Source: Microbacterium wangchenii (GTDB lineage Bacteria; Actinomycetota; Actinomycetes; Actinomycetales; Microbacteriaceae). Taken from it: a stretch of 64,000 nt of DNA. Positions 1 to 64,000 of this stretch are shown one piece after another. Position numbers and translations under genes: made by a program. Numbering within the stretch: the first letter of the stretch is position 1; every line of letters starts with the position of its first letter. Location of the stretch: NCBI RefSeq assembly GCF_004564355.1, contig NZ_CP038266.1, forward strand, positions 2,170,001 to 2,234,000. Reading direction: 5' to 3'. The notes beneath the pieces are model-generated. The model did no database searches. It had not been told where the DNA came from and saw nothing but the letters and a program-made list of their open reading frames with translations.

Positions 1-728
1 AGGAACGCCGTGCCGACCTGCACCCCGGCGGCACCGAGGGCGAAGGCGGCGGCCACACCGCGACGATCCGCGATGCCGCCCGCGGCGATCACCGGCACCG
101 CGACCGCATCCGCCACCTGCGGCACCAGCGCCATCGTCCCCACGAGGGACTGCTCGGGGCCGCGCAGGAACGACACGCGGTGCCCGGCGGCCTCGAACCC
201 GGTCGCCACCACCGCGTCCACTCCCCCCTCTTCCAGCGCGAGGGCCTCGGCGACGGTGGTCGCCGTTCCCACCACCGCGATGCCGCGGGCATGCGCGCGG
301 GACACCATGTCAGGTGTCGGCACGCCGTAGACGCAGCTGACGGCGGCAGGCGCGGCCTCCAGCACGGCGTCCCACTGCTCCTGCACCGCCGGCACCACCG
401 CGTCGGGCACCGCCGTGGGCACGGTCGCCCCGACGGCGGCGTACAGCGGCGCGACGGCGCGTGCAGCGCGGGTGAACTCCGCCGTCGGAGCGCCCGGGTC
501 CGATTCCAGCGGCAACCACACGTTGAGGGCGAACGGACGGTCGGTGGCCGCGCGGAGAGCGCGGACGGTCTCCGCGATGCGGTCGGGCGCATACCCGTAC
601 AGACCGTAGGAACCCAGGCCGCCCGCCTCGCTCACGACGGCGACGAGCTCCACCGACGACAGCCCGCCGAACGGTCCCAGCACGATCGGGTGCTTCGTCC
701 CGAGCATCCCGGTCAACGATTCCGCCAC
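1..728 (-). CDS. Nitronate monooxygenase family protein (partial, C-terminus outside window)
   Basis: This looks like a flavin-dependent nitronate monooxygenase (2-nitropropane dioxygenase family), a cytoplasmic TIM-barrel enzyme that oxidises alkyl nitronates. The translation starts VAESLTGMLGTKHPIVLGPF, matching the family's N-terminal P-I-V-x-G-P-F pattern. A central VVATGFEAAGHR segment and, at the window edge, GVQVGTAF resemble the FMN-binding part of the barrel. About 242 codons are present and the rest lies beyond base 1. The GTG at 728 is preferred because it follows the stop of the upstream zinc-ribbon gene by one base, which suggests translational coupling. The true substrate cannot be told from sequence; a related enoyl reductase role is possible. 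Confidence 0.8.
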   Translation of the reverse strand, partial: MAESLTGMLGTKHPIVLGPFGGLSSVELVAVVSEAGGLGSYGLYGYAPDRIAETVRALRAATDRPFALNVWLPLESDPGAPTAEFTRAARAVAPLYAAVGATVPTAVPDAVVPAVQEQWDAVLEAAPAAVSCVYGVPTPDMVSRAHARGIAVVGTATTVAEALALEEGGVDAVVATGFEAAGHRVSFLRGPEQSLVGTMALVPQVADAVAVPVIAAGGIADRRGVAAAFALGAAGVQVGTAF

Positions 729-729
729 G

Positions 730-870
730 TCACTCCTCTTCCTCGCGTGGTGCTCCGCATCGCCAGCACACCGCCCGCTCCACGATGGCGCCGCAGTCGG
801 GGCACGTGGCTGCCAGCCAGCACGCGGGATCGCCGCCCGCCGGCGCGTCGTCGCGGCGCTCGAAGCTCAC
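730..870 (-). CDS. Tiny zinc-ribbon protein (46 aa)
   Basis: A 46-codon gene starting GTG at 870 encodes one CxxC...CxxC zinc ribbon (CPDCGAIVERAVCWRCGAP) and ends in four glutamates. Its stop is one base before the GTG of the downstream nitronate monooxygenase, so the two are probably co-translated. No catalytic motif is visible; a small metal-binding or protein-interaction role is inferred only from the cysteines. The four correctly spaced cysteines and the coupling argue against a chance frame. A longer in-frame reading to 1149 exists, but it runs antisense across the promoter and leader ORF at 965-1217 and has no such support. Confidence 0.6.
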   Translation of the reverse strand: MSFERRDDAPAGGDPACWLAATCPDCGAIVERAVCWRCGAPREEEE

Positions 871-964
871 GAGGCCATTGTCCCCGCACGCCCCGATCCT
901 CCGCATCCCTCGACGCCATCCTCGGACGCCACAAACGGGTGCCGGCGGGAAAACACCCCACGAC

Positions 965-992
965 TTGCCTTTTCCTGGTTCCGGGCTATGGT
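965..992 (+). promoter_or_regulatory. Housekeeping-type promoter for a leaderless transcript
   Basis: TTGCCT at 965-970 and TATGGT at 987-992 are separated by 16 bases and resemble actinobacterial primary sigma-factor boxes. The ATG at 1000 lies seven bases after the -10 box, exactly where transcription should begin, so the mRNA is predicted to be leaderless. Confidence 0.6.
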
Positions 993-999
993 GAGGGCC

Positions 1000-1167
1000 A
1001 TGTCCCGTTCCCCCCGTATCAGCGCCACGACCCCCGCCTCGCGCGGCGGCTTCTCGGCGCCCGGGACGCGACTGTCGAGCGGCCGAGCGGGGATCCTGCC
1101 GCCGCGGATGAGCGCCACGGGAGGCGTTCTGCTCTTCCGCACCTCGCACCGCGCCCCGCCGCCCTGA
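1000..1167 (+). CDS. Predicted leaderless leader peptide (55 aa) upstream of the zinc-finger gene
   Basis: A 55-codon frame starts at the ATG that coincides with the predicted transcription start. The peptide is rich in Ser, Arg and Pro and ends RAPPP immediately before the stop. Consecutive prolines slow ribosomes in general, and here they sit at the stop codon, which is itself the first base-paired triplet of a hairpin (1165-1182). An intrinsic terminator follows at 1187-1217, before the DksA/TraR-like gene. This layout (leaderless uORF, stall-prone end, hairpins, downstream gene) resembles translation-coupled attenuators known for actinobacterial stress genes; that role is inference. It may instead be an independent small protein. 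No homologue is recognised. Confidence 0.45.
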   Translation: MSRSPRISATTPASRGGFSAPGTRLSSGRAGILPPRMSATGGVLLFRTSHRAPPP

Positions 1168-1217
1168 GCCTCTCCCGGCTCATCCGGCGCGTCGCATCTG
1201 CGGCGCGCTTTTCGTTT
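1165..1217 (+). terminator. Tandem hairpins with U-tract: candidate attenuator
   Basis: The first hairpin pairs TGAGCC (1165-1170, including the leader stop) with GGCTCA (1177-1182). The second, 1187-1208, pairs GCGCG-t-CGC with GCG-g-CGCGC around a 4-base loop and is followed by TTTTCGTTT. The second has the form of a rho-independent terminator lying between the leader ORF and the gene at 1284. Confidence 0.6.
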
Positions 1218-1283
1218 ATGCGGTGCGGAGCGATCCGTCACCGCGCCCTCCGGCGCACCCGCCGACCGAAAGAGAAGAGAACC

Positions 1284-1616
1284 ATGCGCACCGAAGACGC
1301 CACCTCGACCCTGCCCGCCGCGGGCCTCGACCTGACGGCCATCCGCCGCACTCTTCAGAGCGAGCTGACCGAGCGGGAGGAGAGGATCCGCCAACTCTCC
1401 CCCCACGCCGCCCCTCACCTCGACCCCGTCGCGTGGTCTGCGCTGGCGGCGGCCCGCCGCGCCGTCGAGCAGATCACCGCAGCCCTGGACAGGCTGTCCG
1501 CCGGGACCTACGGACGCTGCACCCGCTGCGACGGCGCGATCCTGCCCGCCCGCCTGGAAGTGCTGCCATCGGCCCCCACGTGCATCGATTGCCAGAACCG
1601 TGTCGAAAACGCATAG
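1284..1616 (+). CDS. DksA/TraR-type C4 zinc-finger protein (110 aa)
   Basis: Residues about 1-75 are predicted helical (ADLEREEERI-like heptads in the region TEREERIRQLSP), followed by a C4 zinc finger: C-T-R-C-D-G near residue 81 and C-I-D-C-Q near residue 102. This is the DksA/TraR C-terminal finger arrangement. Family members bind RNA polymerase through its secondary channel or act as small zinc-finger regulators; which applies here is unknown, and the acidic coiled-coil tip of true DksA is not clear. The ATG at 1284 follows a purine-rich AGAGAAGAGA ribosome-binding site. The 3' end overlaps the next gene by 17 bases. A leader ORF and terminator upstream suggest attenuation control. Confidence 0.75.
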   Translation: MRTEDATSTLPAAGLDLTAIRRTLQSELTEREERIRQLSPHAAPHLDPVAWSALAAARRAVEQITAALDRLSAGTYGRCTRCDGAILPARLEVLPSAPTCIDCQNRVENA

Positions 1617-2142
1617 CGATCCGAGACCGCCCGCGCGCGTGGCGATCCTCGGGGACCCGCTGCCATGCCTGCGCGACCTGCGGGCACGCCCCGAGGCGGA
1701 GAGCTTCACCGACGTGGCGGACGTGCAGGGAGGCCACTCCGGGGCGGTGGTGGGAGTGGATGCGACGGCGGCGGGCAGCCGGGCGGAGCTGCGCGGGCAC
1801 CTCCGCTGCATCGGCGACCTCGGCGAGGAACTGTGCCGGCGCCTGCCCGCCCTGGAGCACCTCATCCTCCTGATCGACCGCGTCGCGCTGCCTGCGGAGG
1901 ACGTGCGGCGCGAGTGCGACACGGCAGCCCGCCGCATCCACACCCGCCTGGAGCAGGCGGGCGGGCGCTCGGTCATCGTGACCGCCCTGCTCACCGACGG
2001 ATGCGACGACTACGCCCGGCTCGCCGACCGGGTGCTGGCCCGCTCGCGTCAGGCCGAGTCGCTCGACGCGGGCGTCGCACTCCTGTGGCGCGAGATCGCC
2101 CGCACGCCGATCGGGAGAGTCGCAGCCAACGACTACGTGTGA
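1600..2142 (+). CDS. Hypothetical protein (180 aa), coupled to the zinc-finger gene
   Basis: No family is recognised. The GTG at 1600 overlaps the end of the zinc-finger gene; a GTG at 1639, giving VAILGDPLPCL, is a possible alternative. The protein begins with a beta-strand-like VAILGDPLP, has a second hydrophobic strand (SGAVVGVDAT), then helices rich in Glu, Arg and Leu, and a strand SVIVTALLTDG, consistent with a small alpha/beta fold. There is no signal peptide or membrane segment. Overlap with the DksA/TraR-like gene suggests co-expression and perhaps shared function. Its stop is 5 bases from the convergent stop of the acyl-CoA ligase gene. Confidence 0.6.
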   Translation: MSKTHSDPRPPARVAILGDPLPCLRDLRARPEAESFTDVADVQGGHSGAVVGVDATAAGSRAELRGHLRCIGDLGEELCRRLPALEHLILLIDRVALPAEDVRRECDTAARRIHTRLEQAGGRSVIVTALLTDGCDDYARLADRVLARSRQAESLDAGVALLWREIARTPIGRVAANDYV

Positions 2143-2146
2143 CCCG

Positions 2147-3847
2147 TCAGCGTTCGGCCAGGAGCTTCTCGCGCACCTCCCGGCGCAGCACCTTGCCGAT
2201 GAGCGAGCGGGGCAGCTCATCGACGACCACGAACCGGCGCGGCACCTTGTACGTGGCCAGGTGCGTGCGGCAGTAGTCCCGCAGGCCCTCCACGTCGAAC
2301 TCGGCGCCGGGGCGCAGGACCACTGCCGCGGCGACGTCTTCGCCGCCGTCGCGGCGCGGCAGCGCCACCACGGCGGCCTCGGCCACATCCGGGTGCGTCT
2401 GCAGCGCGTCCTCGACCTCCGTGGGCGAGACGTTGAAGCCGCCGGTGATGATGAGCTCCTTGATCCGGTCGACGATCGTGACGAAGCCGTCGGGCGAAAC
2501 GGATGCGATGTCGCCCGTGCGCAGCCAGCCGTCGGCCAGAAGCGTGGTGGCGGTCTCTTCGGGTCGCTGCCAGTACCCCTGGAAGACCTGGGGGCCGCGC
2601 AGGAGCAGCTCCCCGGTCTCGCCGAGCGGACGGTCGACGCTCGGATCGTCCGGATCGACGACGCGGATCTCGGTGCTGGGGAACGGCACGCCCACCGTCC
2701 CGGGGCGGCGCGTGCGGCCCATCGGGTTGCCCACGGCCACCGGCGAGCTCTCCGTCATCCCGTACCCCTCGACGAGGATGCCTCCCGTCGCCTCCTCCCA
2801 CCGCTCCACGGTCGCGACCGGCAGGCTCATGGCGCCGGAGATCGCGAACCGCACCGTGGAGAGGTCGATCGTGCCGCGGGATGCGGCCCGGGCGAGCCGG
2901 TCGTAGATCGGCGGTACGGCGGGCAGGAAGGTCGGCGGGCTCTTGCGGGACGCCTCCGTGACCAGGTCCAGGTCGAAGGTGGGGAACAGCACGAGCCTGG
3001 CGCCCATGCTCATCGCGAAACTCAGGCACAGGGTCATGCCATAGGCGTGGAAGAGCGGCAGCACCGCATAGAAGGTCTCCTCGCCGTCCACGAGCCCCGG
3101 CACCCATGCGCGCCCCTGCATCGCGTTGGCACGGAGGTTCGCGTGCGAGAGCATGGCCCCCTTCGGCGAGCCGGTCGTGCCGCTGGTGTACTGCAGGAGG
3201 GCGATGTCCTCCAGGGCGGGGCGGGGCGTCCGGCGCGGCAGCGGGCGGTGGTCGAGGAGCTTCTTCCACGCGATCCGGCGCTTGGTCCCGGGGGTCGTAC
3301 TCAGGCGCTCCCGCGACTCCCGGGCCTTGGGGATCGGCAGGCGCAGCGCGGCGCGTTTGCCGAGCGGCAGGGCCTCGGTCATGTCGACGCTGACGATGTG
3401 CTCGACGGCGAGGTCGGACGGGAAGCCCGCGACGGTGTCGACGCACTTGTCCCACACGATCGCGAATCGCGCCCCGTGGTCTTCGAACTGGTGGCGGAGT
3501 TCACGGGCGGTGTAGAGCGGGTTGTGCTCCACCACGATGGCGCCCAGGCGCAGCGCGGCGAAGAAGGCCACGACGTGCTGAGGGCAGTTCGGCAGGACGA
3601 GGGCGACCCGGTCGCCCTTGCGGACGCCGAGGCGCCGCATCCCCTCGGCGGCCCGCGCGATCTGCTCGCCCAGGCTCCGGTAGGTCGTGACCGCGCCGAA
3701 GAACTCCAGCGCGGGCCGGCGTCCGAACCGCGCCACGCTCGCGTCGATCATGTCGGTCAGGGTCTGCGAGGGCTCCGGGATGTCGGCGGGCACACCTTCG
3801 GCATACGCGTCGAGCCACGGACGGGAGGCGTAGGGGTGGGAGGGCAT
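2147..3847 (-). CDS. Long-chain fatty acid--CoA ligase (AMP-forming), 566 aa
   Basis: An ANL-superfamily adenylating enzyme that activates a carboxylic acid, probably a long-chain fatty acid, to its CoA thioester with ATP. Diagnostic motifs are the P-loop-like LLQYTSGTTGSPKGAMLSH near residue 210, YGMTESSPV near residue 365, the GWLRTGDIA hinge region and a C-terminal RSLIGKVLRREV carrying the catalytic lysine. The length is normal for FadD-type ligases. The ATG at 3847 gives MPSHPYASRPWLD, a usual start for this group; the in-frame upstream stretch looks like leader rather than protein. The gene stands alone on the minus strand. Chain-length preference cannot be read from sequence. Confidence 0.9.
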   Translation of the reverse strand: MPSHPYASRPWLDAYAEGVPADIPEPSQTLTDMIDASVARFGRRPALEFFGAVTTYRSLGEQIARAAEGMRRLGVRKGDRVALVLPNCPQHVVAFFAALRLGAIVVEHNPLYTARELRHQFEDHGARFAIVWDKCVDTVAGFPSDLAVEHIVSVDMTEALPLGKRAALRLPIPKARESRERLSTTPGTKRRIAWKKLLDHRPLPRRTPRPALEDIALLQYTSGTTGSPKGAMLSHANLRANAMQGRAWVPGLVDGEETFYAVLPLFHAYGMTLCLSFAMSMGARLVLFPTFDLDLVTEASRKSPPTFLPAVPPIYDRLARAASRGTIDLSTVRFAISGAMSLPVATVERWEEATGGILVEGYGMTESSPVAVGNPMGRTRRPGTVGVPFPSTEIRVVDPDDPSVDRPLGETGELLLRGPQVFQGYWQRPEETATTLLADGWLRTGDIASVSPDGFVTIVDRIKELIITGGFNVSPTEVEDALQTHPDVAEAAVVALPRRDGGEDVAAAVVLRPGAEFDVEGLRDYCRTHLATYKVPRRFVVVDELPRSLIGKVLRREVREKLLAER

Positions 3848-3926
3848 GTGTCCATTTTCCCTCGCCGCTGCCGGCGCACCGACGAGGAAGCTCGCCACCA
3901 AGAGATGTGGTAAGGCCTCGGCGAAA

Positions 3927-4757
3927 CTAGGCTGCGGCGAGGAAGGGGCGCTGGTGATAGCCCGACGAGTCGACCGTGAGCACGGTCGACTCCGGCACCT
4001 CGATGAAGGCTCCGGGCAGGTCGTTGAGCGGCTCGGACACGATCAGCCGGGCTCGCGGGCCGAAGAGCTTCAGCCGTTCGGCGTCGGGGTACATCGCCTG
4101 CAGCGTTTCGACGTCGGCGGAGTGGAACAGGGTCCGCGTCCGCCGCTCGGACGAATACCGGAACGCCCACACCGTGGCGCCGTCGGAGACGGCGACGGTC
4201 CCCTGCAGCGGGAACGGCACGCCGTGATCGCGCGCGACGTCCTCCACGTGGCGGATCGCCGCGCCCAGACCGGCGATCGGGTCGTCCTGCAGACCGAGCG
4301 TGAGGGCGAGGTGGAAGAGCACCTCCGAATCGGTGCTGCCGAGGATGTGCGGGTACAGCGACGGGTCCACCGCGAAGGTCAGAGCGCGCTTGAGCGTGGG
4401 GAACTGCGCGATCGACCCATTGTGCATGAACATCCAGTTCTCGTAGCGGAACGGATGGCAGTTCGTCTGCTGCACGGGTGCCCACGTGGCCGCCCGAACG
4501 TGGCTGAAGAACAGCGAACTGCGGATGCTGCGGGTGAGTTCGCGGAGATTCCGGTCGTTCCAGGCCGGCTCCGTGCTGTGGAACAGCGCCGGCTCGCTGC
4601 CGTCGTCGGGGTACCAGCCGAACCCGAACCCGTCGCCGTTGACCGTCTCGGCACCGAGGGCGGAGCGGAGGGACTGCGCGACCAGCGAGTGCTGCGAATC
4701 GAGGACGACCGTGGAGGGCCGGAGCGCTTCACCCGAGTAGGCCAGCCATCGGCACAT
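3927..4757 (-). CDS. Class II glutamine amidotransferase (YafJ/EgtC-like), 276 aa
   Basis: The protein begins MCRWLAYSGE, so removal of Met exposes Cys2 as the N-terminal nucleophile of class II glutamine amidotransferases. NGDGFGFGWY, LFFSHVRAAT and TNCHPFRYENWMFMHNGSI are the family's glutaminase-pocket motifs. Such enzymes hydrolyse glutamine or, as EgtC in ergothioneine synthesis, a gamma-glutamyl intermediate. No other ergothioneine gene is nearby, so the general YafJ-like label is safer. The start is fixed by the need for Cys at position 2. The gene lies between the ligase gene and the tRNA-Glu terminator, in the same direction as both. Confidence 0.85.
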   Translation of the reverse strand: MCRWLAYSGEALRPSTVVLDSQHSLVAQSLRSALGAETVNGDGFGFGWYPDDGSEPALFHSTEPAWNDRNLRELTRSIRSSLFFSHVRAATWAPVQQTNCHPFRYENWMFMHNGSIAQFPTLKRALTFAVDPSLYPHILGSTDSEVLFHLALTLGLQDDPIAGLGAAIRHVEDVARDHGVPFPLQGTVAVSDGATVWAFRYSSERRTRTLFHSADVETLQAMYPDAERLKLFGPRARLIVSEPLNDLPGAFIEVPESTVLTVDSSGYHQRPFLAAA

Positions 4758-4844
4758 GTCGCACCGCCTTCTCGCCATCCGGGCCGTGACGACACGATAG
4801 GTCAGGAGGGCATCGGGCACCAGTGACCGCGATCGCCCCGGAAA

Positions 4845-4882
4845 CCGAGAAGCGCCCGTCCGTTCGGACGAGCGCTTCTCGG
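4845..4882 (-). terminator. Terminator hairpin of tRNA-Glu
   Basis: CCGAGAAGCG and its complement CGCTTCTCGG flank a second inverted pair GTCCG/CGGAC, giving a long hairpin directly after the tRNA on the minus strand. It is followed by GGTTTCC, a weak U-tract. Confidence 0.7.
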
Positions 4883-4885
4883 TGT

Positions 4886-4961
4886 TGGTGACCCCAGCGG
4901 GATTCGAACCCGCGTTACCGCCGTGAGAGGGCGGCGTACTAGGCCGCTATACGATGGGGCC
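4886..4961 (-). tRNA. tRNA-Glu (CTC anticodon)
   Basis: This 76-nt cloverleaf has acceptor GGCCCCA paired with TGGGGTC, a TTCGAAT T-loop and an anticodon stem CCGCC/GGCGG around loop CTCTCAC, so the anticodon is CTC. Discriminator A and the CCA end are encoded. The gene stands close to gltX and tRNA-Gln, as in other actinobacteria where these tRNA genes follow gltX. Confidence 0.95.
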
Positions 4962-5069
4962 GTCAGGCAACCGTTCGATTATGCCACGGCCCGAACGGCC
5001 CGACCAAATCGGCGCGCCCCGGCGGCGCGTCGGTTGCCGTCGCCGGGCTGGGGCGGTTGACTCGCTGGT

Positions 5070-5708
5070 ATGCGAGTGACCAAGTACGAGCACGCGGCGC
5101 TGCGCCTCGAGGTGTCGGGCAGGCAGCTGATCATCGACCCCGGTGTGTACACCACACCCCTCACCGACCTCGGGACCGTGATCGGCATCGTGCTCACGCA
5201 CGAGCATCCGGATCACTGGACGCCCGATCACCTCGACCGCATCCTCAAGGCCACCGGCGGCGTGCCGATCTTCGCGCCGGCCGGCGTGGCGGCAGCCGCC
5301 GCCGGTTACGACATCACGGTGGTGGCCCCCGGTGACCGCGTGGAACTGGGGCCCTTCCACCTGGAGTTCTTCGGCGGGCGGCACGCCGTGATCCACGAGT
5401 CCATCCCCGTGATCGACAACGTGGGCGTGCTGGTGAACGGGGTCTTCTATTACCCCGGCGACTCCTACGCGGTCCCCAGAGGCGCCGACGTGCAGCTGCT
5501 GGCGGCGCCGATCGGCGCGCCGTGGCTGAAGATCGGCGAGGCGATGGACTTCGTCCTCGCCGTGGCGCCGCGCCGTGCCTTCGGCACGCACGATATGACG
5601 CTGTCGGTGGCGGGACGCGGAATGGGCCGCGCGCGGCTGACATGGGCCACAGAGCAGGGCGGCGGGGAGTTCCTCGAACTGGAGCCCGGGGACAGCGCCG
5701 ACATCTGA
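5070..5708 (+). CDS. MBL-fold metallo-hydrolase (UlaG-like), 212 aa
   Basis: A metallo-beta-lactamase-fold protein with the zinc motif THEHPDH at about residue 49, an early IIDPGVYTTP strand, a later YPGDS (metal-bridging Asp) and FGTHDM (C-terminal metal His). The short length and the opening pattern (KYEHAALRLE) fit the UlaG/YhfI-like subgroup of cytosolic hydrolases with uncertain substrates. The ATG at 5070 gives the usual short N-terminus. The gene is monocistronic on the plus strand, divergent from tRNA-Glu and convergent with the membrane-protein gene downstream. The substrate cannot be predicted. Confidence 0.85.
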   Translation: MRVTKYEHAALRLEVSGRQLIIDPGVYTTPLTDLGTVIGIVLTHEHPDHWTPDHLDRILKATGGVPIFAPAGVAAAAAGYDITVVAPGDRVELGPFHLEFFGGRHAVIHESIPVIDNVGVLVNGVFYYPGDSYAVPRGADVQLLAAPIGAPWLKIGEAMDFVLAVAPRRAFGTHDMTLSVAGRGMGRARLTWATEQGGGEFLELEPGDSADI

Positions 5709-5728
5709 CGGCGCCCGGTCCTCGCGCG

Positions 5729-6505
5729 TCAGGGAGCGTCCAGCGGAGCGCGGACCCACACGTGCACGCGCGATCCGACGTGCTCGAAGCGCAGGAAGCT
5801 GTCGGGCGGCAGGTCGCCGAACACCTGTTCCCGCATCCCCCGCCACACCCGCAGGTCGATGACGGGATCCAGGCCCGCCGGAGTGCAGTTGAAGCCCAGC
5901 ACGCCGTAGCGGTCGGCGTCGATCACGAGGCACCGGTCGCCCGTGTCGGCCAGGACGACCCACACCTGAAGCGACTCGTACGCTTCGAAGCGCTGCACCT
6001 CGGCGACGGTGACCCCGGCGGCGTCCAGGAACCCCTGTCGCGCCAGGCGTTCGCCGTCGACGCCGGCGGGGATGCGTCCCAGACTCCGGTCGGACTGCGG
6101 CGCCGCCAGCTGCGCCCCGCCCCACGCGATCGCCACGACGAGCACGAATGCGACCGCGACCGCGACCATGCGCCGGCGGGCGATCCATCCCTTCGCCGAC
6201 GCTGCGGCATCGCGGAGGCGTCGCCGCAGCGGGGTGCGGGTCACGGGCTGCGGGGCAGGCGCCGCGGGCTCCTGGGGTGCCCACGCGTCGCGCGCGACCG
6301 GTGGCGCGGCATCCGTCGCCGGCGCGGGGCGTTCTGCTCGTGGAGACGGCGCGGGGACGGAGGCCGGGTGCGACGCCGACTCGAGCGCTGCCAGACGGGC
6401 CAGCGCCGCCGTATCGGCGGCGATGTCGGGGTGGGGCCCGTAGGCCCGCTGACGCAGGGCGGCCAGCTCCTGAGCTTCCTCAGGACTCAGCGCCGTCGCG
6501 TCCAT
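5729..6505 (-). CDS. Single-pass membrane protein of unknown function (258 aa)
   Basis: No family is recognised. Residues 1-50 are acidic and helical, 50-100 are a Pro/Ala-rich linker, an Arg/Lys cluster precedes one transmembrane segment (MVAVAVAFVLVVAIAWGG, about 113-130), and about 125 residues with mixed strands follow. By the positive-inside rule the N-terminus is cytoplasmic and the C-terminal domain extracytoplasmic. That domain contains a single Cys-centred CLVIDAD stretch and a Cys-Thr-Pro (GFNCTPAG). No catalytic motif is visible. It is followed at a distance by an M23-like peptidase gene in the same direction, and a cell-surface role is a guess. Confidence 0.7.
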   Translation of the reverse strand: MDATALSPEEAQELAALRQRAYGPHPDIAADTAALARLAALESASHPASVPAPSPRAERPAPATDAAPPVARDAWAPQEPAAPAPQPVTRTPLRRRLRDAAASAKGWIARRRMVAVAVAFVLVVAIAWGGAQLAAPQSDRSLGRIPAGVDGERLARQGFLDAAGVTVAEVQRFEAYESLQVWVVLADTGDRCLVIDADRYGVLGFNCTPAGLDPVIDLRVWRGMREQVFGDLPPDSFLRFEHVGSRVHVWVRAPLDAP

Positions 6506-6570
6506 GATTCATTATCGCCACCGCAGCCCCGGGGGCTACCGGTCCCGGCCCGCCGATGCACGCGACGCGC

Positions 6571-7224
6571 TCATCCGGGGGCCCCCGTGACGATGGTCCC
6601 GCCGGCGGGAAGACGGCCGCCGAAGGTGACCGGAATCGCAGCCGCCGACGACGGATCGGTGCCGTCCATCGCCTGCACGTGCACATGGGGCTCCGTGCTG
6701 TTGCCGGAGTTGCCGCACTCCCCCACCCCGTCCCCGACGGCGACGCGCTCGCCGGGCGCGACCCGGATGCTCCCCCGGCGGACGTGGCACACCGCGACGA
6801 CGACGCCGGAACGCGGAGCGATGAGAACGTGATTGCCCGCCAGCGCCTGCCAACCCGCCGCCACGCGCCCGGCCTGCGCGAGCGCGTACCAGAGCGAGGG
6901 AAGGCCCCGGAAGGCCGCGTGGTCGTCCTCCCCGTCGTGCACGGCGACGACCGTGCCGGTCACAGGCGCCAGAACCGGCCGCCCGAATCCGACGAATACG
7001 TCCGCCGGCTCGGGGCGCACGAGCGTGCGGCCCGTGATCGCCCCCGACCGGCCGGCGCCGTCGACGGGGACGAAGTCGATCGCGAAGGCGGTGGCGAACC
7101 GCTGCGTGCCGTGACTGGGTACGCGATCGGCGGGGCTGTTCTGCACGAGGCAGCGCCCCCGGAACGGATACGCGAGGTCGATCCCGGCTCTCTCGCCGTG
7201 ATGATCCCGCTCCAGCGACGCCAT
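6571..7224 (-). CDS. M23-family-like metallopeptidase domain protein (217 aa)
   Basis: The C-terminal half resembles the lysostaphin/LytM (M23) fold: RFATAFAIDFVP near residue 65, where M23 enzymes carry the His-x3-Asp motif, a PVLAPVTGTVVAVHDG segment, and GNSGNSTEPHVHVQ near residue 180 with the His-x-His motif. The first-motif His is not in its usual place, so zinc binding and activity are uncertain. No signal peptide is visible. The ATG at 7224 is chosen because in-frame codons further upstream run through the tRNA-Gln gene and its terminator. The role could be peptidoglycan or carbohydrate related; substrate unknown. Confidence 0.65.
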   Translation of the reverse strand: MASLERDHHGERAGIDLAYPFRGRCLVQNSPADRVPSHGTQRFATAFAIDFVPVDGAGRSGAITGRTLVRPEPADVFVGFGRPVLAPVTGTVVAVHDGEDDHAAFRGLPSLWYALAQAGRVAAGWQALAGNHVLIAPRSGVVVAVCHVRRGSIRVAPGERVAVGDGVGECGNSGNSTEPHVHVQAMDGTDPSSAAAIPVTFGGRLPAGGTIVTGAPG

Positions 7225-7289
7225 GCGCCCAGTGTGCACCCACGTCACCGCGAAGACGGGCCGGCCCGAACGACGGCGGGAAAGCAAGA

Positions 7290-7320
7290 AGCCCGGCTCC
7301 GCGTGAATGCGGACCGGGCT
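7290..7320 (-). terminator. Terminator of tRNA-Gln
   Basis: AGCCCGGTCCGC and GCGGAGCCGGGCT (minus-strand sense) form an almost perfect hairpin immediately after tRNA-Gln, followed by TCTTGCTTTC. Confidence 0.7.
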
Positions 7321-7332
7321 TTCTGCGTCTTG

Positions 7333-7404
7333 CTGGGGTACCTGGACTCGAACCAAGAACAACGGTACCAGAAACCGCCGTGTTGCCAATTACACCATAC
7401 CCCA
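7333..7404 (-). tRNA. tRNA-Gln (CTG anticodon)
   Basis: A 72-nt cloverleaf with acceptor TGGGGTA/TACCCCA, D-arm GTG...CAC, anticodon stem GCGGT/ACCGT with loop TTCTGGT (anticodon CTG) and T-loop TTCGAGT. The discriminator is G; the following bases are CAA, so CCA is not encoded, unlike tRNA-Glu. It lies 70 bases downstream of gltX on the same strand. Confidence 0.93.
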
Positions 7405-7474
7405 CCGGGTCAGAACCGAAGTCCTGCCGAGGATCGAGTCTACGCGACGGCGACGGCGGCTCCAAACCGGCGTG

Positions 7475-8992
7475 TCATCGCGCCAGGTGTTCGACCAGCG
7501 CGCCCAGGCGCCGGATGCTCTCCGGCTTGCCCAGCAGCTCCATCGATTCGAACAGCGGCGGCGACACACGGCGCCCGGTGAGGGCGACGCGCGGCGGCCC
7601 GTAGGCCACGCGGGGCTTGAGCCCGAGCTCCTCCACGAGCGCGCGGGAGAGCGCTTCCTGCACGCCGGCGGCGGTGAACTCGGCCTCCGGGACCAGTTCC
7701 AGCGCACCCACGCACGCCACCAGCACCTCCGCGGCGTTGGCCGGGAGCCCCTTGAGCGCATCCGCCTCGTACGTCACGTCGTCGACGAAGAGGAAGCCCA
7801 GCATGCCCGGCACCTGTCCCAGCAGCTGCACCCGCTCCTGGACGAGCGGGGCGGCAGCGTCGATGAGCACCTGCTGCGCGGGCGTGGGTGGCTCCTGCAC
7901 GAGCCCGGCGTGCGCGAGGTAGGGCACGATGCGCTCCGCGAAGTCGGCAGGCTGCAGCATCCGGATGTGGTCGCCGTTGATCGACTCGGCCTTGGTCTGG
8001 TCGAACCGCGCGGGATTCGGATTGACGTCGGCGATGTCGAAGGCGGCCACCAGCTCGTCGAGGGAGAACACGTCGCGGTCGGGAGCGATCGACCATCCGA
8101 GCAGCGCGAGGTAGTTGAGCAGGCCCTCGTGGATGAAGCCCTTCTCGCGCTGGAGGAAGAGGTCGGCCTGCGGATCGCGCTTGGAGAGCTTCTTGTTGCC
8201 CGTCTCCCCCAGCACGAGCGGCATGTGCCCGAACCGGGGGACGAAGTCGGTGACACCGGCGTCGATGAGCGCGCCGTACAAGGCCAGCTGACGCGCCGTG
8301 GACGGCATGAGGTCTTCGCCGCGGATGACGTGCGTGATGCCCATCAGCGCGTCGTCCACCGGGTTCACGAACGTGTAGAGCGGCACTCCGCCTGCCCGCA
8401 CGAGAACGAAGTCGGGGAAGGTGCCGGCGGGGAAGGTGACTTCGCCGCGGATGAGGTCGACGTAGGTGAGGTCTTCGTCGGGCACCCGCAGGCGCCACGC
8501 CGGCTCGCGCCCCTCGGCGCGGAAGGCGGCCTTCTGCTCGTCGGTGAGGTGGCGGTCGAAGTTGTCGTAGCCCAGCTGCTTGGCTCGGCCGTTGGCCTCG
8601 TTGCGTGCGTCGATCTCGGCGGCGGTGGAGTAGCTCTCGTACACCGCCCCGGATGCCACGAGCTTCGCCAGCACGTCGCGGTACACGTCGTGACGCTGCG
8701 ACTGCCGGTACGGCGCGTGGGGCCCGCCCACCTCGACGCCCTCATCCCAGTCGATGCGCAGCCACCGGAGCGCGTCGAGGAGCTGCTGGTAGCTCTCCTC
8801 GCTGTCACGGGCGGCGTCGGTGTCTTCGATACGGAAGACCAGCTTGCCGCCGTTGTGGCGCGCGTACGCCCAGTTGAACAGCGCCGTGCGGATCAGTCCG
8901 ACGTGCGGAAGCCCCGTCGGCGAAGGGCAGAAGCGGACGCGGACGTCGGCGCCGGAGGCGGTGGTGGTACGGGGATCGGGCGAGGAAGGCAT
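7475..8992 (-). CDS. gltX: Glutamyl-tRNA synthetase
   Basis: A class I aminoacyl-tRNA synthetase that charges tRNA-Glu. Near residue 25 is the HIGH-like signature in [13 protein letters not shown] and near residue 257 the KMSKS-like [18 protein letters not shown] and VIRGEDL are GluRS-specific. About 505 residues is normal. The ATG at 8992 gives a short N-terminal extension before [11 protein letters not shown]. An in-frame continuation upstream is the antisense of the LysR gene and is rejected. tRNA-Gln and tRNA-Glu lie downstream on the same strand, a conserved actinobacterial arrangement. In organisms lacking GlnRS this enzyme also mischarges tRNA-Gln for amidation; which applies here cannot be seen. 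Confidence 0.97.
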
Positions 8993-9002
8993 CCGTCCGA
9001 TC

Positions 9003-9971
9003 CTAGTCGCCGGAGCCGAGCGCTTCCCGGGCCCACGGACCCTCGAGCACGTCGGCCACCGTCTCCAGCGTCGCGCGGATGAGGGGGACGCGGTCCGCCC
9101 CGCCGGCGGTGACGACGTGCAGTGCCCGCGCCTCGGTGCGCGGCAGCCGCCGCGCGGTGATGCCGGCCAGCAGCGGGAAGGACGCCAGCGCCATCGCCGG
9201 CAGCAGCGCGACCCCGAGCCCCTGCGCGACGAGGCTCTCCACGGCGACGTAGTTGTCGGTCTCGTAGCCGATGTCGGGCGTGAACCCGGCACGGGCGCAC
9301 GCTTCGAGCAGGTGCCCTCGGCACTGCGGGCATCCCGCGATCCAGCGCTCCCCCGCCAGCAGCGCGAGCTCCGCGTCGGCGGGAGCCGCGGCCGGGTGGC
9401 CCTCCGGCATGACGACGTACAGATCGTCGTGACCCACCGTGCGCACGGAGAGCCCCGTCGCGCTCTCCCCGTGCGGATCGCCGCGATCGCCGGCATAGCT
9501 GAAGGTGAGGGCGATGTCGGCGCGGTCCTCGCGCACCGCGGCGATCGCCTCGGCCGGCTCGAACTCCACGAAACGGAGTTCGACGCCCGGCCGCCTCATC
9601 GAGATCGCGGCGATGACGCGAGGCACGAGCGTGGCGGACGCGGACGGGAAGGCAGCGATGCGCACGCGCCCCGCCCGCAGCCCGCGGAGCTCGGCGAGGT
9701 CTCCAGTGGCCGCCTCCAGTGCGGTCGTCACCACAGCGGCGTGGCGCGCGAGCACCCGTCCGGCCTCCGTCAGGCGCACGCCGCGGCCGACCCTCTCGAT
9801 CAGCGGCATCCCCGCCTTCCGCTCGAGGCGGCGCAGCTGCTGGCTGACGGCGGGCTGGCTGTAGCCCAGGTGCCGCGCGGCGGCCGTCACCGAGCCATGA
9901 TCGGCCACCGCCTTCACGACGCGCAGGGCGTGCGCGTCGACGCCGTCATCGACCAGAGGGTGATCGGTCAT
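9003..9971 (-). CDS. LysR-family transcriptional regulator (322 aa)
   Basis: The N-terminal winged helix ([25 protein letters not shown] begins near residue 11, with [13 protein letters not shown] as recognition helix) is followed by a substrate-binding domain of the periplasmic-binding-protein type, as in all LysR regulators. The ATG at 9971 places the HTH at the usual distance. The gene is divergent from the aminotransferase gene at 10053, with an 81-base gap, so by family habit it probably controls that gene and itself. CPQCRGH near residue 215 contains two cysteines that could be redox or ligand sensitive; this is speculation. The stop is 10 bases from the gltX start. Confidence 0.9.
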
Positions 9972-10052
9972 CCCCGGATCATAAGCGCGGGGCATGGATG
10001 GCATCCAGACCCTGTCGTGGTGCGATGCCTCGCGAGGGAGGAACCTCGAAGC

Positions 10053-11117
10053 GTGACCTCACCATCGCCCCTCCCCCTCGCCGATGCCCGGAGCGCCTTC
10101 ACCGGTGGCCGCGACTACCTGTCCGCCTGCACGATGGGCCTCCCCCCGCGCGCCACGGTCGACGCCGTGACCGCCGACCTGGCCGCAGCCGCCGCCGGCC
10201 GCCCCGACGTGGCGGCGGCCGTGCACGACACCGAGCGGTCGCGTGCCGCGTACGCGCGACTGGTGCACGCGGAGGTGGACGACGTGGCGATCGCCGCTCA
10301 GGTCTCGGTCGCGGTATCGATGGTCGCCGCGTCCGCCCCCGACGGTGCCGAGATCCTGTGCGCCGACGGCGACTTCTCCTCCGTCATGCTGCCGTTCGCG
10401 CAGACCGGCCGCGGCGTGCGCGTGCGCACGGCGCCCCTGGCCGATCTGGCCGCCGCGGTCGGTCCGGACACGTGGCTGGTCGCGTACTCGCTCGTGCAGT
10501 CGGCCACCGGCGAGATCGCGGATGCCGACGCGATCGGCCGCGCAGCGCGTGCGGTCGGCGCATGGACGCTGTGCGACCTCTCCCAAGCGGTGGGCTGGCT
10601 GCCGGTCACCGCCTCCTGGTTCGACGCGAGCGTGTGCCACGCCTACAAGTGGCTCTGCGCGCCACGCGGGGTGGCCTTCGTCACCGTGACCAAGGAGTTC
10701 GGCGAGCACCTGCGGCCGGTGCAGGGCGGCTGGTATGCCGGTGAGGATCCGTGGGCGTCGTGCTACGGCGTCGACATCGAATTCGCCGCATCCGCCCGCC
10801 GGTTCGACGTGTCGCCGGCGTGGCAGGCGTTCGTAGGCGCCGCCCCGGCGCTGGAGCTGTTCGCCGACGTGGACGCCGACGCGCTGCACGATCACGCCAC
10901 GGGGCTCGCCGCCGCATTCCGCGAGGGGATGGGCCTCCCCTCGCCCGCGCGGCAGTCGGCGATCGTGACGTGGCCCGACGCCGATGGGGCCGCACTGGGG
11001 CGCCTGCGGGCGGCGGGGATCACGGCGTCCGGACGCGCCGGACGCGCGCGGGTCGGGTTCCACCTGTTCAACGACGCCGAGGACGTCGCGCGGGCTCTCA
11101 CCGCGCTCGGGCGTTGA
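10053..11117 (+). CDS. PLP-dependent class V aminotransferase-fold enzyme (354 aa)
   Basis: A fold-type I PLP enzyme of the class V (cysteine desulfurase / isopenicillin-N-epimerase / kynureninase-like) group. CDLSQAVGWLPV contains the Asp that contacts the PLP ring nitrogen, and HAYKWLCAPRG near residue 197 carries the Schiff-base lysine. The GTG at 10053 gives VTSPSPLPLADARS; no ATG lies near. There is no cysteine-desulfurase active-site loop, so sulfur transfer is unlikely; an amino-acid epimerase, lyase or transaminase activity is possible. It is divergent from a LysR gene that probably regulates it. Its last 20 bases overlap the convergent MFS gene. Confidence 0.8.
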   Translation: MTSPSPLPLADARSAFTGGRDYLSACTMGLPPRATVDAVTADLAAAAAGRPDVAAAVHDTERSRAAYARLVHAEVDDVAIAAQVSVAVSMVAASAPDGAEILCADGDFSSVMLPFAQTGRGVRVRTAPLADLAAAVGPDTWLVAYSLVQSATGEIADADAIGRAARAVGAWTLCDLSQAVGWLPVTASWFDASVCHAYKWLCAPRGVAFVTVTKEFGEHLRPVQGGWYAGEDPWASCYGVDIEFAASARRFDVSPAWQAFVGAAPALELFADVDADALHDHATGLAAAFREGMGLPSPARQSAIVTWPDADGAALGRLRAAGITASGRAGRARVGFHLFNDAEDVARALTALGR

Positions 11118-12333
11118 CGGCGACGGGGGCGCCGATGGACACGGCGACCACGAGAACGAGAGCCACGAGGGCGAGCCCGCCGTAGCCGATGCCGGCCAGC
11201 ACGAATCCGGCCACGACGGCGCCGGCGGCGCCGACGAGGCTCATCGTGAAGTCGCTCAGCCCCTGGCGGCGCGTGCGGATCTCCTCCGCGGAGACCTCCG
11301 TCAGCAGCGCCGACCCGGACACGGTCGTGGCGCTCCATCCGAGTCCGAGCAGGACGAGCGCCGTGGTCACGGCAGGCATGCTGTCGGCTCCCACCGCCGC
11401 CAGGATCAGTGCGGCCGCCAGGAGCACCTGACCCACGAGGATCGTCCAGCCCCGCCCGATCCGGTCGGAGAGGATTCCGAACACCGGTGACAGCGCGAAC
11501 ATCCCGGCGACATGGAGGCTGATGGTCAGGCCCACCACCGACAGGCTGGCGCCGTGATGCACGAGGTGCACGGGGGTCATCGCCATCACCGAGACCATGA
11601 CGGCGTGGGCGCCGGCCACCGCGAAGATGGCGTACCGGGCCACCGCGGGGCGATCGGGATGCGTCATCGCCCCTCCCGATGCGGCGTCGCGCACCGCCAC
11701 CCGGGCGGCCAGCAGCAGTGGATCCGGGCGGAGCCACACCAGGTACACGACGACCGCCAACACCTGGCCGACGATCGTGAACAGGTACGGGCCGGTGAGG
11801 GCGGGCATGGCGAACACGGCGCCGATCGCCTCACCCGGCCCCACCAGGTTCGGGCCCAGCACGACACCGATGGTGGTCGCCCACACCACCAGCGACAGCG
11901 ACCTGCCGCGCGTGGCGTCGGTGGCGAGGTCGGTGGCGGCGAAGCGCGACTGCAGATTCACGGCCTGCCCCGCACCCACGAGCGCGAACGCGATCAGCAG
12001 CAGAGGGAAAGAACCCACCGTGGTGGCGACGAGGACGAGGAGCACCCCGGCGAGGGCGACGAGCATGCCGGTGGTCAGGCTCAGCCTCCGTCCGCGGCGC
12101 CGTGCCAGTTGGGCGAGCGGGATCGCGGCCAGCGCCGTGCCGAAGGTGAGGGAGGCGGTGGCGAGCCCGGCGACGGACTCATCGCCGGCCACGTCGGCCG
12201 CCAGCAGGACGCCGAGCGACAGGCTCGCCCCGAAGGCCACACCGCCGAGCACCTGGGCGGCGGCGAGGACGGCGACCGTGCGACGCTGGATGCCGGCGAG
12301 CCGGGAAGCGACGGGAAGGTCGGTGTCAGGCAT
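11098..12333 (-). CDS. MFS transporter (411 aa)
   Basis: A 12-helix major facilitator superfamily permease of the inner membrane. Loop 2-3 carries AQLARRRGRRLSL and the second-half equivalent is GILSDRIGRGW, both MFS signature loops. The substrate is not recognisable; drug or metabolite efflux is the usual role of this subgroup. The ATG at 12333 overlaps the stop of the FAH-family gene by 8 bases, so the pair is an operon. Compared with the conserved actinobacterial order FAH then gltX, this gene together with the aminotransferase/LysR pair looks inserted between them. The 3' end overlaps the convergent aminotransferase gene by 20 bases. Confidence 0.88.
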   Translation of the reverse strand: MPDTDLPVASRLAGIQRRTVAVLAAAQVLGGVAFGASLSLGVLLAADVAGDESVAGLATASLTFGTALAAIPLAQLARRRGRRLSLTTGMLVALAGVLLVLVATTVGSFPLLLIAFALVGAGQAVNLQSRFAATDLATDATRGRSLSLVVWATTIGVVLGPNLVGPGEAIGAVFAMPALTGPYLFTIVGQVLAVVVYLVWLRPDPLLLAARVAVRDAASGGAMTHPDRPAVARYAIFAVAGAHAVMVSVMAMTPVHLVHHGASLSVVGLTISLHVAGMFALSPVFGILSDRIGRGWTILVGQVLLAAALILAAVGADSMPAVTTALVLLGLGWSATTVSGSALLTEVSAEEIRTRRQGLSDFTMSLVGAAGAVVAGFVLAGIGYGGLALVALVLVVAVSIGAPVAVNARAR

Positions 12334-13090
12334 CCCGCGCCGTGTTGCGGAGCACGCCGATGCCCGAGATCTCCACCTCGACGGCGTCGCCTGCCTCGAA
12401 GGGTCCGACACCGGCGGGCGTGCCGGTGAGGATGACGTCGCCGGGAAGCAGCGTGAACGCGGCGGAGGCGTACGCGATGATGTCGGCGACGGAGTGGATC
12501 ATGTCCGTCAGGGGTGCCTGCTGCTTCACCTCGCCGTTCAGGCGCGTCGTCAGCACGGCGGCGGTGGCGTCGAACTCGGTCTCGATCACCGGCCCGAGGG
12601 GGCAGAAGGTGTCGAATCCCTTGGCGCGGGACCACTGCCCGTCGCTGCGCTGCAGGTCGCGGGCCGTCACGTCGTCGGCGACGGTATAGCCGAAGACGTA
12701 CTCGAGCGCGCGCTCGGCGGGGACGTTCTTCGCGATCCGCCCGATGACCGCCGCCAGTTCACCCTCGAAGTGGGTGTTGTGCGACTGCGGCGGGCGGACG
12801 ATGACGTCTCCGGGGCCGATGACGGCGGTGTTGGGTTTGAGGAACAGCAGCGGTTCGGCCGGGGCCTCTCCGCCCATCTCGGCGGCGTGATCGGCGTAGT
12901 TCTTGCCGACGCACACGACCTTGGAGCGCGGGATGACCGGCGCCAGGAGCGCGACGTCGCCGAGCGGCACGCGCTCGCCCGTCGTGTCGAATCCGGCGAA
13001 CATGGGGTCTCCGGCGAGGACGACGAGTTCGCCCTCGTCGACGATGCCGTAGCGGATGGCGTCCTGGTGGCTGAAGCGCGCGATCTTCAC
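12326..13090 (-). CDS. Fumarylacetoacetate hydrolase family protein (254 aa)
   Basis: The FAH catalytic domain starts near residue 55 with KVVCVGKNYADHAAEMG, then LFLKPNTAVIGPGD, the metal-binding HFEGELAAVIG and a late GDVILTGTPAGVGP. The length and the N-terminal MKIARF fit the actinobacterial acylpyruvase / 2-hydroxyhepta-2,4-diene-1,7-dioate isomerase-like group, which cleave or isomerise 2-oxo acids such as oxaloacetate-type compounds using Mg2+. An equivalent gene sits upstream of gltX in many actinobacteria, so the position is ancestral. It overlaps the MFS gene downstream. The natural substrate is unknown. Confidence 0.88.
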   Translation of the reverse strand: MKIARFSHQDAIRYGIVDEGELVVLAGDPMFAGFDTTGERVPLGDVALLAPVIPRSKVVCVGKNYADHAAEMGGEAPAEPLLFLKPNTAVIGPGDVIVRPPQSHNTHFEGELAAVIGRIAKNVPAERALEYVFGYTVADDVTARDLQRSDGQWSRAKGFDTFCPLGPVIETEFDATAAVLTTRLNGEVKQQAPLTDMIHSVADIIAYASAAFTLLPGDVILTGTPAGVGPFEAGDAVEVEISGIGVLRNTARDA

Positions 13091-13155
13091 CCGCTCAGCC
13101 TACCGACCGCCACCCCCACCGCACCGCGTCCCCCTCCCCCCTCCCCGCTCGAACC

Positions 13156-13226
13156 CGCGAGACTGCACGCACCCGGCGAGACCGCGACATCATGTCGCGG
13201 TCTCGCCGGTGCGGTGCAGTCTCGCG
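13156..13226. repeat. 71-bp nearly perfect palindrome
   Basis: The inner arms, CCGGCGAGACCGCGACAT (13173-13190) and its exact complement (13192-13209), are separated by one base. Outer arms CGCGAGACTGCAC (13156-13168) and GTGCAGTCTCGCG (13214-13226) are also exact. It lies between ilvE and the FAH-family gene, both minus strand. There is no U-tract, so a simple intrinsic terminator is unlikely on sequence grounds; a dispersed REP-like element or binding site is possible. Confidence 0.8.
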
Positions 13227-13287
13227 GTCCGGGGTGGGTCCGCGGGGCGGGCCGGCGGGGCCGGCGGGCGGGGCGGACCCGGAGCGG

Positions 13288-14394
13288 TCAGGCGTCGAGG
13301 CGGACGAGCCAGTTGTGGCGGTCTTCGGCGCGGCCGTACTGGATGTCGGTCAGCTCCTGGCGCAGCTCCAGGGCGAGGGAGCCGGTGGGCTGCTGGTCGA
13401 TGAAGTCGCTGCCCTTGAGCGTGCCGATGGGGGTCACGACAGCGGCGGTGCCGCACGCGAAGACCTCGGTGATGTCGCCGGATGCGACGCCCTCGCGCCA
13501 CTCGTCGAGCGAGATCGCGCGTCCCTGCACCGTGTGCCCGCGGTCGCGGGCGAGCTGCAGGATCGAGTCGCGCGTGATCCCCTCGAGGATGCTCGGGGAC
13601 TCGGGGGTCACGAGCGTGCCGTCCTTGTAGACGAACACGATGTTCATGCCGCCGAGCTCCTCGACGTTGCGCTTCTCGTCCAGGAACACGACCTGATCGC
13701 ACTCGTGCTCGTACGCCTCGGACTGCGGCAGGAGGCTCGCGGCGTAGTTGCCGCCGGTCTTGGCCGCTCCCGTACCGCCGCGGCCGGCGCGCGCGTAGTC
13801 CTCGCTGAGCCAGATCGACACCGGCTGCACGCCGCCCTTGAAGTACGCGCCCGCAGGGCTGGCGATGAGGTAGTACGCCACCTTGTGCGCGGGGCGGACG
13901 CCCAGGAACGCCTCCTTGGCGAACATGAAGGGCCGCAGGTACAGGCTCTGGTCCTCGCCGGAGGGCACCCAGTCGCCGTCGAGGGCGATCAGCTCCCGCA
14001 GCGACTGCACGAAGTACAGTACGGGCAGCTCGGGCAGGGCCAGGCGCCGTGCGCTGCGCTGCATCCGCCGTGCGTTCTGATCGGGGCGGAAGGTGTGGAT
14101 CGAGCCGTCGGCATGACGATAGGCCTTGATGCCCTCGAAGACCTCCTGCCCGTAGTGCAGCACCGCGGCGGCGGGGTCGAGGGAGATCGGACCGTACGGC
14201 GACACGCGCGGGCGATGCCATCCGCCGCGCACCGACCAGCAGATGTCGACCATGTGGTCGGTGAAGCTCATGCCGAATCCGGGGTTGGCGAGGATCTCCG
14301 CGCGCTGTACCGGCGACTTCGCGGCGAGGTTGCGGGTGACGGCGAACTCGAGCGGGTCGAGTCCGGTGTCGGGATCGGTGTCGATGAGAGTCAT
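13288..14394 (-). CDS. ilvE: Branched-chain amino acid aminotransferase
   Basis: A fold-type IV PLP aminotransferase performing the last step of Ile, Leu and Val synthesis (2-oxo acid plus Glu). GQEVFEGIKAYRHADGS, RPFMFAKEAFLGVRP and the lysine region GAAKTGGNYAASL (Schiff-base Lys near residue 205) are typical, as are EELGGMNIVFV and ITRDSILQLA. At 368 residues it matches the actinobacterial IlvE type II length. The ATG at 14394 gives MTLIDTDPDT. It lies 52 bases downstream of leuB on the same strand, so the pair is probably co-transcribed. Confidence 0.96.
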   Translation of the reverse strand: MTLIDTDPDTGLDPLEFAVTRNLAAKSPVQRAEILANPGFGMSFTDHMVDICWSVRGGWHRPRVSPYGPISLDPAAAVLHYGQEVFEGIKAYRHADGSIHTFRPDQNARRMQRSARRLALPELPVLYFVQSLRELIALDGDWVPSGEDQSLYLRPFMFAKEAFLGVRPAHKVAYYLIASPAGAYFKGGVQPVSIWLSEDYARAGRGGTGAAKTGGNYAASLLPQSEAYEHECDQVVFLDEKRNVEELGGMNIVFVYKDGTLVTPESPSILEGITRDSILQLARDRGHTVQGRAISLDEWREGVASGDITEVFACGTAAVVTPIGTLKGSDFIDQQPTGSLALELRQELTDIQYGRAEDRHNWLVRLDA

Positions 14395-14446
14395 GTTCGT
14401 CCTGGCGGGTCGGGGAGCAGTACGGCGGCGCGAGCTCGGTCTCAGA

Positions 14447-15499
14447 CTACGCCTGGAGCCGAGCGACGATCGCGTCGCCGATCTGCGTCGTGGTGCGGGC
14501 GGTGGCGCCCCGGGCTGCGATGTCCTCTTCGACCGCGTGGGTGATGCGCTCGGCCGCCTCCCGCAGCCCGAGGTGATCGAGCAGGAGGGAGACGGAGAGG
14601 ATGGCCGCGGTGGGGTCGGCCTTGTGCTGTCCCGCGATGTCGGGCGCCGATCCGTGCACGGGCTCGAACGTCGAGGGGAGGACGCCGTCGGGATTGATGC
14701 TGCCCGAGGCGGCGAGGCCGATGCCACCGGTGACGGCGCCGGCCAGGTCCGTGAGGATGTCGCCGAAGAGGTTGTCGGTGACGATCACGTCGAAGCGGCG
14801 CGGGTTCGTGACCAGGAAGATCGTGGCCGCATCGACGTGCAGGTAGTCTACGGCCACCTCGGGGTATTCGGCCGAGACGGCGTCGACGACGCGCTTCCAG
14901 ATGCCGCCGGCGTGCACGAGCACGTTGGTCTTGTGCACGAGTGTGAGCGCGCGGCGCCGCCGCTGGGCCAGTTCGAACGCGTAGCGGACGACCCGCTCTA
15001 CGCCGAAGGCGGTGTTGACGGAGGTCTCGTTGGCGATCTCGTGCGGTGTGCCGCGGCGGATCGAGCCGCCGTTGCCGACGTAGGCGCCTTCGGTCCCCTC
15101 CCGCACCACGACGAAGTCGATCTCGCCGGGGTCGGCGAGCGGACCCGTGGAACCGGGGTACAGCTTGGAGGGGCGGAGGTTGACGTACTGGTCGAACTCG
15201 AAGCGCAGCCGCAGCAGCAGACCGCGCTCGATGTTGGCGTCCTTCAGCCGCGGATCGCCGGGCACTCCCCCGACCGCGCCGAGCAGGATCGCGTCGTGCG
15301 CGCGGAGGGCCTCCAGGTCGTCGTCGGTGAGCGTGTCGCCGGTCTCGAGGTAGCGCCCGGCGCCGAGGGAGAAGTGCGTGCGCTCGAACGTGACGTCGCT
15401 GCCGGCCGTCACGGCGTCGAGCACCTTGACCGCTTCGGCGATGACTTCGGGACCGATGCCGTCGCCGGGGACGACGGCGAGCTTGACGACACGCGACAT
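14447..15499 (-). CDS. leuB: 3-isopropylmalate dehydrogenase
   Basis: An NAD-dependent beta-decarboxylating dehydrogenase of leucine synthesis converting 3-isopropylmalate to 2-oxoisocaproate. [11 protein letters not shown] at the N-terminus, [22 protein letters not shown] and the C-terminal [14 protein letters not shown] are hallmarks. The short 350-residue actinobacterial form fits. ATG at 15499. It is followed by ilvE. The same gene follows serA in mycobacterial and other actinobacterial clusters; here a TetR/efflux pair sits between serA and leuB. Confidence 0.96.
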
Positions 15500-15524
15500 G
15501 GCACTCCTTGCAGGAACCGGCGCG

Positions 15525-17048
15525 TCAGGACTTCGCGCCGCGGGATCCTCCCAGGCTAGCGGCCGCGACGACCCCGGCCACGACGATCAGCCCCGCGCCG
15601 ATGAGTGCGGTCACGACCACGCCCGAGTCGAACGCATGCGCGGCGGCCTCATGCAGGGCAGCCCCCACATCGGGCGGCAGGGCGGATGCGGCGGCCACCG
15701 CTCCCGCGAGGGTCTCGCGCGCAGCATCCGCCGCGGCATCCGGAACTCCCGGCGGGATGACCAGGCCGGCGCGATACAGGGCGGTGAGGATGCCACCGAG
15801 GATCGCGGTGCCCAGCACCGCACCCAGCTCGTAGGCCGTCTCGGACACGGCGCTGGCAGCGCCCGACTTCGCCGAGGGGGCGCTGGAGAGGATCAGCTCG
15901 TTGGAGACCGTCTCGGCCGCGCCGATGCCGATGCCCAGGGCCGCGAAGGCCGCGATGAGCACGGGCAGGTTGCCGGCGGCGAAGGCCACCACGGCGTACG
16001 CGACGACGGAGAACAGCAGCGCGGCAGGCACCACGATGCGGGCGGGGAAGCGCTTGGCGATCGGAACGACGAGGAGGCCGGAGGCGATCATCGCCACGAG
16101 CCCTGGCACGAGCGCGAGCCCGGCCTGCATGGGCGGGAGCCCTACGACCAGCTGCAGATGCTGCGCGGCGAAGTACAGGAAGCCCACGAGTCCCACGACA
16201 CTCAGGAGATTGACCACGATCGCCCCCGAGAACGTGCCCTGCCGGAACAGGCTCATGTCGAGCATGGGGGTCTCCAGGCGCAGCTGCCGCCGGACGAAGA
16301 GCACGCCCACGGCGACCCCGAGCACGAACATGACGGGCGCGATGCTGACCACGCCGTGCACCGCGAGCTCCTTGATGCCGTAGACGATCGGGATCATCGT
16401 CCCGAGCGACAACAGGATGCTGAGCGGATCGGCGCGCCCCGGGCTGGGGTCGCGGCTCTCCGGGACCAGGAGGGGTCCGAGGATCAGCAGCGGGATGAGG
16501 ACCGGCACGGCCAGGAGGAAGACCGAGCCCCACGCGAAGTGCTCCAGGAGGAGCCCGCCCACGATGGGGCCGAGGGCCGAGCCGGCCGAGAACCCGGACG
16601 CCCAGATGGCGATGGCGATGCGGCGCTGGTCACGGTCACGGAAGATCGTGCGCAGGAGCGAGAGCGTCGAGGGCATGAGCATCGCCCCGAACACGCCCAG
16701 GAGCGCCCGCGCGAGGATCAGCAGCGACGCCGTCGGTGCGAACGCGGCCAGGGCGGAGACGACCCCGAAGCCGGTGGCGCCCAGCAGAAGCATCTTGCGG
16801 CGCCCGAACCGGTCGCCGAGGGTGCCCATGGTCACGAGCAGGCCGGCCAGCACCAGCGGGTAGGCGTCGATGATCCACAGCTGCTCGATACTCGTGGGTT
16901 CGAGGTCCAGGGCGATCGCCGGCAGCGCGAAGCTGAGCACGGTGTTGTCGACCGAGACCAGGAGCACCGGCAGCATGAGCACGACGAGCGCCACCCAGCC
17001 GCGCCAATCGGCTCGGAGGGTGGGCAGGGTCGAGGTGGGTTGTGACAT
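15525..17048 (-). CDS. DHA2-family (EmrB/QacA-like) 14-helix MFS efflux transporter
   Basis: A drug:proton antiporter-like permease of about 507 residues with 14 predicted helices. Helix 1 carries [20 protein letters not shown] (the DxTxVNxALP-like motif C region), followed by [13 protein letters not shown] and the motif A loop [13 protein letters not shown], all typical of DHA2 transporters. A TetR gene lies divergently upstream, the standard arrangement for a ligand-induced efflux pump. ATG at 17048 (MSQPTST) or 17057 (MLQMSQ) are both possible; the former is given. Specificity unknown. The stop is 25 bases before leuB, so read-through into leuB and ilvE is possible. Confidence 0.9.
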
Positions 17049-17068
17049 CTGAAGCATGTGCGCGCGAA

Positions 17069-17098
17069 AGCCTAACTGAACCGTCCAGCCGGTATAGT
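17069..17098. promoter_or_regulatory. Divergent promoter/operator between TetR and DHA2 genes
   Basis: ACCG-TCCAGC-CGGT at 17080-17093 is a short inverted repeat placed between a plus-strand -10 box TATAGT (17093-17098, serving the TetR gene) and a minus-strand -10-like TAGGCT (17069-17074, serving the pump gene). It is a reasonable TetR operator; the -35 boxes are weak. Confidence 0.4.
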
Positions 17099-17138
17099 AA
17101 CACGAGACCCTTTCCCCACCCCTGGACCCGAGCACGCC

Positions 17139-17687
17139 ATGAGCAGACCACCCCGCGCCCGCGAGAGCGTCCTGGACGCCTTCGCCGCCATCCTCGCCGC
17201 CGAGGGCGACCGGGCCGCCACGATGGATGCCACGGCCCGCGCCGCGGGGGTGTCCAAGGGCGGGCTCCTGTATCACTTCGCCTCGAAGGACGCGCTCGAA
17301 GCCGGCCTCATCAGCCGCATGGAGGCCCTCGCCGCCGAGGACATCGCGCAGATCAAGCAGTCGCCCGAGGGTGCCGTGGCCGCCTTCATGCGCACGTCGC
17401 TGCACAGCGGTACGCCCTTGGACAACTCCATCGTGGCCGTGTCGCGCCTGGCGCAGAACGGCTGCGCGCCCGCCGTGGCCGCCCTGCGCCGCATCCGGGA
17501 GTCGTGGGAGGAGGCCATCCGCCCGCACGCGCGCGACGAGACCGCTCTGCAGCTGATCATGCTCGTCAGCGACGGTCTCTACTTCAACAACGCCCTGACG
17601 GTCGGCTCCGTCCCCGGCCCCGTCCCCACCGGCGCCGAGCTGGACGCGCTCATCGCGCTCGTGCAGTCCGCCGCATCCGCCGACTGA
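17139..17687 (+). CDS. TetR-family transcriptional regulator (182 aa)
   Basis: The N-terminal TetR HTH is seen in VLDAFAAILAAEGDRAATMD followed by ARAAGVSKGGLLYHFASKDAL (recognition helix near residues 36-46). The C-terminal ligand-binding part is short and helical (VLLxxDGLYFNNALT-like). It lies divergent to the DHA2 efflux gene and by family precedent is its ligand-released repressor. The ATG at 17139 is the first start after a TATAGT -10 box. The stop is 18 bases from the convergent serA stop. Confidence 0.92.
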   Translation: MSRPPRARESVLDAFAAILAAEGDRAATMDATARAAGVSKGGLLYHFASKDALEAGLISRMEALAAEDIAQIKQSPEGAVAAFMRTSLHSGTPLDNSIVAVSRLAQNGCAPAVAALRRIRESWEEAIRPHARDETALQLIMLVSDGLYFNNALTVGSVPGPVPTGAELDALIALVQSAASAD

Positions 17688-17705
17688 CCCGGCGGGGCGC
17701 GCGGA

Positions 17706-19307
17706 TCAGGACTCGGTGATCTCGATCTGGCGGAACATGTCGGCGCCCACCGCTTCGCGCATCTTGGTCAGGATGGCGTCGGGCACCGGCGAATCCACCG
17801 TGAGCACCGAGAGCGCACGGCCACCGTCATCCGGCGCGACCTGCAGGCCCGCGATGTTGATGTTCGCGTCCCCCAGCTCCTTGCCGTAGATCGCCACGAT
17901 GCCGGGGCGGTCCTTGTACCGCATCACGACGTGGTAGCGCTCCAGCGGCACCTCGATGTCGTACCCGTTGATCTCGACGACCTTGGGCACCATGCGGGTT
18001 CCCGCGAGCGTGCCGGCGACGGTCAGCACAGACCCGTCGGCGAGCGTGCCGCGCAGGATCGTGATGTTGCGGTACAGCGGGCTCTCCGGCTCGACGATGA
18101 GACGCACCTCGAGGCCGCGCTGCTCAGCGAACAGCGGCGCGTTGACGTAGGAGACGCTCTCGCTGACGATGCGGCTGAAGATGCCCTTGAGCGCGGCGAG
18201 GCGGTAGACGCTCACGTCGTAGGCGGCCAGTTCGCCGCGCACCTCGATGTCCAGGCTCGTGACCGCGCCGTCCGCGAGGCCGCTGAAGAACTGCCCGAGC
18301 ATCTCCGCGAGGGCGATGCCGGGGCGCACGAACGGGTCGATGACGCCGCCGGCGACGTTGACGGCGTCGGGGACCAGGTCGCCCTCGAGCGCGAGCTTGA
18401 CCGAGCGGGCCACGGAGACGCCGGCCTTCTCCTGCGCCTCGTGGGTGCTCGCGCCCAGGTGCGGCGTCACGACGACGTTGGGGAGGTCCAGCAGCCGGTG
18501 CGCGGGGCCGTCGGCGGCGGGCGGCTCGGTGCTGAACACGTCCAGACCCGCGCCCGCGATCTCACCCGTCGTGAGTGCCGTGTACAGCGCGTCCTCGTCG
18601 ATCAGCCCGCCGCGCGCGACGTTGACGACGTAGGCGGTCCGCTTCATCCGCTGGAGCTGCTCGAGTCCGATCATCCCGGTGGTCTCGGGCGTCTTCGGCA
18701 TGTGGATCGTGAGGAAGTCCACCTGCTCGAGGAGCTCGTCGAGGGTGACCAGCTGCACGCCCAGCTGCTGCGCGCGGGTACTGGTGACGTAGGGGTCGTA
18801 CGCGATGACGCGCATGTCGAATGCCTGCAGGCGCGCCGCGATGAGTGCACCGATGCGGCCGAGCCCGACGATGCCGACGGTCTTCTCGAACAGCTCGGTG
18901 CCGGTGAAGGCGCTGCGCTTCCACTGCCCCTGCGCCAGCGACGCGTGCGCGGCGGGGATGTGCCGGGCGAGGCTCAGGATGTGGCCGACGGTCAGCTCCG
19001 CCGCCGAGACGATGTTGGACGTGGGCGCGTTGACGACCATGACACCCGCCGTCGTGGCGGCCTTGATGTCGACGTTGTCCAGTCCCACGCCCGCACGGGC
19101 GACGACCTTGAGCTTCGGCGCCGCGGCCAGCGCCTCGGCGTCGATCTTCGTCGCGGAGCGCACGAGGATCGCGTTCGCGTCGGCCAGTGCGGCCAGGAGG
19201 GCCGGGCGATCGGTGCCGTCGACGTGTCGCACGTCGAAGTCGGGACCGAGCGCGTCGATCGTTGCGGGAGAGAGTTCTTCGGCGATGAGGACGACGGGGT
19301 TCGTCAC
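17706..19307 (-). CDS. serA: D-3-phosphoglycerate dehydrogenase (long, ACT-containing)
   Basis: The first enzyme of phosphorylated serine synthesis, NAD-dependent. The order is the N-terminal substrate domain, a Rossmann motif GLGRIGALIAARL, RGGLIDEDALY, the catalytic-loop LPNVVVTPHLGAST, then the intervening (ASB-like) domain and a C-terminal ACT domain (RPGIVAIYGKELGDANINI) that binds serine in actinobacterial homologues. 533 residues is the usual length of this form. The GTG at 19307 is preferred to the in-frame GTG at 19328 because an AAGGAT-like ribosome-binding site lies 8 bases upstream of it and the shorter N-terminus matches the family. Confidence 0.96.
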   Translation of the reverse strand: MTNPVVLIAEELSPATIDALGPDFDVRHVDGTDRPALLAALADANAILVRSATKIDAEALAAAPKLKVVARAGVGLDNVDIKAATTAGVMVVNAPTSNIVSAAELTVGHILSLARHIPAAHASLAQGQWKRSAFTGTELFEKTVGIVGLGRIGALIAARLQAFDMRVIAYDPYVTSTRAQQLGVQLVTLDELLEQVDFLTIHMPKTPETTGMIGLEQLQRMKRTAYVVNVARGGLIDEDALYTALTTGEIAGAGLDVFSTEPPAADGPAHRLLDLPNVVVTPHLGASTHEAQEKAGVSVARSVKLALEGDLVPDAVNVAGGVIDPFVRPGIALAEMLGQFFSGLADGAVTSLDIEVRGELAAYDVSVYRLAALKGIFSRIVSESVSYVNAPLFAEQRGLEVRLIVEPESPLYRNITILRGTLADGSVLTVAGTLAGTRMVPKVVEINGYDIEVPLERYHVVMRYKDRPGIVAIYGKELGDANINIAGLQVAPDDGGRALSVLTVDSPVPDAILTKMREAVGADMFRQIEITES

Positions 19308-19436
19308 AGAGGGATCCTTCTGGCGCACGGGTGAGGCGGGTTACGGCGCCGCCCACCTCCGGCCACGGAGGGGCGGCGAGGCCTCCGCCAGCCTAGCGCG
19401 GGCTCGCCCGTCTCCCCGACCGTATGACGGCCGCCC

Positions 19437-19781
19437 TCAGCCGCCGTACAGCGAGAACGACGTCACGGCGTAGGCGAGGATGTTCGTCCAGAACGCCGCA
19501 GCCACGGCGAGGCCGGCGACCAGGACGAGGGCGAACTCCCACGTCCGGCGGCGCCATCCGATGACGAATGCGACGGCGAAGGCGATCATCGGGAAGACGA
19601 TGGGCAGGATGTGCACGAACCAGCCCCACCCGTTCAGCCCGAGAGGGCCGGACGCCTGGCGGATGAGGAGGTCCACGGCGCTCCACACGAGGTACGCGTA
19701 GAACAGCCCGATGAGGCCGGCGACGGCGAGGGCGCGCCACGGAGGCGTGGTGGCCCGTGCGCGTGCGGTGTCCGCGGTCAT
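19437..19781 (-). CDS. Small multi-pass membrane protein (114 aa)
   Basis: No family is recognised. After a short Ala/Thr/Arg-rich cytoplasmic start come three to four hydrophobic helices: ALAVAGLIGLFYAYLVWSAV, WFVHILPIVFPMIAFAVAFVIG and FALVLVAGLAVAAAFWTNI. The start overlaps the stop of the upstream membrane-protein gene by ATGA, so the two are translationally coupled and may form a complex. Its 3' end is about 130 bases before serA. No charged or catalytic residues lie within the helices. Confidence 0.75.
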   Translation of the reverse strand: MTADTARARATTPPWRALAVAGLIGLFYAYLVWSAVDLLIRQASGPLGLNGWGWFVHILPIVFPMIAFAVAFVIGWRRRTWEFALVLVAGLAVAAAFWTNILAYAVTSFSLYGG

Positions 19782-20299
19782 CCGAATGCTCCCGTCAGGA
19801 GGAACGGCCACGGCACCAGCAGCACGACGCCCGCGATAAGCCACGTGAAGCGCACCCATGTGCGCGAACGGCGCGTGAGGGAGTACGCGGCGGCGAACCA
19901 GATCAATGGCGCGGCGGCGGCGGCGATCGTGATCGTGATGAGCGCCACCGAGGGCACCGGGATGGCGCCGACGGACTGCAGCCGCACGCTCACGATGAGC
20001 CACCCCACGGAGTAGAGGATGAACGCGGCGGCGATCATCCCGACCCCGACGAGCCCCGCGTTCCCCAGGGGTGTGGGCTCTGCGTCGGCGGCGGTTTCGA
20101 CCGCGCCACTCCCCCGGCCCACCGCGGTGAAGCCGCGCGGGAGCTTGCGCGACTCCGGCGCATCCGATGGTCTGCTCGACGCGCGCGGCGGCCGGCCGGA
20201 TGGGCGCGGTGGGGCGGGCGCCGCCTCGGTGCCGGGGTCGAGCGTGGGGTCGTCGTCGCCGCCCCAGCTGAGGGCGTCGTCGTCGCGTCCGGTGCTCAC
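19778..20299 (-). CDS. Membrane protein with long disordered N-terminus (173 aa)
   Basis: Residues 1-75 are rich in Asp, Pro, Arg and Ser (low complexity, probably cytoplasmic and disordered). Three hydrophobic helices follow (LVGVGMIAAAFILYSVGWLI, a SVALITITIAAAAAPLIWFA segment, and FTWLIAGVVLLVPWPFLL). The GTG at 20299 is the only start near the acidic head. It is coupled by ATGA to the second small membrane protein. The function is unknown; the pair sits between the folate-enzyme gene and serA in the biosynthetic block and is not part of the widely conserved order. Confidence 0.7.
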   Translation of the reverse strand: MSTGRDDDALSWGGDDDPTLDPGTEAAPAPPRPSGRPPRASSRPSDAPESRKLPRGFTAVGRGSGAVETAADAEPTPLGNAGLVGVGMIAAAFILYSVGWLIVSVRLQSVGAIPVPSVALITITIAAAAAPLIWFAAAYSLTRRSRTWVRFTWLIAGVVLLVPWPFLLTGAFG

Positions 20300-20340
20300 T
20301 CCCCCAGCGTAATCCCCGTCGCATCCGCGCCCCCAGTCCA

Positions 20341-20410
20341 CGCCCTTTCCGCGCGTGCGCGCCCCGCGTGCGTGCGCCCCTTCCGCGCGTGCGCCCTTTC
20401 CGTGCGCCCC
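20341..20410. repeat. Short imperfect direct repeats (CCCTTTCCGCGCGTGCG-like)
   Basis: The motif CCCTTTCCGCGCGTGCGC recurs with small changes at about 20343, 20379 and 20394. This low-complexity C/G tract lies between two minus-strand genes; no coding potential is seen. Confidence 0.5.
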
Positions 20411-20432
20411 CAGCCCTCCGCGCCCCACATCC

Positions 20433-20490
20433 GCGCCACTTCGGTGCGTCCGCGCCGCTTAGAAGCGTGGCGGATGCACCGAACAGGCGC
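20433..20490. repeat. 58-bp imperfect palindrome
   Basis: The half from 20433 (GCGCCACTTCGGTGCGTCC...) is complementary to the half ending 20490 (...GGATGCACCGAACAGGCGC) at all but five of 28 positions, with a 2-base centre. It lies just downstream of the cyclodeaminase-like gene. It has no U-tract and resembles a dispersed intergenic hairpin element rather than a classical terminator. Confidence 0.65.
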
Positions 20491-20528
20491 GATCGTGGGA
20501 TTGCGGGGCGGCGGGGCGGCGGGCCGGC

Positions 20529-21146
20529 TCAGTCGAGCGGCAGTGCGGCGAGGATCGCGTCGATCTCGGAGCGGGCGCGCTCGCTGCGGTCGCCGATATC
20601 GGACAGGCGGCCCAATTCCGCGGTGTCGGACCTGTCGCCGGCGTGCGAGCGGGCCAGGGCGATGTTGGCGCGCAGGTTGATGAGGGCGGCGCCCAGACCC
20701 GCCCGGAGCGATTCCGAAGCCACGCCGGTGTCGGCGACGAGGTGCGGATTGCCCACCTCCGCGACCAGGCGCAGCTGCGCGACGAGGGCGATGCCGACCT
20801 CAGCCAGGTCGGCGGAGGATGCTGCGGCCGCCACGGCCGCGTCGTACAGGCGGGCGCTGCGGTCGGGGCCGTCCTCGCGCAGGGCGGCGCCGAGGGCGAC
20901 CGACCGCACGCCGTCCTCCTCGGATGCCCGCAGGGACGCCGCGCGCAGCTCCCGGACCCGCTCGCCCGCCTCGGCGGCGACGGGCTCGTCGGGCGTGTAC
21001 CCGCACACCATGTGCAGGAGGGCCGCGGCGAGGGCCATCATGACGCCGGCGGCCGATCCTCCGCCGGGCGCTCCGGTGGGCTCGGCCAGGCGCGCGAGCC
21101 ACTCGTCCATGGCCAGGGAGGTGGGAACATCCGGATCGCTCTGCAT
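20529..21146 (-). CDS. Cyclodeaminase/cyclohydrolase family protein (FTCD C-domain-like, 205 aa)
   Basis: An all-helical protein of the formiminotetrahydrofolate cyclodeaminase / methenyl-THF cyclohydrolase (FchA) family. PTGAPGGGSAAGVMMALAAAL near residues 25-45 is the family's Gly-rich signature, and the length matches stand-alone members. Such proteins interconvert one-carbon folates, but many actinobacterial copies are uncharacterised. The ATG at 21146 gives MQSDPDVPTS; longer in-frame starts exist but lack the family pattern. It lies directly downstream of ilvC, separated by a terminator-like hairpin. Confidence 0.8.
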   Translation of the reverse strand: MQSDPDVPTSLAMDEWLARLAEPTGAPGGGSAAGVMMALAAALLHMVCGYTPDEPVAAEAGERVRELRAASLRASEEDGVRSVALGAALREDGPDRSARLYDAAVAAAASSADLAEVGIALVAQLRLVAEVGNPHLVADTGVASESLRAGLGAALINLRANIALARSHAGDRSDTAELGRLSDIGDRSERARSEIDAILAALPLD

Positions 21147-21170
21147 CCGTTCACGATAGCCCCGGAACGC

Positions 21171-21207
21171 ACGGATGCCCCGGACCGCAGTGGCCCGGGG
21201 CATCCGT
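21171..21207 (-). terminator. Hairpin downstream of ilvC
   Basis: ACGGATGCCCCGG (21171-21183) is complementary to CCGGGGCATCCGT (21195-21207) with a short loop, in the gap after the ilvC stop. A strong stem but only a weak U-tract on the minus strand (GCGTTCC). Confidence 0.6.
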
Positions 21208-21216
21208 CGAGGAAGG

Positions 21217-22788
<1,572 letters not shown>

Positions 22789-24591
22789 TCAGTCCTCCTG
22801 CTCGAAGGCGGGCGAGTGGTCGCGGGCGTACTGCACGTAGCTGTTGCTGACGCCCTGCGGCACCATCGGCCACACCATGGCGTCGGCGCTCACGACGAAG
22901 TCGATCACGACGGGCCGGTCGTTGGTCTCCAGGGCCGTGCGGATGGCCGCATCCACGTCCTCCTCCTTCTCCACCCGCAGGGCGAGGCATCCGTATGCCT
23001 CGGCGAGCTTGACGAAGTCGGGGATGCGGATGCTGTCGTGGCCGGTGTTCAGGTCGGTGTGCGAATACCGGCCGTCGTAGAACAGCGTCTGCCACTGGCG
23101 CACCATGCCCAGCGAGGAGTTGTTGATGATCGCGACCTTGATCGGGATCTTGTTGATGACGCAGGTGGCGAGCTCCTGATTGGTCATCTGGAAGCAGCCG
23201 TCGCCGTCGATCGCCCACACCACGCGGTCGGGCTCGGCGACCTTGGCGCCCATGGCTGCCGGCACCGAGTAGCCCATCGTGCCGGCACCGCCGGAGTTGA
23301 GCCAGGAGTTGGGGCGCTCGTACTTGATGAACTGCGCGGCCCACATCTGGTGCTGGCCGACGCCGGCGGCGTACACGCCCTCGGGCCCGGTGAGCTCCCC
23401 GATCCGCTGGATCACGTGCTGCGGGGAGAGCAGGCCGTCTGTGGTCGGGGCGTAGCCGAGGGGGAACTCCGCCCGCAGCCCGTCCAGGAACGACCACCAC
23501 TCGGAGATGTCGGGCGTACTCGTGCCGACGACGTCGCGGTACGCGGCATCCAGGTCCACGAGCACGTCACGCAGATCGCCCACGATCGGCACGTCGGCGA
23601 CGCGGATCTTGGAGATCTCGGCGGGGTCGATGTCGACGTGCACGACCTTCGCGTCGGGGGCGAACAGCGCCGCCTTGCCGGTCACGCGGTCATCGAAGCG
23701 CGCGCCGAGGGAGATCAGCAGGTCGGATTCCTGCAGCGCGAGCACGGCGGGGACCGTGCCGTGCATGCCGGGCATCCCGAGGTGCTGCGGGTGCGAGTCG
23801 GGGAACGCGCCGCGGGCCATGAGCGTGGTCACCACGGGCACGCCGGTCGTCTCGGCGAAGGCGAGCAGCTCCTTGGACGCGCGGGAGCGGATCACGCCGC
23901 CGCCGACGTACAGCACGGGCTTCTTCGCGGCGGCCAGCAGCTGCGCGGCGGACTGGATCTGCTTGCCGTGCGCCTTGGTCACCGGACGGTAGCCGGGAAG
24001 GTCGATCTTCGGTGGCCACACGAACGGCGCCTCGGCCTGCTGCGCGTCCTTCGTGATGTCCACGAGCACGGGGCCGGGGCGGCCGGTCCCGGCGATCTCG
24101 AACGCCGCCGCGATGGCTCCGGGGATCTCCTCGGCGCGCTTGACGAGGATCGAGTGCTTGGTGATGGGCATCGTGATTCCCACGATGTCCGCCTCCTGGA
24201 ACGCGTCGGTCCCCATGAGGGTGGAGAAGACCTGCCCCGTGATGCAGACGATCGGCACCGAGTCCATGTACGCATCGGCGATGGCCGTGACGAGGTTGGT
24301 CGCGCCCGGTCCCGACGTGGCGATGGCGACGCCGGTGCGTCCGGATGCGGCGGCGTAGCCCTCGGCGGCGTGGCCGGCGCCCTGCTCGTGCCGCACGAGG
24401 ATGTGGCGGATCTCGGACGTGTCCATGAGCGGGTCGTAGACCGGCAGGATCGCGCCGCCGGGCAGACCGAACACGTCGGTGACACCGAGCAGCTCGAGGG
24501 AGCGGACGACCGCCTGCGCGCCCGTGAGCACGGGCGCGGGCGCGGTGCGAGCGGGTGGCCGGGGAACGGCCGTGGCGGATTCGGCGGGCAT
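22789..24591 (-). CDS. ilvB: Acetolactate synthase large (catalytic) subunit
   Basis: A ThDP-dependent enzyme condensing pyruvate with pyruvate or 2-oxobutyrate. [16 protein letters not shown] and [15 protein letters not shown] contain the catalytic Glu. The thiamine motif appears as [16 protein letters not shown] ending in an asparagine ([13 protein letters not shown]). 600 residues is typical. The ATG at 24591 is chosen because GAGGA lies 7 bases upstream of it; a more distal ATG at 24606 overlaps that ribosome-binding site. It lies 38 bases after ilvD, with no room for an attenuator between them. Confidence 0.97.
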
Positions 24592-24629
24592 GGTGATTCC
24601 TCGCATGCAGATGGTTGAAGGGACGGCGA

Positions 24630-26330
24630 TTACCCCGTGACCGCGCCCTCCGCAGCGGAGTGCACGAGCTTGGAGTACTTGGCCAGGACGCCACGGGTAT
24701 AGCGCGGGGGGAGGGGCTCCCAGCCAGAGCGGCGGGAGTTCAGCTCGGTCTCGTCGACGAGTAGGTCGAGAGTGCGAGCCGCGATATCGACCCGTATCAG
24801 ATCACCATCGCGCACGAAGGCGATGGGACCTGCGTCCACCGCTTCGGGTGCTATGTGGCCGATGCACAGGCCGGTTGTGCCGCCTGAGAATCGTCCGTCC
24901 GTCAAGAGTAGTACATCTTTTCCGAGGCCTGCGCCCTTGATGGCGGCGGTGATGGCGAGCATCTCGCGCATGCCGGGGCCGCCCTTGGGGCCCTCGTAGC
25001 GGATGACGACGACGTCACCGGCGGTGATCTCCCCGGCCTCCAGCGCGTCCATCGCGGCGCGCTCGCGCTCGAACACGCGCGCGGGACCTTCGAAGACGGC
25101 GGCGTCGAATCCGGCGGTCTTCACGACCGCCCCCTCCGGTGCCATCGAGCCGTGCAGGATCGTGATGCCGCCGGTGGCGTGGATGGGGTTGTCGAAGCTG
25201 TGGATGACGGTGCCGTCGACGGGGTCGGGGTCGAGGTCGCGGAGGTTCTCGGCGAGCGTCTTACCCGTCACCGTCAGGGCGTCGCCGTGCAGCAGTCCCT
25301 CGTCGAGCATCGCCTTCATGATGACGGGGATGCCGCCCTGGCGGTCGACGTCGTTCATGACGTAGTTGCCGAACGGCTTCATGTCCGCGATGTGCGGGAC
25401 CTTGTCGCCGATGCGGTTGAAGTCGTGCAGGTCCAGCTCGACCTCGGCCTCGCGCGCGATCGCCAGCAGGTGCAGCACGACGTTGGTGGAGCCGCCGAGA
25501 GCCATCGCGAGGGCGATGGCGTTCTCGAACGCCTCCTTCGTGAGGATGTCGCGCGTCGTGATGCCCAGGCGGAGGAGGTTCACGACGGCTTCGCCGGAGC
25601 GGTGCGCGAAGTAGTCACGGCGGCGGTCGGCCGACGGCGGGGCGGCCGAGCCGGGGAGGCTCAGCCCCAGTGCTTCGGCGACGGAGGCCATCGTGTTGGC
25701 GGTGTACATGCCACCGCAGGCGCCCTCCCCCGGGGCGAACGAGCATTCGATGCGCTTGAGGTCGGCCTCGCTCATACGCCCGGCCAGGCACGCCCCGACT
25801 CCCTCGAAGGAGTCGATGATCGTGATCTCCTTCTCGGTGCCGTCCGACAGCTTGACCCAGCCGGGTGCGATCGACCCGGCGTAGAGGAAGACGCTCGACA
25901 GGTCCAGGCGCGCGCTGGCCATCAGCATCCCGGGGATGGACTTGTCGCAACCCGCCAGCAGCACCGTGCCGTCGAGGCGCTCGGCCATGACGACGGTCTC
26001 GACGGAGTCGGCGATGACCTCGCGCGAGACGAGGGAGAAGTGCATGCCCTCGTGGCCCATCGAGATGCCGTCGGAGACCGAGATCGTGCCGAACTGCAGC
26101 GGGTAGCCGCCGCCGGAGTGCACGCCCTCCTTCGCTCCCTGGGCGAGGCGGTCGAGGCTCAGGTTGCAGGGAGTGATCTCGTTCCAGCTCGAGGCGATGC
26201 CGATCTGGGGCTTGTCCCAGTCCTCGTCGCCCATGCCGACGCCGCGGAGCATGCCGCGGGACGTGGTGGCTTCGATTCCGTGGGTGACCACGCGGCTGCG
26301 CGGCTTGATGTCGATGGTGCTGTCGGGCAT
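24630..26330 (-). CDS. ilvD: Dihydroxy-acid dehydratase
   Basis: An iron-sulfur dehydratase of Val/Ile synthesis. [13 protein letters not shown] and [14 protein letters not shown] carry conserved cluster cysteines, [16 protein letters not shown] and the C-terminal [17 protein letters not shown] are family signatures, and 566 residues is normal. Residues about 468-545 (bases about 24690-24925) use many A/T-ending codons (GTA, CTA twice, TTG, CGA, TCA, ACA, ATA twice), unlike the rest of the gene, while the protein sequence there remains fully conserved. The ATG at 26330 is 10 bases after otsB, so ilvD may depend on otsA-otsB transcription. Confidence 0.96.
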
Positions 26331-26339
26331 TCTCGCAGT

Positions 26340-27121
26340 CTATTCCCGACGCGCTCCCCGCATCCGCGCGAGCACGTCCAGGAGGTCGGCGAACGCCGCG
26401 ATGTCGGCGACGGTGACGGTGGCCGCGGTCTCCCCCGGCCCCACCCGCACGCCCAGGTCATCGCGACCGAGCGAACGGATGGCGTCCTCGTCGGTGACGT
26501 CGTCACCGGCGAAGAGCACCGCCGTGGCGCCCGTGCGTTCGCGCAGTGTCCGCACGGCGGTGTCCTTGCCCTCGTGCCGGAACGCGTACTCGAGGATGTT
26601 GTGGCCGGTGCGTCGCCGCCACGCCGGCGCGTTCGCGCGCACGAGGTCGTCGACGACCCGGTTGGCGTGCTCGGCCGTCACCGCATCGGCCCGGCGGGTG
26701 TGCACGCCGAGCCCGAAGGTCTTCGGCTCGATCCACACTCCTGCCATCCCGCGCGTGGCCTCTTCGGCGAGGCCGCGCAGGCGGTCACGGAGGGCGACCT
26801 CCTCGGCATCCTCCTGGGGCTCGATGGCGCCGATGCCGGGCTGCCAGTACTCGGCGCCGTGCGACCCCGCCAGCCACAGCGGCGAGGCGTCGTCATGTTC
26901 GGCGATGATGCGGAGATCACGCAGGCTCCGCCCCGAGACGAGGGCCACCACGGTGTCGGGCAGGGCGGCGAGCGCCTCGACGGAGCGGCGTGCGGCCGGC
27001 AGCATCCGCGCGTCCATGGGCTCGTTCTGCAGCGGCGAGAGCGTGCCGTCGAAATCGAGCGCGACCAGCAGGCGCGGGGTGCGGGCGAGGGGCTCGAGGA
27101 GGTCCTCTGCGACGGTCGTGA

Positions 27122-27125
<4 letters not shown>
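26340..27125 (-). CDS. otsB: Trehalose-6-phosphate phosphatase
   Basis: A HAD-superfamily phosphatase removing phosphate from trehalose 6-phosphate. LVALDFDGTLSPLQ near residue 20 carries the DxD nucleophile pair, ALVSGRSLRDL the second HAD motif, and FAGDDVTDEDAIR the metal-binding Asp pair. FGLGVHTRRAD and LEYAFRHEGKDTAVR match TPP substrate-recognition segments. 261 residues is usual. The ATG at 27125 overlaps the otsA stop (ATGA), so the two steps are coupled. Confidence 0.95.
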
Positions 27126-28555
<1,430 letters not shown>

Positions 28556-28669
28556 GCGGGCTCCTCCATGCGGTGTTCCCCCCAGGCTACCCCGCAGCCT
28601 CCGGCGCTCCCGGGCCCTTGCATGTCAAGCCCGCGCATCCCCTATCGTCGGCACCGATAGCGTGGGCGC

Positions 28670-28924
28670 ATGCGCAAGTACCTCTTCGGCACCGGTCTTG
28701 TCAGCGCCATCACCGGCGGTCTGACGCTCCTGCGGAGCCTTCGCAGCAACGACCCGTTCACCTGGCGCACCGCGCTGGCGTTCCTGAGCTGGGGCATCTC
28801 GCTCGCACTGGCCATCGGCAGCGTCGTCGACACGCGCCGGGCCACGCGGGGCGGCATCGTGCCGTCGGACTCCCCCGTCTCGGGCAAGGAGCAGAAGCTG
28901 CTCCGCAAGCGCCTGCGCGCCTGA
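28670..28924 (+). CDS. Small membrane protein (84 aa)
   Basis: Two hydrophobic segments (LFGTGLVSAITGGLTLLRSL and ALAFLSWGISLALAIGSVV) followed by a basic tail ending KLLRKRLRA. No family is recognised. The gene is divergent from otsA and 11 bases before the SDR gene, with which it is probably co-transcribed. The promoter is not clear; CTATCG at 28642 and CGATAG at 28655 form a short inverted repeat upstream that may be an operator. Confidence 0.65.
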   Translation: MRKYLFGTGLVSAITGGLTLLRSLRSNDPFTWRTALAFLSWGISLALAIGSVVDTRRATRGGIVPSDSPVSGKEQKLLRKRLRA

Positions 28925-28935
28925 CCCCGCCTCCC

Positions 28936-29784
28936 GTGGCCGCCTCCTCCCCCGTCCGCGGCTCCGTCGTGCTCATCACCGGCGGAGCGCGCGGCATGGG
29001 CGAGCTCTACGCCCGGCGGGCCGTCGCCGCCGGTGCCCGCGCCGTCGCCCTGTGGGACATCGACGCCGACGCGGCGACCGCCCTGGCGCACGATCTCTCC
29101 CGCTCGGGCACGGACGTCCGCCCCTACCGCGTGGACGTGTCGCAGCTGGCGGACATCCAGACGGCGGCGGCTGCGGTACGGGCCGACCTCGGGTCACCCG
29201 ACATCCTCATCAACAACGCCGGGATCGTCCGCGGCGCACCGTTCTGGGAGCACGACCCGGTGCGCGACATCGAGGCGACTCTGCGGATCAACACCCTCGC
29301 GGCGATGTGGCTGACCCGGGAGCTCCTCCCCGACATGATGGCCGACGCATCCCGGCCCAAGCGCATCCTCAACATCGCCTCCGCGGCCGGAACGCTCGCC
29401 AACCCCAACATGAGCGTGTACGCCGCGTCGAAGTGGGCGATGATCGGCTGGAGCGATTCCCTGCGGCTGGAGCTGGCGAAAGGCGGGCACCGGCACATCG
29501 CCGTGACGACCTACTGCCCCAGCTACGTCTCCACGGGGATGTTCGAGGGCGCGCGCGGACCGCTGCTCACCCCGATCATGACGCCGCAGCAGGCCACCCG
29601 AGCCGCGTGGAACGGGATGCTGCGGGGCACGCCGATCGTCATGCGGCCATGGACGGTGAAGCTCGCGACGGCCCTGCGCGGCGTGCTCCCCACGCGGGCG
29701 TGGGACCTCGTGGCCGACAAGGTGTTCCGCGTCTACTCCTCCATGGACCACTTCACCGGTCGAAGCGGAGGGCCGCGACTATAG
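28936..29784 (+). CDS. Short-chain dehydrogenase/reductase (282 aa)
   Basis: A classical SDR with a Rossmann fold: the TGxxxGxG motif in [31 protein letters not shown] (NNAG motif), and the active-site Ser in [23 protein letters not shown] with Tyr-x3-Lys (YAASK). It is therefore an NAD(P)-dependent oxidoreductase; a longer C-terminus (about 60 residues beyond the core, with [15 protein letters not shown]) may associate with membrane or lipid substrates, as in long-chain acyl reductase-like SDRs (inference). The GTG at 28936 follows the small membrane-protein gene by 11 bases. Confidence 0.88.
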
Positions 29785-29866
29785 CTCGCGATTCCCCGGC
29801 CCGCGAGGGGGTGAGGAGCGCCAGAGCGACGACGCAGGCTGGAAGGGAATCAACGAGAGGACAGCC

Positions 29867-31549
29867 ATGAGCGATGTCGCGAACGAACCCCCCGCCCCCA
29901 GCGAGGAGGACCGCCCCGTCCTGACCAACCGTCAGGGGCACCCGGTCTACGACAACCAGAACTCCCGTACGGTCGGCGACCGTGGCCCCGCCACCCTCGA
30001 GAACTACCAGTTCCTGGAGAAGATCAGCCACTTCGACCGCGAGCGCATCCCCGAGCGGGTCGTGCACGCGCGCGGCGCCGTCGCGTTCGGTCACTTCGAG
30101 GCGACCGGCAAGTGGGGCGATGAGCCGATCGAGAAGTACACGCGCGCGAAGCTCTTCAACACCCCCGGCAAGAAGACCGACCTGGCGATCCGCCTGTCCA
30201 GCGTGATCGGCGGCCGGGACTCGTCCGAGGCGGCCCGCGATCCGCGCGGCTTCGCCGTGAAGTTCTACACCGAGGACGGCAACTGGGACCTCGTCGGCAA
30301 CAACCTGGCGGTGTTCTTCATCCGGGACGCCATCAAGTTCCCCGACGTGATCCACTCCCTGAAGCCGGATCCCGTGACCTTCCGCCAGGAACCGGCGCGC
30401 ATCTTCGACTTCATGTCGCAGACCCCCGAGTCGATGCACATGCTGGTGAACCTCTTCAGCCCGCGCGGCATCCCGGCCAACTACCGCACGATGCAGGGGT
30501 TCGGCGTGAACACCTACAAGTGGGTGAACGCCGACGGCGAGACGGTGCTGGTGAAGTACCACTGGCTGCCGCGCGCGGGGGTGAAGAGCCTCACGGAGGA
30601 GGACGCCGCCAACATCCAGGCCACCGACCTCGGGCACGCCTCGAAGGATCTGTACGAGGCCATCGAGTCCGGCGACTACCCGCAGTGGGACCTCTACGTG
30701 CAGATGATGAGCGACGACGACCACCCCGAACTGGACTTCGACCCGCTCGATGACACCAAGGTGTGGCCGGAGAACGAGTTCGAACCCAAGCTGGTGGGCA
30801 CCATGACGCTCACCGCCAACGTCACCGACCATCACAACCAGAACGAGCAGATCGCGTTCGGCACCGGGGTGCTCGTGGACGGCCTGGACTTCTCCGACGA
30901 CAAGATGCTGGTCGGCCGCACGTTCTCGTACTCGGACACGCAGCGGTACCGCGTGGGCCCGAACTACCTGCAGCTGCCGGTGAACAGCCCCAAGAACGCC
31001 CGCGTGTCCACCAACCAGCGTGGCGGGCAGATGTCGTACGGCGTAGACCTCGGCGAAGGTCAGAACCCCCACGTCAACTATGAGCCGTCGACCATGGGCG
31101 GGCTCCGGGAAGCCGAGTATCCCACGAAGGACGAGCAGGGACCGGTCATCAGCGGCCGCCTCACGCGGGCGCGCATCCCACGGACCAACGACTACACGCA
31201 GGCAGGCCAGCGCTATCAGCTGATGGAGCAGTGGGAGAAGGACGACCTGGTGCGGAACTTCGTCACGCTGATCGGGGAGGCCACCGAGCAGGTCCAGCAG
31301 CGGATGGTGTGGCACTTACTCATGGCCGACGACGAACTCGGCCTGCGCGTGGGCGAAGGACTGGGCATCACCGTCGACGAGGTGAAGGACCTGCCGCCCC
31401 TGCAGTCCCAGACGCTCAGCGACGACGAACTGCAGCGCCTGGCGAACCTGGGGAAGAACGGCCCACGCGATGTCGCGGGCCTGAAGATGACGCACGTCGT
31501 GCCGAACGAGCGCGTCGTGGTCGAGCGGGGCGGCCCCGCGGCGGCGTGA
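29867..31549 (+). CDS. katA: Catalase (clade III type, 560 aa)
   Basis: A monofunctional haem catalase decomposing hydrogen peroxide. [17 protein letters not shown] holds the distal catalytic His near residue 66, [20 protein letters not shown] contains the distal Asn, and [21 protein letters not shown] carries the proximal Tyr haem ligand. The length is in the range of small-subunit catalases with a C-terminal extension of about 70 residues. The ATG at 29867 has a GAGAGGA ribosome-binding site. There is no signal peptide, so it is cytoplasmic. A strong inverted repeat after the gene acts as a probable terminator. Confidence 0.97.
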
Positions 31550-31584
31550 GCGCCCTTCGGAGCACCTCCGCGTAGTGGTGCGAT

Positions 31585-31613
31585 GCCCCGGGACCGGAAG
31601 ACGGTCCCGGGGC
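31585..31613. terminator. Bidirectional terminator between catalase and a convergent gene
   Basis: A perfect 12-bp stem, GCCCCGGGACCG (31585-31596) with CGGTCCCGGGGC (31602-31613), and a GAAGA loop fills the gap between the convergent stops. U-tracts are poor, as is common in high-GC genomes. Confidence 0.7.
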
Positions 31614-31925
31614 CTAGCGCTCTTCGCCGAACAGCTTCGCCAGGAGCGGTACCGATTCCATGCCGTAGGTGACTCCGCCGACGGGGACGCGGCCATCCAC
31701 GGCGGCCGCGACCTCGGCCACCACCTCCGTTCCGAAGCCACCGCAGAGCTCGATCGACTGCGCTCCGTCATCGACGAGCTCGACCGCGACGGCCACGGCG
31801 GCAGCGGGATCCGGGACGGCGACGATCGTCGTCTTCAGTCCACCCCGATCGATCACCGCGCGGTCCTGCGCAGGATCCTCCTCACCCACCCCCAGGTAGA
31901 TGAATCCCCACTGGTGAAAGCTCAT
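31614..31925 (-). CDS. Small conserved protein, DUF6506-like (103 aa)
   Basis: An alpha/beta protein beginning MSFHQWGFIYLGVG, with a TTIVAVPDPAAAVAVAVELVDDG helix region, the distinctive IELCGGFGTEV and a final VPVGGVTYGMES. I associate this pattern, from memory, with the DUF6506 group; no function is known to me. A ribosome-binding site (GGGAGG) precedes the ATG at 31925. It is convergent with the catalase gene. A single Cys in the ELCGG motif might be functional. About 270 bases upstream, before the glycosyltransferase gene, show no further gene. Confidence 0.7.
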   Translation of the reverse strand: MSFHQWGFIYLGVGEEDPAQDRAVIDRGGLKTTIVAVPDPAAAVAVAVELVDDGAQSIELCGGFGTEVVAEVAAAVDGRVPVGGVTYGMESVPLLAKLFGEER

Positions 31926-32193
31926 GTCGACCTCCCTTGAACGGATGGATTCACCAACGCCTCGCCGGGGAGGACGATTCCTTCGCGCTGCCGAGAGCGG
32001 AACGCATCCGCGCCGCCAACCGCTCAGGCGATCGTCATCCAGCGTTCACACGCGGGGAACACGATCGTCGCGGGTTGGGGCGCAGCATGGAGTCACCGTT
32101 CCGGGCTCTGGGGGCTCGGTATCCGGGTAGGGCTCTCTGCGTGCCGACGGCGCTGCGGATGGGAGCACCGCCGTCCATCGGGAGGGGAACCCC

Positions 32194-33915
32194 ATGGCAC
32201 GCATTCCATCCGCACACCATCACCGCCGCCACGGCCATGCCCAGCGCGAGCAGCCGGAGAAGGGCGGGGAGCCGACGCCCGTCATGATCCTGCTGGTCGT
32301 GGTGGCGACCATCGGGGTCCTGGCGTACACGGGGTTCCTGCTCGCCCCGGGCAGCCGCGGCGATCTGCTTCCGTACGTCATGATCATCGCCGCGGAGTCC
32401 GTCCTGGTCGTCCAGGCGCTGCTGTCGATGTGGACGATCCTCTCCAGCGGCCGCAACCCGCGCGACTATGCCGCGCACGACGCCGCCGCGCGCCTCCTGC
32501 CGCGCCTGGCCCGCGGCGACGACCGCATCCACCTGCGTGGCCGCCCGATCGTGATCGATGTGCTCGTGACGGTGTACGGCGAAGAGCTCGACACGGTCCG
32601 CCGCACGGTCACGGCCGCCGTGGGGATGCGGGGGGCGCACCGCACGTGGGTCCTCGACGACGGCCGATCCGACGACGTGCGGACCCTGGCCGAGACCGCC
32701 GGCGCGCGTTACGTGCGCCGGCTCAGCTCCCACGGCGCCAAGGCCGGGAACATCAACCACGCCCTGACGCTGGCCAAAGGCGACTTCTTCGCCATCTTCG
32801 ACGCCGATTTCGTGCCGGTGCCGACGTTCCTGCTGCAGACGATGCCGCTGTTCGTGCACGACGACGTCGCGTTCGTCCAGACCCCGCAGGTGTACGGCAA
32901 CCTGCACACGGTCGTCGCGCGCGGAGCCGCGTACATGCAGACGGTCTTCTACCGGTTCGTCCAGCCCGGTCGCAACCGCTTCAACGCGGCGATCTGCGTG
33001 GGGACGAACGTGGTCTTCCGCCGGACGGCGATCGACGAGGTCGGGGGGATGTACACCGACTCGAAATCCGAAGATGTGTGGACCTCGCTCCTCCTGCATG
33101 AGCGGGGCTGGCGTTCGGTGTTCCTCCCCGACGCGCTCGCGGTCGGGGAGGCACCCGAGACCATCGAGGCGTACAGCAAGCAGCAGCTGCGCTGGGCGAC
33201 CGGGGGCTTCGAGATCCTCCTGCGCCACAATCCACTGAGCCTGCGACGCCGCCTGACGATGGATCAGCGCATCCAGTACCTGGTGACAGCCACCTTCTAC
33301 CTCACCGGCATCTGTCCGCTCCTGCTCCTGCTCGTGCCGCCGCTGGAGATCTACTTCGACCTGCGTCCGATGACGCTGGAGACCACCGTCCTCACGTGGG
33401 CGCTGTACTACGGCGGCTTCTACGCCATGCAGATCCTGCTCGCCTGGTTCGCGGTCGGATCGTTCCGGTGGGAGACGCTGACCCTGGCGACGGTCTCGTT
33501 CCCGATCTACGCCAAAGCCCTGTGGAACGTGCTGCTGGGGCGTGACATCGGATGGCACGTCACCGGTTCCGCGTCGCGCCGCTCACCCTTCAACTTCGTC
33601 ATCCCGCAGACCCTGTTCTTCGTCTTCCTCGCGCTGACGACCCTCGTGGCCGGCTGGCGTGACGTCGACAACGGCGCGCTCACCCTCGCGACCGCCTGGA
33701 ACGCCACCAACACCGTGATCCTCGGCGCGTTCCTGGTGACGGCGCTTCGCGAAGCGCGCGCCATGGCACGACCGCAGGAACGCCCCGCACCCTCCGCAGC
33801 GCCGGTCGTGACCGCCCCGCTGACGGTGGTCGCACGGCCGCTCCCCCTCGCCGCCCGCCCGGCGGAGCCCGCCGCCGACGAACCGGCCCTCGTCCCGGCG
33901 GGAGGTGCCCGATGA
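32194..33915 (+). CDS. Family 2 processive membrane glycosyltransferase (cellulose/curdlan synthase-like), 573 aa
   Basis: Cellulose-synthase-superfamily GT2. The two N-terminal transmembrane helices (MILLVVVATIGVLAYTGFLL and YVMIIAAESVLVVQALLSMW) precede a cytosolic catalytic domain with VLDDGRSDD (UDP-sugar Asp), IFDADFVP (DxD), SKSEDVWTS (the base-carrying ED) and QQLRWATGG (QxxRW). Further helices after residue 370 form the channel. This set marks processive beta-glycan synthases that extrude polymer while elongating it. There is no PilZ domain. A GGGAGGGG ribosome-binding site supports the ATG at 32194. It overlaps the adaptor gene by ATGA. The downstream GH81 enzyme suggests a beta-1,3-glucan product rather than cellulose or hyaluronan (inference). 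Confidence 0.88.
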   Translation: MARIPSAHHHRRHGHAQREQPEKGGEPTPVMILLVVVATIGVLAYTGFLLAPGSRGDLLPYVMIIAAESVLVVQALLSMWTILSSGRNPRDYAAHDAAARLLPRLARGDDRIHLRGRPIVIDVLVTVYGEELDTVRRTVTAAVGMRGAHRTWVLDDGRSDDVRTLAETAGARYVRRLSSHGAKAGNINHALTLAKGDFFAIFDADFVPVPTFLLQTMPLFVHDDVAFVQTPQVYGNLHTVVARGAAYMQTVFYRFVQPGRNRFNAAICVGTNVVFRRTAIDEVGGMYTDSKSEDVWTSLLLHERGWRSVFLPDALAVGEAPETIEAYSKQQLRWATGGFEILLRHNPLSLRRRLTMDQRIQYLVTATFYLTGICPLLLLLVPPLEIYFDLRPMTLETTVLTWALYYGGFYAMQILLAWFAVGSFRWETLTLATVSFPIYAKALWNVLLGRDIGWHVTGSASRRSPFNFVIPQTLFFVFLALTTLVAGWRDVDNGALTLATAWNATNTVILGAFLVTALREARAMARPQERPAPSAAPVVTAPLTVVARPLPLAARPAEPAADEPALVPAGGAR

Positions 33916-34643
33916 CGTGGGCGAACCGGCTGAAGATGACCGCCGGCCTCCTCATCGTCCTCGTCCTCGTGGCCGCCTTCACGGTCGTGTTCAACCAACG
34001 GCAGCAGCGGGTCCTCTCCACGAGCGCCGCGATCGTCGCGGAGAGCTACCCGGTCGGCACCGATTACGGCGGCATCGTCACCCGGCAGTACGTCGAGGTC
34101 GGTGATGAGGTGGCCGTGGGCGATCCGCTCTTCGACGTACGGAGCCTGCACCTGCAGCGCGACATCGCCACGGGCCAGGTCGCGGATCCGGCCCTCGCCG
34201 CGGGCGTCTCGGCGGACGGCACGTCCACCATCGCCGCGACGGTGGACGGCACGGTGCGGGAGATCGCCGTGCCGCAGGGAGGCTTCGCTCAGGCCGGGGG
34301 CATGCTCGCGACCGTCGATGAGAATTCCTCGCTGTTCGTGGAGGCGGAGTTCCAGCTCTCCGCACGCGACTATGCGCGCATCGCCGAGGGGAACGACGTC
34401 GAGCTGCTGCTGCCCAATCAGGCGCTGCTGGAGGGTGCGGTCGTCGGCATCGACGTGACCACCGTCGAGGGGCAGGCGCTGTCCACCGTGCGGATCGAGA
34501 GCCGAGACCTGTCGGACAAGAGCGCCACAGGGATGTTCCAGGCCGGGACTCCCGTGCAGGCGACCCTGCAGCTGCGCCAGGACGGGCCTCTGGCCGGGGT
34601 GGGCGACGCCGTGCGCGACCTCCTGCGGAAGGTCGGCCTGTGA
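33912..34643 (+). CDS. Membrane-anchored HlyD-like adaptor protein (243 aa)
   Basis: One N-terminal transmembrane segment (MTAGLLIVLVLVAAFTVVF, residues about 9-27) is followed by an extracytoplasmic domain with two biotinyl-lipoyl-like halves: GGIVTRQYVEVGDEVAVGDPLFDV and a second ATVDGTVREIAVPQGGFAQAGG. A beta-barrel-like region with VDVTTVEGQA-type strands follows. Between the lipoyl halves the helical hairpin seen in true HlyD proteins is nearly absent, as in short actinobacterial adaptors linked to glycan synthases such as Alg44/BcsB-like partners. Coupled by ATGA to both neighbours, it probably guides the nascent glycan at the outer face. Confidence 0.75.
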   Translation: MTWANRLKMTAGLLIVLVLVAAFTVVFNQRQQRVLSTSAAIVAESYPVGTDYGGIVTRQYVEVGDEVAVGDPLFDVRSLHLQRDIATGQVADPALAAGVSADGTSTIAATVDGTVREIAVPQGGFAQAGGMLATVDENSSLFVEAEFQLSARDYARIAEGNDVELLLPNQALLEGAVVGIDVTTVEGQALSTVRIESRDLSDKSATGMFQAGTPVQATLQLRQDGPLAGVGDAVRDLLRKVGL

Positions 34644-36634
34644 CCGCCCGCCGCCTCCCGGCGGCGCTGGCGGTCGCCGCGGTTCTCGTCTTCAGCGGAT
34701 GCACCGCCACGACGCCCGCGGACCAGGCGGCGCCCACCGGCACGGCCGAGCCGTCGACGTCCATCGCCGCCCTGCCGGTGGAGAGCGTGGCCGACATCGG
34801 CGAGGCCCGCCTCGCGGAAGATCTCATCCCCCCGACCAACCGCTGGTACTCCGGACTGGTCTTCGGCGCACAACCGCAGCCGGTCTATCCCTTCCCCCTC
34901 GCCTTCGCCGCCGATGACGACGCGTTCACCGTCGACCTGCCGGCCGTGACCGCGACGGAGAAGACCATCGCCGCCTCCTTCGGCGCAGGACTGCGCATCG
35001 GGCTGGACGCCGACCGTTTCGCGGCGGTGCGGGCCGATCCGGTGTCGGTCACCCTGCGCTGGTGGAGCGGCGACGACCCGATCGGCGACGTCACCATCGC
35101 CGAGGGATCCCCCGTCGTGGGCTTCACCGCTGCGCGCGAGAGCACGCTGGTCCCCGCCGCGCCGCTGCGCTCCGCGGGAGATGACGTGTGGACGGCGACG
35201 GCGGACGACACCGCCTTCGGCGTCGTCGCGCGGGGTGCTCGCTGGGACGGGAAGGCCCTGACCGTGCCGGAGGGCGGTCACGCCCAATGGTTCGCGATTC
35301 CGGAGGACTCCGACGTGAGCGCGTGGGCCGAGGCTCTGGATGCGCCCGTCGACGGGGTGCACGTCGAAACCGGCGCCGCGAGTGCGTCCACGCGCCTGAC
35401 CTACACCGGGACGGACAGCACCGTGCTCGTGCCGTTCCCCACTCAGGCCGGCGCGGGCTCGGACTGCGATCTGGGCACCTTCGCCACCGCCTACGGCGAG
35501 GCCGACGCGTGTCGCGGCACGGAGCTCGCGTGGACCGTGCCCGAGACCTCGCCCCGCGCGGCGTTCGACCTCGGCGCGATCGACGATGAGACCCGCGCCG
35601 CCATCGCGGCTCAGGCCGCCGCGGATCTGGATGCCACGCCTCCCCTCCCCGCCGACACCTACTACGGGGGGAAGGCTCTCGCCCGGCTCGCCGCACTCCT
35701 CACCCTGGCCCGTGACCTGGGCGACACGGCGCTGGCCGATCGCGTCGCCGTGAGGTTGTGGACGGAGCTGGCACCGTGGGCCGAGGCGGACGGATGCCGC
35801 GAGCGGGACAGCCGCTGCTTCGTGTACGACGACGCCCTGCGGACCGTCGTCGGCAAGACGCCGACCTTCGGGTCGGAGGAGGGCAACGACCACCACTTCC
35901 ACTACGGCTACTTCCTGACCGCCGCCGCCGCCCTGGTCGCCGCGCAGCCCGAGAAGGCCGACGCGCTGGCCACCGTGATGGACATCCTCGCCGCCGACAT
36001 CGCCGCCGGCGCCGCCGAGGAGGCGCTGCCGCGCCTGCGCGTGTTCGATCCGTACCGCGGCCACTCGTGGGCGTCTGGACTTTCCCCCTTCGCGGACGGC
36101 AACAACCAGGAATCCAGCTCGGAAGCCGTCGCGGCGTGGAACGGCCTGGCACTGTGGGCCGAGATCCGCGGCGACGACGGACTGGCCCACACCGCCCGAT
36201 GGCTGCTGTCGGCGGAAGTGGCCGCAGCCCGCGCCCTCTGGCTCGAGCCCGACTCCGACACCCTGGCCGAGGGGTTCGATCATCCCGTCGTTTCGCTGAC
36301 GTGGGGCGGCAAGCGCGACTACGCCACGTGGTTCAGTCCCGAGCCGTCGGCGATCCTCGGCATCCAGGTGCTTCCGCTGACCCCCGTGGCCCTCGACTAC
36401 CTGGCGCAGGACCCGGGCCGCGTCGCCCGCAACGTCGCCGACGCCGGCCCGCAGGCGTTCAGCGGACCGCTGGGCGAGTACGTCCTGATGTATTCGGCGC
36501 TGGGCGGCGCCGCCCCGCATGCCGCCGCGACGGAGGCCCTGGCGGCGCTGCCCGCCGACGGCCTGGACGACGGAAACTCCAAGGCCGTGATGATGGCCTG
36601 GCTCGCCGCGATCGAGGCCTCACCTGGGCGTTGA
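34640..36634 (+). CDS. Lipoprotein with GH81-like endo-beta-1,3-glucanase domain (664 aa)
   Basis: A type II signal peptide ends in the lipobox VFSGC (Cys at about residue 21), so the enzyme should be a lipoprotein on the outer face of the membrane. The region NRWYSGLVFG near residue 66 and the C-terminal half with NDHHFHYGYFL near residue 415 (catalytic Asp), GHSWASGL and FADGNNQESSSEA (putative nucleophile/activator Glu pair) match GH81 endo-beta-1,3-glucanases, and total length fits. The final gene of a three-gene operon with a GT2 synthase and an adaptor, it probably trims or releases the polymer. Specificity is inferred from family only. Confidence 0.85.
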   Translation: MTARRLPAALAVAAVLVFSGCTATTPADQAAPTGTAEPSTSIAALPVESVADIGEARLAEDLIPPTNRWYSGLVFGAQPQPVYPFPLAFAADDDAFTVDLPAVTATEKTIAASFGAGLRIGLDADRFAAVRADPVSVTLRWWSGDDPIGDVTIAEGSPVVGFTAARESTLVPAAPLRSAGDDVWTATADDTAFGVVARGARWDGKALTVPEGGHAQWFAIPEDSDVSAWAEALDAPVDGVHVETGAASASTRLTYTGTDSTVLVPFPTQAGAGSDCDLGTFATAYGEADACRGTELAWTVPETSPRAAFDLGAIDDETRAAIAAQAAADLDATPPLPADTYYGGKALARLAALLTLARDLGDTALADRVAVRLWTELAPWAEADGCRERDSRCFVYDDALRTVVGKTPTFGSEEGNDHHFHYGYFLTAAAALVAAQPEKADALATVMDILAADIAAGAAEEALPRLRVFDPYRGHSWASGLSPFADGNNQESSSEAVAAWNGLALWAEIRGDDGLAHTARWLLSAEVAAARALWLEPDSDTLAEGFDHPVVSLTWGGKRDYATWFSPEPSAILGIQVLPLTPVALDYLAQDPGRVARNVADAGPQAFSGPLGEYVLMYSALGGAAPHAAATEALAALPADGLDDGNSKAVMMAWLAAIEASPGR

Positions 36635-36673
36635 GTGCGCGCATCCGCGGCCTCCGGCGAGAACCCGGAAACG

Positions 36674-36710
36674 AAAAAGCCCCGGAAACTGGCGAGAGTT
36701 TCCGGGGCTT
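36674..36710 (-). terminator. Terminator of tRNA-Lys
   Basis: AAGCCCCGGAAACT and AGTTTCCGGGGCTT form a perfect 14-bp stem followed by TTTTT on the minus strand (AAAAA at 36674-36678 on plus), the clearest intrinsic terminator in the window. It may also stop plus-strand transcription from the GH81 gene. Confidence 0.9.
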
Positions 36711-36712
36711 CG

Positions 36713-36785
36713 TGCACCCCCAGGGACTTGAACCCTGAACCCACTGATTAAGAGTCAGTTGCTCTGCCGATTGAGCTAGAGGTGC
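36713..36785 (-). tRNA. tRNA-Lys (CTT anticodon)
   Basis: A 73-nt cloverleaf with acceptor GCACCTC/GGGGTGC, D-stem GCTC/GAGC, anticodon stem ACTGA/TCAGT with loop CTCTTAA (anticodon CTT), and T-loop TTCAAGT. Discriminator A is followed by CGA, so CCA is not encoded. Confidence 0.95.
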
Positions 36786-36889
36786 AGGTCGCCGGTGCCG
36801 TTTCCGGCGGGGCGAACCGAGGGATCACATTACCATCCTGATCCGCCCCGCCGCGAATCGAGCAGGCCCGGCGCCTGTAGCCTGGACGC

Positions 36890-37735
36890 GTGTGCCCTGC
36901 CGCCGACGCGCTGCCTTCCCCGACCGGTCCGTATGCCGACGATCTCGTTCTCGCGCTGCGACTGGCCGATGCGGCGGACGCCGTCACGATGGCACGCTTC
37001 GATGCCGGCGATCTGGACGTGACCGCGAAGGCGGACGCGTCCTATGTCACGGAGGCGGATCTGGCCGCCGAGCGGGAGATCCGCGCGATCCTCGACGCCG
37101 AGCGTCCTGACGACGGTGTCCTGGGGGAAGAGTACGGATCCCGCGGATCCGCTGCGCGGCGCTGGATCATCGACCCCATCGACGGTACGCACAACTATCT
37201 GCGCGGCATCCCGGTGTGGGCGACGCTCATCGCGCTCACTGTCGACGGAGCTCCGGTGGTCGGGGTCGTGAGCCAGCCGGCCATCGGGCGCCGGTGGTGG
37301 GCCGCGGCATCCGCCGGCGCGTGGACCACCGCATCCGATGGCGGCGTGCGTCGCATCCACGTCTCGGACGTGTCGTCGCTCGAGCAGGCCAGCGTCAGCT
37401 TCCAGAGCATCGCGCAATGGACCGACGCGGGGCACCGGTCGGCGCTGCTGGAACTCTCGCGCAACGTGTGGCGCGACCGCGGCTACGGCGACGCCCTCCC
37501 CTACATGTGGCTCGCCGAAGGCCGGCTGGAGATGGTCGCCGAGTTCGACGTGAAGGAATACGACATCGCCGCGCTCGCGCCCATCGTGACGGAGGCCGGC
37601 GGCCGGTTCACCGCCTACGACGGCTCCGATTCGCTCACCGCCGGCTCGTCACTCGCCACGAACGGCGTCCTGCACTCCGCCTTCCTCGACCTGCTCCACG
37701 CCACCGATGCCCGCGACGTGAAAGAGCTCGCATGA
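36890..37735 (+). CDS. hisN: Inositol-monophosphatase-family phosphatase, HisN-like (281 aa)
   Basis: A Mg2+-dependent IMPase-fold phosphatase. SYVTEADLAAEREIR, VLGEEYG (metal Glu) and WIIDPIDGTHNYLRG (the DPxDGT metal and substrate motif) followed by EYDIAALAPIVTEAGG are its signatures. The form with GEEYG and WIIDPIDGTHNY is that of actinobacterial histidinol-phosphatase HisN, which completes histidine synthesis; inositol phosphatase activity cannot be excluded. No other his gene is present in the window. The GTG at 36890 is the first workable start. The end overlaps the lipoprotein gene by ATGA. Confidence 0.85.
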   Translation: MCPAADALPSPTGPYADDLVLALRLADAADAVTMARFDAGDLDVTAKADASYVTEADLAAEREIRAILDAERPDDGVLGEEYGSRGSAARRWIIDPIDGTHNYLRGIPVWATLIALTVDGAPVVGVVSQPAIGRRWWAAASAGAWTTASDGGVRRIHVSDVSSLEQASVSFQSIAQWTDAGHRSALLELSRNVWRDRGYGDALPYMWLAEGRLEMVAEFDVKEYDIAALAPIVTEAGGRFTAYDGSDSLTAGSSLATNGVLHSAFLDLLHATDARDVKELA

Positions 37736-38307
37736 GAATCCCCCGCCTCGTGACCTCGCTCGCGATCGCCGTCCCTCTCGTCCTGCTCGCGGGCTGCGCG
37801 AACGAGACCACGCCGGAGACGACCCCGACGACGCCGGCTCCCCCGACCGCCGTGCCCACCTCCCCCGCACCCACGCCTTCGGGCGACGGGTCCGGAACCG
37901 ATCCCTCCGAGCCGACGTGCGAGACGATCGTGCCCGCGGGTGTCGTCGACGAGTTCCAGAAGGTCGGATGGAGCGCGCAGCCGCAGCCCTTCCGCATCGG
38001 CGGCATCGAGATCCCCGGCGGGATCCAGTGCACGTGGGGCGACTATTCCGTCGCCACCGACCACGTGCAGATCTTCGGCTGGGCCCCCATCGAGGATGCG
38101 CAGATCGAGCGCGCCCAGTCCGAGCTCATCGGATCGGGCTGGCGGCGCGAGGAGGGCGAAGACGGGTTCTACGTCACCGAGAGCGCCGACACCGTCATCG
38201 CCCCCGACGAGAACGGGTACGGCTTCACCTACTTCTTCAGCGACACCTGGGTGACGATGGCCGACACCAAGCAGGGCCTCGTGCTCGTGGAGTGGCCCCC
38301 GCGCTGA
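37732..38307 (+). CDS. Lipoprotein of unknown function (191 aa)
   Basis: A signal peptide ending in the lipobox LLAGC (Cys near residue 22) is followed by a Thr/Pro-rich tether of about 40 residues and a folded domain with two conserved-looking cysteines (PTCETIVP and IQCTWGD), which could form a disulphide outside the membrane. No family is recognised. Translational coupling to the HisN-like gene by ATGA is not explained by function. Similar small Thr/Pro-tethered lipoproteins are common on actinobacterial surfaces. Confidence 0.8.
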   Translation: MRIPRLVTSLAIAVPLVLLAGCANETTPETTPTTPAPPTAVPTSPAPTPSGDGSGTDPSEPTCETIVPAGVVDEFQKVGWSAQPQPFRIGGIEIPGGIQCTWGDYSVATDHVQIFGWAPIEDAQIERAQSELIGSGWRREEGEDGFYVTESADTVIAPDENGYGFTYFFSDTWVTMADTKQGLVLVEWPPR

Positions 38308-38362
38308 CTTCGCCGTGGCGCCGCTGACGCGGCGGCCTCGTCTGCCCGTCCGGCCTCGTCGG

Positions 38363-38444
38363 CCCGAACTCCTCAAGACCGGGGCCTCCGCCGCCCCATC
38401 CGCCCGGTTTCGGCGCATCCCGGCCCGGATTTGAGGAGTTCGGG
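38363..38444. repeat. 82-bp inverted-end element, copy 1
   Basis: Starts CCCGAACTCCTCAA and ends with the exact complement TTGAGGAGTTCGGG. The interior contains CCCGGTTTCGGCGCATC. RNA or single-stranded DNA could form a hairpin with a 14-bp base stem. Confidence 0.9.
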
Positions 38445-38547
38445 CGCGGCCCGGCACCCGCATCGGCATGCAGGCGGGCCCGCCCCTACAGGTAGGCGGA
38501 CGCCGCGTCGTTCACTGTCCCCGGCAGCCCTTCCCGCCCCCACCGCG

Positions 38548-38629
38548 CCCGAACTCCTCAAGACCGGGGCCCCCGCGGCCGCATCCGCCCGGTTTCGGCG
38601 CATCTGCGCCCGGATTTGAGGAGTTCGGG
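38548..38629. repeat. 82-bp inverted-end element, copy 2
   Basis: Same ends and interior as copy 1, with a few substitutions (GGGGCCCCCGCGG region and CATCTGCGCC). Lies 185 bases after copy 1 (start to start). Confidence 0.9.
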
Positions 38630-38754
38630 CGCGGCCCGGCTCCCGCATCGGCACGCGGGCGGGCCCGCCCCTACACGCAGGCGGGCGCCCGGAAAGGTAG
38701 GGCGGGTGGCGGGGCGTTGATGGCCCCCGGGCAGCCCTTCCCGCCCCAGCCCCG

Positions 38755-38836
38755 CCCGAACTCCTCAAGACCGCGACCTCCGCCGCCCGATCGGCCCGGT
38801 TTCGGCGCATCCCGGCCCGGACTTGAGGAGTTCGGG
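38755..38836. repeat. 82-bp inverted-end element, copy 3
   Basis: Same ends and length; the interior differs at CCGCGACCTC and CGATCGGCCC. One end base pair next to the stem is changed (ACTTGAGG). Lies 207 bases after copy 2 and 77 bases before the response-regulator start. Confidence 0.9.
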
Positions 38837-38870
38837 ATCGACACCCCGGAGAGCGACACGCGTCGGGCCG

Positions 38871-38893
38871 CTTCAGGCGCGCTTCAGCTTCGG
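38871..38893 (+). promoter_or_regulatory. CTTCAG direct repeats upstream of the response regulator
   Basis: CTTCAG at 38871 and 38882 (11-base spacing) and a degenerate CTTCGG at 38888 lie 20-40 bases before the response-regulator ATG. Tandem hexamers one helical turn apart are the usual OmpR/PhoB-type binding pattern. The same hexamer is repeated before the PepSY gene at 40894, suggesting autoregulation. Confidence 0.6.
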
Positions 38894-38912
38894 ACGGCCA
38901 GACTGGGGAGCG

Positions 38913-39590
38913 ATGCGGATTCTGGTGGTGGACGACGAGGTGCGCCTCGCCGACGGCGTCAGGCGGGGCCTGGAAGCCGAAGGCTTCGCCGTGGACGTGG
39001 CGCACAACGGCGTCGACGGACTGTGGCGGGCGCGCGAGACCCCGTACGACGCCATCGTCCTGGACCTCATGATGCCCGGGATGAGCGGATGGAAGGTGTG
39101 CGAAGCGCTGCGCGCCGAGGAGAACTGGACGCCCGTGCTCATGCTCACGGCCAAGGACGGCGAGTGGGATCAGGTGGAGGCGCTGGAGACGGGGGCGGAT
39201 GACTACGTCACCAAGCCGTTCTCGTTCGCGGTGCTCGTGGCCCGGCTTCGCGCGCTCATCCGTCGCGGTGGCGTGGAACGACCCGTGATCCTCGAAGCCG
39301 GCGACCTCCGTGTCGACCCGGGAGCGCGCCGGGTGTGGCGGGGCGAGACGGCGGTGTCGCTCACCGCCCGGGAGTTCGCGGTGCTGGAGTACCTGCTCCG
39401 CCACCGCGGACGGGTCGTCTCCAAACGCGACCTCATCGCGGGCGTGTGGGACGACGACTTCGACGGCGATCCGAACATCGTCGAGGTGTACGTCGGTCAC
39501 CTGCGACGAAAGCTCGACCGGCCCTTCGGTCGGGAGGCCCTCGAGACGGTGCGCGGCGCCGGCTACCGGCTGGCGGCCGACGGTGGCTAG
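38913..39590 (+). CDS. OmpR/PhoB-family response regulator (225 aa)
   Basis: The receiver domain has acidic DDE at residues 7-9, phospho-acceptor Asp51 in IVLDLMMPG, Thr near 79 (MLTAKDG) and Lys101 in VTKPFS. The C-terminal winged helix has LTAREFAVLEYLLRHRGRVV and the recognition helix NIVEVYVGHLRRKLD. The ATG at 38913 is within a GGGGAG ribosome-binding context. It overlaps the histidine-kinase gene and is preceded by CTTCAG repeats. The pair resembles CseB/CseC- or MprAB-like actinobacterial systems, but the signal is unknown. Confidence 0.93.
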   Translation: MRILVVDDEVRLADGVRRGLEAEGFAVDVAHNGVDGLWRARETPYDAIVLDLMMPGMSGWKVCEALRAEENWTPVLMLTAKDGEWDQVEALETGADDYVTKPFSFAVLVARLRALIRRGGVERPVILEAGDLRVDPGARRVWRGETAVSLTAREFAVLEYLLRHRGRVVSKRDLIAGVWDDDFDGDPNIVEVYVGHLRRKLDRPFGREALETVRGAGYRLAADGG

Positions 39591-40887
39591 GCGGATGCTG
39601 CGGTCGGTGCGCGCCCGCACGACCGCCGGCGCGACCGCCGTCGTGGCGGTGGCACTGATCATCGGCGCATTCGCCTTCTTCGGCGTGCTGACGGCGAGCG
39701 TGTTCGAATCCGCCGAGCGCGCCGCCGAGAACCGGGCGGAGGAACTGGCCGCGCGGATCGAGGACGACTCCGCCCAGTTCATCTCCACCCTCGACGAGGA
39801 GGTCGTCCAGGTCCTCGACGCGAACGGCGAGGTCATCGCGTCCGGCGGCGACGCCGGCTCAGAGCCCCTGCCCACGGGCAAAGCCCCCGGTGTCGTGCGC
39901 GTCGACGGGGAGCCGGTGTTCCTGGTCACCGAAGACCTTCCCGGCGGACGCGTCCTGGCCCTCGGCGTCTCCGTGGAGGACGAGACCGAGACCCTCGGCA
40001 CCGTCGCACTGCTCCTGACCGCGGCCGTGCCGGTACTCGTCGCCCTGGTGGCGGCCACGACGTGGATCGTCGTGGGTCGCGCGCTCCGGCCGGTGGAACG
40101 CATCCGCGCGGATGTGGACGGGATCACCGCGGAGCGCCTCGACCGCCGCGTGCCCGTTCCCGACTCCCAGGATGAGATCGCCCACCTCACCAGAACGATG
40201 AACGGGATGCTCGACCGCCTGGACGCGAGCGCGCAGGCCCAGCGCCGGTTCGTCTCGGATGCCTCGCACGAACTCCGCTCGCCCCTGGCCACCATCCGCC
40301 AGCACGCCGAGATCGCGCAGACCCACCCGGACACCACCTCGGTGGGCGAGCTCGCCGACCTCGTGCACGAGGAGGGGCTCCGGATGCAGGGGCTCGTCGA
40401 CGCCCTCCTCCTCCTCACCCGGCTCGACGAGGGAGCGGCGCCGCCGCACGAGACCGTCGACCTGGACGACCTCGTGCTGGCCGAAGTGCGTCGGCTGCGG
40501 CAGTCCGGACGAACGGTCGACGGGTCGGGTATCGGCGCGGCCCGCGTCGCGGGAGATCCGAGGCTTCTCGGCCAGCTCGTGCGCAACCTCGCCGACAACG
40601 CCGCCCGCCATGCCCGCAACCGGATCGCGTTCACCGTGGGCGAGCACGCGGGCACGGTCGTGCTCGAGGTCGAGGACGACGGCTCGGGCATCCCCGAAGC
40701 CGAACGCGAGCGCGTCTTCGAGCGGTTCGTGCGGCTCGACGAGGCCCGGGCACGCGACGCCGGCGGCAGTGGCCTGGGCCTTGCGATCGTGCGCGCGATC
40801 GCCGCCGCGTCCGGAGGCAGCGTGAGCGTGGCGGAGTCGCGATGGGGCGGCGCGCGATTCGTGGTGCGCCTCCCCGCCGCGACCTGA
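39583..40887 (+). CDS. Sensor histidine kinase (434 aa)
   Basis: Two transmembrane helices (about residues 16-38 and 143-165) flank a short extracytoplasmic sensor of about 100 residues rich in Glu and Asp. Then come a HAMP linker (RALRPVERIRADVDGI), the HisKA H-box FVSDASHELRSPLATIRQH (His near 228), the N-box LADNAARHARNR, and the G boxes DDGSGIP and GGSGLGLAIVRAIA. It phosphorylates the adjacent response regulator. The GTG at 39583 overlaps the regulator by 8 bases; the ATG at 39595 is an alternative. The acidic sensor domain could bind cations or antimicrobial peptides (inference). Confidence 0.93.
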   Translation: MARRMLRSVRARTTAGATAVVAVALIIGAFAFFGVLTASVFESAERAAENRAEELAARIEDDSAQFISTLDEEVVQVLDANGEVIASGGDAGSEPLPTGKAPGVVRVDGEPVFLVTEDLPGGRVLALGVSVEDETETLGTVALLLTAAVPVLVALVAATTWIVVGRALRPVERIRADVDGITAERLDRRVPVPDSQDEIAHLTRTMNGMLDRLDASAQAQRRFVSDASHELRSPLATIRQHAEIAQTHPDTTSVGELADLVHEEGLRMQGLVDALLLLTRLDEGAAPPHETVDLDDLVLAEVRRLRQSGRTVDGSGIGAARVAGDPRLLGQLVRNLADNAARHARNRIAFTVGEHAGTVVLEVEDDGSGIPEAERERVFERFVRLDEARARDAGGSGLGLAIVRAIAAASGGSVSVAESRWGGARFVVRLPAAT

Positions 40888-40893
40888 ATGCCC

Positions 40894-40920
40894 CTTCAGG
40901 AAGCTTCAGGAGCGCTTCAG
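40894..40920 (+). promoter_or_regulatory. Three CTTCAG repeats upstream of the PepSY gene
   Basis: CTTCAG at 40894, 40904 and 40915, spaced 10 and 11 bases, 24 bases before the ATG at 40944. The phase matches one helical turn and the hexamer equals that before the response-regulator gene, so this is a probable binding array of that regulator. Confidence 0.65.
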
Positions 40921-40943
40921 CGCCTCACCGGCACCATCGGATC

Positions 40944-41675
40944 ATGACCGATCCCACCACCCCGGACAATTCCACGCCCGACACCCCCGCCGTCACGCCC
41001 GACACCCCCGCAGCCCCGACCGACTCCTCCGCAGTCGCGGCCGAGCCCGCGCCGGCACCGGCATCGGCGAAGCGCTCCCGCACACGCCGCTTCCTCATCG
41101 CGGGAGGCGCCGTTCTGGCTGCCGCCGCCCTGGCCGGGGGCGGCATCGCCATCGGTGCGGCGATCGCCGACGAGGACGACGACGACGACGACCGTCAGAC
41201 CAGCATGACCACGGACGCACCGAACGAGGACGATGAGGATGCGGCCGCCGACCTCGGCGACGCCGGCACCTCGTCCGCCGACGAACTGATGGAGATCATC
41301 GACGCGGCGGCCGCGGAGGCCGAGGGCGAGCCCGTCGCCATCGACGCCGAGCGTGACGGCGCGTGGGACGTCCAGTTCCGCACCGAGGCCGGCGAGGAGA
41401 CGGAGGTCCGCGTGGCCGCCGACGGCACGGCGACGGTCATCGCGACCGAGGCCGCCGACGCCGACGACGCCGCGCCGACAGGGTCCCTGGACGCCGACAC
41501 GGTCGAGGCCCTGGTCTCGGCCGCTCTCGCCGAGGTCGACGGCCGCGTCATCGACCTCGAGATCGACGACGACACCACCTCGCCCTACAGTGTCACCGTC
41601 GTGGCGCAGGACGGACGCGCGGTCGACATCGCGCTGGACGCCGAGATGACCGTCGTCACCAGCGACCGCGACTGA
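40944..41675 (+). CDS. Membrane-anchored PepSY-like acidic protein (243 aa)
   Basis: A Thr/Pro-rich cytoplasmic start, basic RSRTRRF, one transmembrane helix (FLIAGGAVLAAAALAGGGIAIG) and an Asp-rich stretch DEDDDDDD are followed by two PepSY-like repeats: the first around AIDAERDGAWDVQFRTEAGEE and the second around IDLEIDDDTTSPYSVTVVAQDGR. PepSY domains are small extracytoplasmic modules that often accompany signalling or peptidase systems. The placement directly after a histidine kinase and the CTTCAG array make it the likely target and perhaps feedback modulator of that system. The acidic track suggests cation binding. Confidence 0.78.
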   Translation: MTDPTTPDNSTPDTPAVTPDTPAAPTDSSAVAAEPAPAPASAKRSRTRRFLIAGGAVLAAAALAGGGIAIGAAIADEDDDDDDRQTSMTTDAPNEDDEDAAADLGDAGTSSADELMEIIDAAAAEAEGEPVAIDAERDGAWDVQFRTEAGEETEVRVAADGTATVIATEAADADDAAPTGSLDADTVEALVSAALAEVDGRVIDLEIDDDTTSPYSVTVVAQDGRAVDIALDAEMTVVTSDRD

Positions 41676-41681
41676 GCGGAC

Positions 41682-42464
41682 TCACTCCGTCAGGCGCAGG
41701 AGGCGGGCCGCCATCGCATCGGGATCCCACCCGTGATGGCGGCCCGCGATGCGTTCGGCCGCGCCCCCGGTCGCCGAGGCGATGGCGTGCGCGGCGTCGT
41801 GCATGAAGGGCTGGGCGTCGTCGGCGGTCAGGGCCAGCACCGGGACGCGGATGGGGGCGAGCAGCTCCGTCAACGGTGCCGACTCCAGCCATGCCAGCGC
41901 CTCGACGTCCGCCTCGAACGACGGGGCCATGTCCAGGAGCGACGCCCAGCCGGGGCCGGCCTTCGCCTGCTCCAGCCACTGCGGCGGCATGTCCTTCATG
42001 TAGTACTCCACGATGGCCGCCGCATCCCCCGCGCGGACGCGCTGCCGGATACCCTCCAGGAAGCCCGCCGCCTCCCCGCTGCCGTCGAAGGGCAGTTCGA
42101 ACAGCACCACTCCGCGCACGGCCTCGTTCCGGGCCGCGGCGGCCAGTGCGATCGCGCCGCCGGAGGACCATCCCACGACGATGGCCGGTCCGACCACGTC
42201 CAGGATCGCCTCGATCGCCGCCAGCTCCCGTGCCAGCGTGATGGGAGACGCCGCGGGACTGTCGCCGCGGCCGACCCGGTCGTGCGCCGCGGCGCCGCGC
42301 CCGCCTTCGGCGAGGGCGCGGAGGGTGGCAGGGGTGATCGGATCCGTCGCGCGGGTCTGACCCGCCGGCTGCACGAACAACACCCCCGGACCTTCGCCCA
42401 GCCTGTCGTACACGATGCGGTCGCCCTCGCTGGTGTCCACGTGATCGGTGATGACGTCGAGCAT
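41682..42464 (-). CDS. Alpha/beta hydrolase (260 aa)
   Basis: An alpha/beta hydrolase fold with an oxyanion region GVLFVQPAGQTRA, the nucleophile elbow VGWSSGGAIA (Ser near residue 96), a candidate acid in LALTADDAQPF and the final His in AGRHHGWDP. The elbow G-W-S-S-G is near the GxSxG consensus. The substrate is unknown (esterase, lactonase or haloalkane-like are possible). The ATG at 42464 gives MLDVITDHVDTS. It lies 26 bases after the TetR gene in the same direction, so it is probably controlled by that regulator. It ends 6 bases from the convergent PepSY gene. Confidence 0.85.
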   Translation of the reverse strand: MLDVITDHVDTSEGDRIVYDRLGEGPGVLFVQPAGQTRATDPITPATLRALAEGGRGAAAHDRVGRGDSPAASPITLARELAAIEAILDVVGPAIVVGWSSGGAIALAAAARNEAVRGVVLFELPFDGSGEAAGFLEGIRQRVRAGDAAAIVEYYMKDMPPQWLEQAKAGPGWASLLDMAPSFEADVEALAWLESAPLTELLAPIRVPVLALTADDAQPFMHDAAHAIASATGGAAERIAGRHHGWDPDAMAARLLRLTE

Positions 42465-42490
42465 GGTCCTGTCCTTCCGTGAGACGGTGT

Positions 42491-43165
42491 TCAGCCTGCT
42501 CCGACGGAGCGAGCGGCGGATGCAGCCGAGGGCGCGCCGCGCACGCCCGCGATGGCCGCATCCACAACGGCGCCGGCAAGCGCGTCCACGACGGCCGGCG
42601 GCTGCCACTGCAGGGGTCCGTGCACGGCGATGTCGGCGAAGCCGTGCACCGCCGACCAGCACGCCCACTCCGCATGCGGGCGGCGCTCGGGGGCGAGGGC
42701 GCCGGCGGCGACCATCGCATCCAGCGCGTCCAGCAGGAGCCGGAACGGCTCGACGACCTCATCGTCGAGGGTGACGATGGCGTCGCTGGGCGTCTGATCG
42801 TGCACGGTGAACGCGAGCTCGAACCATCCGCGTTCCCGTCGTGCGAAGTCGATGTAGCCGAGGCCGAGGAGGCGCAGCCGCTCCACGGAGGCGTCGTGCG
42901 CGGACAGTCCGGCCGGCGCCGTCTCCAGGCGAGCCGAGATCGCCTGCGCGAGCGCGAGCTGCGCCTGCGCTGCGGCAGCACGCACGAGCTCACCCCGATC
43001 GGCGAAGTGCCGATAGGCGGCGTTGGGTGAGACGCCGACCGCGCGCGTCACCTCACGCAGCGTGACCGCGTCGGGACCTCCCGTCCGCGCGGCGCGGAAT
43101 CCCTCCTCGATCAGCGCGCGTCGGAGGTCACCGTGATGATAGGCCCGCGTCTTGCCACTGGTCAT
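42491..43165 (-). CDS. TetR-family transcriptional regulator (224 aa)
   Basis: The HTH is AYHHGDLRRALIEEGFRAAR followed by TLREVTRAVGVSPNAAYRHFAD (recognition helix near residues 38-48), then a TetR_C ligand domain with WFELAFTVHDQ and WACWSAVHGFADIA. The ATG at 43165 gives MTSGKTRAYHHG. It is divergent from an MFS gene and followed by a hydrolase gene, a usual layout for a repressor of detoxification. Predicted operators lie within the 41 bases between its start and GTGTAC repeats upstream. Confidence 0.92.
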   Translation of the reverse strand: MTSGKTRAYHHGDLRRALIEEGFRAARTGGPDAVTLREVTRAVGVSPNAAYRHFADRGELVRAAAAQAQLALAQAISARLETAPAGLSAHDASVERLRLLGLGYIDFARRERGWFELAFTVHDQTPSDAIVTLDDEVVEPFRLLLDALDAMVAAGALAPERRPHAEWACWSAVHGFADIAVHGPLQWQPPAVVDALAGAVVDAAIAGVRGAPSAASAARSVGAG

Positions 43166-43180
43166 TGCATAGCCCCACCC

Positions 43181-43212
43181 CGGTGTGTACCGTATGACCA
43201 CCGAATGTGTAC
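43181..43212. promoter_or_regulatory. GTGTAC repeats between TetR and MFS genes
   Basis: GTGTAC occurs at 43185 and 43207, 22 bases (two helical turns) apart; the first lies in a short inverted repeat CGGT-GTGT-ACCG (43181-43192). A probable TetR operator controlling both directions. Confidence 0.45.
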
Positions 43213-43278
43213 GGCGTCCACATGGAGCCTACTCCCCCTCCTCCTTTTCAGCACACCCCGCGCGGAAGGATCCCGCAC

Positions 43279-44757
43279 ATGACCGAACCCGTCGCCACGA
43301 CGAGACGACCCGACGAAGCGCAATTCACCCCCGGGCCGCGGACGGTGCGCGCGTTCGGGCACGTGCTCGCCAACACCGCGGTGGCCAACGTCACCTCCAG
43401 CTATCTGTGGTGGGCCCTGACCTTCTGGGCGTACCTGGAGACCCGCTCGGTGCTGGCGACCGCGATCATCGGCGGCTCGTACATGCTCCTGGTCGCCGCC
43501 CTCGGCGTCGTGTTCGGGGTGATCGTCGACCGGCTGAAGAAGAAGGCCGTCATGGTCCTCTCCAGCCTCGTGACGCTCACGACCTACCTCCTCGCCGGCG
43601 CGCTGTATCTGTCGTTCCCCGAGAGCGTGCTGGTGAATTGGGGCGGGCCGTGGTTCTGGGTGTTCGCGGGCGTGATCCTGGTGGGTGGCGTCGTGGAGAA
43701 CATGCGCAACATCGCTCTGTCCACGACCGTGACACTGCTCGTGCCCGCCGATCGCCGCGATCGGGCCAACGGCCTGGTGGGCGCGGTGCAGGGCATCGCG
43801 TTCATGGTGACGAGCGTCTTCTCCGGCCTGTCCATCGGCCTCCTCGGGATGGGGTGGACCGTCGTCATCGCGATCGTGGCCACCGGTGCCGCTCTCATCC
43901 ATCTGCTGTTCGTCCCGATCCCCGAGCGCGGCGTGGCACACGTCGAGGGCGAAGCGGCGAAGAGCATCGGCTTCCGCGGGGTCATCCCTGCCGTCGTGGC
44001 CGTCCCCGGCCTCCTCGCCCTCATCCTGTTCTCGACGTTCAACAACCTCGTCGGCGGGGTGTTCATGGCCCTCATGGACCCGTACGGACTCACGCTGTTC
44101 TCCGTCGAGATGTGGGGCATCGTGCTGGGTGTCACCAGCATCGGATTCATCCTCGGGGGCGGCCTGGTGGCGAAGTTCGGCCTCGGGAAGAACCCCGTGC
44201 GCACCCTGCTGCTCGTGAACGTGGGGATCGCTCTGCTGGGGATGACCTTCGCGATCCGCGAGTGGTGGTGGCTGTACGCACTCGGCGTGCTCGTGTTCAT
44301 GTGCCTCATGCCGATCGCCGAGGCGGCGGAGCAGACGATCGTGCAGCGCGTGGTGCCCTTCGAGAAGCAGGGGCGGGTCTTCGGGTTCGCCGCGAGCATG
44401 GAATCGGCCGCGGCGCCGGTGTCGTCGTTCCTCGTCGGACCCCTCGCGCAGTTCTGGCTCATCCCGTTCATGAACTCCCAGCCGGGGCGTGACTCGTTCG
44501 GGTGGCTCCTGGGCCCGGGCGAGGCGCGCGGCATCGCGCTCGCCTTCGTCGGAGCGAGCCTGGTCCTCCTGGTGGTCGTGCTCCTCGCGTTCGTCTCGCC
44601 TCCCTACCGCCGGCTGTCCGCGGCGTACGAGGCGGCTCCGCTCGCCGCCGACGCGGACGCGGACCAGCCACCGTCCGGACTCCGGCCGGATCCGGCAGTG
44701 CACGCCGGGGCGAGTATCCACGCCGCGTCGGCGGGAGGAGCGACCGAGCCGGCGTGA
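43279..44757 (+). CDS. MFS transporter (492 aa)
   Basis: A 12-helix major facilitator permease with the motif A loop GVIVDRLKKKAVMV after helix 2. Helices include VVENMRNIALSTTVTLLVP, which carries the Arg/Asn segment of the macrolide-efflux MefA/bacillibactin-exporter-like branch (inference). The ATG at 43279 is preferred because GGAAGGA lies 9 bases upstream; the in-frame region back to 43207 contains the operator. The C-terminal 60 residues are a polar, probably disordered tail. A TetR gene is divergent. Specificity unknown. Confidence 0.88.
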   Translation: MTEPVATTRRPDEAQFTPGPRTVRAFGHVLANTAVANVTSSYLWWALTFWAYLETRSVLATAIIGGSYMLLVAALGVVFGVIVDRLKKKAVMVLSSLVTLTTYLLAGALYLSFPESVLVNWGGPWFWVFAGVILVGGVVENMRNIALSTTVTLLVPADRRDRANGLVGAVQGIAFMVTSVFSGLSIGLLGMGWTVVIAIVATGAALIHLLFVPIPERGVAHVEGEAAKSIGFRGVIPAVVAVPGLLALILFSTFNNLVGGVFMALMDPYGLTLFSVEMWGIVLGVTSIGFILGGGLVAKFGLGKNPVRTLLLVNVGIALLGMTFAIREWWWLYALGVLVFMCLMPIAEAAEQTIVQRVVPFEKQGRVFGFAASMESAAAPVSSFLVGPLAQFWLIPFMNSQPGRDSFGWLLGPGEARGIALAFVGASLVLLVVVLLAFVSPPYRRLSAAYEAAPLAADADADQPPSGLRPDPAVHAGASIHAASAGGATEPA

Positions 44758-44769
44758 AAGGATCGGTGA

Positions 44770-45339
44770 GTGCTCGACAGCTCCTCCCCCGCCTCATCCG
44801 AATACATCGTCGCAACCGACGGCGCCTGCAAGGGCAACCCCGGACCTGCGGGATGGGCGTGGGTCGGGATGGACGGCGAATGGGCGGCCGGCTCGGTGCC
44901 GGAGGGCACGAACAACATCGGTGAGCTGCTGGCTCTCCTCCGCGCGCTGCAGCACCATGCGGATGTGCCGCACCTGCGGGTGCAGGCCGACTCCAAGTAC
45001 GCGATCGACACGTACTCGTCGTGGATGGACGGCCACCGCCGCCGCGGGTGGAAGACGTCGACCGGCGCGCCGACGAAGAACCGCGACATCCTCGAACTGC
45101 TGATCGTCGCCCGCGATGCGCGCAAGGCCGCCGGACTCCCGCCGGTGACGCTCGAGCACGTGCGCGGCCACGCCGGGCACGTGCTGAACTCGTGGGCCGA
45201 CAACCGCGCCGTCCGCGCCTCGCACCATGCCGCATCCGGACTCACGCGCGAGTGGTCGACGCGTACCGGTCAGGAGCGCATCGACGTGGCGGCCCTGCCG
45301 CCGAGATCCGCGGAGGACAAGCCGGCCAAGCGCCGCTGA
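44770..45339 (+). CDS. rnhA: Ribonuclease HI-type protein (189 aa)
   Basis: A type 1 RNase H cutting RNA in RNA-DNA hybrids. The acidic residues expected in the active site are present: IVATDGACKGNPGP (Asp near 17), GTNNIGELLAL (Glu near 52), QADSKYAIDTY (Asp near 74) and NSWADNRAVRA (fourth Asp). Compared with short bacterial RnhA it has about 40 extra C-terminal residues ending in a basic EDKPAKRR. The GTG at 44770 is the only start near. The gene follows the MFS gene by 12 bases and ends 1 base from a convergent stop. Confidence 0.92.
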   Translation: MLDSSSPASSEYIVATDGACKGNPGPAGWAWVGMDGEWAAGSVPEGTNNIGELLALLRALQHHADVPHLRVQADSKYAIDTYSSWMDGHRRRGWKTSTGAPTKNRDILELLIVARDARKAAGLPPVTLEHVRGHAGHVLNSWADNRAVRASHHAASGLTREWSTRTGQERIDVAALPPRSAEDKPAKRR

Positions 45340-45340
45340 G

Positions 45341-45595
45341 TCACCGGTACGGGTTGACGGCATCCTCTCCGGAAGCCGCGTGCCCCCGGTCCCATGCGTC
45401 GCCGCGCGCCTCGAGATCGCGCGAGAGTGCGTCGGCGTCGAGGATGCGCCGCGCCAGTCGCACCCAGTCGCCCCAGGATGCCGCGACCGCGGGTTCATCC
45501 GCCCCACCGGCGTGCACGTTCCATCGCTCCGGTGCCTCGGAGGGGCTCATCGAGAGGGTGCCCGCGTTGATCGGGCGCCTGCGCGGATCGGACAT
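45341..45595 (-). CDS. Small hypothetical protein (84 aa)
   Basis: An 84-residue polar protein with one longer helix (WVRLARRILDADALSRDLEARG). No family or motif is recognised. The ATG at 45595 has weak ribosome-binding signals. It is co-directional with the small protein at 45651 but separated by 55 bases. Codon third positions are G/C rich in this frame, which supports coding, though confidence is moderate. Confidence 0.5.
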   Translation of the reverse strand: MSDPRRRPINAGTLSMSPSEAPERWNVHAGGADEPAVAASWGDWVRLARRILDADALSRDLEARGDAWDRGHAASGEDAVNPYR

Positions 45596-45650
45596 GCTCT
45601 CACCCTAGTGACGCCGCCGGCGTCTCCCCCGGGCGGCAGCAAGAAGCGGA

Positions 45651-45869
45651 CTACCGCGGGTTCCGGCGTGCGCGGGGCTCCGGCGCGGGAGGCACGGGCT
45701 TGGCGGCGACGATGTCACGCACCGCGATGCGCTCGACCCCTCTCTTGCCGTCGACGACGACCGTCTCCGCATCCGCGCTGAGGAGCTCGCCGAGCGCATC
45801 CGTCGCCTGCCCCGAGGGCAGGAGGTACCGCACGACCACGCGCGCACCGACGGCGGGCAGGTTCACCAT
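45651..45869 (-). CDS. Small beta-domain protein resembling the N-terminus of GNAT acetyltransferases (72 aa)
   Basis: The sequence VGARVVVRYLLPSGQATDALGELLSADAETVVV...ERIAVRDIVAAKPVP resembles the beta-barrel-like leading domain found ahead of some actinobacterial GNAT acetyltransferases, but the gene stops after the domain and no acetyltransferase follows. The ATG at 45869 overlaps the stop of the SDR gene. It could be a stand-alone variant or a remnant of a longer gene; I cannot distinguish the two. Confidence 0.6.
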   Translation of the reverse strand: MVNLPAVGARVVVRYLLPSGQATDALGELLSADAETVVVDGKRGVERIAVRDIVAAKPVPPAPEPRARRNPR

Positions 45870-47341
45870 GCGCCGGGGGCGTAGTCCTTCAGGAAGACGC
45901 CGAAGAGGTCTTCACCCGCCTCGCCCCGCACGATGGGGTCGTAGACGCGCGCCGCGCCGTCCACGAGATCCAGGGGCGCATGGAACCCCTCCTCCGCGAG
46001 ACGCACCTTCGTGGGGTGGGGGCGCTCGTCGGTGATCCATCCGGTGTCGACGCTGGTCATGAGGATGCCGTCGGTCTCGAACATCTCCCGGGCGCTCGTG
46101 CGCGTGAGCATGTTCACCGCCGCCTTGGCCATGTTGGTGTGCGGATGCCCCGGACCCTTGTAGCCGCGGCCGAACACGCCCTCCATCGCGCTGACGTTCA
46201 CGACGTAGGTGCGTCGCGCGCTGCTGGCTGCGAGCGAGGGCCGGAGCTTGGACACCAGCAGGAACGGTGCGGTGGTGTTCGCCAGCTGCACCTCGAGCAT
46301 CTCGAGGGGGTCGACCTCGCCGACCCGCTGCGTCCAGGAGTTCACGTCGTCGAGGTCGGGAACGAGCCCGCCGGCATCGATCGCAGTTCCCGCGGCGAGC
46401 CGCTCGAGCGAGCTCGATCCCGCCGCCATCGCCTGCTCGGTCAGTTCGTCCGCACGAGCGGCCGCGGGGGCGAGGATCGGATGCCCGGCGACGGAGCGCT
46501 CCAGCGCCTGCGGGTGCCGGTCGTTGGTGTGACCGAACGTCAGCAGCTCCGGGAGCGGCCCGTCGGGCAGCGGCGCAAGCTCCGCGTCCACCAGCGGCTG
46601 ATAGGCGCCGGGTGAGCGCCGCACCGTCTGGGTCGCGTTGTTGATCAAGATGTCGAGACTGCCGGCGGATGCCACGTCATCGGCGAGTCCGATGGCCTGA
46701 GCCGGATCACGCAGGTCGATTCCCACGATCTTGAGCCGATCGATCCACTCCGGCGCATCCGGAAGGCTGCTGAAGCGGCGCACCGCGTCGCGCGGGAACC
46801 GGGTCGTGATAGTGGTGTGCGCGCCGTCGCGCAGCAGGCGCAGCGCGATGTACATGCCGATCTTCGCCCGGCCGCCGGTCAGCAGAGCCCGTTTGCCGGT
46901 GAGGTCGGTACGCGCGTCACGTTTCGCGTGGCTCAGCGCCGCGCACGAGGGGCACAGCTGGTGATAGAACGCGTCGACCACGGTGTAGGGCTGCTTGCAG
47001 ATGTAGCACCCGCGCGCCTTCTTCAAGGTGCCCGCGGTGGGCGCCGTGGTGGCGGTGCTGATCGGGATGCCGCGCGTCTCGTCGTCGATACGGTCGGGCG
47101 CGCCCGTGGCGGTGGCGGCGACGACCTCCCGATCGGCGCTGGCGATCGCCTCCCGGATCTCCCGGCGGCGCACCTTCTTCACGGCCTTGAACATCCGCGC
47201 CGTCGCCCGCCGGACGGCGACGAAGTCGGGGTGGGTCTCGTCGAGCCCGGCCATCCCGTCCAGGACCCGGAGCGTGACCTCAAGATCCACCGGATCGATT
47301 CCGCTCGGGGACAGGGCAGCGGCAGGGGTCTCGGGAAGCAC
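45863..47341 (-). CDS. Zinc-ribbon plus short-chain dehydrogenase fusion (492 aa)
   Basis: Residues 1-90 are helical and basic. A C4 zinc ribbon follows near residues 115-140 (GCYICKQPYTVVDAFYHQLCPSC). The SDR domain starts near 160 with ALLTGGRAKIGMYIALRLL (TGxxxxIG), then NNATQTVRRS (NNA) and the catalytic strand YVVNVSAMEGVFGR followed by NMAKAAVNMLTR, where the usual Tyr of YxxxK is replaced by Asn (NMAKA). Activity of the classical type is therefore doubtful, or the catalytic residues are rearranged. The GTG at 47341 is the best start. Divergent from a NUDIX gene. Function unknown. Confidence 0.8.
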   Translation of the reverse strand: MLPETPAAALSPSGIDPVDLEVTLRVLDGMAGLDETHPDFVAVRRATARMFKAVKKVRRREIREAIASADREVVAATATGAPDRIDDETRGIPISTATTAPTAGTLKKARGCYICKQPYTVVDAFYHQLCPSCAALSHAKRDARTDLTGKRALLTGGRAKIGMYIALRLLRDGAHTTITTRFPRDAVRRFSSLPDAPEWIDRLKIVGIDLRDPAQAIGLADDVASAGSLDILINNATQTVRRSPGAYQPLVDAELAPLPDGPLPELLTFGHTNDRHPQALERSVAGHPILAPAAARADELTEQAMAAGSSSLERLAAGTAIDAGGLVPDLDDVNSWTQRVGEVDPLEMLEVQLANTTAPFLLVSKLRPSLAASSARRTYVVNVSAMEGVFGRGYKGPGHPHTNMAKAAVNMLTRTSAREMFETDGILMTSVDTGWITDERPHPTKVRLAEEGFHAPLDLVDGAARVYDPIVRGEAGEDLFGVFLKDYAPGAW

Positions 47342-47389
47342 ACATGATCTTACGACGAGGCCGATGGGCGGATCCTGTACCGTGCCACC

Positions 47390-47803
47390 GTGACCTCCGT
47401 TCTCCACCCCGCTCCGGCACGCCGCATCCACGTCTCCGCGGCGGTCATCGTCGACGCGGAAGGGCGCCTGCTGCTCGTACGCAAGGCCGGGACGACGGCG
47501 TTCATGCAGCCGGGCGGCAAGCCCGAGCCCGGCGAGTCGCCGAGCGAGACCCTCAGCCGCGAGCTCGCCGAGGAAGTCGGCGTCTCCGTGGCGCCGGCCG
47601 ACCTCTCCTCCCTCGGCACCTTCACCGCGGCAGCGGCGAACGAACCGGGTTTCGTCGTGGTGGCCGAGGTGTTCGCCGCCGACATCGGCGAGCAGCATCC
47701 GGCCGTGGGCGCCGAGATCGCCGAACTGCGCTGGGTGGGTGCCGATGACGCGGACGGCATCGACATCGCACCGCTGGCCCGCGAGCACTTCCTCCCCCGC
47801 TGA
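47390..47803 (+). CDS. NUDIX hydrolase (137 aa)
   Basis: The NUDIX box GGKPEPGESPSETLSRELAEEVGV (G-x5-E-x7-REUxEExGU) spans about residues 43-66, preceded by VSAAVIVDAEGRLLLVRKAG. Such enzymes cleave nucleoside diphosphates linked to another moiety; the substrate cannot be told. The GTG at 47390 lies 6 bases after TACCGT, a -10-like box, so the mRNA may be leaderless. Convergent with the HxlR gene and divergent from the zinc-ribbon SDR. Confidence 0.9.
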   Translation: MTSVLHPAPARRIHVSAAVIVDAEGRLLLVRKAGTTAFMQPGGKPEPGESPSETLSRELAEEVGVSVAPADLSSLGTFTAAAANEPGFVVVAEVFAADIGEQHPAVGAEIAELRWVGADDADGIDIAPLAREHFLPR

Positions 47804-47809
47804 GACCGG

Positions 47810-48097
47810 CTATTCGTCCGCCTGGCCGCCGCCCCAGCGCTCCAGCGCGACGATCGCCTCACGGAGGGCAAGCCCGCGCTCGGTCAGCGCATAGGCCCGC
47901 GTGTTGTGCCGGAGCGGCAGGCGAGACAGCACGCCGGCCGCTTCGAGCTCGCGCAGGCGCGTCGCGAGGATGTTCGTCGGCACTCCGAGGTCGCGCTGCA
48001 GGTCGCCGTAGCGCTGGGGTCCGTCGAGCAGCCGCGCCACGATGAGCAGGGCCCACCGCGCTCCGACGACGTCGAGGGCCGCGGCGAGGTCGCTCAC
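47810..48097 (-). CDS. HxlR-family transcriptional regulator (95 aa)
   Basis: A winged-helix HxlR/MarR-like regulator: ALDVVGARWALLIVARLLDGPQRYGDLQRDL, then IPTNILATRLRELEAAGVLSR and the wing PLRHNTRAYALTERG. The length is short but typical. No Cys is present, so a thiol-switch mechanism, as in some HxlR proteins, is not available. The GTG at 48097 overlaps the stop of the VOC gene, so the two share one transcript. It probably represses its own operon through the palindrome at 48506. Confidence 0.9.
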   Translation of the reverse strand: MSDLAAALDVVGARWALLIVARLLDGPQRYGDLQRDLGVPTNILATRLRELEAAGVLSRLPLRHNTRAYALTERGLALREAIVALERWGGGQADE

Positions 48098-48498
48098 GCG
48101 GTGGCGTCGGCGTTCGGCTTCATCCAGAACGGTGAGTAGTGGTAGCCGTCGGGGTCGTCGAACTGGCGCTGGTACATGAACGGGTAGTCGTCGGTGTCGC
48201 CGATCCGCCCGCCCGCGGCGCCGGCGTGCTCGACGAGCGCGTCGACCGCCTCACTGCTGTCGAGGTCGAAGGAGACCGTGACCTTGGAGGGCGTGTCAGG
48301 TCCGCCGACCAGTTCCTCGGAAGCGCCGATGCTCGCGTACATCTCGCGGCTGCCGAGCATGACGTACTGCTCCGGCGCGATCGCGAAGCACGACACATTG
48401 TGGTCGGACATCTCGGTGTTGAGGGTCCAGCCGAGGGCGGTGTAGAAGGCGGTCGCGCGCTCGACGCTCTCGACCGGGCAGGTGATGAAGAGGCTCAT
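48094..48498 (-). CDS. VOC-superfamily (glyoxalase/bleomycin-resistance-like) protein (134 aa)
   Basis: A single vicinal-oxygen-chelate module beginning MSLFITCPVESVERATAFYTALGW, with HNVSCFAIAPEQYVMLG and the closing DPDGYHYSPFWMKPN, the usual signature of small VOC proteins resembling the YwbC or PhnB-like groups. Substrate unknown. The ATG at 48498 follows the CACTTG palindrome. It is coupled to the HxlR gene by GTGA. It lies 53 bases downstream of the giant gene end, in the same direction. Confidence 0.88.
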   Translation of the reverse strand: MSLFITCPVESVERATAFYTALGWTLNTEMSDHNVSCFAIAPEQYVMLGSREMYASIGASEELVGGPDTPSKVTVSFDLDSSEAVDALVEHAGAAGGRIGDTDDYPFMYQRQFDDPDGYHYSPFWMKPNADATA

Positions 48499-48505
48499 GC
48501 GGTAA

Positions 48506-48524
48506 CACTTGCAAAATACAAGTG
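48506..48524 (-). promoter_or_regulatory. Palindrome upstream of the VOC/HxlR operon
   Basis: CACTTG (48506-48511), a 7-base spacer and CAAGTG (48519-48524) form an exact inverted repeat 8 bases upstream of the VOC start. A TTGACG -35-like box lies just beyond (minus strand). A likely HxlR operator. Confidence 0.65.
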
Positions 48525-48550
48525 CGTCGTCAAGGGCCCTGCCGCGCGCG

Positions 48551-51500
48551 CTAGAGGTACACCTCGTCCGCGAAGACGAGCCGCTGCTCCCAGCGCCCCG
48601 GCCCGTCGTCGTTCGGATCGCCGTCGGGGTCGCCCTCGAAGCGCTCCCACTCCTCCACGACGACACGCCACGTCGCCGGGCGGTCGGTCGGGGTGCTGAG
48701 CGGGATCGACTCGGGCGATTCGATGTCGGCGGCCCACGCCCACTGCGCGGCGACTTCGCCGCTGCCGGCGCGGACGAGTTCCACGATCCGCTCGTTGCGC
48801 CATCCGAGGTCCCCCGGCACCGCGGCATCCGCCCGCTGCAGACGCGCGACGAGATAGCGGTTGAGATCGCCGCCGGGCACCGGGACGGGCCGCGACGGTG
48901 CTCCGGCCGTGCCCGTGGCGGTGGTGCCCGACACGGCGACTCGCACGTGGGTCGCGTCGGGACGGCTGACCGTGGTGGTGCGTTCGGGCGGAAGCTGCAC
49001 GAAGTCCGCCTGTACGGGGTCGGACAGGTGCGCGCCGGGCACGCTGTCGGGCTGGTAGCGGGCCACGGCGAGCCGGACGAAGGGCCAGAACGCTCCGCGT
49101 GGATCGACGGCGACATCGACGTACCACAGGCCGCGGTCGGGGTTGAAGCGCGGCCGATAGCCCAGCACGACCACATCCGTCGCCGGCACGTCCTTCGTCG
49201 CCGGCAGCGGCAGCGTCACCTGCGCGGTGACGGGCCGCGCGGGGCCGTGCTCGTCGAAGCCGAGGAACGGCATGAGCTCCTCCACGTCGATGAGCGTCAA
49301 GGGCCGCAGCGGCATCGTGTTGCCGGTCCAGATCGGGTCCTGCCCCCACTTCGACACGTACGGATACCCCGATCCGAGCAGGTCTGGCCCGTCGCCGGGT
49401 GCCGGCGGCGGGCCGGGGAGGTCGTCCTTGGCGCCGAGGGCGAAGAGCACACCGAGCAGCTCCCCCTCGCCGCTGGTGTACCAGGGGCGCTCGAGGTAGA
49501 TGCGGACGCCCGCCCGGCGGCGGTGCCGGATGGCCATCGGCTGCTCCGGCTCCTCCGCGAGGCGGTGTTCGCCGGCGGGTTCTGCGGCATCGCCGGGCGC
49601 GTTCGGATCGGAGTGCGACCAGCGGAACAGCGGGAGCACCGAGTGGATGACCGGTGGCGCCGGCCGCGCCGTCGACGGGACCGACAGCTCGACCGCGTGT
49701 CCCACGACGCTGCCCGCCTCGGTCCCGGGCTCTCCCTCGAGCAGCTCAGGCGCGAAGTACTCGCGGAACCGCGTGCTCGCCACGGCGCGGTAGCGCACGC
49801 GCCGGTGACGCGTGTCGCCGAATTCGTGCATGGCCCTGTGCAGCGACAGCGTGCCCAGCATCGGGATCGGCACGGTGGCGTCTTCGGCGGTCAGGATCGC
49901 GATGTCTTCGTCCGGGCGGATGGGCGTCGTGAACGCCACGGCGGATGCGGCGGCCCGCCGCGTGCCGGCGACGGTGCCGGCAGCGAGATCATCGTCCACG
50001 GCGGGGTCGTCGGACACGTCCTCCCACTCCGCGTTCATCGTCACCTGCGCGGTGCTGGGCCCGTGCACGTCCAGCGCTCCGAAGAGTACGCACGAGGTGG
50101 CGCCGAGGGCTCGGATGGGGGTCAGCGCAGTGGCATCGGGTCGCTCGAGCGGGCGCGGCACGGCGTGCACGAGCAGCACGTCTTCAGCGGGCGTGAACGC
50201 CCACAGCAGTCCGTCCGCGACCGCCTCCCGCACGGCACGGTCGGCTCGGATGGTGGGATCGAGCGTGCGCCACACGCCCAGGTGCTCCAGGCGTGCACGG
50301 TCGAGGGCGCTGGAGAGCCGGAAGCGCTGGAGGTCGCCCGGCGGCAGGCGGAAGGCGAGGGACGCCGCATCCGCCGTCGCCCCCAGCCGGTCGGCGCCCT
50401 CGAGGGTGAGGGAGAGCGTCGACACGTCGGGCCAGCCCCGGTCGGACACGGCGAAGTCCACGGTGAAGCCCTCGAACTCGAAGGGCGAGGTGAGGGCGCG
50501 ATCGAGGCCGGCCTCGGGGAACTGCACGGAGATCCCCCGCACGATCGAATCGGGCAGATACGGCAGCGGGATGCGCGCGCCGGGGTTGGCGACGAACTGC
50601 CCGCCCGGGATGGGGTCGCCCGGGTGGGCGAGCGGGAGGGTCAGCACGTCGGCGGGGTCGACACCGGGCTGGACGACGATCCGCGGCGGAGGATCGACGG
50701 GGATGCGCCCCAGCGGCGTGTCGAGGTCGGCGATGTCGAGGTCGGAGAACGCGCCGTTCTCCCGCAGCGCCGCCGCCAGCGCACGTCGGGGACCGTCGGG
50801 TCCGGTCACGATCCGGTCGAACGCGCCGTGCTGCTCGGCCTGCAGCTGGGAGGTCTTCGGCGGCGCGAGATGGCGACGGGCGGCGGCGGAGAAGGCACCC
50901 GCAGTCGCGGGATGCGTCGCCTGCACCGACGCGAGGTAGTCGGCCGGCGGGGTGACGGTGAGCTCTCCGGTCGCCGCATCCTGCGTCACGCCGCTGCGGA
51001 TCACGAGCACCCGCAGCGACTCCCCCTCGCTGTACACCCCGGTCGGCACGATGGCCGGAGCGGGCGCCGGGTCCCACCGCAGGTAGGGGCGGAGGGGTGT
51101 GACCGTGGCCAGCGCACGCCCGACGACCGCCGGCGCGAGGTCGCCGATGCGGCCGAGGTGGTCGAGGAGGAGGTCGCGGTACCGCGGGAGTTCCGCGCTG
51201 GCGAGCGAGGTGGCCAGCGGCGTGCGCGGCGCGCGGGTAACGGCGTCGTGGATCGCGGCGGTGACCATCGCGCGCCGGCTGGGCGCGGCGTTCTGCGCCG
51301 TGAGGTCTCCGCGGACCCCGACGCCGAGCCGCCGCGTGGCGATGCGCCGGTTCACTTCGTCGGCGACCGGGTCGGGAAGCAGGGACCGCAGCGCGGTGGC
51401 CGTCCCGGTGGGCGAGGTCGTCGAGGCGGCCGACCGCCCGGTCGAGATGGCGCTGACGGCCGCGGTCCGCAGCGCCGTGGCGACGGGGCCGAACGAGCCG

Positions 51501-53401
51501 CCGCCGATGCGTTCGGCGCGCCGCTGCGCCTCGGCCCCGAGGACGCGGTCGGCGAGCACGCGCCCGAGCACCGCCCCGCGATCGCGCGGTGGCCGTGCCG
51601 GCTGCACGCGGCTGTTGCCGGCGAGGTCGACCTGCCACGCCCGGAACGCGTAATCGCGCCCGAACCGCAGGACAGGGAGCGACCCCGGCAGGACCGTGTG
51701 CGACGCGCCGAGCACGTGGCTCGGCACGTGGCGCGGGTCGGCGTCGGGCTCATCGAATCCGCCGGGGCGGTACGGCTGCTCCTCGTAGCCGGCCTGCCCC
51801 TCCCCCGCTGCCGGTTCGTTGCGGATGCCGGCACCGGGGCGGGGCGCGGAGAGGCTCCAGCCCTCCCATCCGAAGAGCGCCTCGTGCACGTGGACCGGAG
51901 GATCGGGGACGCCCGGCGTCTCGTGCGCCGTGGTGCCCTGCAGGTAGCCGAGCGTCTCGGGGATCGTGACAGGCTCATGCCCCTTGATCTCGAACACGGT
52001 GCGGCGCCGGTGCAGCGACGCCCAACGTTTGGCGGTGTCGTCCCACACCTCCACGCGGAAGCCGCGCGTGACCTCTTCGGCCGACAGCGACGCGAGACCG
52101 CCGACGCCCGTGCCGAGATCGATGGACGCCCCCAGGGCCGTCTGCCGCGACATCCGCTCCTGCGTGTCGATCGCGCGCCGGCGCCGCGCGACGGTGAACC
52201 CGGACGCGCGGAGGGCGGGCGGGGCCGCCGACCCGGGAGCGCCGTTCGCCTCGATCCGGGCGAGCCGCGGCAGCGACCACAGATAGCGCTCGGCCTTGAG
52301 CGCCGTGCCATCCGCCTCCAGGTCGAGCACCGTGAAGGTGGGGCCGCCCAGGGCGAGCGCACCGTCCTGCCACTGGTCCGACGCTGGCACGGTCAGGAGG
52401 GCGCCGTCACGGGCGGCATGCACCTGCACGCGGGGCGACCGGCACGCGTCGGGCGGCAGGGTCGGCACGGTGATCGTGGCCGACAGCACGGTCGACTTCG
52501 ACAGCGCGGTAAGGTCGTCCACCTCGAGATCGACCACGAGCCCCAGCATCCGCATGAGCTCGCGATGATCTCCCACCATCGCCAGCCGCTCGTGGAACTC
52601 CTGCTCGCGCGGCCCGAGCGGCGTCGGGGTGACGGTCGGATGCTCCGCGTATGCACCCTGAGACTCCGGGCGTTCGTAATACCGGCGCGCGAGGTGCAGC
52701 TGCAGCAGGCCCCGGTCGAACCCGGATGCGGCGGCCACGGCCTGCTCCTGCGCGGTGAGTGACCCGGCCAGCAGCGCGTCGAACCGCGCGGTCAGCTCCG
52801 CCTCGTCGGGGAACTCGCGCCGGATGTCGGTGTTGAGGTCGCGCAGGATCTGGTCGCGGTCATCCGGTTGGCCGCGCCGGTACGGGCGCGGCGCGCGCAG
52901 TCGTTCCAGCTCCTCCCGCGAGGGTTTCGGGTCGTGGCTCGGCTGCATCGGCATGAGCCGGTTCATGTGCCGCGTGGTCGGAAGCGCCGACGGCAGCGGC
53001 GGATCGGTCGGGGAGATGAGCGTCGCCTGCATCGTCAGTGCGCGCCCGATCTCCTGCACGGCGGCGGCGTCGAAGCTGCGCCACTGCCGTCCGGAGAAAT
53101 CCGGCGCCGCCGGTCCGGCGACGGGGGTGGCCGCGGGGAAGACCGCCGCCCACAGCGCAGCGGCGGCCGTCGTCAGACTCGCCCGCGCGTCGAGCGGGCC
53201 GTTCTGGTTCCGCAGCACGATCGTCGTGTCGGGATGGGTCAGCGCCCCCACCCAGTCGGGGAAGCACGTGAAGTCTGCGAGCGTCGCGCCGCCGGCTGCA
53301 TCCGGTACCAGCCTGGGTGCGACGAAGAGCGACACGTGGGGTCCGACCCCCTCGACCCACGCGCGCGGCAACGCGAGGACGGTGAAGATCTCCGTGTTCA
53401 T
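48551..53401 (-). CDS. Giant protein of unknown function (1616 aa), second gene of the giant pair
   Basis: No family can be named with confidence. It starts MNTEIFTVLALPRAWVEG; the N-terminal 250 residues contain HVSLFVAPRLVP and a helical ERLRAPRPYRRGQ segment. Around residue 589 is a fibronectin-type-III-like strand pair ending AFRAWQVDLAGNSR, and around 1301-1318 a striking YLERPWYTSGEGELLGVL motif that I recall from large uncharacterised bacterial proteins. There is no signal peptide, transmembrane helix, nucleotide-binding or protease motif. Mostly beta-rich composition suggests repeated domains. The ATG at 53401 overlaps the upstream giant gene's stop (ATGA), so the two are translated together. 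Arg/Pro-rich linkers join the domains. It may be a structural or scaffold protein (inference). Confidence 0.8.
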   Translation of the reverse strand: MNTEIFTVLALPRAWVEGVGPHVSLFVAPRLVPDAAGGATLADFTCFPDWVGALTHPDTTIVLRNQNGPLDARASLTTAAAALWAAVFPAATPVAGPAAPDFSGRQWRSFDAAAVQEIGRALTMQATLISPTDPPLPSALPTTRHMNRLMPMQPSHDPKPSREELERLRAPRPYRRGQPDDRDQILRDLNTDIRREFPDEAELTARFDALLAGSLTAQEQAVAAASGFDRGLLQLHLARRYYERPESQGAYAEHPTVTPTPLGPREQEFHERLAMVGDHRELMRMLGLVVDLEVDDLTALSKSTVLSATITVPTLPPDACRSPRVQVHAARDGALLTVPASDQWQDGALALGGPTFTVLDLEADGTALKAERYLWSLPRLARIEANGAPGSAAPPALRASGFTVARRRRAIDTQERMSRQTALGASIDLGTGVGGLASLSAEEVTRGFRVEVWDDTAKRWASLHRRRTVFEIKGHEPVTIPETLGYLQGTTAHETPGVPDPPVHVHEALFGWEGWSLSAPRPGAGIRNEPAAGEGQAGYEEQPYRPGGFDEPDADPRHVPSHVLGASHTVLPGSLPVLRFGRDYAFRAWQVDLAGNSRVQPARPPRDRGAVLGRVLADRVLGAEAQRRAERIGGGSFGPVATALRTAAVSAISTGRSAASTTSPTGTATALRSLLPDPVADEVNRRIATRRLGVGVRGDLTAQNAAPSRRAMVTAAIHDAVTRAPRTPLATSLASAELPRYRDLLLDHLGRIGDLAPAVVGRALATVTPLRPYLRWDPAPAPAIVPTGVYSEGESLRVLVIRSGVTQDAATGELTVTPPADYLASVQATHPATAGAFSAAARRHLAPPKTSQLQAEQHGAFDRIVTGPDGPRRALAAALRENGAFSDLDIADLDTPLGRIPVDPPPRIVVQPGVDPADVLTLPLAHPGDPIPGGQFVANPGARIPLPYLPDSIVRGISVQFPEAGLDRALTSPFEFEGFTVDFAVSDRGWPDVSTLSLTLEGADRLGATADAASLAFRLPPGDLQRFRLSSALDRARLEHLGVWRTLDPTIRADRAVREAVADGLLWAFTPAEDVLLVHAVPRPLERPDATALTPIRALGATSCVLFGALDVHGPSTAQVTMNAEWEDVSDDPAVDDDLAAGTVAGTRRAAASAVAFTTPIRPDEDIAILTAEDATVPIPMLGTLSLHRAMHEFGDTRHRRVRYRAVASTRFREYFAPELLEGEPGTEAGSVVGHAVELSVPSTARPAPPVIHSVLPLFRWSHSDPNAPGDAAEPAGEHRLAEEPEQPMAIRHRRRAGVRIYLERPWYTSGEGELLGVLFALGAKDDLPGPPPAPGDGPDLLGSGYPYVSKWGQDPIWTGNTMPLRPLTLIDVEELMPFLGFDEHGPARPVTAQVTLPLPATKDVPATDVVVLGYRPRFNPDRGLWYVDVAVDPRGAFWPFVRLAVARYQPDSVPGAHLSDPVQADFVQLPPERTTTVSRPDATHVRVAVSGTTATGTAGAPSRPVPVPGGDLNRYLVARLQRADAAVPGDLGWRNERIVELVRAGSGEVAAQWAWAADIESPESIPLSTPTDRPATWRVVVEEWERFEGDPDGDPNDDGPGRWEQRLVFADEVYL

Positions 53402-56400
53402 GCCGGGAGTCCTTTCGTCAGGCTCTCGGTATCGAACGCGGCCCAGTACTCGTCCCAGTCGGGCCACGCGCCGTCGCGCACCATGAGCTGCGCGAGAGAG
53501 GGGTCGCCGTTGGCTCCGGCGAACTGGCGCTCGGCCTCGATCGTGACCGACCCGGAGAAGACGAACACCTCGACCTCGACGGTGATCCGCGCGCGCCCGA
53601 TCATCTTGCCGGTGTCGGGCCGATACATCAGCTCCATGTACAGCTCGATCGACGCCGAGATGAGGCCGAGCACGTCCACTTCGCCGCGGAGCCGGAAGTA
53701 GCCCGTCAGCGAGCCCTTGTCCGACTCGAGCCGCAGGTAGACGCCGATCATGGCCGAGATCGAGCCGCTGGCCACGCCGAAGTCGACCGACAGGGTCGCC
53801 CCCGCCTCCAGGCCCAGTTCGAGCACCTCGAGTCCGTCGGGGGCGAGGCGGATCAGAAACCAGCCGCCGCCGCCGATGAACGCGACGGCCAGGGTGAACG
53901 GGCGCTCGCGCGTGCAGAAGTTGAACCCGACCGACAGGCTCTTGCCCAGGAACGGCACCTGCAGATCCGCGCCCAGCGACAGGTTGGACAGGCTGAAGAC
54001 CCCCACGGCGAGCGAAGGCAGCCCCAGGCTGAACCCGGCGGTGAGCCCCTGCGGCGTCACCTCCAGGTGCGGCGGGTCGGAGAACCCGTCGAACGGGATG
54101 AGGTCCTTGATCGTCTGCACGAAGCTCAGCACGCCGACGAACTCGATCTCGCCGAGGACGACATCCACCTCCGCCTTGCCGTCGGCTCCGGCGACGAACG
54201 CGATGCGCTCGAAAGGCACCCGCATGAGCGGCTCGCTCGGGAACAGGTGCAGCGTGAAGTCGCGCAGCTCGGCGCTGGCCTTCGCCGTCGGCGCCCCCGG
54301 ACCGCCGGTCTTTCCCTCCACGAGGATCGAGAGGGCGTCGTCGGGCATCGTGATGAGGGGGCCCGCCGCCGGCCAGCCCGTGACGACCTTCGGCGACCAT
54401 TCGAAGCGGAAGCGACCGGCGGTGACGGTCTCGGCGATGCCGGTGAGCGCGACGATGAGGTCGTCGACGAGGGAGGCTGCGGAGATCGCCGCGTCGAGCG
54501 CGTCGATGATCCCGGTGAGCGTGTCGCGCAGGAACGGCGTCTGCTCCGGCAGTTTCGGCCGCAGCGCCGCGAGCGGGGCCCTGACCTGTTCGAGCTTCGT
54601 CTTCAGCGTCGACGCCAGATCCTCGGGCTTCGCACTCGTGACGTCGGCGAGTGCGTCCTCGAACGCCTGGGCTGCCGCGGATGCTGCGGCCTCGGCATCC
54701 GCCATGAGATCGCGCGTCGCGATGTCTTCGACCACGCCGGCGGCGCGCTGGAGCCGTTCGACCGCGCGCCGGAGGTCGTCGACCAGCTGCAGCGCCGGCC
54801 CCAGCGACTGGCTCACGACCTCGGGGATGTTCTCGGCGACGTCCTCGATCAGATCCGCGAGGCTGAAGATGCCGAACAGCCGCGGCAGGACGCCGGCGAG
54901 GAACCCGGCGGGGTCGAAGTCGAGCCGCTCGATCTTCGCGAGGTCGTTGACCGGTCCACTCGCGGTGGACAGTCCCCCGACCGCGAGACTCGGGGTGACG
55001 AAGCCCCCGGCGCGGTCGCTCGAGGTCGACGGCGCCGTGCCGAACTCCATCACCGCGAGGGGTGCGGGCGGATCGTCGGCCGCACCGGTCCCCGGCACGA
55101 CAGCGGGAATGGCCGTCGCGCCGTTGAGTACGGCGGCCCACACCTCGCCCCGGTTCTCTCCCTCGGCGACGTACGCGGGGTAATAGCCGATCGTCGTCGC
55201 CCCCGTGCCGGTGAGGCGCTCTACGGCGTCGACGGAGACATCCGCCGAGCTCAGGAAGGGCGTGATCGCCCCCGGGGCGGCGCGTCCGCGCAGCCGGATC
55301 CGCGCCGTCTCGGTCGCGGAGTTCCCCGCATTCGTGGGCGGCGTGTACGCGAGGGTCTGGCCGTGCAGGTCGATGATGCGGTGCTGGCTAGCGTCGTAGG
55401 CCTGCTCGACGGCGGAGACCCCCGTGGCGGTGCTGACGTGGTTCTCCGCCACCCACAGCAGCGGCGTGCTGAAGGCGACGGTGCGGCCCTCGCGGTCGAC
55501 GGCGTCGATCGTGAACCGGAAGTCGAGGGCATTGATCGCCGGCCAGAAGAACGTCTCCTCGTTCTTGCCGGGATCGTCGATGTTCGGGGTCACGAGCGGA
55601 CGGATGCCGACGCGCTGGAACGGCGAACCGCGATGAGCCGGTAGCGGGTACTCGCGCACCGGCTCGTCGATGACGAGGAACTTGCGCTGGAACAGCGCTG
55701 CGACCGAGGGCGAACGCGTCTTCATCTTGCGCTCGGTGATCTTCACCAGCGCCGTGCGATGACGGAAGGGGAAGAGGAACCCGGGATACATGACGCGCAC
55801 GTACTGGTCGCGGCCGAAGGGCGCGAGGTGATCCCACGCGAGGATCGACGCGTAATGAGCATCGGTATAGGGCGTGGAGTTCCACGCCCCGTGCAGTTCG
55901 AGCCAGGCGCCCAGACCCGACAGCCACAGCTTGTCGGCCCGCACGGGGACGGGTGGAATCGCACCGGCCTTCCCTGGCCAGGTCTCGGCGCTCTGACGCA
56001 CGAGGATGTGCCGGTCGCGCCGGTTGAGCGAGCCTCGGAAGGGCCGGTCCTCCGCCTCGGAGGGTGAGCTGAGCTCGGCGGGGGCGACCTCCTGCCACTC
56101 CGCCGGTCCGTCCAGCGCATCCCGGTCGCGTGCCCAGATCGCCCGTACGGCGGTGCCCGTGGGCGGCTCGGGCGGCGTCGCCGGCGCGTCCGGCTCGGGC
56201 GGCGGCACGCGCGTGAGCCGGCTGTGCCACAGCTCCACGTGACGGGTGTCGTCGCGTTCGGCGACGGGGCGCGTCGCGTGCTCCCACCGTCCGGTCCGGT
56301 TCGGGGAGATCACGAGGCGGTAGGGCGCCTCGATCGCCGTCTCCCGAGCGCCGGGGGGCTCGCTGAACGTCCCGTCGCCCCGCAGCGTGAGCCGCGAAGG

Positions 56401-56988
56401 CCCAGGGTCCGGTTCGTCCGGATGCGGAGGCATCCGGTCCGGCGCCGGCGGCGGCCCGCCGGGCAGTCTCACGTCGTCGTCGGCGAGCCGATGCAGCACG
56501 GGCCGCAGCCGCGACATCGCGGCGAGCACGCCTTCCGTGGTGAGGTCGATCTCGTCGTCGCCGATCTCGAACACCAGCCGGGTCGAGCGGGCGGGCCGGT
56601 AGCCGACGGGAGGGACGGGAGCCGCTGCTGTCGTGCCGACTTCGGAAGCGGCCTCTTCGTGTCCGTGCTGGTAGGGGTAGTCGACGGCCAGCAGAGCGGT
56701 CTGGTCGCGCTTGGCGAGGAAGAGCCGCCCCTCCGCTTCGTCCTGCCACAGCTCCGCGCCGTAGAACGTGGCGGTCAGCGCGAGCAGATCGCGCGGGCGC
56801 AGGAGGTCGACCATGATGATGTCGCCGTGCGCGTTCGCGACGTCGGCCGGCGTGCTGTAGCTGGTCACCCCGTCCGGCTCAGGGGGTCTCGGCGGCAGTC
56901 CGATGTACCTCCAGCCGCCCAGGAACCGTTCCACGTGGGGCGGTGGGACCGTGCGAGCGCTCGCGCTGCGTCGACGTTTCGGCGACAT
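53398..56988 (-). CDS. Giant protein of unknown function (1196 aa), first gene of the giant pair
   Basis: GAGGAGG lies 6 bases before the ATG at 56988, a near-perfect ribosome-binding site, so this start is preferred to the ATG at 57006. The protein has a beta-rich N-terminal half with many Pro/Arg/Asp loops, a long helical middle (residues about 686-849, with EAAASAAAQAFEDALADV) and a C-terminal region of alternating amphipathic strands with a Gly-rich GGGGWFLIRL near 1040 and repeated turn patterns such as GSLTGYFRLRGEV. This C-terminal pattern recalls the DUF6603 group by memory, not verified. No secretion signal or catalytic motif is seen. It is divergent from ArsR/SRPBCC genes and coupled to the 1616-codon gene. 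Confidence 0.8.
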   Translation of the reverse strand: MSPKRRRSASARTVPPPHVERFLGGWRYIGLPPRPPEPDGVTSYSTPADVANAHGDIIMVDLLRPRDLLALTATFYGAELWQDEAEGRLFLAKRDQTALLAVDYPYQHGHEEAASEVGTTAAAPVPPVGYRPARSTRLVFEIGDDEIDLTTEGVLAAMSRLRPVLHRLADDDVRLPGGPPPAPDRMPPHPDEPDPGPSRLTLRGDGTFSEPPGARETAIEAPYRLVISPNRTGRWEHATRPVAERDDTRHVELWHSRLTRVPPPEPDAPATPPEPPTGTAVRAIWARDRDALDGPAEWQEVAPAELSSPSEAEDRPFRGSLNRRDRHILVRQSAETWPGKAGAIPPVPVRADKLWLSGLGAWLELHGAWNSTPYTDAHYASILAWDHLAPFGRDQYVRVMYPGFLFPFRHRTALVKITERKMKTRSPSVAALFQRKFLVIDEPVREYPLPAHRGSPFQRVGIRPLVTPNIDDPGKNEETFFWPAINALDFRFTIDAVDREGRTVAFSTPLLWVAENHVSTATGVSAVEQAYDASQHRIIDLHGQTLAYTPPTNAGNSATETARIRLRGRAAPGAITPFLSSADVSVDAVERLTGTGATTIGYYPAYVAEGENRGEVWAAVLNGATAIPAVVPGTGAADDPPAPLAVMEFGTAPSTSSDRAGGFVTPSLAVGGLSTASGPVNDLAKIERLDFDPAGFLAGVLPRLFGIFSLADLIEDVAENIPEVVSQSLGPALQLVDDLRRAVERLQRAAGVVEDIATRDLMADAEAAASAAAQAFEDALADVTSAKPEDLASTLKTKLEQVRAPLAALRPKLPEQTPFLRDTLTGIIDALDAAISAASLVDDLIVALTGIAETVTAGRFRFEWSPKVVTGWPAAGPLITMPDDALSILVEGKTGGPGAPTAKASAELRDFTLHLFPSEPLMRVPFERIAFVAGADGKAEVDVVLGEIEFVGVLSFVQTIKDLIPFDGFSDPPHLEVTPQGLTAGFSLGLPSLAVGVFSLSNLSLGADLQVPFLGKSLSVGFNFCTRERPFTLAVAFIGGGGWFLIRLAPDGLEVLELGLEAGATLSVDFGVASGSISAMIGVYLRLESDKGSLTGYFRLRGEVDVLGLISASIELYMELMYRPDTGKMIGRARITVEVEVFVFSGSVTIEAERQFAGANGDPSLAQLMVRDGAWPDWDEYWAAFDTESLTKGLPA

Positions 56989-57148
56989 GGCGCCTCCTCG
57001 CTGCATCGAGGTGGATCGGGTTCCCAGGTCGCCGTGGTGAGCGGCGCGGCCCGAACGCGCTCAGTATGCTCCCCATCTGCCCCGCCCGATAGAGCGGTCG
57101 TGGGGTGCGGCCGCACGGGTGACGGGGACTACCTCGGCTCGCGCCCTC

Positions 57149-57177
57149 TCGACAATGCGTAACCTGGCGGTTACGCT
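57149..57177 (+). promoter_or_regulatory. ArsR promoter with overlapping palindromic operator
   Basis: TCGACA (57149-57154) and TACGCT (57172-57177) with a 17-base spacer form a promoter whose start falls at the GTG at 57184 (leaderless). The 20-base palindrome GCGTAACC-N4-GGTTACGC (57157-57176) covers the spacer and -10, the classic ArsR autorepression layout. Confidence 0.65.
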
Positions 57178-57183
57178 TCCGGA

Positions 57184-57567
57184 GTGGACGTCTTCGAGTG
57201 TCTCGCCGACGCGACGCGTCGCCGGCTGCTCGCTGCGCTGGCACACGGCGAGCACACCGCCGGCGAGCTCGCCGCGCGGGAGCCGATCAGCCGCCCCGCC
57301 GTCAGCCGCCATCTCCGCGTGATGCGGGAATCAGGCCTCATCGGCGTCGCCGCCCACGGCCGTGAGCGGCGGTACCGCCTGCGTGCGGAGACGCTCGAAC
57401 CGGTGCAGACGTATCTCGCGGCGCTGAGGCATCCGCCCGTGCCCGAGTCGGCGTTCGACGCCCTCGACCTCGAGGTGCGCCGGGCTTCGCGCGACCAACG
57501 CCGGTCCGACGGTCCGCCGGATCAAGCCGCGGGCACACCATCCATCGACACCGAGGAGATCGCATGA
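57184..57567 (+). CDS. ArsR-family transcriptional regulator (127 aa)
   Basis: A winged-helix ArsR/SmtB-type repressor: VFECLADATRRRLLAALAHGEHTAGELA followed by ISRPAVSRHLRVMRESGLI (recognition helix) and the wing RERRYRLRAE. No cysteine metal site (CxC or similar) is present, so metal sensing is unlikely; together with the SRPBCC partner this is the non-metal ArsR/AHSA1 type. The GTG at 57184 coincides with the predicted transcription start. Its end overlaps the SRPBCC start by ATGA. Transcribed away from the giant pair, which it might also regulate. Confidence 0.9.
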   Translation: MDVFECLADATRRRLLAALAHGEHTAGELAAREPISRPAVSRHLRVMRESGLIGVAAHGRERRYRLRAETLEPVQTYLAALRHPPVPESAFDALDLEVRRASRDQRRSDGPPDQAAGTPSIDTEEIA

Positions 57568-58064
57568 GCATTCCCACTCCGACCGGGACGGTCGGCGAAG
57601 GTCCGCGGGGACGGGAGGTGCAGTTCGTCCGTCGATACCGCGCTACGCCGGATGCGGTGTGGGCCGCCCTCACCGAGTCCGATCGACTGGAGCGCTGGAT
57701 CGGCCGGTGGGAGGGTGACCCCGCCACGGGCAGGGTCACCTTCTTCATGACGGCCGAGGGCGATGAGGTCGAAGGCGAGGAGGTGTCGATCGTGGAATGC
57801 GACGGGCCCACCCGCTTCGCCGCCGACACCCGCGTGGGCGACCGGCAGTGGCATCTCCGCTTCGAGCTGGAGCAGGAGGCGGGTGGCGTGACGGTGCTCA
57901 CCTTCGCCCAGATGCTGTCCGATGACGACGTCTCGAGCGTCGGCCCGGGATGGGAGTACTACCTCGACCGCCTCACGGCCGTGATGGACGGGAGCGACGT
58001 CGATGCGGTCGACTTCGCGGACTACTTCCCCGCGATGAAGGACTACTACGCGGCACTTTCCTGA
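57564..58064 (+). CDS. SRPBCC-family (AHSA1-like) protein (166 aa)
   Basis: A START/SRPBCC helix-grip fold with the N-terminal REVQFVRRYRATPDAVWAALTESDRLERWIGRW signature (the WxAxT... loop of AHSA1/ActA-like proteins) and C-terminal GPGWEYYLDRLTAVMDG helix. These bind hydrophobic ligands or steroids and often pair with ArsR regulators, in which the ligand or its partner is unknown. The coupling with the ArsR gene suggests joint action. No secretion signal. Confidence 0.88.
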   Translation: MSIPTPTGTVGEGPRGREVQFVRRYRATPDAVWAALTESDRLERWIGRWEGDPATGRVTFFMTAEGDEVEGEEVSIVECDGPTRFAADTRVGDRQWHLRFELEQEAGGVTVLTFAQMLSDDDVSSVGPGWEYYLDRLTAVMDGSDVDAVDFADYFPAMKDYYAALS

Positions 58065-58112
58065 CCGGACCCCCGCCACCCTGAAGGAGCGGAGAGCATC
58101 CCGTCGGACGAC

Positions 58113-58382
58113 CTACCAGACGATGCCGCCGCCCATCGAGATGCCACCCCACGTGAGCGCCACGAAGATCGCCGCGAACACGACCGGCGCGATGCCCGTC
58201 CCGCTGCGCGCGAGCCCCTTGAGAAGCGCGATCACGGCAAGGATCGCGGCGACGATCGAGAGGCCGCCACCGAGGATCAGCCCGATGAACAGTGGGATCG
58301 GCATGAGGACGAGGCCGGCCAGAGCGAACCAGAACGCGGCCCAGGCCGCCGGGTTGGTGCGGCGTTCCACGTAGGAGGACAT
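58113..58382 (-). CDS. Small membrane protein (89 aa)
   Basis: Two to three hydrophobic segments (AFWFALAGLVLMPIPLFIGLIL and SIVAAILAVIALLKG, then GIAPVVFAAIFVALTWGGI) after a polar N-terminus with ERRTNPAAW. DUF4190-like composition: a Gly-rich first helix pair and LAVIALLKGLARSGTG connecting loop. No function known. It is convergent with the SRPBCC gene and divergent from the NmrA-1 gene region. Confidence 0.78.
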   Translation of the reverse strand: MSSYVERRTNPAAWAAFWFALAGLVLMPIPLFIGLILGGGLSIVAAILAVIALLKGLARSGTGIAPVVFAAIFVALTWGGISMGGGIVW

Positions 58383-58519
58383 GCATCGATTATCCCGCGT
58401 CCCGGCCGCTACGCGCGGATGCTGCGTCAGCCAACCGAGGCGAGCCCCGGGGTTGCGGTGACGGTGGTCACGACGCGCGCGCTCAGGCGAGACCGACAGC
58501 GTCCACCGATTCGCGACGG

Positions 58520-58547
58520 TGTCACAGATCGGCTCTCTCGGCGGTCA
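58520..58547 (+). promoter_or_regulatory. Predicted ECF41-type promoter of NmrA-1
   Basis: TGTCACA (58520-58526), 15 bases, CGGTCA (58542-58547), 44 bases before the NmrA-1 ATG. The -35 heptamer matches that reported for ECF41 sigma factors, and three more sites with the same spacing occur within 5 kb. Confidence 0.75.
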
Positions 58548-58591
58548 TTCCTGGCAGAGGCCCCGCTGTGGGCCGGATCGGAGACCGTGAC

Positions 58592-59359
58592 ATGAAGATC
58601 GTCGTCGTCGGAGGCACGGGGTTGGTCGGCGCCCGCACAACGGCACTGCTCAGATCGCGGGGCCATGACGTGATCGCGGCAGCGCGGTCGACCGGGGTGG
58701 ACTCGTACACCGGCGAAGGACTCGACGACGCGCTGGAGGGCGCAGAGGTGATCGTCGATGTATCCAACTCGTCGTACACCGATGAGGCCGCCGCCCGCGA
58801 GTTCTTCTACGCCTCGACCTTGAACCTGCTCACCTTCGGTGCTGCGCACGGAGTCCGTCACAACGTCACCCTGTCGGTCGTGAACACCGACAGGCTCGCG
58901 CGTGCTCAGGGCGGGTACTTCCAGGCGAAAGCCGATCAGGAGAAGCTCATCACGACGTCGGCGCGGCCGTACACACTGGTCCACGCGACGCAGTTCTTCG
59001 AGTTCGTCCGCAGCATCACCGACTCTGCCATGCACGGTGGAATCGCGCGGGTGGCCGACGCGCTCGTCCAGCCGATGGCCGCCGATGACGTCGCGGCGGC
59101 GGTGGCGGCCGCCGCGGAGGCCGAGCCGTGCCGCGGCATCGTCGAGCACGCCGGACCCGAGGTCTTCGAACTGCGCGATCTCGCCGTGCAGGAGATGAGG
59201 TGGCGGCGGGACGACCGCGAGGTGGTCGCCGATCCGCTGGGCACGTACTTCGGTGCCCGGCTGTCCCGTCGCGACCTCCTCCCCGGCCCGGGCGTGCACC
59301 TCGCTGCGACGCGGTTCGAGGACTGGCAGCAGCAGGGGCGCCTGGTCGGTTCGCGCTGA
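58592..59359 (+). CDS. NmrA-like NAD(P)-binding oxidoreductase 1 (255 aa)
   Basis: An atypical SDR (NmrA/HSCARG-like) with VVVGGTGLVGARTTALLRSRG (GxxGxxG dinucleotide site), SNSSYTDEAAAREFFYAST and HATQFFEFV. The canonical Tyr-x3-Lys is absent, as in NmrA-like redox sensors. It lies directly behind the ECF41-type promoter and 78 bases before sigma-1. It is about half-identical in pattern to the protein at 60385 (HATQFFEF, ARPYTLVH versus GIPYSLVH, final TRFEDWQQ versus TRLDEWLP). ECF41 factors are commonly linked to oxidoreductases, so it is probably the stress effector. Confidence 0.88.
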   Translation: MKIVVVGGTGLVGARTTALLRSRGHDVIAAARSTGVDSYTGEGLDDALEGAEVIVDVSNSSYTDEAAAREFFYASTLNLLTFGAAHGVRHNVTLSVVNTDRLARAQGGYFQAKADQEKLITTSARPYTLVHATQFFEFVRSITDSAMHGGIARVADALVQPMAADDVAAAVAAAAEAEPCRGIVEHAGPEVFELRDLAVQEMRWRRDDREVVADPLGTYFGARLSRRDLLPGPGVHLAATRFEDWQQQGRLVGSR

Positions 59360-59437
59360 CGGGGGCCGCGCGACGGCGTCTTCCGCGCGGAGACAGGGCG
59401 GAGTAGCGTGTCGGCCGGTTCAGGCAGCGGAGGTGAC

Positions 59438-60325
59438 ATGAGTACCCACGTCGCCGGCGACGACGCTGTGACGGTCTTCGACGCCGAACGACGAAGACTG
59501 TTCGGCATCGCCTACCGGATCCTCGGGTCCGCGCCCGACGCGGAGGACGTCGTCCAGGAGACCTGGATCCGCTGGCAGAACTGCGACCGTGGCGGGATCA
59601 GGAACACCGCGGCGTTTCTGACCACCGTGACCACGCGGCTGGCGATCAACGAACTGCGCAGCGCGCACGCGCAGCGGGAGACCTACATCGGCCCCTGGCT
59701 CCCGACTCCCGTCGACACCTCGAGCGATCCGACGCTCGGGGCCGAGCGCGACGAGGCGCTGAGCCTCGCCGTCCTGCTCCTCATGGAGCGGCTCACGCCG
59801 GCCGAACGTGCGGCTTTCACCCTGCGCCAGGCCTTCGACTACCCCTATGGGCAGATCGCGGAGATCCTGGGCGTCACCAGCGTCCACGCCCGTCAGCTGG
59901 TGAGCCGCGCGCGCACACACCTGGAGGCAGCGCGCGTGCAGAGCGTCGACGGTGAGAGACACCGCCGCCTGTTCCGGGTGTTCCTCGCCGCCGCCCGCGG
60001 CGGCGATCGTGCACGTCTGGAGACCCTGCTGGCCGAGGATGCGGTGAGCTACACCGACGGCGGGGGCGCAGTGCACCGCACCGCGCGCCGGCCGATCGTC
60101 GGCCGGGACACGCTGGTGCGCTTCCTCCACGGGGTGTCCACATGGTTTTGGGACGACGTGGAGGTGGAACTCGTCGAGGCCAACGGCCGGGAGTCGGCCC
60201 TTCTTCGCCGTGAGGGGTCGGTGTTCGCGCTCCTCACGATCGCGGCGCGGGAGGAGCATGTGTCGCATGTCCTGTGGGTCATGGCGCCGGACAAGCTGGA
60301 ACCACTGCGCTGCGCGGCCGCGTGA
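59438..60325 (+). CDS. ECF41-type RNA polymerase sigma factor 1 (295 aa)
   Basis: Sigma region 2 (RRRLFGIAYRILGSAPDAEDVVQETWIRW) and region 4 (LTPAERAAFTLRQAFDYPYGQIAEILGVTS) are followed by a C-terminal SnoaL-like extension, which defines the ECF41 group. The linker GPWLPTPVDT corresponds to the group's WLPEP motif, and the extension carries DGGGA and APDKL (DGGGK- and NPDKL-like). The extension is known to modulate core-polymerase binding in the group. The ATG at 59438 has a GGAGG ribosome-binding site; a GTG at 59408 is possible. It ends near a bidirectional terminator. Confidence 0.93.
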   Translation: MSTHVAGDDAVTVFDAERRRLFGIAYRILGSAPDAEDVVQETWIRWQNCDRGGIRNTAAFLTTVTTRLAINELRSAHAQRETYIGPWLPTPVDTSSDPTLGAERDEALSLAVLLLMERLTPAERAAFTLRQAFDYPYGQIAEILGVTSVHARQLVSRARTHLEAARVQSVDGERHRRLFRVFLAAARGGDRARLETLLAEDAVSYTDGGGAVHRTARRPIVGRDTLVRFLHGVSTWFWDDVEVELVEANGRESALLRREGSVFALLTIAAREEHVSHVLWVMAPDKLEPLRCAAA

Positions 60326-60349
60326 GGCCGGCGTCGCCCCGTCCGGATG

Positions 60350-60379
60350 CTGCGGGGCGCCTGTGCGGGCGCCCCGCAG
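60350..60379. terminator. Bidirectional terminator between the two ECF41 modules
   Basis: CTGCGGGGCGC (60350-60360) and GCGCCCCGCAG (60369-60379) are exact complements around an 8-base loop, in the gap between convergent sigma-1 and NmrA-2. Confidence 0.7.
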
Positions 60380-60384
60380 TGAGG

Positions 60385-61146
60385 CTACCGACGGGGCGGG
60401 TTGGCGGGCAGCCACTCGTCCAGACGCGTGGCGAAGATCTGCGCTCCGTCCACGGGTACGAGGGTCCGCTCCTCGATGTGCGCCCCGTAGTACGTCGCGT
60501 CCGGATCCTGCACCACGTGGCGCGGGTCGTTACGGAAGGCCAGGCCCCGGCGCACGAACTCGTCCATCGTGAACTGCTCGGGGCCGGCGATCTCGATGTC
60601 GCCGTTGACCGGTGCGCCCGCCGCAGTGCGCGCCACCGCCGTCGCGACATCCTCCGCAGCGATCGGCTGCATGAGTGCGCCGGGCAGGTGCACGGTCTGG
60701 TCGCCGTCCATCGAGATGTCGGCGATGGCTCCCAGGAACTCGAAGAACTGGGTGGCGTGCACGAGGGAGTACGGGATCCCCGAGTCTCGGATGAGCTTCT
60801 CCTGCGCGCTCTTCGCGCGGAAGTAGGGAATGCTCTGCGGACGGTCGGTGCCGACGATCGTGAGAGCGACGTGGTGACCGACGCCCGCCGCCGCTTCGGC
60901 CGCGAGGAGGTTGGTGGTCGACGTGGTGAAGAACTCCATCACGGCGTTCTCCTCGAAGGAGGGCGAGTTGGAGACGTCCACGACGACCTGGGAGCCGGCC
61001 ATGGCCTCGGACAATCCCTCTCCGGTCAGACTGTCCACGCCGGTGCTGGGCGCCGCAGCCACGGCCTCATGCCCGTGCTCCCTGAGCTTCGCGACGACCT
61101 TCGAGCCGATCAGACCCGTGCCGCCGATGACCACGATCTTTGCCAT
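60385..61146 (-). CDS. NmrA-like NAD(P)-binding oxidoreductase 2 (253 aa)
   Basis: A paralogue of the gene at 58592: VVIGGTGLIGSKVVAKLREHG dinucleotide motif, STGVDSLTGEGLSEAM, SNSPSFEENAVMEFFTTST, SIPYFRAKSAQEKLI, HATQFFEFLGAI and IEIAGPEQFTMDEFVRRG. As there, no Tyr-x3-Lys catalytic pair is apparent. The ATG at 61146 is 49 bases after the -10 box of an ECF41-type promoter that begins at the end of the SnoaL gene, so it can be transcribed separately. It is the last gene of module 2. Confidence 0.88.
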   Translation of the reverse strand: MAKIVVIGGTGLIGSKVVAKLREHGHEAVAAAPSTGVDSLTGEGLSEAMAGSQVVVDVSNSPSFEENAVMEFFTTSTTNLLAAEAAAGVGHHVALTIVGTDRPQSIPYFRAKSAQEKLIRDSGIPYSLVHATQFFEFLGAIADISMDGDQTVHLPGALMQPIAAEDVATAVARTAAGAPVNGDIEIAGPEQFTMDEFVRRGLAFRNDPRHVVQDPDATYYGAHIEERTLVPVDGAQIFATRLDEWLPANPPRR

Positions 61147-61194
61147 GTCCTTGCCTCTCCGTTCCGTGGCGCCCCAGCGGCGCCTCGCAAGTCA

Positions 61195-61222
61195 TGACCG
61201 CGGGAGTGGCCGATGTGTGACG
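61195..61222 (-). promoter_or_regulatory. Predicted ECF41-type promoter of NmrA-2
   Basis: On the minus strand: CGTCACA (61222-61216), 15 bases, CGGTCA (61200-61195). One mismatch to the TGTCACA heptamer; spacing identical to the other sites. Confidence 0.7.
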
Positions 61223-61636
61223 TCACGAGGATCTGTTCCAGTGCACGAGCTTGTCGGGGTTCACGACTACCCACATCGTGGCGATCCGACGCCCCCGAAG
61301 CGCCGTCACGACCACGGCGACCACCTCCGCGCCGCGCCGGACGACGAGCGCCGGAGCGCCGTTGACGGAGGCCACCGTCGCCGCGCTGTCGGCGTCGCGC
61401 GGCAGCACATCCACGAGACCGGCCGCGGCGGCATGGCGGCCGCGCACCGGTGCCGAGGGTGCTGACACGCGTCCACCCCCGTCCACGACGAGGGTCACCG
61501 CCCTGTGCAGCATCTCCGCCACGACCTCCGCACGGCCGTCGGCGACGGCATCACGGAGAGCGTCGAGTGCAGAGCGGCGGCGCGCGGACCTCCCCCACAC
61601 GCTCCGTGCCCACGCCGACCCCAGCGGGGTCGTCAT
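61223..61636 (-). CDS. Stand-alone SnoaL-like protein resembling the ECF41 C-terminal domain (137 aa)
   Basis: The sequence begins after an Arg-rich start with ALRDAVADGRAEVVAEMLHRAVTLVVDGGGRV and ends MWVVVNPDKLVHW. DGGGR and NPDKL are the exact motifs known in the C-terminal SnoaL-like extension of ECF41 sigma factors, and the alignment with the tail of the neighbouring sigma-2 (ISAARGGDVSALEEL..., SPDKL) is direct, but no sigma regions 2 or 4 are present. The ATG at 61636 overlaps the sigma-2 stop (ATGA), so it is co-translated. It might act as a trans modulator of the sigma factors or be the remnant of a third one. Confidence 0.85.
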   Translation of the reverse strand: MTTPLGSAWARSVWGRSARRRSALDALRDAVADGRAEVVAEMLHRAVTLVVDGGGRVSAPSAPVRGRHAAAAGLVDVLPRDADSAATVASVNGAPALVVRRGAEVVAVVVTALRGRRIATMWVVVNPDKLVHWNRSS

Positions 61637-62508
61637 CCCCCCGCCGGAACGACGTGTCGCAGCTTGTCAGGGCTCATCACCCAGAGAAGCTGCGCGATGC
61701 CGTCGGCGGCCGACGTGATCGTGACGATCGTGGTGACCTCTCCCCCCTCGGAAAGCGTCGCGGCGGGCTGGCCGTTGACCTGCACCCAGCCGATCGTCTT
61801 GCCCGTCCAGAAATGACTCGAGAACGCCGCGACGAACTTCGCCACGCGTCCGCGGCCGTGCATGGGAATGCGCGCGGCGAGCTTGACGCCATTGCCGTCG
61901 GTGTAGCTGACGACGTCCTCGATGAACAGCTCCTCCAGGGCCGAGACGTCGCCCCCTCGCGCGGCCGTGAGGAAGGCTTCGAGGAGTCGTCGCTGATCCG
62001 GAGCGGGTGCAGGGGTGCGCCGACCCTCGGCCAGGTGGCGGCGAGCGCGGCTGACGAGCTGACGCGCGCTCGTGACGCTTGATCGGACGATCTCCGCGAT
62101 CTTGTCGTACGGGTAGTCCAGGGCTTCCCGCAGCACGTACGCCGCCCGCTCGGTCGGGGTCAGATTCTCGAGCAGCAGAAGCACTGCGAACTGCAGGGCC
62201 TCCCCGCGCTCGGCGCCGAGCGCGGGGTCGTCTTCGGTGTTGACCGGCTCGGGAAGCCACGGGCCGATGTAGGTCTCCCGCCGAGCGCGCGCGGACTGCA
62301 TCTCGTTGATGCAGAGCCGGGTGGTCACCGTCGTGAGAAAGGCGGCAGGTTCCCGCACCGCGCCCTGGTCGCTGTGCTCCCACCGGATCCACACCTCCTG
62401 CAGGATGTCCTCCGCATCCGCGACGGTCCCCAGCATCCGATAGGCGATACCGAAGAGCCGCCGTCGCTCGGCGCCGAAGACCTCTGTCGGCGTGCGCGGG
62501 TCGGTCAT
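61633..62508 (-). CDS. ECF41-type RNA polymerase sigma factor 2 (291 aa)
   Basis: Region 2 (RRRLFGIAYRMLGTVADAEDILQEVWIRW) and region 4 (LTPTERAAYVLREALDYPYDKIAEIVRSS) with linker motif GPWLPEPVNT, the canonical ECF41 WLPEP, and a SnoaL-like extension carrying DGNGV and SPDKL. The ATG at 62508 is chosen because AGAGG lies 9 bases upstream and the resulting N-terminus (MTDPRTPTEVFGAERRR) is normal for the group; longer in-frame starts to 62574 are weaker. A self-type promoter lies 91 bases upstream, which suggests autoregulation. Co-translated with the SnoaL protein. Confidence 0.93.
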   Translation of the reverse strand: MTDPRTPTEVFGAERRRLFGIAYRMLGTVADAEDILQEVWIRWEHSDQGAVREPAAFLTTVTTRLCINEMQSARARRETYIGPWLPEPVNTEDDPALGAERGEALQFAVLLLLENLTPTERAAYVLREALDYPYDKIAEIVRSSVTSARQLVSRARRHLAEGRRTPAPAPDQRRLLEAFLTAARGGDVSALEELFIEDVVSYTDGNGVKLAARIPMHGRGRVAKFVAAFSSHFWTGKTIGWVQVNGQPAATLSEGGEVTTIVTITSAADGIAQLLWVMSPDKLRHVVPAGG

Positions 62509-62598
62509 CGCCTGCACCTCTCTTCCTCCCATGGCGTCCATTCGCACTCCGCTCCTCACCTGCGTTCCCGGCACGCACCATCGGCGCCCCTGGACCGT

Positions 62599-62626
62599 TG
62601 ACCGGACAGCACGTCACGTTGTGACA
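62599..62626 (-). promoter_or_regulatory. Predicted ECF41-type promoter of sigma factor 2
   Basis: On the minus strand: TGTCACA (62626-62620), 15 bases, CGGTCA (62604-62599), 91 bases before the sigma-2 ATG. Exact match to the site before NmrA-1. Confidence 0.75.
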
Positions 62627-62681
62627 CGACACGCCGGGGCTACCCCCGACCGGCGCCGGATGGGGCGGAATCGGCGGCGTC

Positions 62682-62709
62682 GGTCACAGGTGGCCGCTGC
62701 GGCCGGTCA
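62682..62709 (+). promoter_or_regulatory. Predicted ECF41-type promoter of the hydrolase operon
   Basis: GGTCACA (62682-62688), 15 bases, CGGTCA (62704-62709), 53 bases before the hydrolase ATG. One mismatch in the first base of the heptamer. Confidence 0.7.
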
Positions 62710-62761
62710 TAACTCTCAACAGCCCGCCCCGGCTTCGGCCGATCGACATGAGAGGAACACC

Positions 62762-63712
62762 ATGCCCGAACCCGTCCTGGAACCCGACGCCCAGGCGTTC
62801 GCGGACGCCGCCGCCACGCCTCCCCGCCTCGCCGACCTCGGCGTCGACGGCGCGCGCGCCCTGCTCGACAGCGTGCAGGCCGAACCCGTCGACAAGCCCG
62901 CCATCGACGAGGAATGGATCACCGTGCCCGCCGACGTCGGGGACGTGCGCGTACGCGTCGTCACGCCTCCCGGAGCGCACGAGCCCCTCCCCGTCCTGCT
63001 GTACGTGCACGGGGGCGGGTGGGTGCTCGGCAACGCCGGCACGCACGACCGCCTCGTGCGCGAGCTCGCGGTCGGAGCGGACGCGGCCGTCGTCTTCGTC
63101 GAGTACGACCGCTCCCCCGAGGCGCGCTACCCCGTCGCCATCGAGCAGGCCTACGCCACCGCACGCTGGATCGTCCGCCACGGGAAGGAGCGGGGCCTGG
63201 ATGCAGGCCGCCTCGCCGTCGCCGGCGATTCGGTCGGGGGCAACATGGCTGCCGCGCTCGCCATCCTCGCCCGCAGGCGCGGTGATGTGTCGTTCATCCA
63301 TCAGTCGCTCTACTACCCGGTCACGGATGCCGCGCAGAACACCGAGAGCTACCGCGAATTCGCCGACGGCCCGCACCTCACGGCGAAGGCCATGGCGTGG
63401 TTCTGGGACTGCTACCTCCCCGACACTTCGCGCCGTGGAGAGCCCACGGCCTCCCCGCTGCGAGCCGGAGCTGAAGAGCTCGCCGGGCTCCCGGAGACGC
63501 TGCTCATCGTCGACGAGAACGACGTCCTGCGCGACGAGGGCGAAGCCTACGGGCGGAAGCTCATCCAGGCGGGCGTCCGCACCACCCTCGTCCGCTACGA
63601 CGCCACCCTGCACGACTTCATGATGCTCAACCCGGTGCGCCGCACCGCCGCGAGCACGGCCGCGATCGATCAGGCCGTCTCCGCCCTGCGCACGGCATTC
63701 GCCTCGCGCTGA
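62762..63712 (+). CDS. Alpha/beta hydrolase, HSL/BD-FAE-like esterase (316 aa)
   Basis: A hormone-sensitive-lipase-type alpha/beta hydrolase. LYVHGGGWVLGN is the HGG(W) oxyanion motif, AVAGDSVGGNMAAALA the nucleophile elbow GDSVGG (Ser near residue 156), with IVDENDVLRDEG carrying the acid and ATLHDFMML the catalytic His. These esterases act on short acyl or aryl esters. The ATG at 62762 follows a GAGAGG ribosome-binding site. It is preceded by an ECF41-type promoter and followed at 37 bases by a second hydrolase gene. Confidence 0.92.
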   Translation: MPEPVLEPDAQAFADAAATPPRLADLGVDGARALLDSVQAEPVDKPAIDEEWITVPADVGDVRVRVVTPPGAHEPLPVLLYVHGGGWVLGNAGTHDRLVRELAVGADAAVVFVEYDRSPEARYPVAIEQAYATARWIVRHGKERGLDAGRLAVAGDSVGGNMAAALAILARRRGDVSFIHQSLYYPVTDAAQNTESYREFADGPHLTAKAMAWFWDCYLPDTSRRGEPTASPLRAGAEELAGLPETLLIVDENDVLRDEGEAYGRKLIQAGVRTTLVRYDATLHDFMMLNPVRRTAASTAAIDQAVSALRTAFASR

Positions 63713-63749
63713 TCATCCGCATCCCTCTCCCAAGAAAAGGAACAGAACA

Positions 63750-64000
63750 ATGACCGATCCCCAGCCCACCGTCGTCCTCGTCCACGGCGCCTTCGCCGAG
63801 TCGGCGTCGTGGAACGACGTCATCGCACAGCTGCTGGGTCACGGCCTCGCCGTCGTCGCCGTGGCCAACCCGCTGCGGAGCCTCGCCGGCGACGCGGCCT
63901 ACGTCCGCGACGTCATCGCCTCCATCGGCGGACCCGTCATCCTCGTGGGCCACTCCTACGCCGGGATGGTGATCACCGAGGCGGCTTCGCGCAACGACGT
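63750..64000 (+). CDS. Alpha/beta hydrolase, N-terminal part (cut by window edge)
   Basis: 83 codons are visible: an alpha/beta hydrolase beginning MTDPQPTVVLVHGAFAESAS (the HGAFAE oxyanion region) with the nucleophile elbow LVGHSYAGMV (GHSYAG, Ser near residue 71). This pattern is that of the small cytosolic hydrolase/esterase group related to maleylacetate or haloperoxidase-like enzymes. It follows the upstream esterase with an AAAAGGAACAG ribosome-binding site, in what seems one operon. The C-terminal residues, including the catalytic acid and His, lie beyond base 64000. Confidence 0.85.
   Translation, partial: MTDPQPTVVLVHGAFAESASWNDVIAQLLGHGLAVVAVANPLRSLAGDAAYVRDVIASIGGPVILVGHSYAGMVITEAASRND

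Follow-up and report, generated by a model that had tools for sequence, protein, structure and literature searches.

The window, a 64,000-nt stretch of Microbacterium wangchenii DNA, contains two giant genes, here named A and B, on its minus strand; the original prediction had described the pair without giving a strand. The two genes overlap in the sequence ...CCGGCATGA, and their coordinates are collected together with those of the protein segments in Table 1. A ribosome-site-like gaggagg is located close upstream of the ATG of A (judged by eye), and an alternative in-frame ATG at 57006 would lengthen A by 6 amino acids. Residue numbers of A are the P0002 numbers minus 6. The predicted overlapping genes of 1196 and 1616 codons are both real, because homologues with similar length and the same gene order rule out a chance reading frame. 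Moreover, the codon-usage distances of A (0.047) and B (0.049) fall inside the range of 14 window genes (0.038-0.096), so the pair is native-like in codon usage, as had been predicted from its neighbours.

Table 1. Positions in the window of genes A and B and of segments of their products
Feature	Position	Strand	Remark
Gene A	53398..56988	minus	ATG at 56988, stop ends at 53398, 1196 aa; first gene of the pair
A residues ~55-233, N-terminal block	56290..56826	minus	Tat, LysM and lectin additions of relatives lie before or around the block start
A residues ~687-860, helical, mostly less conserved	54409..54930	minus	Absent from L080, L123, L124, L125 and L127
A residues 881-1156, strongly alternating hydrophobic/polar (amphipathic beta)	53521..54348	minus	GGGGW at 1039-1043
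Gene B	48551..53401	minus	1616 aa; overlaps A by ATGA
B residues ~600-770, extra segment	51092..51604	minus	Filled in about 20-30% of 30 B rows only
B residues 1281-1320, conserved	49442..49561	minus	Includes YLERPWYTSGEGELLGVL at 1302-1319
B residues 1441-1480	48962..49081	minus	Conserved stretch

Strand-type periodicity was found across much of A and B, and helix-type periodicity was found in A at about residues 681-840, in agreement with the helical middle segment originally placed at 686-849. The predicted GGGGWFLI near residue 1040 of A begins at residue 1039. The region at 881-1156 showed a lag-2 autocorrelation of +0.28, compared with a highest value of 0.18 in 2000 shuffles, and residues 961-1160 are the best conserved part of A. 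Stacked soluble beta sheets or a solenoid would account for this pattern as well as a lipid groove would. Additionally, a single architecture does not hold for all A proteins, some of which have no helical segment. No Tat motif was present in the A protein of the window, and the best 15-residue Kyte-Doolittle mean in its first 130 residues was 1.22; by these tests, the predicted lack of a signal peptide holds. The predicted lack of a membrane helix is only loosely true, since the best 19-residue windows of A reached borderline values of 1.74 and 1.72, both in the helical segment. By eye, neither A nor B of the window has an LPXTG-like end. In B, the first of the two predicted motifs is present at residue 586 as FRAWQVDLAGNS, spelled differently from the FAWQVDLAGNS originally given, and the second, YLERPWYTSGEGELLGVL, is present at residue 1302. 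B also carries a strand motif that we take to be Fn3-like.

In the profile searches that had been proposed as a check, the cores of A and B matched no characterised family in Pfam, NCBIfam, PADLOC or PHROGs. The likeness to DUF6603-type proteins that had been tentatively suggested was not borne out, as this family gave no Pfam match to A or B of the window at E<=1 and, at E<=0.1, none to any of 34 A and 30 B rows. Single weak matches of A to the MCE family (E 5.5e-4) and the Ag473 lipoprotein (E 6.8e-4) were set aside, each occurring in one of the 34 A rows, as were several Pfam models at E 0.004-0.1 that occurred in one or two rows each. At E<=0.1, PADLOC contained no match for A and B of either the window or S. 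meliloti. A phage origin is unsupported: the four proteins tested had no PHROG match, and no relatives of A were found in phage records or IMG/VR. Against PDB chains, the B profile found nothing at E<=1, and the A profile gave 184 matches at E<=1 (best 3e-4), of which the 60 listed were all located in the helical segment. These listed matches, including designed helical bundles, spikes and syntaxins, were taken as low-complexity noise of that segment. Tc toxins were rejected on the same searches, with no Tc-type Pfam match in the 34 A and 30 B rows, no B match in the PDB and the listed A matches (60 of 184) restricted to the helical segment. The N-terminal stretch of L080 had only weak PDB matches, to designed beta-trefoils. 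A match in G021 (E 1.6e-4) was not counted as a relative because it spans only residues 653-801 of A, mostly the helical segment. A relationship between A and B themselves was also rejected, as profile comparison shows none. No relevant paper on the pair was found in the literature searched; papers outside it or under other names may exist.

Homologue searches identified 1034 relatives of A and 301 of B. Among 80 genome loci found by A alone, 78 contain the end of A, and in 77 of these B starts between -11 and +99 nt from the stop of A on the same strand; in the exception (L038) B is in pieces, and the other two loci (L066 and L073) end within A. The linked loci bear seven phylum labels. Within the phylum of the window, B was found in 7 of 296 genomes, its own genome included. 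Single-sequence searching found A in five of the six other B-positive genomes, and profile searching found it adjoining B in all six. By single sequence at E<=1e-10, A was found in 0 of 44 B-negative genomes, which were chosen by handle rather than at random, 20 being directly listed as negative and the other 24 being taken to be among the remaining 269 negatives. The proposed co-occurrence check thus revealed a near-perfect linkage of A and B. Additionally, the trees of A and B mirror each other (r 0.93 for 63 pairs, against at most 0.14 in 2000 permutations) and have 46 of 60 splits in common.

The pair is an obligate two-gene system that bears no family name in the libraries searched. Its linkage and the lack of a characterised family support the two-component part of the original interpretation, DUF6603 aside; that it is a scaffold or binding system is not proven. 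Its distribution is patchy and mixes phyla, and it is plasmid-borne at times. For an empty-site comparison, eight 20-kb Microbacterium stretches around a conserved upstream gene were used. None of them carried the genes that flank the pair on its other side in the window, so that no insertion point is demonstrable.

Many relatives of A carry a twin-arginine (Tat) motif, a putative export signal. Of the 120 giant A proteins listed, mostly of about 3000 aa, 79 had a Tat motif together with an uncharged stretch (0.1 expected from shuffled N-termini), and only 50 passed when a hydrophobicity cut-off was applied. Among A frames from the loci, the motif occurred in 5 of 82, from Bacteroidota, Balneolota and Chlorobiota bins. 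By eye, Tat-like stretches were also seen in L122, L123 and L127, and L077 showed one with a lipobox-like Cys that did not pass the strict Tat test. The same test found the motif in 0 of 120 close A and 0 of 120 close B proteins (a second test flagged one of the 120 close A proteins), and with A of the window also without the motif, export is not conserved in the window's clade. On pC of S. meliloti, a tatA gene is located directly 3' of B.

Added domains were found in other relatives. Two LysM domains each are present in A of L029, L080, L043 and L074; LysM matches occurred in 3 of 34 A rows, belonging to one Mycobacteriaceae/Nocardiaceae clade. A beta-propeller lectin (NF052350) was found in 2 of 34 A rows, with a best E of 2.3e-54. 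For the lineages concerned, the Tat motifs and the LysM and lectin domains indicate a link with the cell envelope.

We tentatively favor an explanation, which we hold to be a serious possibility rather than a probable one, in which A and B are subunits of one large obligate complex that in many lineages would work at the cell envelope or beyond it. The Tat pathway would export A in folded form (possibly as a lipoprotein in a few cases), and in one clade LysM or lectin domains would hold A to the wall or to sugars. The signal-less B, made right after A, would bind it in the cytoplasm and ride along. The conserved C-terminal amphipathic beta region of A may be the working core, a lipid-contacting hydrophobic groove or barrel, with B as the partner completing or capping the assembly. 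In the window's clade, where no export signal was seen, the pair might act inside the cell or exit by lysis or another route. Against this explanation, a cargo of about 300 kDa (over 500 kDa for the giants) would be unusual for the Tat pathway, and linkage is not proof of binding.

Taken alone, the linkage would be compatible with A and B, which are unrelated by profile comparison, being co-inherited for operon reasons only and forming no complex. However, the genes lie almost end to end in 77 of 78 loci, which bear seven phylum labels, and their trees mirror each other; this is more than we would expect of an ordinary operon and makes this account very improbable. The lectin and LysM fusions, the presumed Fn3-like motif of B and the widespread strand-type periodicity would also agree with a large surface adhesin or matrix pair that has no lipid role and whose beta regions are stacked Ig/Fn3-like domains. 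We consider such a pair unlikely, because Pfam adhesin domains are absent from the 30 B rows, the best conserved part of A lies within an unusually hydrophobic and strictly alternating region, and the window proteins have neither a signal (by the tests used) nor an LPXTG-like end.

The neighbouring genes bear on two further explanations. In rhizobia, distant giant A genes are located near dpdE, near restriction-type genes, near N-6 methylase, WYL, UvrD and PD-(D/E)XK genes, or near an AAA ATPase with an endonuclease and an S8 peptidase (in these four loci, B adjoining A was checked by sequence in two, leaving out L101 and L102). In Williamsia L043, an S8 protease precedes the pair, matching the PADLOC 'subtilase' model (E 2.8e-47) and, weakly, IetS models. 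These neighbours and the patchy, phylum-mixing, at times plasmid-borne distribution would suit a mobile two-gene cassette for defence or antagonism, which protects from phage or harms competitors, for example by a membrane pore. However, defence genes may be common on rhizobial plasmids in general, and PADLOC matches neither A nor B of the window or of S. meliloti; the genes beside the pair look ordinary both in the window and in Diaphorobacter, and Tat export would be odd in an intracellular anti-phage system. We therefore doubt this role about as much as that of an adhesin. Alternatively, the pair might be a secreted or cytosolic scaffold with nearby enzymes as cargo. In Williamsia L043 and L045, genes for an S8 protease, a hydrolase-like protein (judged by eye, with no Pfam or NCBIfam match), A, B and a tyrosinase (Pfam E 1.6e-32; PGBD-like N-terminus by eye) run in one direction. 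In Arthrobacter L048, A is preceded by a gene whose alpha/beta-hydrolase matches are sub-threshold; in Ruegeria, a zinc phospholipase C gene lies upstream of A; and in Rhizobium L092, a patatin gene follows B at a distance of about 0.8 kb. However, no enzyme family is a widespread neighbour, and no third gene with broad conservation was found: neighbour clustering gave generic or clade-level partners, and the commonest neighbour family, present in 9 of 84 loci, resembles a generic ABC ATPase. The third Williamsia locus (L074) is without the protease and hydrolase neighbours, and the window's pair stands alone, leaving cargo carriage quite unlikely.

If the envelope complex is taken further, the pair could found a new class of giant envelope machines, each built of two proteins and encoded by a two-gene cassette that crosses phyla. 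In such a machine, a beta protein exported by Tat, whose C-terminal groove or barrel contacts lipid, would bring along a giant partner that has no signal of its own. LysM or lectin domains would re-target the machine in some lineages, and in one actinobacterial clade, which includes the window, it would serve without the signal as a cytoplasmic device, possibly for defence. This extended proposal is conceivable but doubtful. Whatever its role, a tightly linked giant pair that has more than a thousand homologues and loci under seven phylum labels, yet no family name in the libraries searched, represents an annotation gap. If the giant complex is Tat-borne, it would probe how large a folded protein can be exported and would be a new type of envelope assembly; if the pair is instead a cassette for defence or antagonism, it would be one missed by current models.

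Among known proteins, LysM proteins (PF01476) and CV39L-type beta-propeller lectins (NF052350) resemble A only through added parts: LysM is an addition in one clade and is not present in A of the window, and the lectin is an N-terminal addition outside the family core. Bridge-like and AsmA-TamB lipid-transfer proteins, found at the envelope, have a long amphipathic beta sheet, one face of which is aliphatic; any likeness to A would be one of pattern only, with no sequence match found. In Tat hitchhiker complexes such as PaoABC of E. coli (PMC4273604), one subunit has a Tat signal and its partners have none. A and B would resemble these through the Tat motif that A bears in many relatives, but they differ in that export of the partner would have to be presumed, the window's clade is without a Tat motif, and the two proteins are giants with no matched enzyme family.

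The coupled giant genes of the original prediction, hereafter A (1196 aa) and B (1616 aa), are real and lie on the minus strand with an ATGA overlap; the host genome is a single contig of 3.83 Mb. A good ribosome site for A was recognised by eye, as was a possible one for B (aaagga), within the end of A. Ordinary-looking genes, named from reading their sequences only, flank the pair: on the opposite strand upstream lie genes of the ArsR and SRPBCC types, and on the downstream side are those for a VOC-type protein and an HxlR-type regulator. A and B look like a stand-alone pair. Additionally, a small gene past the upstream flank showed DNA matches of approximately 80-86% in nine loci, all from Microbacterium genomes (L104-L112), and its protein was refound in three 20-kb stretches (L113-L115) with no other window gene nearby.

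Features of the A-B pair and its relatives (L-numbers denote loci from other genomes; coordinates are positions in the window or locus)
Feature	Source	Position	Strand	Remark
Gene A	window	53398-56988	minus	overlaps B by ATGA
Gene B	window	48551-53401	minus	overlaps A by ATGA
Small gene	window	58113-58382		past the upstream flank
Williamsia cassette	L043	6182-19341		one direction throughout
Williamsia cassette	L045	6173-19377		one direction throughout
A-B repeated	L036, Nocardia abscessus	9620-23275		A-B, PGBD-like gene (by eye), second A-B partly within locus
A and B in several pieces	L038, Microbacterium elymi	9860-18538		decayed copy or assembly errors
tatA	L096, S. meliloti pC (conjugative)	22655-22822		directly after B
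Giant pair	S. meliloti pC			A 3052 aa; B 1766 aa
Giant pair	R. ruizarguesonis p3			A 3106 aa; B 1780 aa
Giant pair	Ruegeria			A 3311 aa; B ~1900 aa
Giant A	A. vitis			A 3039 aa; B match in second of two smaller downstream genes
Giant A	S. meliloti accessoryA			A 2277 aa; next large gene not matched to B by sequence
Giant A	R. leguminosarum			A match only

The linkage of A and B was assessed in 80 loci located through A alone. The C-terminal end of A was present in 78 of them (L066 and L073 stop before A ends), and in 77 of these 78, B starts -11 to +99 nt from the A stop on the same strand, the exception being L038, in which B is fragmented. The converse search, with B, was positive in 7 of 296 genomes from the phylum, the window's own among them. 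A single-sequence search with A found only the own genome and one other (G105) among 149 genomes of the phylum; among 51 chosen genomes, it found the own genome, 5 of the 6 other B-positives and none of the 44 negatives. With the A profile, A directly precedes B in all six other B-positive genomes, including G255, where A is too distant for the single-sequence search. The co-occurrence anticipated for a linked system was borne out. A and B tree distances correlated at 0.93 (maximum of 2000 permutations, 0.14), and 46 of 60 splits were common to both trees. The mirrored trees and the linkage show common inheritance, not contact. The window pair belongs to an obligate two-protein system that is widespread and has no name; linkage and co-inheritance are the strongest claims, followed by an envelope location in the Tat-, LysM- or lectin-bearing relatives.

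At E<=0.001, 1034 of 7999 scored candidates were relatives of A and 301 of 8000 were relatives of B; the best 120 of each were nearly all nameless or 'hypothetical'. The nearest match to A was 95%, and the nearest named relative of B was a Microbacterium lushaniae protein (92%). A search of 59 genomes from the genus and 39 from the order (98 in all) gave convincing A matches only in the own genome and G045, where B follows A. Seventeen plasmid records matched A, none covering 80% of it, and the phage records and viral contigs searched gave no match. A species-genome scan with the A alignment yielded 146 relatives. From these, 80 loci were retained, and the 62 with long A and long B, plus the window, were used for trees. 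These comprised Actinomycetota (40), Pseudomonadota (15), Bacteroidota (2), Balneolota (2), and one each of Chlorobiota, Cyanobacteriota and Myxococcota, the last five labels coming from metagenome bins only. The Actinomycetota label needs five changes on the A tree (four forced by well-supported branches) and five on the B tree (all forced), and a Sphingomonas, a Nitratireductor and a betaproteobacterial row are nested in a mainly actinobacterial group. This mixing of phyla likely reflects transfer, of which label-change counts are no proof. The codon usage of the window pair is native-like, in keeping with the predicted lack of a recent-transfer sign, so any transfer is probably old.

In a 78-row alignment, A shows helix-type periodicity at 681-840 and, at 881-1160, strand-type periodicity in nearly every segment scanned, with positive mean hydrophobicity; 961-1160 is the best conserved part. 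Hydrophobicity autocorrelation at lag 2 reached +0.28 over 881-1156, where 2000 shuffles gave at most 0.18, and was -0.47 for the helical segment. This segment aligned through in one piece in 79 of 80 spanning A frames and was almost absent in L080, L123, L124, L125 and L127, where the N-terminal blocks lead to the C-terminal blocks. The alternation along this long region gives it one aliphatic face, which points to a hydrophobic groove, a barrel or sheets that are stacked tightly; lipid contact would be the likeliest reading. The pattern in B is mixed and in part strand-like, and its conservation peaks lie at 561-600, 1241-1320 and 1441-1480.

Far larger versions of A occur on rhizobial and Ruegeria plasmids. 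The S. meliloti giant A as query gave 191 matches, of which the best 120, including the query, were examined. A strict Tat test, which required a twin-arginine motif and then an uncharged stretch in the N-terminal 70 residues, was passed by 79 of these 120 (0.1 expected from shuffled N-termini) and by none of 120 close relatives of window A or 120 of window B; with a hydrophobicity cut-off, the counts were 50, 1 and 0, respectively. Five of 82 A frames from loci passed the strict test (L037, L041, L046, L059 and L062). Tat-like stretches were seen by eye in actinobacterial L122, L123 and L127, whereas L077 failed the test despite carrying SRRDFL together with a lipobox-like cysteine; such a cysteine occurs in 2 of 82 giants with a bare Tat motif. 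Each A of L029, L080, L043 and L074 contains two LysM domains, with propeller-type repeats in L029 and L080. Given these Tat motifs, LysM domains and propeller repeats, A probably faces the envelope in many lineages, and the window's clade either lost the signal or never had it. The tatA gene of L096 perhaps serves the Tat-motif giant A.

No broadly conserved third gene was found, the commonest neighbour family (9 of 84 loci) resembling a generic ABC ATPase. Clade-level neighbours include phospholipase C and patatin genes and, in two of three Williamsia loci, a cassette in which an S8 protease and a protein judged hydrolase-like by eye are followed by A (with LysM), B and a tyrosinase whose N-terminus looks PGBD-like by eye, and in which no signal peptide was obvious by eye; the third locus (L074) differs. 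Two uncharacterised families (~650-710 and ~330-370 aa) that occur close to A-B in bins of Bacteroidota, Balneolota and Chlorobiota (L037, L041, L059 and L062) had no Pfam or NCBIfam match in the members tested. On four conjugative rhizobial plasmids (L095, L099, L101 and L102, with B matched by sequence in the first two only), giant A lies near restriction, Dpd (dpdE), methylase, AAA-nuclease or toxin-antitoxin genes, an uncontrolled observation. This is a lead towards a defence role for A-B rather than evidence of it; the giant pair is accompanied instead by conjugation genes and tatA on S. meliloti pC and by a phospholipase in Ruegeria, and the shorter pair of Diaphorobacter by metabolic genes.

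Profile searches of both proteins, as proposed in the original prediction, revealed no characterised family for either core. Window A and B had no match in Pfam or NCBIfam (E<=1), PADLOC (E<=0.1) or PHROGs (E<=0.01), and the cores had no convincing match among 34 A and 30 B rows chosen for diversity, window proteins included. Among the A rows, Pfam LysM matched three, NCBIfam LysM-type models three and beta-propeller lectins two, other matches being weak and single; the B rows gave only two Pfam matches at E ~0.07 and none in NCBIfam. Against PDB chains, the B profile had no match at E<=1, and the A matches shown were all restricted to the helical segment. Compared with known families, A-B would be new as sequence families only, and their folds may prove familiar.
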